Shown: piece after piece, positions 1-25,590 of the stretch
Numbering within the stretch: the first letter of the stretch is position 1
Layout of the letters: each line of letters opens with the position of its first letter
Source: a virus
Length of the DNA: 25,590 nt
IMG/VR virus record: IMGVR_UViG_3300020445_000064
Span: 1-25,590 of that record
Reading direction: 5' to 3' (one strand)
Program-made: the position numbers and the translations under genes
Notes under the pieces: generated by a model
The model's database searches: none
Told to the model about the DNA's origin: nothing
The model's input: the letters and a program-made list of their open reading frames with translations, nothing else

Positions 1-473
1 TTAACAACATATCCTGCGTCACGTAATACATTTACTGCGGTCATTGCACTACCACCAGTTGTTGTGACATCCTCAAGAACAGTAACAATTGATCCTTTGG
101 GTGGTTTATTACCCTCAATGACCTCTTTTGTTCCGTATCCTTTGGGATTCTTGCGGATAATAAGAGCATCAATATGTCTGTTGCCCTTATAATATGCTTT
201 TTGTGCAATACCACAGACCAATGGATCAGCTCCTAGAGTTAATCCACCCACTGCAACCGCACCCTTCTCAACAAACTTGATCATAAGATGAGCAAGCAAT
301 GCATTACCCTCACATGACAGTGTGACAGGTTTACAATTGACATAATGTTCTGACTCTTTGCCAGATGACAGTGTAAACTGTCCGTGTCTGTATGCTTTCT
401 CTTTCAGCAATTGAAGCAGAGTTTCTCTATGCTTCATATCGTCATGAGGAATAGCATTCTGGTATGGTTTCAT
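1..473 (-). CDS. pyrE: Orotate phosphoribosyltransferase, 3' end cut by window edge
   Basis: OPRTases join orotate to PRPP to make OMP, the step before UMP in pyrimidine synthesis; cytosolic. I translated this by hand from ATG at 473-471 and read 157 open codons to the window edge. Seen: the substrate segment FTLSSGKES..YVNCK (residues 33-48), GGLTLGADP, the catalytic-loop segment IRKNPKGYGTK (106-116) and the PRPP-binding motif VLEDVTTTGGSA (about 132-143). Together these are diagnostic for the OPRT type of phosphoribosyltransferase. Family members run about 180-215 aa, so roughly 30-50 residues lie outside the window. The ATG sits in an ATGA overlap with the stop of the preceding gene, so translation is probably coupled; I see no strong Shine-Dalgarno. 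pyrE is a host-like metabolic gene that would feed pyrimidine supply during phage DNA synthesis (inference). Confidence 0.92.
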   Translation of the reverse strand, partial: MKPYQNAIPHDDMKHRETLLQLLKEKAYRHGQFTLSSGKESEHYVNCKPVTLSCEGNALLAHLMIKFVEKGAVAVGGLTLGADPLVCGIAQKAYYKGNRHIDALIIRKNPKGYGTKEVIEGNKPPKGSIVTVLEDVTTTGGSAMTAVNVLRDAGYVV

Positions 474-1072
474 TTCAATTTCAAACTCATTAGTTTTTTA
501 TAGAATGGACCTACAACAACACCTTCACCATATTGGTAGTGTTCTTTCAATAGCTCCTTATTGATGTAATGTACTCTAAGCATAGGATAATCAATCCAAT
601 TAGCATAAGTCCAAGAGCAAGAACGGACATATCTGTTCCCCTCTGTCTCACATATACGAACGATTTGTTCATCAAGTCTATCAGCAATGGCATCAAACGT
701 GAACTCTACAACATATATTAGCATACCTTCGGCAAAAAGGGAAGAGATGATAGGTAAGTTAACACTACAATCTTTCTTCCACCTCTTACGAGTATAATCG
801 TTGAAGCATCCACCGCCATTGGTACGCTTGCCAGTATAATTCTTTGGTTTGATCTCTTTCTCTACACCATTTATATCTATAGCATCACGACCTAGCTTTC
901 CTGGAATTGTTTTGCATCCAGCAACTGCTGCTGTTATCTGCTCACGCAAAGATGAACTGTTTGAATCTGCCATGTACTCTTTGTACAGTTCTTCAAACAG
1001 TTCACCCTGATTCTTGGTTGGTTTACCCAACGCACGATCAACAGCAAGTTTTAATAATTGGGTTGAGAACAT
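470..1072 (-). CDS. Hypothetical protein, possible PD-(D/E)XK-type nuclease
   Basis: A 200-aa soluble protein that I do not recognise by name. Its N-terminal half is helical (KNQGELFEELYKEYM, then LREQITAAVAG). Residues 61-75 read GRDAIDINGVEKEIK, which fits the D...ExK metal-binding core of PD-(D/E)XK nucleases (D63 or D66, E73, K75). A basic stretch NDYTRKRWKKD and the hydrophobic strand GMLIYVVEFTF follow. The motif alone is weak evidence; the rest of the fold is not proven. I chose ATG at 1072 over the upstream TTG at 1078 because it gives the TAATG junction (1-base overlap) with the preceding gene's stop. Downstream it overlaps pyrE by 4 bases. As an early-type phage gene it could act on host DNA or on competing phage DNA, but that is conjecture. 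Confidence 0.75.
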   Translation of the reverse strand: MFSTQLLKLAVDRALGKPTKNQGELFEELYKEYMADSNSSSLREQITAAVAGCKTIPGKLGRDAIDINGVEKEIKPKNYTGKRTNGGGCFNDYTRKRWKKDCSVNLPIISSLFAEGMLIYVVEFTFDAIADRLDEQIVRICETEGNRYVRSCSWTYANWIDYPMLRVHYINKELLKEHYQYGEGVVVGPFYKKLMSLKLK

Positions 1073-1359
1073 TAGCAAGCACCAAGAAAATCTCCTTTAC
1101 GTTTAAATCCCCACTTATCATAAATGACTGGGAATGTGGTTGCTTTATATCTTAGCTCCTCATACTCTTCTTGTGGTAGATCCCACCACAATATCTTCCA
1201 TACATTACGTGCATTTCTACACTTACGAGACTTGAATAAGTTCATTTTCCACTTGCGTTCAGTCTCTTCAAATGTAGGTGGATACTGTTTGTATAATGCC
1301 TGTGCATTCACAGTATTATACTTGGCATTGTCATAATGCTGGTAATAAAACTTAGTCAT
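1072..1359 (-). CDS. Hypothetical protein, 95 aa, basic and aromatic-rich
   Basis: Function unknown. The protein is rich in Tyr, Trp, Lys and Arg: an N-terminal Tyr-rich stretch (FYYQHYDNAKYNT), a basic centre (ERKWKMNLFKSRKCRNARN) and the segment VWKILWWDLPQEEYEELRYK at about residues 53-72. There is no signal peptide or membrane segment, and no cysteine clusters. The basic centre would be compatible with nucleic-acid binding, but no known motif is visible. Its ATG at 1359 overlaps the preceding stop in an ATGA junction, with AAGGTG just upstream as a possible ribosome site. Its TAA overlaps the next ATG by one base. These couplings, and lack of any other open frame here, support it as a real gene. 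Confidence 0.75.
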   Translation of the reverse strand: MTKFYYQHYDNAKYNTVNAQALYKQYPPTFEETERKWKMNLFKSRKCRNARNVWKILWWDLPQEEYEELRYKATTFPVIYDKWGFKRKGDFLGAC

Positions 1360-1583
1360 GCACCTTGTAATGATAGTGAGTTGTGATAGATTTGCTTAGT
1401 GTTTAAGCATGTCTTGTGAATGTTAAAGAGTAACTCAAAGTTTACTCCTTCCCAGTCCTCCCATTCTGACACATAATCAGAGTTATCAAAATCTCCTGTG
1501 CCATCTGTGAACTGTGGGCATGATCTAAATTCTAGGTCATCATCAACCCAGAATAGTCTGCCAAATGCTTCTGAACTGTACAT
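1356..1583 (-). CDS. Small acidic hypothetical protein, 75 aa
   Basis: Function unknown; it resembles small acidic proteins I associate with cyanophage genomes, but I cannot name a family. The N-terminal two-thirds is strongly acidic and aromatic (LFWVDDDLEFRSCPQF, then DGTGDFDNSDYVSEWEDWEGV), followed by a His/Asn-containing C-terminus (FNIHKTCLNTKQIYHNS). No membrane segment is seen. It is the first gene of the promoter-distal unit: ATG at 1583 lies directly below the structured leader, with ACAGGTTAAATCA before it (a weak AGGT ribosome site). Its TGA overlaps the next ATG by 4 bases. Confidence 0.8.
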   Translation of the reverse strand: MYSSEAFGRLFWVDDDLEFRSCPQFTDGTGDFDNSDYVSEWEDWEGVNFELLFNIHKTCLNTKQIYHNSLSLQGA

Positions 1584-1587
1584 TGAT

Positions 1588-1701
1588 TTAACCTGTAAAT
1601 GGAGTGTTGAGAGAGTGGGGCATCATGACGGGTTTCACCCGAATGCCCAAATTTACCCTACGGGAATCGCTTACACCTGAACCCCCACCACTTTCAACCA
1701 T
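1588..1701 (-). CDS. Possible 37-codon ORF inside the structured leader
   Basis: In the same frame as the ORF at 1738-1794, after two stop codons, an ATG at 1701 opens 37 codons (MVESGGGSGVSDSRRVNLG..., ending PFTG) that stop four bases before the ATG of the 75-aa gene. Such a position could couple the two. No good ribosome site is seen before it, the composition (Gly/Ser/Arg) is that of GC-rich RNA-coding sequence, and it covers the compound hairpin. More likely a by-product of structured RNA than a gene. Confidence 0.15.
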   Translation of the reverse strand: MVESGGGSGVSDSRRVNLGIRVKPVMMPHSLNTPFTG

Positions 1702-1737
1702 CAGTCTTATGTGTGCTGTGATAGGTTTCTACCAACC

Positions 1738-1794
1738 TCATGTCCATGCTTCTAAGTCATGGCGGTCAGTAGGTTTGGGGCGTAGGAACCACAT
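1738..1794 (-). CDS. Possible 18-codon leader ORF
   Basis: Reads MWFLRPKPTDRHDLEAWT followed by TGA. A GAGGG ribosome-site-like sequence (1797-1801) lies a few bases before the ATG, which is why I list it. Against it: the predicted start of transcription from the late-type promoter at 1804-1811 falls near 1797, leaving almost no leader for a ribosome, and the ORF overlaps two hairpins. It could be a leader peptide, a decayed coding frame or chance. Confidence 0.2.
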   Translation of the reverse strand: MWFLRPKPTDRHDLEAWT

Positions 1795-1803
1795 ATCCCT
1801 CAA

Positions 1804-1811
1804 CATTTATA
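1804..1811 (-). promoter_or_regulatory. T4-late-type promoter TATAAATG
   Basis: Minus strand reads ATTATATAAATGTTGAGG, one mismatch from the T4 late promoter TATAAATA (cyanophage form NATAAATA). It lies immediately below the terminator at 1820-1844 and above the leader and the 75-aa gene, which is where a new transcription unit must begin. The AT-rich TATTATA part could also serve as a sigma-70 -10 element, but I see no TTGACA at the right distance. Confidence 0.45.
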
Positions 1812-1819
1812 TAATAGCA

Positions 1820-1844
1820 TTAAAATGCCCCCTGTATAGGGGGC
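1820..1844 (-). terminator. Intrinsic terminator after the tail operon
   Basis: Minus strand has a perfect 6-bp all-GC stem GCCCCC / GGGGGC (1844-1839 with 1832-1827) with the 6-nt loop TATACA, followed by ATTTTA. It starts 23 bases below the stop of the 2OG oxygenase gene. The T-run is only four, but the stem is strong and the position, between two units read in the same direction, is right. No T-run follows on the plus strand. Confidence 0.8.
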
Positions 1845-1867
1845 CTGTGACAGTTTGTAATGTGTCT

Positions 1868-2491
1868 CTATTTTAACGTGAGTTGGTTACCATATCCTAT
1901 ATTAACACCATCACCACCACCAACTGTACCTTTAAAGAATGTGTTAAATGATAATGACCAACGATCCAGCTCCACAGGTGGCACACCATGTGCTACCTTA
2001 GATGGGAACATAACCAACTTACCATCTTCATGGTCTACACTCTCATACATCATATCACCGTATGGGAATTCAAATCCACGAAATACTTCATTAATATCAG
2101 TACCAAAATATAATGGTTGATTACCCTCAGTGCCAATAAAGAACACACCAGATATAATACTATTAGAATGTTGATGCATTGTATGTTCTACTCCTGGCAT
2201 TAAATGATTAACCCACGAGTCTGTAATATAAAACTCAACATCACCAACAATCTTATACACATCATGTGCAAAGTTATTAATATGTCCTTGAATCCATTGA
2301 CTAAGAGATGATAGCTCCTCACGCTGAAGAATCTGAAGATCTCTACTATGTCGTTTCCCACCACCTATAATTTCACTATTTCTACCTATCATGGTGGATC
2401 TGATGTACCCTCTCTCATCTGAGGATAAAGAATAATGCTCTGTTGTCTCATATAAAATAGGACCGAGAAACTTCCTACTAGTGTATGTCAT
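1868..2491 (-). CDS. 2OG-Fe(II) oxygenase family protein
   Basis: A 207-aa protein of the double-stranded beta-helix dioxygenase type that uses 2-oxoglutarate, O2 and Fe(II); the substrate is unknown. Seen: the core motif HTMHQHSNSIISGVFFI (residues 103-119, with the HxH pair H106/H108), then GKLVMFPSKVAHGVPP (157-172) with the distal His H168, then DRWSLSFN with Arg177 in the place of the 2-oxoglutarate-binding Arg. This order matches the small phage and bacterial oxygenase family TIGR02466. W93 and N95 before the motif also fit. The length is usual. ATG at 2491 overlaps the preceding stop by 4 bases. It is the last gene of the tail unit, directly before the terminator. It might hydroxylate a structural protein or act on host metabolism; neither is shown. 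Confidence 0.85.
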   Translation of the reverse strand: MTYTSRKFLGPILYETTEHYSLSSDERGYIRSTMIGRNSEIIGGGKRHSRDLQILQREELSSLSQWIQGHINNFAHDVYKIVGDVEFYITDSWVNHLMPGVEHTMHQHSNSIISGVFFIGTEGNQPLYFGTDINEVFRGFEFPYGDMMYESVDHEDGKLVMFPSKVAHGVPPVELDRWSLSFNTFFKGTVGGGDGVNIGYGNQLTLK

Positions 2492-2715
2492 AATGCAAAT
2501 TTAGTAAATGATACACATGTCATAAATGATAGCATTGTTACTACATCCCAAGCTCTTGTTCTAATAAAGAATGGTATGCTCATGAGACATGCAACTGCAT
2601 GTATCATTGTACCAATGACCACATTAACGTGAACTATAATAAAATAAGCAGTAACCACTAGGACTGACCCAACGATTCTGCTTAGAGTGTCAATTTTCAT
2701 ATAACCATCATACAT
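2488..2715 (-). CDS. Small membrane protein, up to 75 aa
   Basis: Function unknown. Almost the whole chain is hydrophobic with three likely membrane segments: about residues 14-29 (IVGSVLVVTAYFIIVH), 32-51 and 57-73, the last two joined by IRTRAWD, a short positively charged loop. The start is uncertain: ATG at 2715 lies 16 bases after the preceding stop, and an in-frame ATG at 2700 would begin MKIDTLSR and remove five non-hydrophobic residues. Neither has a good Shine-Dalgarno. The later start looks more natural for a membrane protein. Its TGA overlaps the oxygenase ATG by 4 bases. Its place between virion and oxygenase genes says little about function. Confidence 0.75.
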   Translation of the reverse strand: MYDGYMKIDTLSRIVGSVLVVTAYFIIVHVNVVIGTMIHAVACLMSIPFFIRTRAWDVVTMLSFMTCVSFTKFAL

Positions 2716-2731
2716 GATGATGGTGGGTTTG

Positions 2732-3100
2732 TCAACCAGGATCAGGATTAGGATTTTCTACATCATCATTTGTGTATGGTATACCACCAGAAGGAGTGAT
2801 AACATAACATTCAATAAAGAAATCCTTATCAGCTAAATCTGTATTCTTTGGTAACCATGTATGTGCTGTATCTGTAGCTATACTTTGAGTATCAAATGCA
2901 TAGCATGTAATCCTGTTAGAGAATATCTCACCAACCTCATCAGTTGGTATCTCAGTATGATAGTCCTTTACTTGTGTTTGCTTTGCAGAATCAAGATTGA
3001 ACCAATTAGTATTGTCAATAACTAATACATATTTGTCTTCAACTTGAGCATACTTTTTAACAAGCTCATATAATCTGAATGGTTTCAAAGATACTAACAT
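2732..3100 (-). CDS. Hypothetical protein, 122 aa, tail-operon member
   Basis: I do not recognise the family. The sequence alternates short hydrophobic strands (KYVLVIDNTNWF, RITCYAF, FFIECYVIT) and ends in a flexible acidic tail (NDDVENPNPDPG), suggesting a small beta-rich soluble domain. It has no signal peptide or membrane segment. The ATG at 3100 forms a TAATG overlap with the probable fibre chaperone and has GGAG seven bases upstream, so it is probably translated in step with it. A role in fibre assembly or as a minor structural protein is plausible from position only. Confidence 0.75.
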   Translation of the reverse strand: MLVSLKPFRLYELVKKYAQVEDKYVLVIDNTNWFNLDSAKQTQVKDYHTEIPTDEVGEIFSNRITCYAFDTQSIATDTAHTWLPKNTDLADKDFFIECYVITPSGGIPYTNDDVENPNPDPG

Positions 3101-4029
3101 TATAATACTCCATCTTGAATGTTTTGTAGGAGCTGCTCAAGATAATCTTGATTAGCTTTATCATTGTCTGCTTTAATCCTAGTTGTTTGAACTTCAGGAT
3201 TACCAGTAAACTTCTGTTGGAAATCACTTACCATAATACGTGTATTATTATCTGTCTCATCAGATGTTGCAACCTTAGCAGCAATATAAAATGACATCTT
3301 TTGAGCAAATGTAGATAATGTATTAGAACTCATCTTCCAGAAATGATATGAACTGGTAAGATAATCAGCAGTAACACCTTGATCACCAATAGCTGCTGTT
3401 ACATCATCATCAATTGGTAGATCCTTTCTCTTTAAATACTCAGTTGGTGTGATAGGAAATACAACATCAAATGGTGTAGCTGCTGTCTGAAGCTCAGGCA
3501 AATCTCTTATGTATGTTCTATATTGTTTCCACAATGCAATAGTAGCAGCATCATATGGTGAATCACTACCAACAGCATAGTCACAATCCATAAGTAAGAA
3601 CTTTCTTACATATCCTATTCTCTTCCATGTTATGGCATTAGTTCTAGCATATTCTTTCTGTAATACTGATTCGTATCCTTCTTCTTGAATATCTTTATAC
3701 TCAACAAACTTATCAATCATCTTCTGACGTAGGTCAGTGACATCATACTCAGCTGCACCAGCAGGATCAAATTCATATGATGACCATGAACCTTCGTTAG
3801 TTTTAAAGTTCTTCTTATACTTTGTTCTTTGAATTAGAAATGTGCCATCTAATCTATAAACAAACATCTCAAGTTTATCCTTGGCACTGTCCCACAATGG
3901 ATAGAGGATAGGGACAATATCACTCTCCCAATAATCATCATTGATTTCTTTTCGGATACTCTTGTATTGAATGGATCTATCCAAAGTATTTACAAGAATC
4001 TCAACATTCGGTGTTGTTGATACTGCCAT
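3100..4029 (-). CDS. Probable tail-fibre assembly chaperone-like protein
   Basis: A 309-aa protein directly downstream of three fibre genes. Residues 139-197 read GYVRKFLLMDCDY..., then DSPYDAATIALWKQYRTYIRDLPE, then PFDVVFPITP. This is the pattern of phage tail-fibre assembly and XkdW-like proteins: R..LL..(S/C)D, then W..YR..(L/I)RDLP, then a proline-rich end. In those families the module sits at the C-terminus of a chaperone that helps fibre trimers fold. Here it is central, flanked by a ~135-residue N-terminal part and a ~110-residue C-terminal helical part (DNDKANQDYLEQLLQNIQ), so the protein is longer than typical. ATG at 4029 lies 7 bases below the preceding stop. The assignment is by motif and context; an uncharacterised structural protein is the alternative. 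Confidence 0.65.
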   Translation of the reverse strand: MAVSTTPNVEILVNTLDRSIQYKSIRKEINDDYWESDIVPILYPLWDSAKDKLEMFVYRLDGTFLIQRTKYKKNFKTNEGSWSSYEFDPAGAAEYDVTDLRQKMIDKFVEYKDIQEEGYESVLQKEYARTNAITWKRIGYVRKFLLMDCDYAVGSDSPYDAATIALWKQYRTYIRDLPELQTAATPFDVVFPITPTEYLKRKDLPIDDDVTAAIGDQGVTADYLTSSYHFWKMSSNTLSTFAQKMSFYIAAKVATSDETDNNTRIMVSDFQQKFTGNPEVQTTRIKADNDKANQDYLEQLLQNIQDGVL

Positions 4030-4036
4030 GATTTTA

Positions 4037-7000
4037 CTAGAATGCCTTTATTAGATATTTAGCCCTGTGATACCTAGTGATCAAAGGAATAGGTGTTGTT
4101 GGTGTTGCAGTTGCAGTAACTGATATTGGTGTTGATGTTGATAGAGAGAATGTACCATCAGAGAATCTAATGTTAGATTCAGATGCTGTACATGTCTTCC
4201 TAAGAACATTCAATCCACTATCAGGACCACATGTTCCTTCATTACCAGGTAATGTAGCGTTGGAAGCTGGGGTGAACTCCTGTGTAGTAACTGGTCCATA
4301 AACTAGACCAATTTCTGCCAATCCAAAGTTATCATTTGTGTCAGTATTATCACCACCACTTGGTCTAGTCTGACTTAGATATAGATATATGCCACTAGTT
4401 CTAGCATTATTATTCTCATCAAGTTCAACTTCATACTCCTCATAACCAGCAGAAGTAACACCATTACTTACAATCTCTTGTAAGAATGTTGGAGCTGCTT
4501 GTTCTATTGAAGTCTTATAGTATAGGTACAATGGTTCTTCAGGTGAATCACCACCATTACTACCATTACCTTTGATGACATTAAATACCATCTTCTCAAC
4601 ACTCTTTAAGTTAAGTGGTCCAACATTCATATATCTATTACCATCACCTGTAAAATTAATATAATTAGTCGCTTGAGCAGAAGCAGCAGGGAATGTTCCA
4701 GAACTAGGAGCTACAACAACCATGTCATCACTACCACTATGCCATATAGCAGCAGCTGCATTTGCTACTCCAATAGTATCATGTGTCCAATCTGGAGTAC
4801 CAGGATATCCAGGAACTTCATAGAACCTACCAGCAGGTGTAGTATATCCTGTAATTGTACCAGAACCAGGAATTATACCTTCAGCTATAATTTGTACATA
4901 TCCATTTGAAGCACCCTGAGAATTACCACCAGCTCCACCATTACCAGCAGAACCCATTGTAATAGTAAATCCAGTTTCTATCTCTTCACCCTGTATTGTA
5001 AATGATACCCAAGCACCTGATCCACCTCCACCACCAGAAGGATTTGTAGTATCACCCTCATAATGTACTGTGAAGTTTGCATATCCAGCACCTGATGATC
5101 CATTACTGGATACATTAGCACTCTTTAAATATGTACCATTATATGCAGAACGTCCAGCTTGTCCACCAGCTCCTGATCCTGTTGCACTGTGACCAGCACC
5201 AGCAACTCCTCCTTGTCCACCATTACCAGCACCAGCGGGGCCAAATCCACCGCCTCCACCACCACCGCCTCCAGCGGTACATGATGATTCACCTCCACCC
5301 ATTTGTGAAGTATTAGTTCCTGGTCCAATAGATGGTGCATTATATAATCCACTTGGATTGTTAATACCAGCTCCACCAGTCCAACATAAGTCAACGATAC
5401 CAGCGTCATTATCACCGCCGCCACCGCCGCCTCCTCCACCGCCGCCACCAGCACCAGCTATCCAGCCTGTTGCAGCAGCAATTGCAGTTGCTCCACCACC
5501 AGCACCACCTGATGATCCATTACCCCAATATCCCATTCCACCATATCCACCTTGAGCAGCACCAGATCCACCAGTATTATTTCTTGGTTCTATACTATTA
5601 TCAGCATAATCATTACGTCCTTGACCACCTTGACCACCAACAATAATAGTTTGGAAATTAGTAACTAAAGTACTACCATCGCCAGTAACAGCAGTTAATC
5701 TTTGTCCGTTACCACCAGGTCCACCCAATCCATTAGAATCATTCTGACATCCACTGGTTTTATTTGCATTACCATTACCACCAGCACCACCAGATATATC
5801 AATATCAATCTTAGAAACTGTTGTTAGAGCAGGAAGATTTGAATCTTGCAATACATTATAACTGTAGTTACCAGCACCACTAAAATTCTTTGTGAAGCTA
5901 CCAGAATTAGGTGTTGTAGAAAATCCTCCATCTCCACCATTACCTGATTCTGCTTGTGGTCCTCCACCAATATATCCACCAGGTGGTATGTATCCTTCAG
6001 TAGTACCTGAACCACCACTAGTTCCATCTTGTCCAGTTAATTGCTGATCTAAACTGAACCCATTTGCCATTGTTAATTGATTAGCATTTGCTCCTAAACT
6101 AAATGTGCCACCTGATCCACCGTTACCTCCAGATGTTCCAGATGCACCACCTCCACCACCACCAACTGTGATAGTATGTTGAACATTATTTAATGTGAAT
6201 GAACATGTAATGTCACCACCATTTGAACCATTACCGTCACTTCCACCACCACCTCCACCAGGAGCTACCAAGGTGACTGTATATTTCTTTGTGTTAGGAT
6301 TACTATCATTTAAAGTCTTGAATATTGTTCCACTACTATCCAAAGTATTATTATATCTTTCCACATAAGATCCTGGTGGATATGTTATTGATGGCTTACC
6401 ACCAATAGAAGTAGCAGAATCAACAACATATACTCTGGGTTCAGGTGTTGTTGTTACATCCTCAAAATATCCAGCTGCTTCTCTAATCGTACCTCCAGCA
6501 TTACCAGTAGCTGCTGTTGGTTGATTATCTGATGGTGGTTCAACTCTAAGTGATTGTGCAGCATGTCCTGTCTGAACTACTTGGAAACTTCCATCATATC
6601 CTGTTCCAGCACTTGCAATGGTAACCCAATCACCAATAGAAATACCATGTTCTACTGGTGTATTGACAATAATATATGTACCATCCCAAGTAATACTTGA
6701 GTATGATACAGTTGGTGGTTCAGTAATCCTATAAAGATAACAACCAGGATTATTTGGATCTTCTATCCTATCACCAATACCAGCACTATTACCATAAGTT
6801 GATGTAACAGCATTTGTTGGTCTGATGTTTGTTAATCCATGAGCATGACCTAATGGTATCTCATCAGAAGTACTTGGGAAGAAGTTAAGAACACCACCTT
6901 TAGCATCTCTATATGCAGTAGTAAATGAATCAACACCACCAAGTGATGCTTCAAACATACTATTTGTCTGACTATTCAATAGATAATGCTGGTGTTCTAC

Positions 7001-8611
7001 TGGTCTAGCAAATATATAATCACCAATTGGTCCAACTGTAAATTCTTTCTTACCTGTAATATATGGTTGAATTTGTGTTGTAACATCACTATATCCAGTT
7101 GTCTGAACATCACTAATTGTAAAGAATTCAGCTGGGTCATCAATCCTTGATGCTCTTATCTGCCATTCTCCACCAACATCACCAACTCTAACTGTTGCTC
7201 TAGCTTCAACTAATGGTGAACCAGCTCCATTTACACCCTCACCATATCCAATTAGTTTTCTTTGTCTATAATCTGGTACTTTAAAATTACCAATAACAAT
7301 TGGGAAATCTTCAGCAAAATAGTTCTTTCTAAATCTAATCTTAGGATGTCCACTAATCACACCACCTGAATTATTATGAACAGGTAATGATGCCATGTCC
7401 ACATTAAATACATTATTATTAATACCAGAACTCACACCAGTAATAACATAGTTATCTTCGTATGTTGGTGTATTTGTTGGATAAATTGGAATTAAATTAC
7501 CAGTACCAGCTGTAAAATCCTTATGTGTTATTAGTGTCTGACCATTATTCAATCTAGCAAGAATATTAAGTCTATAGATATGCTTCTCACCACTATCTGG
7601 TTGTGGTCCTGAGTATCCATTATCTCTTATCCAACCAGCAATAGTTCCTGGTAATGGTAGTATAGTTGAATTAGCTAACCAGTTATTAACAACTGTTGAA
7701 CCAGTTGGAGCTGCACCATTAATTGGCATACTAATTATATTTGATGGTATACCAGTAATATGCCACTGAACATAATCATCTTGAGACATATCTTGTAGAT
7801 ATATTTCATACGTATCAACAACAATACCACTTGGTAATCCAACCATATTACCCCAATACAAATCAGGGCTATCATTTTCAGCACCAGTATACTCATCATA
7901 TCCAGTAGGATATGGCAATCCAGTAGCTGGATTTAATGTTCCTGGTTGAAAGAATGGCACAGTACCATAATATTCTACGTCAACAGTAGGATACTGTCCA
8001 CCAGTAGGTACAATAGCTTGAGAGGTAACTCCCCAGTTAACAGTTACAGTACCATCTGAAGTAGCAGCAGCATTAATAAGAAATCTGTGAACAGTAGTAT
8101 CATTTCTATCTGCTAAACTCTGATATGTCTCACTATAATTTAAAACATAATCCTTGTCAGCCTCAAATACAGTACCACCAGAAGGATAATCTCCCAATCC
8201 ACCAATAAATCTCATATTGGTTTGATTTGGAATAGCTTGATATGAATATGTTGTGGAGCTACCTACAGGTGAATAAGTATTCTTATAGATCTCAGCATAT
8301 ACATCAGTACCATCAACAAATGTCCTATAAATGGTAGACTGACCACCAGCAGAAGTAAAACTAAATGAATTAGCATCAATTAATTCTAATGGTGACATAT
8401 AGTTGTTACCAATCTTCTCATAGAGCATTGGATAGTCTCTAATAGGATAAGAAGATCCATCACAATACAAATAACCGTAATGTGCGTGATGAGTTTTACT
8501 TGATGTTTCTGTCCAATTATTAGCAAGAACAGGAGTAATAGATCCTATCTGAGCATAGGATCCCATCTTATCAGTATAATAATTAGTAACTGCGTTTCTA
8601 TATGTTGCCAT
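4037..8611 (-). CDS. Giant collar-type tail fibre / adhesin with glycine-rich zone
   Basis: A 1524-aa structural protein, probably a fibre or fibre tip. The N-terminus (residues 45-70) has a tail-collar-like segment, GYLYCDG....RDYPMLYEKIGNNY, shared with the next two upstream genes. HxH pairs occur at about 540 (EHQH) and 589 (GHAH). About 645-710 is a small beta domain (HGISIGDWVTI...YDGSFQVV). About 780-1235 is a glycine-rich zone of GG and GGG clusters separated by short strands such as ITCSFTLNNVQHTITVGG, including a run of 12 Gly at nt 5414-5449. A C-terminal domain follows and ends AKYLIKAF. Glycine-rich sandwiches form the receptor-binding tips of some T4-like phages (gp38 type), so a receptor role is reasonable. 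The ATG overlaps the preceding stop by one base (TGATG). Confidence 0.8.
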   Translation of the reverse strand: MATYRNAVTNYYTDKMGSYAQIGSITPVLANNWTETSSKTHHAHYGYLYCDGSSYPIRDYPMLYEKIGNNYMSPLELIDANSFSFTSAGGQSTIYRTFVDGTDVYAEIYKNTYSPVGSSTTYSYQAIPNQTNMRFIGGLGDYPSGGTVFEADKDYVLNYSETYQSLADRNDTTVHRFLINAAATSDGTVTVNWGVTSQAIVPTGGQYPTVDVEYYGTVPFFQPGTLNPATGLPYPTGYDEYTGAENDSPDLYWGNMVGLPSGIVVDTYEIYLQDMSQDDYVQWHITGIPSNIISMPINGAAPTGSTVVNNWLANSTILPLPGTIAGWIRDNGYSGPQPDSGEKHIYRLNILARLNNGQTLITHKDFTAGTGNLIPIYPTNTPTYEDNYVITGVSSGINNNVFNVDMASLPVHNNSGGVISGHPKIRFRKNYFAEDFPIVIGNFKVPDYRQRKLIGYGEGVNGAGSPLVEARATVRVGDVGGEWQIRASRIDDPAEFFTISDVQTTGYSDVTTQIQPYITGKKEFTVGPIGDYIFARPVEHQHYLLNSQTNSMFEASLGGVDSFTTAYRDAKGGVLNFFPSTSDEIPLGHAHGLTNIRPTNAVTSTYGNSAGIGDRIEDPNNPGCYLYRITEPPTVSYSSITWDGTYIIVNTPVEHGISIGDWVTIASAGTGYDGSFQVVQTGHAAQSLRVEPPSDNQPTAATGNAGGTIREAAGYFEDVTTTPEPRVYVVDSATSIGGKPSITYPPGSYVERYNNTLDSSGTIFKTLNDSNPNTKKYTVTLVAPGGGGGGSDGNGSNGGDITCSFTLNNVQHTITVGGGGGGASGTSGGNGGSGGTFSLGANANQLTMANGFSLDQQLTGQDGTSGGSGTTEGYIPPGGYIGGGPQAESGNGGDGGFSTTPNSGSFTKNFSGAGNYSYNVLQDSNLPALTTVSKIDIDISGGAGGNGNANKTSGCQNDSNGLGGPGGNGQRLTAVTGDGSTLVTNFQTIIVGGQGGQGRNDYADNSIEPRNNTGGSGAAQGGYGGMGYWGNGSSGGAGGGATAIAAATGWIAGAGGGGGGGGGGGGDNDAGIVDLCWTGGAGINNPSGLYNAPSIGPGTNTSQMGGGESSCTAGGGGGGGGGFGPAGAGNGGQGGVAGAGHSATGSGAGGQAGRSAYNGTYLKSANVSSNGSSGAGYANFTVHYEGDTTNPSGGGGGSGAWVSFTIQGEEIETGFTITMGSAGNGGAGGNSQGASNGYVQIIAEGIIPGSGTITGYTTPAGRFYEVPGYPGTPDWTHDTIGVANAAAAIWHSGSDDMVVVAPSSGTFPAASAQATNYINFTGDGNRYMNVGPLNLKSVEKMVFNVIKGNGSNGGDSPEEPLYLYYKTSIEQAAPTFLQEIVSNGVTSAGYEEYEVELDENNNARTSGIYLYLSQTRPSGGDNTDTNDNFGLAEIGLVYGPVTTQEFTPASNATLPGNEGTCGPDSGLNVLRKTCTASESNIRFSDGTFSLSTSTPISVTATATPTTPIPLITRYHRAKYLIKAF
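4056..4063 (-). promoter_or_regulatory. Possible internal late promoter GCTAAATA
   Basis: Minus strand GCTAAATA lies in the last codons of the giant fibre gene, about 27-34 bases above the ATG of the chaperone-like gene. It matches NATAAATA at seven of eight positions. It could give the chaperone separate late transcription. The site also encodes Ala-Lys-Tyr in a conserved C-terminus, so chance is likely. Confidence 0.2.
4910..6265 (-). repeat. Glycine-rich coding zone with poly-Gly run
   Basis: Within the 1524-aa fibre gene the plus strand is dominated by acc, tcc and gcc triplets, i.e. Gly codons on the minus strand. Clusters lie near 6235-6265, 6115-6170, 5690-5800, 5500-5560, 5414-5455, 5225-5275 and 5015-5040. 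The longest run is 12 Gly at 5414-5449 with mixed GGT, GGC and GGA codons. GGC, uncommon elsewhere in the window, is frequent here, so local GC rises. The array is imperfect; it is protein sequence, not a DNA repeat element. Confidence 0.85.
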
Positions 8612-9990
8612 CAGGTCTTAATTAGATACTCTGTAACTATGTAAGGTTGTATATATTTATCTGCCTTTGGTGCAGTGTTAGTTTCTATAGTAATCTTAGA
8701 AACTAGTCCAGCATCTGCTCTAGCAAATGATGCTCTGGTCTTCATAACAAATGTATGAGGAATGTCTGTATTGAAATCCATATTATGACGGTGAGTACCA
8801 TCATTACCATAGAATCCTGTTTGCATAGTAGTATTCTGAACTGAACCATAACCAGTCTGATATAAATCATCCACTGGTGAGAATGGTAACTGCTTTTCAC
8901 CTTGGAAATCAGTTGTTAATACACTAGAATTGATGAAGTTAGTATCACCACCATTCAATGCAGCTGGACACCATGCCAAAATTGGTAGTGTACATACACA
9001 AGCCTGTGTCCATGTTGGTTGATATGTTATTCCATTTGTAGAAGTTAATGGTGCTGGTTCTGCTGATCCACCAAATGTGGTAGTAACACCATTACTACCT
9101 TTACCTCTGTTACATTCTTCATAAGCTGACAATCTAACATTCCATACTTTATTATTTACGTTAGGACATGTGGTAGTATCTGGCCATAAACAATATCCTT
9201 GAGAATAGAATTGACCACAAGCATTCCAACATAGACCATACTGTTCATAGTATGATGTGAAGTTTGAATCTGATTGTTGACCTGACTGCGATAATGTTGT
9301 TATATTCCAATAACATAACATCTGCCTAGCATTTTCCCACCAAGCACACAAGTCAAGGGAGCTCTTTGTTCTAATAGAATTATACTGCAAGGATCCAAAA
9401 TCATTACCATTTCTATCCTTCATCCTTGCACGTGATGTGGTCGTTCTATGCATATGTGGTTGGAAACCATTAGCAGGAACTTCAGCACTAGCTGTGTATC
9501 CACCAGTATCAACAGTAAATGATGGCTCTCCCCTCATTGGTTCTTCTTGTGGGGGAATATAAAATGATCCATTATATGTCAGTTCAAATGGACTAGACAC
9601 ATTCATTATCACATCCAATCCAACACCAGTCTTTAATTCTATTTTCTCAGCATCATTCTCAACTTCCAAATCATTATACACACCAATGTTTGCTGAAGTA
9701 GTTGCTCTAATATGCTTACTCCTAAGATCTGGTAACTGGAATTGTTCTTCAGTTAATGCTTGAGCTGTCTTTCTAAACCTAGACGCTGTACCAGTACCAA
9801 GACATGTAGCTAACATAGGATAATCACTAGCAGATAATACTCTACCATCACATCTTAAATATCCACTAGGTAGTAATTCCTTATTAACACTAGAACCTGG
9901 ATCATCATCAGTTAATTGAATTGGAAAGTGTATAATTGTGCCAGTTAAAGAACCTAACTTACCTTTCTCTCTGTTATAGAATACTGCCAT
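8611..9990 (-). CDS. Collar-type tail fibre protein with cysteine-rich region
   Basis: A 459-aa virion protein of the phage tail-collar type. Residues about 41-70 read LPSGYLRCDGRVLSASDYPML..CLG, and FQLPDLRSKHIRA follows: the standard tail-collar pattern. Two HxH pairs are seen, QPHMHRT near 179 and THRHNMD near 400. Between about 215 and 342 there are ten cysteines among many aromatics (CAWW, LCYW, LCWN, NACG, GYCLW, TTCP, EECN, QACVC, AWCP), which is unusual in a phage fibre. The C-terminus YIVTEYLIKT resembles the ends of the two neighbouring fibre genes. ATG at 9990 makes a TAATG overlap, with GAGG eight bases upstream inside the previous gene. Probably a short or side fibre; which one cannot be told. 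Confidence 0.8.
   Translation of the reverse strand: MAVFYNREKGKLGSLTGTIIHFPIQLTDDDPGSSVNKELLPSGYLRCDGRVLSASDYPMLATCLGTGTASRFRKTAQALTEEQFQLPDLRSKHIRATTSANIGVYNDLEVENDAEKIELKTGVGLDVIMNVSSPFELTYNGSFYIPPQEEPMRGEPSFTVDTGGYTASAEVPANGFQPHMHRTTTSRARMKDRNGNDFGSLQYNSIRTKSSLDLCAWWENARQMLCYWNITTLSQSGQQSDSNFTSYYEQYGLCWNACGQFYSQGYCLWPDTTTCPNVNNKVWNVRLSAYEECNRGKGSNGVTTTFGGSAEPAPLTSTNGITYQPTWTQACVCTLPILAWCPAALNGGDTNFINSSVLTTDFQGEKQLPFSPVDDLYQTGYGSVQNTTMQTGFYGNDGTHRHNMDFNTDIPHTFVMKTRASFARADAGLVSKITIETNTAPKADKYIQPYIVTEYLIKT
8654..8661 (-). promoter_or_regulatory. Possible internal late promoter GATAAATA
   Basis: Minus strand GATAAATATATA fits the cyanophage late motif NATAAATA exactly. It lies about 45 bases above the ATG at 8611, so transcription would begin a few dozen bases before the 1524-aa fibre gene. 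It is inside the 3' end of the upstream gene (coding Asp-Lys-Tyr-Ile), so coding constraint is an alternative explanation. Confidence 0.35.
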
Positions 9991-11399
9991 TAGAATGCCC
10001 TCATGATGTATATCATTGTTTGTGAAGGAGTGTTTGGATTGACATTAACACTCAAAGCAGTATCAATATCTACTGGAACAGTAGTACCAGTAGAAACATT
10101 ATTAACAAGAAGTGTAGTGGGTATACCCAAACTACCTTTAGTCATTGATATCTCCATTGCATCATGCTTGTGTGATCTCAATCCAGCATCAGCAAATCTT
10201 TCTGCTTCATGATTAAGACATGTAGTATAAGTATTTGTTACGTTTGGGTTTGGTACTTGCTTACCTTCAGCATTAACTGGGTAATCAGTCACATACCCAT
10301 CAGCATAGTTTGCATCACCAGCCTGTGGCATACCAGCTCCTCTATGTGCTACTGGAATATCTGTTGATGCGTAAAAATTTCTTGCTCCTTGATATCTACC
10401 AGCAGGTGGAAATGCACCAGTATGTGCAGGTGCAGGTGGCAATCCTGGAATAGCACCTCCCAGATCTTGATACTCATTTTCAATCTGAGCTGTGATGGGA
10501 ATAGTTCTACCACCAGTAGGATTAACTGGAACTGCTCCAGCAGTTGCAGCTACATTCTTCTGAGCACCACCATCAACCATTGATATTCCACCATCATTTG
10601 CATCATACCATGTTACATCATATAAACCTGGTCTAAATGTGTGTGCCTGACTAGTATTTCCTTTCCATCCAATTGCAGTAACTGAACTAACATTAGAAGC
10701 ATCTGCTAATCCTTTACCTGGTTGCCACTCTAATAGTTTAGTACCAGTTGGGTTAGCAAATAAGAACTGATCAAAATCACTATCACTCATTGGTCTATGA
10801 GTATGTGCTGGTGTATGATCAATACCTAATTTTCTAGGTATAACATAAGCACTAGTAAAATATATTGGTGGATCCATTATAATCCCAGTTATTCTACCAG
10901 CAAGATTATTAGATGGCTCTACATTAAATGATAAATCAATATCACTTTTAACTAGAGTCTTTGCTTGTGTTCCTGTTGAACCATTTCTACTAACATATGG
11001 ACCAACAACTGTCACATCAGAATCACCATTAGATGAATCAGTATCAATCATTGACATTTCAAGATCAACCAACGCAACCTGATTAAGATTAGGAAGATCA
11101 AATGTATCAACATGACCAGCTGTTAAGTCCTTATTATATGGAAAAGAATTAACTATACCAAAATTAATTCCCAACTGCTGACCGATAGATACATCAGGAA
11201 AAGGACCATATTCATTGCCGATGATACTAGCTAAGATAGGATAGTCAGCAGCATTTAAGCCTTTCATTCCAGCATTGCATATTAACCATCCTCTCGGTAT
11301 ATCATCTGCTTCTTCTCCTACAGCAGAGCCTCCTGTCCAAGGCATAATTGTCCCTACTGGGGCAATTTTTTGAGTTTTAATTCTGTTATAATGAGCCAT
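9990..11399 (-). CDS. Collar-type tail fibre protein, 469 aa
   Basis: The first of three related collar-type proteins. The N-terminal segment IAPVGTIMPWTGG, then IPRGWLICNAG....AADYPILASIIGNEYG, then FDLPNLN, is a typical phage tail-collar domain (about residues 13-110). HxH pairs lie near 198 (PAHTHRPM) and 410 (SHKHDAM), matching the pair arrangement of the next gene. In T4 gp12 and gp37 such His pairs coordinate metal along the trimer axis. The C-terminus QTMIYIMRAF parallels YLIKAF of the 1524-aa fibre. I chose ATG at 11399 (MAHYNRIK), not the ATG at 11420, because it makes a TAATG overlap with the giant gene, has a perfect AAGGAGGT four bases upstream, and matches the MA..YN/R starts of its relatives. 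Confidence 0.85.
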   Translation of the reverse strand: MAHYNRIKTQKIAPVGTIMPWTGGSAVGEEADDIPRGWLICNAGMKGLNAADYPILASIIGNEYGPFPDVSIGQQLGINFGIVNSFPYNKDLTAGHVDTFDLPNLNQVALVDLEMSMIDTDSSNGDSDVTVVGPYVSRNGSTGTQAKTLVKSDIDLSFNVEPSNNLAGRITGIIMDPPIYFTSAYVIPRKLGIDHTPAHTHRPMSDSDFDQFLFANPTGTKLLEWQPGKGLADASNVSSVTAIGWKGNTSQAHTFRPGLYDVTWYDANDGGISMVDGGAQKNVAATAGAVPVNPTGGRTIPITAQIENEYQDLGGAIPGLPPAPAHTGAFPPAGRYQGARNFYASTDIPVAHRGAGMPQAGDANYADGYVTDYPVNAEGKQVPNPNVTNTYTTCLNHEAERFADAGLRSHKHDAMEISMTKGSLGIPTTLLVNNVSTGTTVPVDIDTALSVNVNPNTPSQTMIYIMRAF

Positions 11400-14300
11400 T
11401 AAACCTCCTTGAGCCACCAACCTGTGAATGATCCACCAACAGGAGAACCATTTGAATCAACACCACCAAGATATACTAACGTAAATGCAGCATTTGGTGT
11501 TTGTACAACCAACTCACCTGAAGTATATGCAGTAGGAAGACCTCCTAATGTTGTACCAGTAGAGTCACCTTGTACTCTTGTTCCAGTTCCCTGTGCTCTA
11601 ACAACAAGGGAAGTATTATATGTTAGATTACCACCAACTTCAATAATATTGACAGTATCACCAGTTGTTGGATTATCAGGTAGATATACTACAAACTCAT
11701 CACCATCTGCAACATTGACGAAGTAAGAAATGTTCGCCTCTAAGTATGTATTAGAAGCTGCAGCTCCTGTAGCAAGATATCTTGCATGTCTACCACCAGT
11801 CTTAGTATAGAAGTTATCAATTCCAAACGAATCAATTGACTGGTCATGATTAATTACAAACTTATTAGTACCATTATAACCTAAGTTATGAATAGAGAAC
11901 TTAGCATTCTTAGCTGGATTTACTAATGCATTACCAGTAAGAGATAGTGTAGTACCAGCAGTTACATTACCATCAGTATCAACAAGCAACGATGGATCAC
12001 ATGCACCACTCTGTTGTTCAGGACATGTTATTGGATAAACAACAAGTGAACCATGACCAATTACACTAGCTTCAAATGTTATTGTACCAGCATGATCAGC
12101 ATGACCATCATCATTTCTAAGACTTAATATCTTAGTCTGTCTAACAGAATCATAGATATCAACATCACCACCAATCATCTCAAAACTATTATTAAGTTTG
12201 AGTGTACCCTTAGAATGACTAACCACACCATCATGGGTGTACTCATTCATTATTGGATTGTGAACTGCACCGAAGAGGTTTCCATTAACACTAAACCAAG
12301 TATCAGGTAATGTACCACCAACACCTACTTCTCTGGTATCAACAAACCTAACCCACTGATCATGATCAAGTTTGGTCTGAACAATATATCCATGACTGAG
12401 GATTAGAGAGATATAAGGAGTTGGTACTCCAGAAAGATCTCTACTTCTCAACGCAATGTCTTCAACATGTGAAGTATCAACATGCTTCAGAATTCTAACA
12501 ACAGTAGTATCATTTGCTATGTAAGTTGTTAGAGCTTTGCCAGTAGTTCCTTCCTGTGCAGGATTACATCTCAATGTCTTAGTAGTCTCATCAATACTCT
12601 CAATGAGCATGACTTCAACATCTGTTCCTTGTAATAACTTATTATCAATATCAACAGTTTTACCAACTAAGACTAGATCACCAACAGCAAACTTACCATC
12701 ATTTTCTCCAAGTGTAGCAACTGGTAAGAAGAATTTACCAGGATGATTTGTATCAGTAACTGCATTTGCAGATAGAACTGATGTAGGTCCACCAGTGTTA
12801 AATGTTAGTGGATCTATCCAATAAGAGTAAACTCTAATATGTTCTTCAAGACCATCAAATGTTCCAACAACAGTAGCAGCAGTCTGAGCTCCTAATGCCT
12901 TTGTAATGTCTATTCTTCTAGATTGATTACCAATCTCAAGAACAGCACTACATGTGTCAAGGTGAAGTGCATTCTGACCAGCACCATTATTAATTTCAAA
13001 TGTCTCATTAGTAACAGCTCTGAAGTTAATATTATTAACTGTTTGACCAGTACTAATTCCTCTGCTAATCTTAATTTTATCAGAATGAATCTCAACAATC
13101 TTTGTATTTTCATTAACAATGATTGGATTACCTTCAGAATATCCATTCAACTTAACAATATCACCAATTTGAAGTGTAGCAATATCAGTTGCACTTATAC
13201 CACTAATAATATAGTTGATAGGTTCTGCTGCACTTGTTGGTACAATATCACCTTGGAAAGTTCTTTGTAATGAAACACCAGGTGGTAATACTTCACATCC
13301 ACCACTAATAGCGACAGAGTTATTAATATCAAGAGTACCACCAATGTATGTGTTACCAGTTACAGAGTTAACAACAAATACATCTACATCTGGGTTACCA
13401 CAACTAGAAACTTTAAGTTTCTGTTCTACTTCACCAAGTAATGTACCTACCTTAATTGCCTCACCAACTGATGGGGAAGCTGGATCACGATCAATAATAA
13501 CATAATCATTAGTTGTTAATCCACCACCAAACTCTGCAAGATCAACAGTATCTTCAGGTCCAGTATTGTCAAGTGCAGCTTCTGTCCATGTAGAATCAAA
13601 CTGTACATTAACCTTGTAGATAGGAGTAAGATCTTGGTGATCTGTTATTATTCCAGTAAATGTACCAAATGGTTGACGCTTAACCTTCAGATAATATGGA
13701 GAATTAACTACACTTGTCAATTCAACAATCTGAACAATCTCAGGATGTCTAGTAACACCAACTATACCACTGTCAATAAGCAGATAATCATTCTCTGCAA
13801 AGTATCCAGTTGTATCAGCATCTCTAATTGGTAGATAGTACTCATCACCAGTTAGAGCTGGTAGATTTGGAGTTACATTAGTTCTAGCATTCTGATACTC
13901 TGCACCACCCCAAGGATCTGTACCTTCAGTGTTAACCTCATTGTAATCATCATCAGTATTAGCTTTAACAAGAACATTTAATATATCAATGTTTTTATTA
14001 AACTGAGATTGTCCAAGAATGCCATCATCATGAGCAGTAATGGAAGATCCAAGTTGTCCTCTGACACCAGTAAATGTAAAGGATTCTAATCCACCACACA
14101 AATGTACATCAGCGTTAAACTTAGCAGATGCAACAACTTCAAGTTGGTTGTTAATCTTAGTTCTACCACCTTGACCAGCAACATTAATATCAGATGCATT
14201 TAATGCAAAGTTAATAGTAGAAGGACCACCAGAGTTAGAGAAGAACTCAACAGTACCAGCAGGGCTAGCAAGGTTTACAGTATCAGTAATACCTCTACCA

Positions 14301-17300
14301 AATCCTAACCACTGATCACCATCAACCTTGAGAGCTTTAGATGATATACGTGTATAAGATGAAGACTCATTGCTCGCATCAGCACCACCAATAGTAATCT
14401 GAGAAACATCAGTACCAGAACCAGATGGTGTAGCTCCAAGAGTAATTTCACTTGATGCACTTAAATTACCTATCTTAATATCTTGTTCTGCTGTCTGTGC
14501 ATTACCAATCTCAATGTTCTGAGCATATCCAGCAGCAAGTAATCCTTTACTACCACCAGTTGTATTACTCTGAGTACCAACAAAAGTATTATTCATCAGG
14601 AAGTTAAATGTTCCCGTTGTAATACCCGTTGTTACATTGACAGTACCATTAAGATCCGCATCAGGCCAAGAACCAATTAGAACATCCTGTTCTAATGCAA
14701 CATTATCAGTGAATCTACCAGTACCAACAACAGTTAATGTTGAATCAAGTACTTCATTAGTAACATCAATTGTTGCTGGAGTAGCAACTCCTGGTCCCAC
14801 TGTATTGATACCAACCTTACCACCACCACTGGTAGCAACTCTTAATGTTGCTGTATTATCAGGTGTTGAACTATCACCACCAACCATGAATGCATGGTCT
14901 TGATCTACCTTAGTTCTATTACCAAACTGTGCTTCATCAAGGAAGTTAGTGATTGTTCTACCACTAATCCACGCAGTACCAACAACATCTAAGTTTGATC
15001 TAGGAGCTGTATCTAAATCATTCCACGCATCTAGATAAGCAGCATGATTAGCTCTAGCGACTGTGTTGATACCAACCTTATAGTCACCAATGTTTTGTAC
15101 ATGTGTTCTAATAGACTCAGCACCAAGAACACCAAATTCCATCCAAGTAGAATTAGAGTATTCAAATTTAATGTTAGGATTAGATGCAACCTCATCAGAC
15201 CATAGTCTTGGGTTATCATTACCAATAGTCTGTCTATTAACAAGTATGTTAAACTTACATGTAATAGCAGATCCACTGAATCCATTAGGATCAACCAACC
15301 ATGTACCATTAAATGCAGTATCACTATAACCAGTGATCTTAATCTGAGATCCACTTGTTATACCAACTTGCTGGTTAGATAGGTTGTTACCCCATGTGAT
15401 AGTAATTTCCTTACTACCATTCATAGTAAAGTGTTGGATACTATTGTTAGGAACAGTTGCAAAGTAGTTTGCATATATCCAACCAAGAGAACCACTCTGT
15501 CCTACATCGTTACCCTTGAGTAACATGTCTCCAGATAGAGGAACTCCAGCATTACCATACTGAACCTGTTGAGATGAATCAATTGCAGTACCAAGTCCAG
15601 TGTTATAAAGAGGACTTTGGTTTGGTGCAATATTAGATCCAAGGTTACTAACAACATGGTTCTGAATCTTGTATCCTTGAGCAGCTCCAGATGAACCACG
15701 TGGGTTAAACTGGAATACAGATGCAGCTACCCTGTTTCTACCAAGTACAACATCACCAAATGTGTCTTGGTTAAGAGTTTGAGATCCTCTATCAAGTGAC
15801 TGATCATCCTTATCAGATGCATCGCTACTTACATAAGATCCAATGGTCAGAGAATTTTTTCTAACTCTACCAAGAACATTAATCTTAACAGGTGAATTGA
15901 AGAAGCTATCCTTATCCTGTGCATCACCACCATTAACAGTAATGTTTTGGTTAAATGTTACAGGAGTATCAAACGTGGTGACGAGATCTCCAATATCCTC
16001 TTCATCATCAGCAGAATCAACTAATGCTGCTCTTTCTAAGAATTCTTCTTCACCAGTGATAGCATTAATCTTACGGTTACCAATGTATAGGTCACCATTA
16101 GAGTTAAGACCAGTGTAGAATACTAAACCACCATTCTGCTTCTTAGATTGAGAGTAGAAATCTTGTGTGGCAGTAAGAACAACTTCCTGACGTACAGGCA
16201 TACCAGTTGAGTAGTTACCTGGACCAAAACCAAGGTATTCAAACGTATGGTTACCAGCACGTGCAATAGATGGTCTTCGTAACTCAACATACATTCTCTT
16301 CTGAGATGTAACTGGATGTGTACCAGCAGCTTGATTTCCTGTAATTGGAATCAAACGATCTTCAGAACCAGAAGAAGCATTACCTTTCTGTGCAACCAAG
16401 ATACTCTTATCATTAGCACCTGTGAAGGAAACATTTTCAAATGCTAGGGTAGCAACGAAATCTTCCATTGCCTCCTTAGTCATAGATCCCTTAAAATCAT
16501 TAACTCTTACAAGACCGTGAACATAGTTATCAGCAGCAGAATATGTTTGAGGTGGATCAACTAATGTTGCATCCAACTTCTGATACCAAAGAGGATCATT
16601 CTTATAGTTTAATGGATATAGTTTACTGATTGGCTGAGAGAACTTAAATTCTCTGAAGTTACCAAGGTTACCAGCTCCTGTTGGTAGTGGTGAGTTATTA
16701 CCACGTACAGCAGTTAGATAGTAAATACCATCTTGCTGACCAAAGATACGCTTCTGAATTTGCTTACTCTCAAAGACATAGAATGTATCATTTAAATCAC
16801 CAACGTCAGTTACAGAATCAACATAGAACTGAATGTTTGCATCGTCAGTAATAATATCACCAGGAGTAATGGTGTAAATGGCTGCACCATTCTGTCTATA
16901 ATAATATTCTGGATATCCCTTCTTAATAAGATCCTTAATAACAAGTGACTTACCATAGTCTGGATCTGCTGTTAGATCAGCAAATACTGTTCCCTGAGAG
17001 AATCTAATGTTATCAGTAGCAGAGAAATCAATAGGACCAACAGCACCCTTCAAGATCAAATGCCATGTGGAACTTGGATCGTTAGGATTATTTGGTAGAG
17101 CAGCATGGATATATGCATATCCTTCTGAATTACCATCCCATTCAATTCTATTAGCAGCAACAGACTGGCTCCTATCAGCAATGAATGAACCACCTTGAGG
17201 ATTTGTTATAGCAACTGTTATAAATGTCTCATTTAATAACGCAGTGTTAGTAACATCCTGATCAAATACTGTCAATTCTAGTAGTTCATCACCACTCTGT

Positions 17301-20300
17301 GTATCAGTAAAATATCTACCAGACTGAATAGACATTGAAACATAGTTAGTTGTCTCAATCTTCTTAACATACTGAATATTACCAACTAGATCCTTCTTAT
17401 ATGGATCATATGCTGCATCAGCATTCAAACTATTAACAGTAAAATCATTATCAGTATAACCAATCTTCTCATTGGCTTGTACTGGGTTGTAGAATGTTGC
17501 CTTAGTAACAGAACCAGATACTGGCTTCAGAACAATCTTCTGTGGTAATAGTTTTCTGGTCTCATCCTTACGTACCTTAATAGTGAAACCATTCAAAGGA
17601 TCACGAACAGACTGTAAGTACTGAGGAATAACATAACGTAAACGATAGATACGATCTTCTGCATCTCTATCATCCTTGATTCTTTCATACCAAGAATCAT
17701 TTGTCTTATCCTGACCAGATGCATCACTATAAGTAGCATCATGGAATCTAGATAAGATTTCCATTGAGTTTGCACCAGCACCCTGAGAATTATTTTCTAC
17801 CTGAAGATACCACTTACCATAAGCTGTTGGAGTAGTATTTGGATTTGGATATGATGGATCATATCTCATTGGTGACTCACGCTTGTCTGCAAATACAGAG
17901 AAGTCGTAAGTTCCAGGCTGGAATGTAATAGGATTAACATTTGCTATCGCATCATTCTTAGTAGCATGGATAGTAAATACCTTTTCATTCTGATATCTTG
18001 CAAAGAAGAATTTATTTCCTCTTATTTCACCAGTGGTTGTATCAGCAAAGGCTGGATTAGTTGCATATGAAGCTCCTAAGACAGGAAGACTTCCACCCTC
18101 ATTAGCTCTGAAGAATACTTCATGCTCAGTAGTATTAGAAGATACAATATCAAATATATGTGGAACGTCTGTTCTGATACCAGCAGTGACTGATCCATCA
18201 AGTACACAAGAGTATTGATGTAGATCATACTTATCATCAAGAACAAACTGATAGACATCAATTTCAATGTCTGGATGGATTGCCTCTACTTCAGCAGAGT
18301 GAATGTAGATACCAGCAGCAGCATTTTCCTTACTACTTGCTAACATCATGTAGAGCTGTGATGCTGCACCACCATTGAACTGTGTTGCAGTGCTATAATT
18401 CTCTGGTTTTGTATTTCTACCAGAAGCAATTACATAGTACTTGGTGTTAGTATCAAATCCATTAGGTAGTCTTACATTACGCTTATCAACATCAACATAC
18501 TCATTAGTTGTTGTATCATAACGAGGACGTGGTACAAGACGTACAGGAGTTCCAGTCTCTAAGTTATGAGGATTAGTTCCTGCGATCTTCCATAATGTAG
18601 CTCTAGAAGACAATGCTGATGTAGCAGTAGCTGGTTGAGTTCTAGGAACACTATTCAGACCAGTCTGAATAATAGTAACAATATTAGAGAAGTACTGACG
18701 TATAGTATCAGACTGAGTATTACATTGAGGATAACCAGTATCTTGTGTAATACTATCATCTGTTGTTGGTGTGTACTCAGTTGTGTATACACCAGATGGT
18801 AAGGTGAAGTATAGATAAGAGTTTGATGTACTGGAATTAGCATTCACAGAAGGACCAAATGCAACACCCAATGGTGATTCAACTCTCTCTACAAGATCTA
18901 GAGATCCAGTTGTTGTAATTGCATCAGTAAGTAACTTGAATAGAGTAGTTACAGATGAAGCAACATTCTGACATGAACCATTAGAAATAGTTCTTGTAAT
19001 ACTATCAAGGGAGCTAGGTGTAGAAACAGTACTCTTAACAATGTTAATAAGAGTATCAATAGATGTTCTTACATTCTCACACTTACCAACTGACCTAGTT
19101 CTTATAACACCACCAGTTGTTACAGCTCCAGCAGATGCACTAACAAATGTGTGTGGATAATTACCACCAGTAATTAGTGAATTTGCAGCAGCAGAAACAA
19201 ATGTATGAACATATTGATCTGATGCACCAGAAGCACCAACATCTACAGTAATTGTAGTTGAAGTTACAGATACTATATTAACTGCTGTTTGATATGCTGG
19301 ATCAGTTGCTCTAGGATAAGTATGGTTAGTAGCATTACCATCCTTAGTACATGTGAATGTAAATCCATCATCAGCTAATCTAACACTACTACCAGCCTTC
19401 AAACTATGAGCACCAATAGTCAGCATCATATAACCAGATGAAGGATTATATGTAGCATTTGTTGGTGTATAATTTACAGATGGAGATGCATCTCCTACAT
19501 TAACTGTAATAGAATTTGCTGTTACTGCTGATATAACAATTGACTTACCAGAAATAGGATCAGATGTACGTGGATAAGTGTGGTTAGTAGCATTACTATC
19601 CATTCCACATGTAAATGTCAGAGAATTATCTGCTATCTGAACATAGGTTCCAGCAGATATACTATGAGCACCAATTGTTAATGTTAGATCACCAGTAGCA
19701 GGGTCATAAGTAGCACCACTAACAGATCTTGTTATTCCAGTAAGACTCTCAGGTGTCTGTAGAGCATTAGTAACGATAGTAGATAATGTACTAACAGCAG
19801 ATCTTACATCCTCACACTTAGTAACAGACTCAGTACGAGTTACACCCTGTAGTGAACTTGGTGTAGAAATAGTATCAGTCAGAATCTGAACTAAAGAAGT
19901 AACTGTAGCTCTCTGATTAGGACACTTAGGATTATTAGTATCAGAAGTAATTGATGTGTCTTTTGCTTGAGTTAATGCTGTGTGACCACCAACAGTAACT
20001 GTCTCATTTGTCATAACCTGAATAATCAGATCACGTACATGATTGAAAGCAGATATAGTTTCATTCTCAGATCCAGCAGCATGAGCTCCAGCAACATACA
20101 TGTTGGCAGCATCCCACACACGATCATTACCACCGTATGCTAAGTTGTGTGCAACAACATCTACTACATCCTTAAGATCATCAAGACAATCAGTGGAACT
20201 ATATCCAGACTGCCATGTATAAGAAGGATACTGGGCTATCATCCTTCCCAGTGCAATTTCTGCCACGAAATTTTTGTTGGCATCAATTAAATTCTTAGCA

Positions 20301-23300
20301 TCACCGACCTTATTATCTTGAGGTGATTGAGTAGCAACTGTTAATGCATTATCATATGACTGAACTAATCCATGCTTACCAATAATGAGAACCTTCTCTT
20401 GTCTCATTACTTGAACCATTATATTAGTAGCATACTTAAATGCCATGACAACCTGATCTGTTTGTCCTGCACAAATAGCAAGAGAAACATATAGGTTTGC
20501 CATATCCCAAGTTCTATCATTACCACCGAAGGCAGTATTATATGAAACTTCCTCAACGAAATCTAATAGATCATCAAGACAATCTTGAGGGTCGCCAGTT
20601 GGAGGTAGATAGGTAGGATATTCTAGAAGCATTCTTGCATAAGCTTCCTGTGCAATCAAATCCTTATTAGCAATCATTAGATTGCGAGCATCACCAAATC
20701 TATCTGTTGGAGGATCAGCGATGTCAGTAGTAATTGTAGTATCAATTACCTGACTTATACCATGAGAACCAATGGATAAAATTCTTTGGTTACGAGCAAC
20801 TTGAGTAGCAAGTTCTTTTACATGCTCAAATACTATATTAGTTTCTGTCTCCTCACCAGCAACGTGAGCTCCAGTCTTGTATGAGTATGCAGCATCCCAT
20901 GTCTTATCGTTACCACCATATGCTACGTTATCAGCAACTGCTTCAAGTAGATCAACAACGTCATCAACACAATCTTGATTATGATATGCTCTGCTATTTC
21001 CTACAGAGAATACCTTATGAACAGAATCAGGTTCTGAGCTGACCCATGTATGATTATAATTACCACCAGTAATAACAGCACCAGAAGTTGCACTAACAAA
21101 TGTGTGTCCAAATCTATTACCTACTGTACCTACATCAACATTAATAGTAATAGATCCACTCTGCTTCTCAATACCATTACTAGTACCTCTTCTAAAGGTA
21201 TGAACAGATTGAGGAAGATGCTTAACACAATTATTTCCAGCAGAAACAAATGTATGTACTGACTGTGGCTTGTATTGAACAGCATCAGTATCAGCACTTA
21301 CAAATGTATGAGCATATTGGTTGTTAGTATCAGCGTCAAAACCTACATTAATAGTAAGTGTTCCATCTTGATGTTCTAACCCACCAGCAGAAGAACTAAC
21401 AAAATAATGAGCAGAAGTATCCTGAGATATACCTACATTAACTTGGAATGCATTCTGAGCAACATTAGAAATCTTCAACCAACGTCCACTTGGATAATCA
21501 TATCCAGCACGAGGATATGCTTTACCACTTGTAGCAATACCTACATTAAATGAAATAGTATCAGCAGTTACTGCTGTAATTGCTAATGCATTGTTATATG
21601 CAGGGTCAGTTGTACGTGGATATGTATGGACTGTAGCATGACCATCCTTATCACATGTGAAGCTAAGAGAATTAGGAGTAATAGTTACAGTATCACTAGT
21701 AGTTAAACTATGACCTGCTGCTGTAACAGTCATCACACCAGTTGCAGGATCATATGTAGCAGCAGTGACATCTAGACCACCATTAATTGCATTTGCTACT
21801 GTTCCACCAACATATGTGTGGGAGCCTGCTCCACCAAGAGCACAAGATAATGTTAATGCTCCATCAGCAATCTTAACGTAATCTCCATCAGAGAATCCAT
21901 GATTAGCAACTGAAAGCAATAATGCTCCACTTGTTGGAGTATATGATGCACCAGTTATACTATGAGTTGTTGCTCCAACTGATGTTACACTTATAGACTT
22001 ACCAGCCCAAGGATCAGTACCAGGACGAGGATAAGTATGCTGTGTTGCATTACTATCTTTATCACAAGTAAAGGTAAGAGAATTATTTTTAAGAACAACA
22101 TCAGAACCAACTGCCAATCCATGCTGTCCTACTGTTAGAGTTAAATCACCAGTTGCTTGATTATATGTTGCAGCTGTTGGTTGGAAATTTTTATCATCTC
22201 CAGCATTTCCAACATTAACAGTAATACTATCAGCAGTAGATGCTTTAATATCTAATGATCTTCCTGAAGCTCTATCTTTACCAGCCCGTGGGTATGATTG
22301 AGCAACTTGATTACCATCCATTGTACATGTAAATGACAATGCATCGTTATCAATAGTAATACCATCACCAACACTTAACTGGTGAGTACCAATAGTTAAT
22401 ACAAGATCTCCACTAGCAGGATCATATGTAGCAGTGGAAGGAGTATATTCTTGATTAGCTCCTGCTGCACCAACGTTGATTGTAAACTGATCAGTTGTTA
22501 CATTAGAAACTTCTAACCACTTACCAAAATATGGATCCGATTCACGTGGATAACTATGCTCTGTTGCATTACCATCAAAAGCACATGTGAATGTTAATGA
22601 ATTCTCAGAAATTCTTACTCTATCACCATTAACAAATCCATGACTTGGAGAAGTAACCTGCATAATACCAGTTGCAGGATCATATGCTGCTCCTGTTGGA
22701 GTCTTATAAGAAGATCCAACATCAGTAATAGTTAAAGCAGTATCATATGCAGGGTCAGTTGCACGTGGATAAGAATGTGTGGTAGCATTATTATCTTTAT
22801 CACAAGTAAATGTTAAAGAGTTATTAGCTAACTTGATACTAGTTCCCTTAACAAGATTGTGGTTATCAATACTTAATGATAGATCTCCAGTATTCTGGTT
22901 GTAAGTAGCATCAACAACATCATATGTTTTAATAGGACTCTTACCAACATTCAATGTGATAGTATTAACAGTTGTAGATCCAACTGGCAATAATGCATTT
23001 CCAGCTGGGTCACTAATACGAGGATATGAATGGTTAGAACCATTGCTATCCATACCACAAGTAAATGTTAATGCATTGAAGTCAAATCTAACAGCATCTG
23101 CTTCTCTCTGAATACCATTTCCAGCAGCAGTAGAGAATGTATGAGCATAATCACCACCAGTCTTAACACATGAAGAAGCAGCACTCACAAATGTATGAAC
23201 AGTTGTGTTTGTAGATGGTTGTGATGCTAAAACTTGTACTGTAATAGTAGTTGCAGTTGCAGCAGTAATTGGAATAGAAAGAGCTGCTGGATCTGTAGCT

Positions 23301-25590
23301 CTAGGATAGGTATGCTGTGTTGCATCACCATCTTGAGCACAAGTAAATGTTAATGAGTTTTGAGCGATCTTAATATTTGTACCAACACTCAAACCATGAT
23401 TACCAATCGTCAAGGTCATCAAACCTGTTGTTGGATTGTAATCAGCATCAGTAGGAGTGAATGATATAACTGGGGATTCACCAACACTAACATCAAATGT
23501 ATCTGTAGTTACATTAGAAATAGTCAACCACTTACCACTTACAGGATCTGTTGCTCTTGGATAAGTATGTGTTGTGGTGTTATTGTCCATCGCACACGTA
23601 AATGTGAGCGAATTATCTTCAATAAGAACTCTTTCACCATTAGAGAATCCATGACTAGGAAGAGTGACTGTTAGAACTCCAGTGCTAGGAACATAAGCAG
23701 CTCCAGTTGCACTATAAGAAGTTGATCCAGTGAGACCGTGATTAGGAATAGTAAGAACTAATTCACCAGAAGATGCATCATAAGTAGCACCAGTTGGAGT
23801 ATATGATGCAGTTGAGGATGTGAGAACCATTCTCTCTACAGCCTCATGAGCAATTAAATTCTTGTTAGCAAGAATTAATCCACGTGCATCACCAGCTTTA
23901 TCATTAACAGGATCTGGTGCAGTATATGTAATACTAGTATCTTTAGTTTGTGTTAGACCATGTGTACCAAAGACAAATACATCTTCGTTACGCATAGTTT
24001 GAATAGCCATATCTCTGGCATACTCAAATCCACGAACTGTTTCATCTTTCTTATTTGCTAAATCAAGAACAGCACCACTCTCATAATAGTAAGCTGCATC
24101 CCATGTCTCAGCATTACCACCATATCCTACGTTCTCAGCAATTGCTGTAATAGCCTTCTCTATATCATCAATACACTTTGCTTTACCTGTAGTAGCATTA
24201 TAACCAGAAGAAGGTGTATAGTTAGGGAAGTCAAGTAACATTCTCTCATATGCTTCAGTAGCAATGAATGTCTTATTAGAGAGAATTAAATTACGAGCAT
24301 CTCCAAATCTGTCAGCAACTACCTTCTTTTCAGAGAATGTTGCTTTCTGACCTAACTCAATAGTAGCAGAGTCAACAATCTTTTTAACAAATGTGTTATC
24401 TGGAATAGCTGGTGATCCTGGTCTAGTTGCATTACTATTCAACTTACCATTGGTAAACATGCTAGGATCATAGTCAGCAACTGTCATACCTTGGACAATA
24501 CCACTGGTATCACCAACGTTAACTAATGCAGAACCAGATACTGAAGAAGATCCAGTACGTAAGTAAGTAAAGTTTCTTGTTGCTGCGATTGCTAAATCTT
24601 TAGCATAGTTATAACCTTCTAAGGTCTCATTTAATTCACCTGTAATATAAGAAAGTTCATTAGCAACATAATATGATTCAGCAGCTTGAATAGTATTGAT
24701 GTTACCACCAAGTCTTAAATCCTGTACAGTAGCATCAATCAGATATCCAATGTCTCTACGACATTTCTCAATAGTAATGCCTTCCTTAATTAAAAGTGTA
24801 GGATACTTACCAGTAATATATCCATATGCTTCATGAGCAATGAAAGTCTTGTTTGCTTCTATAAGATTAGCAGCATCAAGATCTTTATTATTAACTGTTA
24901 CACCACTAGGGTTAAGAACATCTGCTGTTGCAGTGAACTTTTTAAATCCAGTTGGAGATAAAGTAGAACTGAATACGTTATCACCACCAGCAGTTCTTGG
25001 AGTCAGTTTAACAAATAATTTCTCATCAGACCTAGCTCCAATACGGAATCCATCAATAGTAGCAGCAGGACGTTTTGCTGGATCTATTCCAGAATCATCA
25101 CCAATGAATATCTTAGTATGGTTATTCTGGTCATTAGATGCTTTTACATCTAAAGTATAGTAAGAATTTCTTTTGGTATTTCCTGTTGTATCCTCAACAA
25201 CTTCAGGAGGAACAATATCAGTAATATATCCACCCTTATCCTGTGCAAAAGAATATCCTTTATGTCCCTTAGCATGTAATGATGTATTACCAAAGTTACT
25301 GTTAGAGTTGGTGATACTCATATCACCACCACTTTCCATTAGGAAGTGATCAGCAAAACCAACAGCAAAGATACTAACACACTGAATGAATGCGTCTTCC
25401 GATGCTCTAACGTGGAAGTTTCTCCAGTCATCCTTCCAGAATGCATCACCCTTAGTATGATAAGGTATTGTTGCAAATGCGTCTGTTAAAGGAGCTTGGT
25501 TAAATGTATTGGTGTATTCATCATATCTAATGAATGCTCTGTCGTCTTTCTGTAGAGATACACCAGTGTACTGAGCGATAACCATTGATT
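11399..25590 (-). CDS. Giant repeat-built virion structural protein, 5' end outside window
   Basis: At least 4728 codons (numbered from the ATG at 25585). The frame stays open to the window edge and that ATG has no visible ribosome site, so the gene very probably begins further right. Order seen: an N-terminal beta segment (GFADHFLMESGGDMSITNSN, about 76-95); five ~130-residue helical repeats (231-1885, the third split); a beta-repeat array (594-1525) inside the third; five ~35-residue helical repeats (1887-2240) split by a second beta array; a mixed region with GFGPGNYSTG near 3119; a long beta-rich shaft (phrases such as KVGINTVARANH, LDVVGTAWISG, VGGDSSTPDN); and a C-terminus ending LVYLGG....GWWLKEV. 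The style is that of cyanophage baseplate or tail-fibre structural proteins, upstream of the fibres it may hold. Exact T4 counterpart unknown. It ends with TAA overlapping the next ATG by one base. Confidence 0.85.
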   Translation of the reverse strand, partial: SMVIAQYTGVSLQKDDRAFIRYDEYTNTFNQAPLTDAFATIPYHTKGDAFWKDDWRNFHVRASEDAFIQCVSIFAVGFADHFLMESGGDMSITNSNSNFGNTSLHAKGHKGYSFAQDKGGYITDIVPPEVVEDTTGNTKRNSYYTLDVKASNDQNNHTKIFIGDDSGIDPAKRPAATIDGFRIGARSDEKLFVKLTPRTAGGDNVFSSTLSPTGFKKFTATADVLNPSGVTVNNKDLDAANLIEANKTFIAHEAYGYITGKYPTLLIKEGITIEKCRRDIGYLIDATVQDLRLGGNINTIQAAESYYVANELSYITGELNETLEGYNYAKDLAIAATRNFTYLRTGSSSVSGSALVNVGDTSGIVQGMTVADYDPSMFTNGKLNSNATRPGSPAIPDNTFVKKIVDSATIELGQKATFSEKKVVADRFGDARNLILSNKTFIATEAYERMLLDFPNYTPSSGYNATTGKAKCIDDIEKAITAIAENVGYGGNAETWDAAYYYESGAVLDLANKKDETVRGFEYARDMAIQTMRNEDVFVFGTHGLTQTKDTSITYTAPDPVNDKAGDARGLILANKNLIAHEAVERMVLTSSTASYTPTGATYDASSGELVLTIPNHGLTGSTSYSATGAAYVPSTGVLTVTLPSHGFSNGERVLIEDNSLTFTCAMDNNTTTHTYPRATDPVSGKWLTISNVTTDTFDVSVGESPVISFTPTDADYNPTTGLMTLTIGNHGLSVGTNIKIAQNSLTFTCAQDGDATQHTYPRATDPAALSIPITAATATTITVQVLASQPSTNTTVHTFVSAASSCVKTGGDYAHTFSTAAGNGIQREADAVRFDFNALTFTCGMDSNGSNHSYPRISDPAGNALLPVGSTTVNTITLNVGKSPIKTYDVVDATYNQNTGDLSLSIDNHNLVKGTSIKLANNSLTFTCDKDNNATTHSYPRATDPAYDTALTITDVGSSYKTPTGAAYDPATGIMQVTSPSHGFVNGDRVRISENSLTFTCAFDGNATEHSYPRESDPYFGKWLEVSNVTTDQFTINVGAAGANQEYTPSTATYDPASGDLVLTIGTHQLSVGDGITIDNDALSFTCTMDGNQVAQSYPRAGKDRASGRSLDIKASTADSITVNVGNAGDDKNFQPTAATYNQATGDLTLTVGQHGLAVGSDVVLKNNSLTFTCDKDSNATQHTYPRPGTDPWAGKSISVTSVGATTHSITGASYTPTSGALLLSVANHGFSDGDYVKIADGALTLSCALGGAGSHTYVGGTVANAINGGLDVTAATYDPATGVMTVTAAGHSLTTSDTVTITPNSLSFTCDKDGHATVHTYPRTTDPAYNNALAITAVTADTISFNVGIATSGKAYPRAGYDYPSGRWLKISNVAQNAFQVNVGISQDTSAHYFVSSSAGGLEHQDGTLTINVGFDADTNNQYAHTFVSADTDAVQYKPQSVHTFVSAGNNCVKHLPQSVHTFRRGTSNGIEKQSGSITINVDVGTVGNRFGHTFVSATSGAVITGGNYNHTWVSSEPDSVHKVFSVGNSRAYHNQDCVDDVVDLLEAVADNVAYGGNDKTWDAAYSYKTGAHVAGEETETNIVFEHVKELATQVARNQRILSIGSHGISQVIDTTITTDIADPPTDRFGDARNLMIANKDLIAQEAYARMLLEYPTYLPPTGDPQDCLDDLLDFVEEVSYNTAFGGNDRTWDMANLYVSLAICAGQTDQVVMAFKYATNIMVQVMRQEKVLIIGKHGLVQSYDNALTVATQSPQDNKVGDAKNLIDANKNFVAEIALGRMIAQYPSYTWQSGYSSTDCLDDLKDVVDVVAHNLAYGGNDRVWDAANMYVAGAHAAGSENETISAFNHVRDLIIQVMTNETVTVGGHTALTQAKDTSITSDTNNPKCPNQRATVTSLVQILTDTISTPSSLQGVTRTESVTKCEDVRSAVSTLSTIVTNALQTPESLTGITRSVSGATYDPATGDLTLTIGAHSISAGTYVQIADNSLTFTCGMDSNATNHTYPRTSDPISGKSIVISAVTANSITVNVGDASPSVNYTPTNATYNPSSGYMMLTIGAHSLKAGSSVRLADDGFTFTCTKDGNATNHTYPRATDPAYQTAVNIVSVTSTTITVDVGASGASDQYVHTFVSAAANSLITGGNYPHTFVSASAGAVTTGGVIRTRSVGKCENVRTSIDTLINIVKSTVSTPSSLDSITRTISNGSCQNVASSVTTLFKLLTDAITTTGSLDLVERVESPLGVAFGPSVNANSSTSNSYLYFTLPSGVYTTEYTPTTDDSITQDTGYPQCNTQSDTIRQYFSNIVTIIQTGLNSVPRTQPATATSALSSRATLWKIAGTNPHNLETGTPVRLVPRPRYDTTTNEYVDVDKRNVRLPNGFDTNTKYYVIASGRNTKPENYSTATQFNGGAASQLYMMLASSKENAAAGIYIHSAEVEAIHPDIEIDVYQFVLDDKYDLHQYSCVLDGSVTAGIRTDVPHIFDIVSSNTTEHEVFFRANEGGSLPVLGASYATNPAFADTTTGEIRGNKFFFARYQNEKVFTIHATKNDAIANVNPITFQPGTYDFSVFADKRESPMRYDPSYPNPNTTPTAYGKWYLQVENNSQGAGANSMEILSRFHDATYSDASGQDKTNDSWYERIKDDRDAEDRIYRLRYVIPQYLQSVRDPLNGFTIKVRKDETRKLLPQKIVLKPVSGSVTKATFYNPVQANEKIGYTDNDFTVNSLNADAAYDPYKKDLVGNIQYVKKIETTNYVSMSIQSGRYFTDTQSGDELLELTVFDQDVTNTALLNETFITVAITNPQGGSFIADRSQSVAANRIEWDGNSEGYAYIHAALPNNPNDPSSTWHLILKGAVGPIDFSATDNIRFSQGTVFADLTADPDYGKSLVIKDLIKKGYPEYYYRQNGAAIYTITPGDIITDDANIQFYVDSVTDVGDLNDTFYVFESKQIQKRIFGQQDGIYYLTAVRGNNSPLPTGAGNLGNFREFKFSQPISKLYPLNYKNDPLWYQKLDATLVDPPQTYSAADNYVHGLVRVNDFKGSMTKEAMEDFVATLAFENVSFTGANDKSILVAQKGNASSGSEDRLIPITGNQAAGTHPVTSQKRMYVELRRPSIARAGNHTFEYLGFGPGNYSTGMPVRQEVVLTATQDFYSQSKKQNGGLVFYTGLNSNGDLYIGNRKINAITGEEEFLERAALVDSADDEEDIGDLVTTFDTPVTFNQNITVNGGDAQDKDSFFNSPVKINVLGRVRKNSLTIGSYVSSDASDKDDQSLDRGSQTLNQDTFGDVVLGRNRVAASVFQFNPRGSSGAAQGYKIQNHVVSNLGSNIAPNQSPLYNTGLGTAIDSSQQVQYGNAGVPLSGDMLLKGNDVGQSGSLGWIYANYFATVPNNSIQHFTMNGSKEITITWGNNLSNQQVGITSGSQIKITGYSDTAFNGTWLVDPNGFSGSAITCKFNILVNRQTIGNDNPRLWSDEVASNPNIKFEYSNSTWMEFGVLGAESIRTHVQNIGDYKVGINTVARANHAAYLDAWNDLDTAPRSNLDVVGTAWISGRTITNFLDEAQFGNRTKVDQDHAFMVGGDSSTPDNTATLRVATSGGGKVGINTVGPGVATPATIDVTNEVLDSTLTVVGTGRFTDNVALEQDVLIGSWPDADLNGTVNVTTGITTGTFNFLMNNTFVGTQSNTTGGSKGLLAAGYAQNIEIGNAQTAEQDIKIGNLSASSEITLGATPSGSGTDVSQITIGGADASNESSSYTRISSKALKVDGDQWLGFGRGITDTVNLASPAGTVEFFSNSGGPSTINFALNASDINVAGQGGRTKINNQLEVVASAKFNADVHLCGGLESFTFTGVRGQLGSSITAHDDGILGQSQFNKNIDILNVLVKANTDDDYNEVNTEGTDPWGGAEYQNARTNVTPNLPALTGDEYYLPIRDADTTGYFAENDYLLIDSGIVGVTRHPEIVQIVELTSVVNSPYYLKVKRQPFGTFTGIITDHQDLTPIYKVNVQFDSTWTEAALDNTGPEDTVDLAEFGGGLTTNDYVIIDRDPASPSVGEAIKVGTLLGEVEQKLKVSSCGNPDVDVFVVNSVTGNTYIGGTLDINNSVAISGGCEVLPPGVSLQRTFQGDIVPTSAAEPINYIISGISATDIATLQIGDIVKLNGYSEGNPIIVNENTKIVEIHSDKIKISRGISTGQTVNNINFRAVTNETFEINNGAGQNALHLDTCSAVLEIGNQSRRIDITKALGAQTAATVVGTFDGLEEHIRVYSYWIDPLTFNTGGPTSVLSANAVTDTNHPGKFFLPVATLGENDGKFAVGDLVLVGKTVDIDNKLLQGTDVEVMLIESIDETTKTLRCNPAQEGTTGKALTTYIANDTTVVRILKHVDTSHVEDIALRSRDLSGVPTPYISLILSHGYIVQTKLDHDQWVRFVDTREVGVGGTLPDTWFSVNGNLFGAVHNPIMNEYTHDGVVSHSKGTLKLNNSFEMIGGDVDIYDSVRQTKILSLRNDDGHADHAGTITFEASVIGHGSLVVYPITCPEQQSGACDPSLLVDTDGNVTAGTTLSLTGNALVNPAKNAKFSIHNLGYNGTNKFVINHDQSIDSFGIDNFYTKTGGRHARYLATGAAASNTYLEANISYFVNVADGDEFVVYLPDNPTTGDTVNIIEVGGNLTYNTSLVVRAQGTGTRVQGDSTGTTLGGLPTAYTSGELVVQTPNAAFTLVYLGGVDSNGSPVGGSFTGWWLKEV
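11401..11409 (-). promoter_or_regulatory. Strong ribosome binding site deciding the fibre start
   Basis: Minus strand AAGGAGGTT followed by TAATG. This is a full anti-16S match, the best in the window, placed inside the last codons (Lys-Glu-Val) of the giant gene. It fixes the start of the next gene at 11399 and suggests that this fibre is made in larger amounts than the genes below it, most of which have weak sites and rely on coupling. Confidence 0.85.
18866..19084 (-). repeat. Short helical repeats C3 and C4
   Basis: KCENVRTSIDTLINIVKSTV.TPSSLDSITRTISNG and SCQNVASSVTTLFKLLTDAI..TGSLDLVERVES continue the C series after the beta insert. A fifth, weaker copy (QCNTQSDTIRQYFSNIVTII) lies further on near 18625-18735. 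Confidence 0.75.
19085..19714 (-). repeat. Beta-repeat array 2, two copies plus HTFVSA units
   Basis: About 210 residues: two ~85-residue beta units (SLTFTCGMDSNATNHTYPR near 19605; FTFTCTKDGNATNHTYPR near 19350) followed by two HTFVSA units (ANSLITGGNYP..., AGAVTTGG). It has the same architecture as the end of array 1, set between short helical repeats C2 and C3. Confidence 0.9.
19715..19927 (-). repeat. Short helical repeats C1 and C2
   Basis: Two units of 35-36 residues, each starting KC and ending TR: KC(PNQ)RATVTSLVQILTDTI.TPSSLQGVTRTES and KCEDVRSAVSTLSTIVTNAL.TPESLTGITRSVSG. They probably form helical hairpins. Beta array 2 follows directly. Confidence 0.8.
19930..20320 (-). repeat. 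Helical repeat A, copy 5
   Basis: GDAKNLIDANKNFVAEIALG, YPSYTWQSGYSSTDCLDDLK, YGGNDRVWDAANMYVAGAH, FNHVRDLIIQVMTNE and ALTQAKDTSITSD. It closes the series of long helical repeats. Confidence 0.85.
20321..20707 (-). repeat. Helical repeat A, copy 4
   Basis: GDARNLMIANKDLIAQEAYARM, YPTYLPPTGDPQDCLDDLLDF, FGGNDRTWDMANLYVS, FKYATNIMVQVMRQE and KHGLVQSYDNALT. It follows copy 3 with no spacer. Confidence 0.85.
20708..21010 (-). repeat. Helical repeat A, copy 3, C-terminal two-thirds
   Basis: Resumes with CVDDVVDLLEAVADNVAYGGN, then KTWDAAYSYKTGAHVAGEE, FEHVKELATQVARNQ and HGISQVIDTTIT. Joined to the part at 23807-23905 it makes one full copy, showing that the beta array sits inside a helical repeat. 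Confidence 0.85.
21011..23806 (-). repeat. Beta-repeat array 1, nine copies plus HTFVSA units
   Basis: About 932 residues built from an ~85-residue unit: YTPT.ATYDP.TG.LTLTIG, then .HGL..G..V.I..NSLTFTC, then (D/M)D.NAT.H(T/S)YPR.TDP, then a segment ending TI.VNVG. Cores (SLTFTC) lie near 23600, 23345, 23060, 22810, 22585, 22330, 22070, 21850 (degenerate: LTLSC, no YPR) and 21660, i.e. 190-285 bases apart. The last ~500 bases turn into shorter HTFVSA....V units. At DNA level the copies have diverged moderately. The single Cys of each core is conserved. Confidence 0.9.
23807..23905 (-). repeat. Helical repeat A, copy 3, N-terminal third
   Basis: Encodes KAGDARGLILANKNLIAHEA and VERMVLTSS, then switches directly into the beta-repeat array. 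The rest of the copy resumes about 2.8 kb later at 21010. Confidence 0.85.
23906..24323 (-). repeat. Helical repeat A, copy 2 (intact reference copy)
   Basis: Pattern: GDARNLILSNKTFIATEAYERM, then ..YTPSSGYNATTG.., then CIDDIEKAITAIAENVGYGGN, then ETWDAAYYYESGA, then ETVRGFEYARDMAIQTMRNE, then HGLTQTKDTSIT. It shows what an uninterrupted copy looks like: about 20 residues lie between ERM and CIDD. Confidence 0.85.
24545..24892 (-). repeat. Helical repeat A, copy 1 (divergent)
   Basis: Encodes DAANLIEANKTFIAHEAYGY, then a paired-helix part with CRRDIGYLIDATVQDLRLGGN, and ends ETLEGYNYAKDLAIAATRNF. It aligns with copies 2-5 but is the most diverged and is followed by a unique ~70-residue insert before copy 2. 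Confidence 0.7.

Follow-up and report, generated by a model that had tools for sequence, protein, structure and literature searches.

What does a hairpin-rich, GC-enriched gap between two transcription units do in the genome of a marine virus? The window (the whole stretch of 25,590 nucleotides that we analysed) carries all of its long genes on the minus strand. A 284-base gap separates a 2OG-Fe(II) oxygenase gene (1868-2491, minus strand) from the first gene downstream of the gap, which encodes a 75-aa protein of unknown function (phrog_13427; 1356-1583, minus strand). The downstream unit ends, at the window edge, with a pyrE-like phosphoribosyltransferase gene (phrog_32468; 3-467, minus strand). 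A preliminary description had placed in this gap a leader with several hairpins and no convincing gene, lying between a terminator and a new unit that ends in pyrE, and had read it as a regulatory switch.

The layout was confirmed. GC content reaches 50% at 1601-1800, whereas most neighbouring 200-base segments have about 33-44%, and the upstream unit closes with an intrinsic terminator-like hairpin (GCCCCCTATACAGGGGGC followed by ATTTT; 1827-1844, minus strand), near-identical in two related loci (L001 and L003). Farther along the window, one open frame of 4728 aa (11399-25585, minus strand) takes up 55% of its length and adjoins tail-collar and fibre genes.

Results

Comparison with homologues gives strong evidence for a structured RNA on the minus strand, at about 1804-1606. 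The corrected limits of the element are 1804-1606, with the promoter at 1819-1811; the predicted first base is G1804 and the last base pair of stem P1 ends at C1606. The model R1 matches the window at 1601-1808 with 121.6 bits (E 2.7e-35). The RNA measures about 200 nt in the window and its core, without the side domain, about 115 nt.

In the predicted fold (all positions on the minus strand), a stem (P1/P2) opens into two arms. The 5′ strand of P1 (GTTGAGGGA, 1796-1804) pairs with 1606-1614, and 8 of its 9 pairs change on both sides among homologues. The 5′ strand of P2 (GTG, 1790-1792) pairs with 1615-1617 and is replaced by ACG/CGT in relatives; the 3′ strands of P2 and P1 together occupy 1606-1617. 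The first arm begins with P3 (CCTACG, 1781-1786, paired with 1657-1662), with both-side changes in 5 of 6 pairs. It continues with P4 (CCCC, 1777-1780, paired with 1683-1686), which closes a swappable side domain of 99 nt (1682-1780) that gives way to other modules in other phages. The helices within this domain are CCTACTGAC/GTTGGTAG, a hairpin CCATG-ACTTAGAAG-CATGG, and AACC/GGTT with CAG/CTG. A possible likeness of the ACTTAGAAG loop to the GTPase-centre hairpin of 23S rRNA was set aside; the stems there are in a different register. The 3′ side of the first arm holds an unpaired, near-invariant segment of 20 nt (GTTCAGGTGTAAGCGATTCC, 1663-1682) that tolerates few variants, and a conserved joining segment (GTAAATTT) follows at 1649-1656. 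The second arm is a hairpin (1618-1648) made of P5 (GGGCAT/ATGCCC) and P6 (CGGG-TGAAA-CCCG) with the constant apex GGTGAAACC; its stems belong to the aligned core structure.

Folding energy alone would be insufficient to accept these hairpins. The minimum-energy fold of the whole leader was no better than shuffles (z -0.92) and that of the 99-nt side domain somewhat better (z -2.31); a plus-strand fold was rejected, being no better than shuffles. We accepted the hairpins as real because homologues covary. In the core, aligned from 30 copies with short side domains, 19 of the 32 pairs change on both sides, and 96.7% of the cells are paired, against 85.2% in shuffles. The core covariation score was 0.372, whereas shuffled alignments gave 0.158 and slid ones at most 0.13, and none of 500 shuffles reached it. 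For the side domain of the window (nine sequences), 7 of 24 pairs have both-side changes with all cells paired (100%; 0/500 shuffles). These values come from pair counting rather than R-scape. Compensatory changes thus exceed both the shuffled and the slid controls, as expected of a structured RNA.

The clearest helix is P3, with six base pairs, which varies while the flanking sequence stays constant: CTACTG/CAGTAG, CCTATG/CATAGG, CCATAG/CTATGG, CCTACG/CGTAGG and CTCTAG/CTAGAG all occur. It is fully paired in 120 of 123 copies; its partner strand was taken as the best upstream GGTT site, a slight bias towards pairing that is insufficient to explain this count. With the stem end excluded, G-U pairs outnumber A-C mismatches by 51 to 6, and by 27 to 6 without the one column that contributes 24 of the 51. 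This excess indicates that the minus-strand RNA is the molecule under selection.

The preliminary description had named a lack of covariation, together with change like that of decaying coding DNA, as grounds for giving up a structured RNA. When examined, both points went the other way. The homologues preserve no reading frame. All six frames were checked in 140 of them, each frame being closed in at least 125, and insert lengths cover all three classes modulo 3, which argues against decaying coding DNA. Its statement that the region holds no convincing gene stands. A mobile hairpin or dispersed repeat acting at the DNA level would fit the way modules nest in one another and recur outside the element. 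However, one copy per genome, a G-U bias for one strand and a constant promoter spacing are at odds with it, and we give hardly any credence to this reading, decaying coding DNA included.

BLASTN located copies in intergenic DNA of the Prochlorococcus phages P-SSM2 and P-SSM5 and of AG-345 viruses (from single marine cells), among different genes. In a set of 50,697 phage records, the element occurred only in P-SSM2/P-SSM5 and four AG-345 viruses; the P-SSM2 copy lies at NC_006883.2:56,695-56,823. A 19-mer of the most conserved loop matches at least 119 marine viral stretches in IMG/VR, and a second pattern retrieves a slightly varied form of the RNA. Among 84,980 genomes of bacteria and archaea, none matched the combined pattern, so no host copies were seen there. 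From its likeness to P-SSM2, the phage of the window probably has the same kind of host.

When the alignment was turned into a covariance model, a search of 24 records gave exactly one copy in each of 21, from 43 kb up to the 252-kb genome of P-SSM2; the other three, all fragments, gave no match. The only record seen with two core copies is L042 (1276-1294 and 2185-2203, minus strand), where they lie 0.9 kb apart and differ in their P3 helices and side domains.

The genomic context is varied. Copies occur in at least 10 gene neighbourhoods, and the gene downstream differs from phage to phage, although nearly all copies are co-directional with the genes that follow, like a leader. We looked for a universal protein partner and rejected the idea, as no family adjoins more than a fraction of the copies. 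A tie to the downstream gene family was dropped too, since most of the 19 relatives of the 75-aa gene lack the element. The link to pyrE is specific to the genome of the window.

These results bear on the proposed switch, which would sense a metabolite or signal by forming GTGGGG/CCCCAC in place of the main fold. The sequence of the window does allow this alternative, and the pyrE-like gene belongs to the unit downstream. However, the six consecutive pairs are impossible in 41 of the 47 distinct homologous combinations, so the alternative is not conserved. We also found no conserved alternative that would hide a terminator or a start site, as in a riboswitch or attenuator, and no terminator follows P1 in the window. 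The downstream genes are functionally unrelated, and no Rfam riboswitch matched. A single copy with varied downstream genes does not resemble a riboswitch dedicated to a single pathway. Thus, the switch claim did not hold up, and we consider such a function very unlikely.

Directly before the RNA lies an extended -10 promoter element (TGCTATTAT, 1811-1819, minus strand), with 6 nt from the end of the hexamer to the first base of P1. In the commonest class of copies, the GTTGAG class, 53 of 57 have a hexamer (at least five positions matching TATAAT) exactly 6 nt before the first P1 base, and 44 of 57 also have the TG of the extended -10. Given this fixed spacing, transcription is predicted to begin with the first base of P1. 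We found no RNA-seq evidence for a transcript from P-SSM2 in the literature searched. Other copies are located within operons or behind other RNA modules.

Around 20 copies (L038, L113, L127, L132 and others) form a class without the -10 element, directly behind a stop codon. They share a conserved stretch, GGGGGGAC....TAAA(G/C)TGT......GTGTGAGG, which may be a promoter of another type or an RNA element. In addition, a box AA(C/G)TG(G/T)CAC recurs past the stop codon of the upstream gene and ahead of the terminator or promoter, at 1846-1855 (minus strand) in the window and at many related loci. AACTGKCACA occurs 15 times in P-SSM2, and a close variant lies upstream of 53 of the 140 copies.

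At the 3′ end, the start codon of the 75-aa gene (1583) comes 22 nt past P1, with no terminator in between. Among homologues, a U-run terminator follows P1 in 29 of 137 copies, compared with 23 of 138 upstream, an uninformative contrast. With no terminator before the nearby start codon, the RNA of the window would have to be released from the mRNA or else work as part of it.

The RNA has both conserved and variable parts. Invariant or nearly so are GTTCAGGTGTAAGCGATTCC, GTAAATTT, the apex GGTGAAACC and the GGTT before P3. The invariance of the 20-nt segment is partly imposed, because most copies were collected with a pattern inside it; the second pattern, which left this segment free, revealed only a few changes there. 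Every stem varies, as does the P4-closed domain, which ranges from 14 to 231 nt and is made up from a restricted repertoire of modules, which also nest in one another. L001 and L003 keep the terminator of the window (with a different last base), its promoter and its P1 around a different interior, so the interior of the RNA is exchangeable as a whole unit.

Several companion elements were observed. Behind the same promoter and P1, L001 (about 4477-4740) and L003 (about 4493-4690) hold a "type 2 core", GGTT-CCTAAC...GTTAGG-GTAATTGACTGCCCC, whose motif adjoins the type 1 core in L039, L128, L152 and L175. On the 3′ side of P1, L086, L055, L109, L048 and others carry a second module with a structure of its own, which looks like an H-type pseudoknot and has 16 distinct variants overall (for example, around 4681-4760 in L003). 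Its helix A appears as CATGTC/GACATG, CTAGTC/GACTAG, CAACCC/GGGTTG and others. Helix B, which crosses it around a constant GGCGATA, appears as TGTAGTTTC/GAAACTACA, GATGGTTTC/GAAACCATC and GGTGGTTTC/GAAACCACC. A further module, CGAGGAGATGGATGTGCCTCG...GAACTAACATCC, stands directly before start codons in L106, L127, L037, L025 and P-SSM2 (56,044-56,089); its hairpin-loop GGATGT could pair with a downstream ACATCC, a possible pseudoknot. Finally, in a clade with P-SSM2 (56,933-57,061; PSSM2_071), L022, L033, L109 and L126, the unit consists solely of RNA modules, an ORF of 37-43 aa (MSPNFAEFLL...) and a terminator. The RNA may therefore be its main product.

Discussion

At the level of known families, the preliminary description had left open whether this was a known cyanophage RNA class or a new cis-regulatory RNA. 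Newness with respect to Rfam was borne out, and the class is previously undescribed. At gathering thresholds, no Rfam family matched P-SSM2, the window or any of 20 related loci, and wcaG, manA and PhotoRC-II were absent even with E values up to 5 and 3. At loose thresholds, the upstream terminator resembled Trp_leader (E 0.025, below the gathering score); this weak match and two chance matches were rejected. Literature searches, in which subscription journals were thinly covered, found no description of the RNA.

The known classes it had suggested found no support. The wcaG (RF01761) and manA (RF01745) RNAs are structured RNAs in 5′ regions of marine T4-like cyanophages, and PhotoRC-II (RF01717) is a leader RNA of marine cyanophages (PMC2864571). 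Our RNA is likewise a structured cyanophage RNA in a 5′ region. However, wcaG and manA precede genes of related function, whereas the RNA described here has varied downstream genes and matches neither model. PhotoRC-II is tied to psbA, a gene of the photosynthetic reaction centre; the RNA of the window has no match to its model and no psbA downstream. For these three families, we found neither the downstream functions (exopolysaccharide, mannose, psbA) nor a covariance score that reaches the gathering threshold.

Nearest in spirit, by analogy, are GOLLD and ROOL, ornate RNAs of phages and prophages, over about 600-800 nt long, that are found near tRNA islands (PMC12286853). The likeness lies in a single large folded phage RNA with elaborate helices, no known protein partner and unknown function; GOLLD also combines one conserved part with one less conserved part. 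However, both are far larger than the RNA described here, and their class feature is an RNA-only homo-oligomer. We found no match to their Rfam models and no tRNA island nearby in the window, which contains no tRNA or tmRNA.

Our preferred reading, to which we assign a probability of about one half, is that the RNA of the window is one copy of a new structured-RNA class found in P-SSM2-like cyanophages and is a product in its own right, a scaffold or decoy that acts in trans through its invariant loops. A promoter of its own would drive the RNA, which would open a new transcription unit. P1 would hide and protect the 5′ end of the RNA. The fixed loops would hold a shared partner, which may be a protein, a host RNA or a second copy of the RNA, and phages would trade the side domains as cassettes. 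It is mainly the single copy number and the varied context that suggest action in trans, as a scaffold or decoy, in preference to a switch that serves the next gene.

The main rival is a cis-acting 5′ leader without a ligand switch, whose folded end protects the mRNA from 5′-end-dependent decay or whose binding of a common protein sets translation. It is a possible but doubtful reading, kept alive because, in the window, the RNA and the next gene have no terminator between them. The predicted transcript start at the first base of P1 would give a base-paired 5′ end, and the element and its companion modules extend to the next, co-directional gene. In contrast, one copy per genome with differing downstream genes would be odd for a general stabiliser or for gene-specific control, and the invariant loops call for a specific partner. 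The following genes have Shine-Dalgarno sequences of a strength like that of other genes (31/68 vs. 297/751). The same lack of difference led us to reject a ribosome entry element signalled by a missing Shine-Dalgarno.

Two further readings were weighed. Phage ribozymes are also found in unrelated gene contexts and have variable arms. A new class of self-cleaving ribozyme would fit the conserved unpaired core within variable helices and the contexts unrelated to gene function. However, no Rfam ribozyme matched, no cleavage site can be named, and the 20-nt segment with two joining segments is less compact than usual ribozyme cores; we find this very unlikely. Alternatively, the RNA could be the primer transcript of a replication origin (an R-loop origin as in T4, or RNA II-like), in keeping with its single copy, own promoter and variable position. 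Against this, GC skew does not switch at the P-SSM2 copy but tracks the coding strand there, which makes it a weak test, and we judge an origin primer to be highly improbable.

A bolder reading, less likely than not, is a combinatorial RNA architecture. Phages may share a library of small RNA domains (the type 1 core, the second core type, pseudoknot modules and nested hairpin modules) that fit into one another at fixed joints, so that each genome builds one folded RNA. An arms race, either with the host or between competing phages, may drive this.

Conclusions

Prochlorococcus phages are among the commonest marine viruses. The isolate P-SSM2 and many uncultured relatives share a folded RNA, present once per genome, with near-invariant loops and swappable domains, which points to an RNA-based infection function that protein annotation has missed. 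Both P-SSM2 and its host are cultivable, which makes the RNA directly testable. Moreover, domains that nest and swap while every stem stays paired offer a natural example of modular RNA construction.
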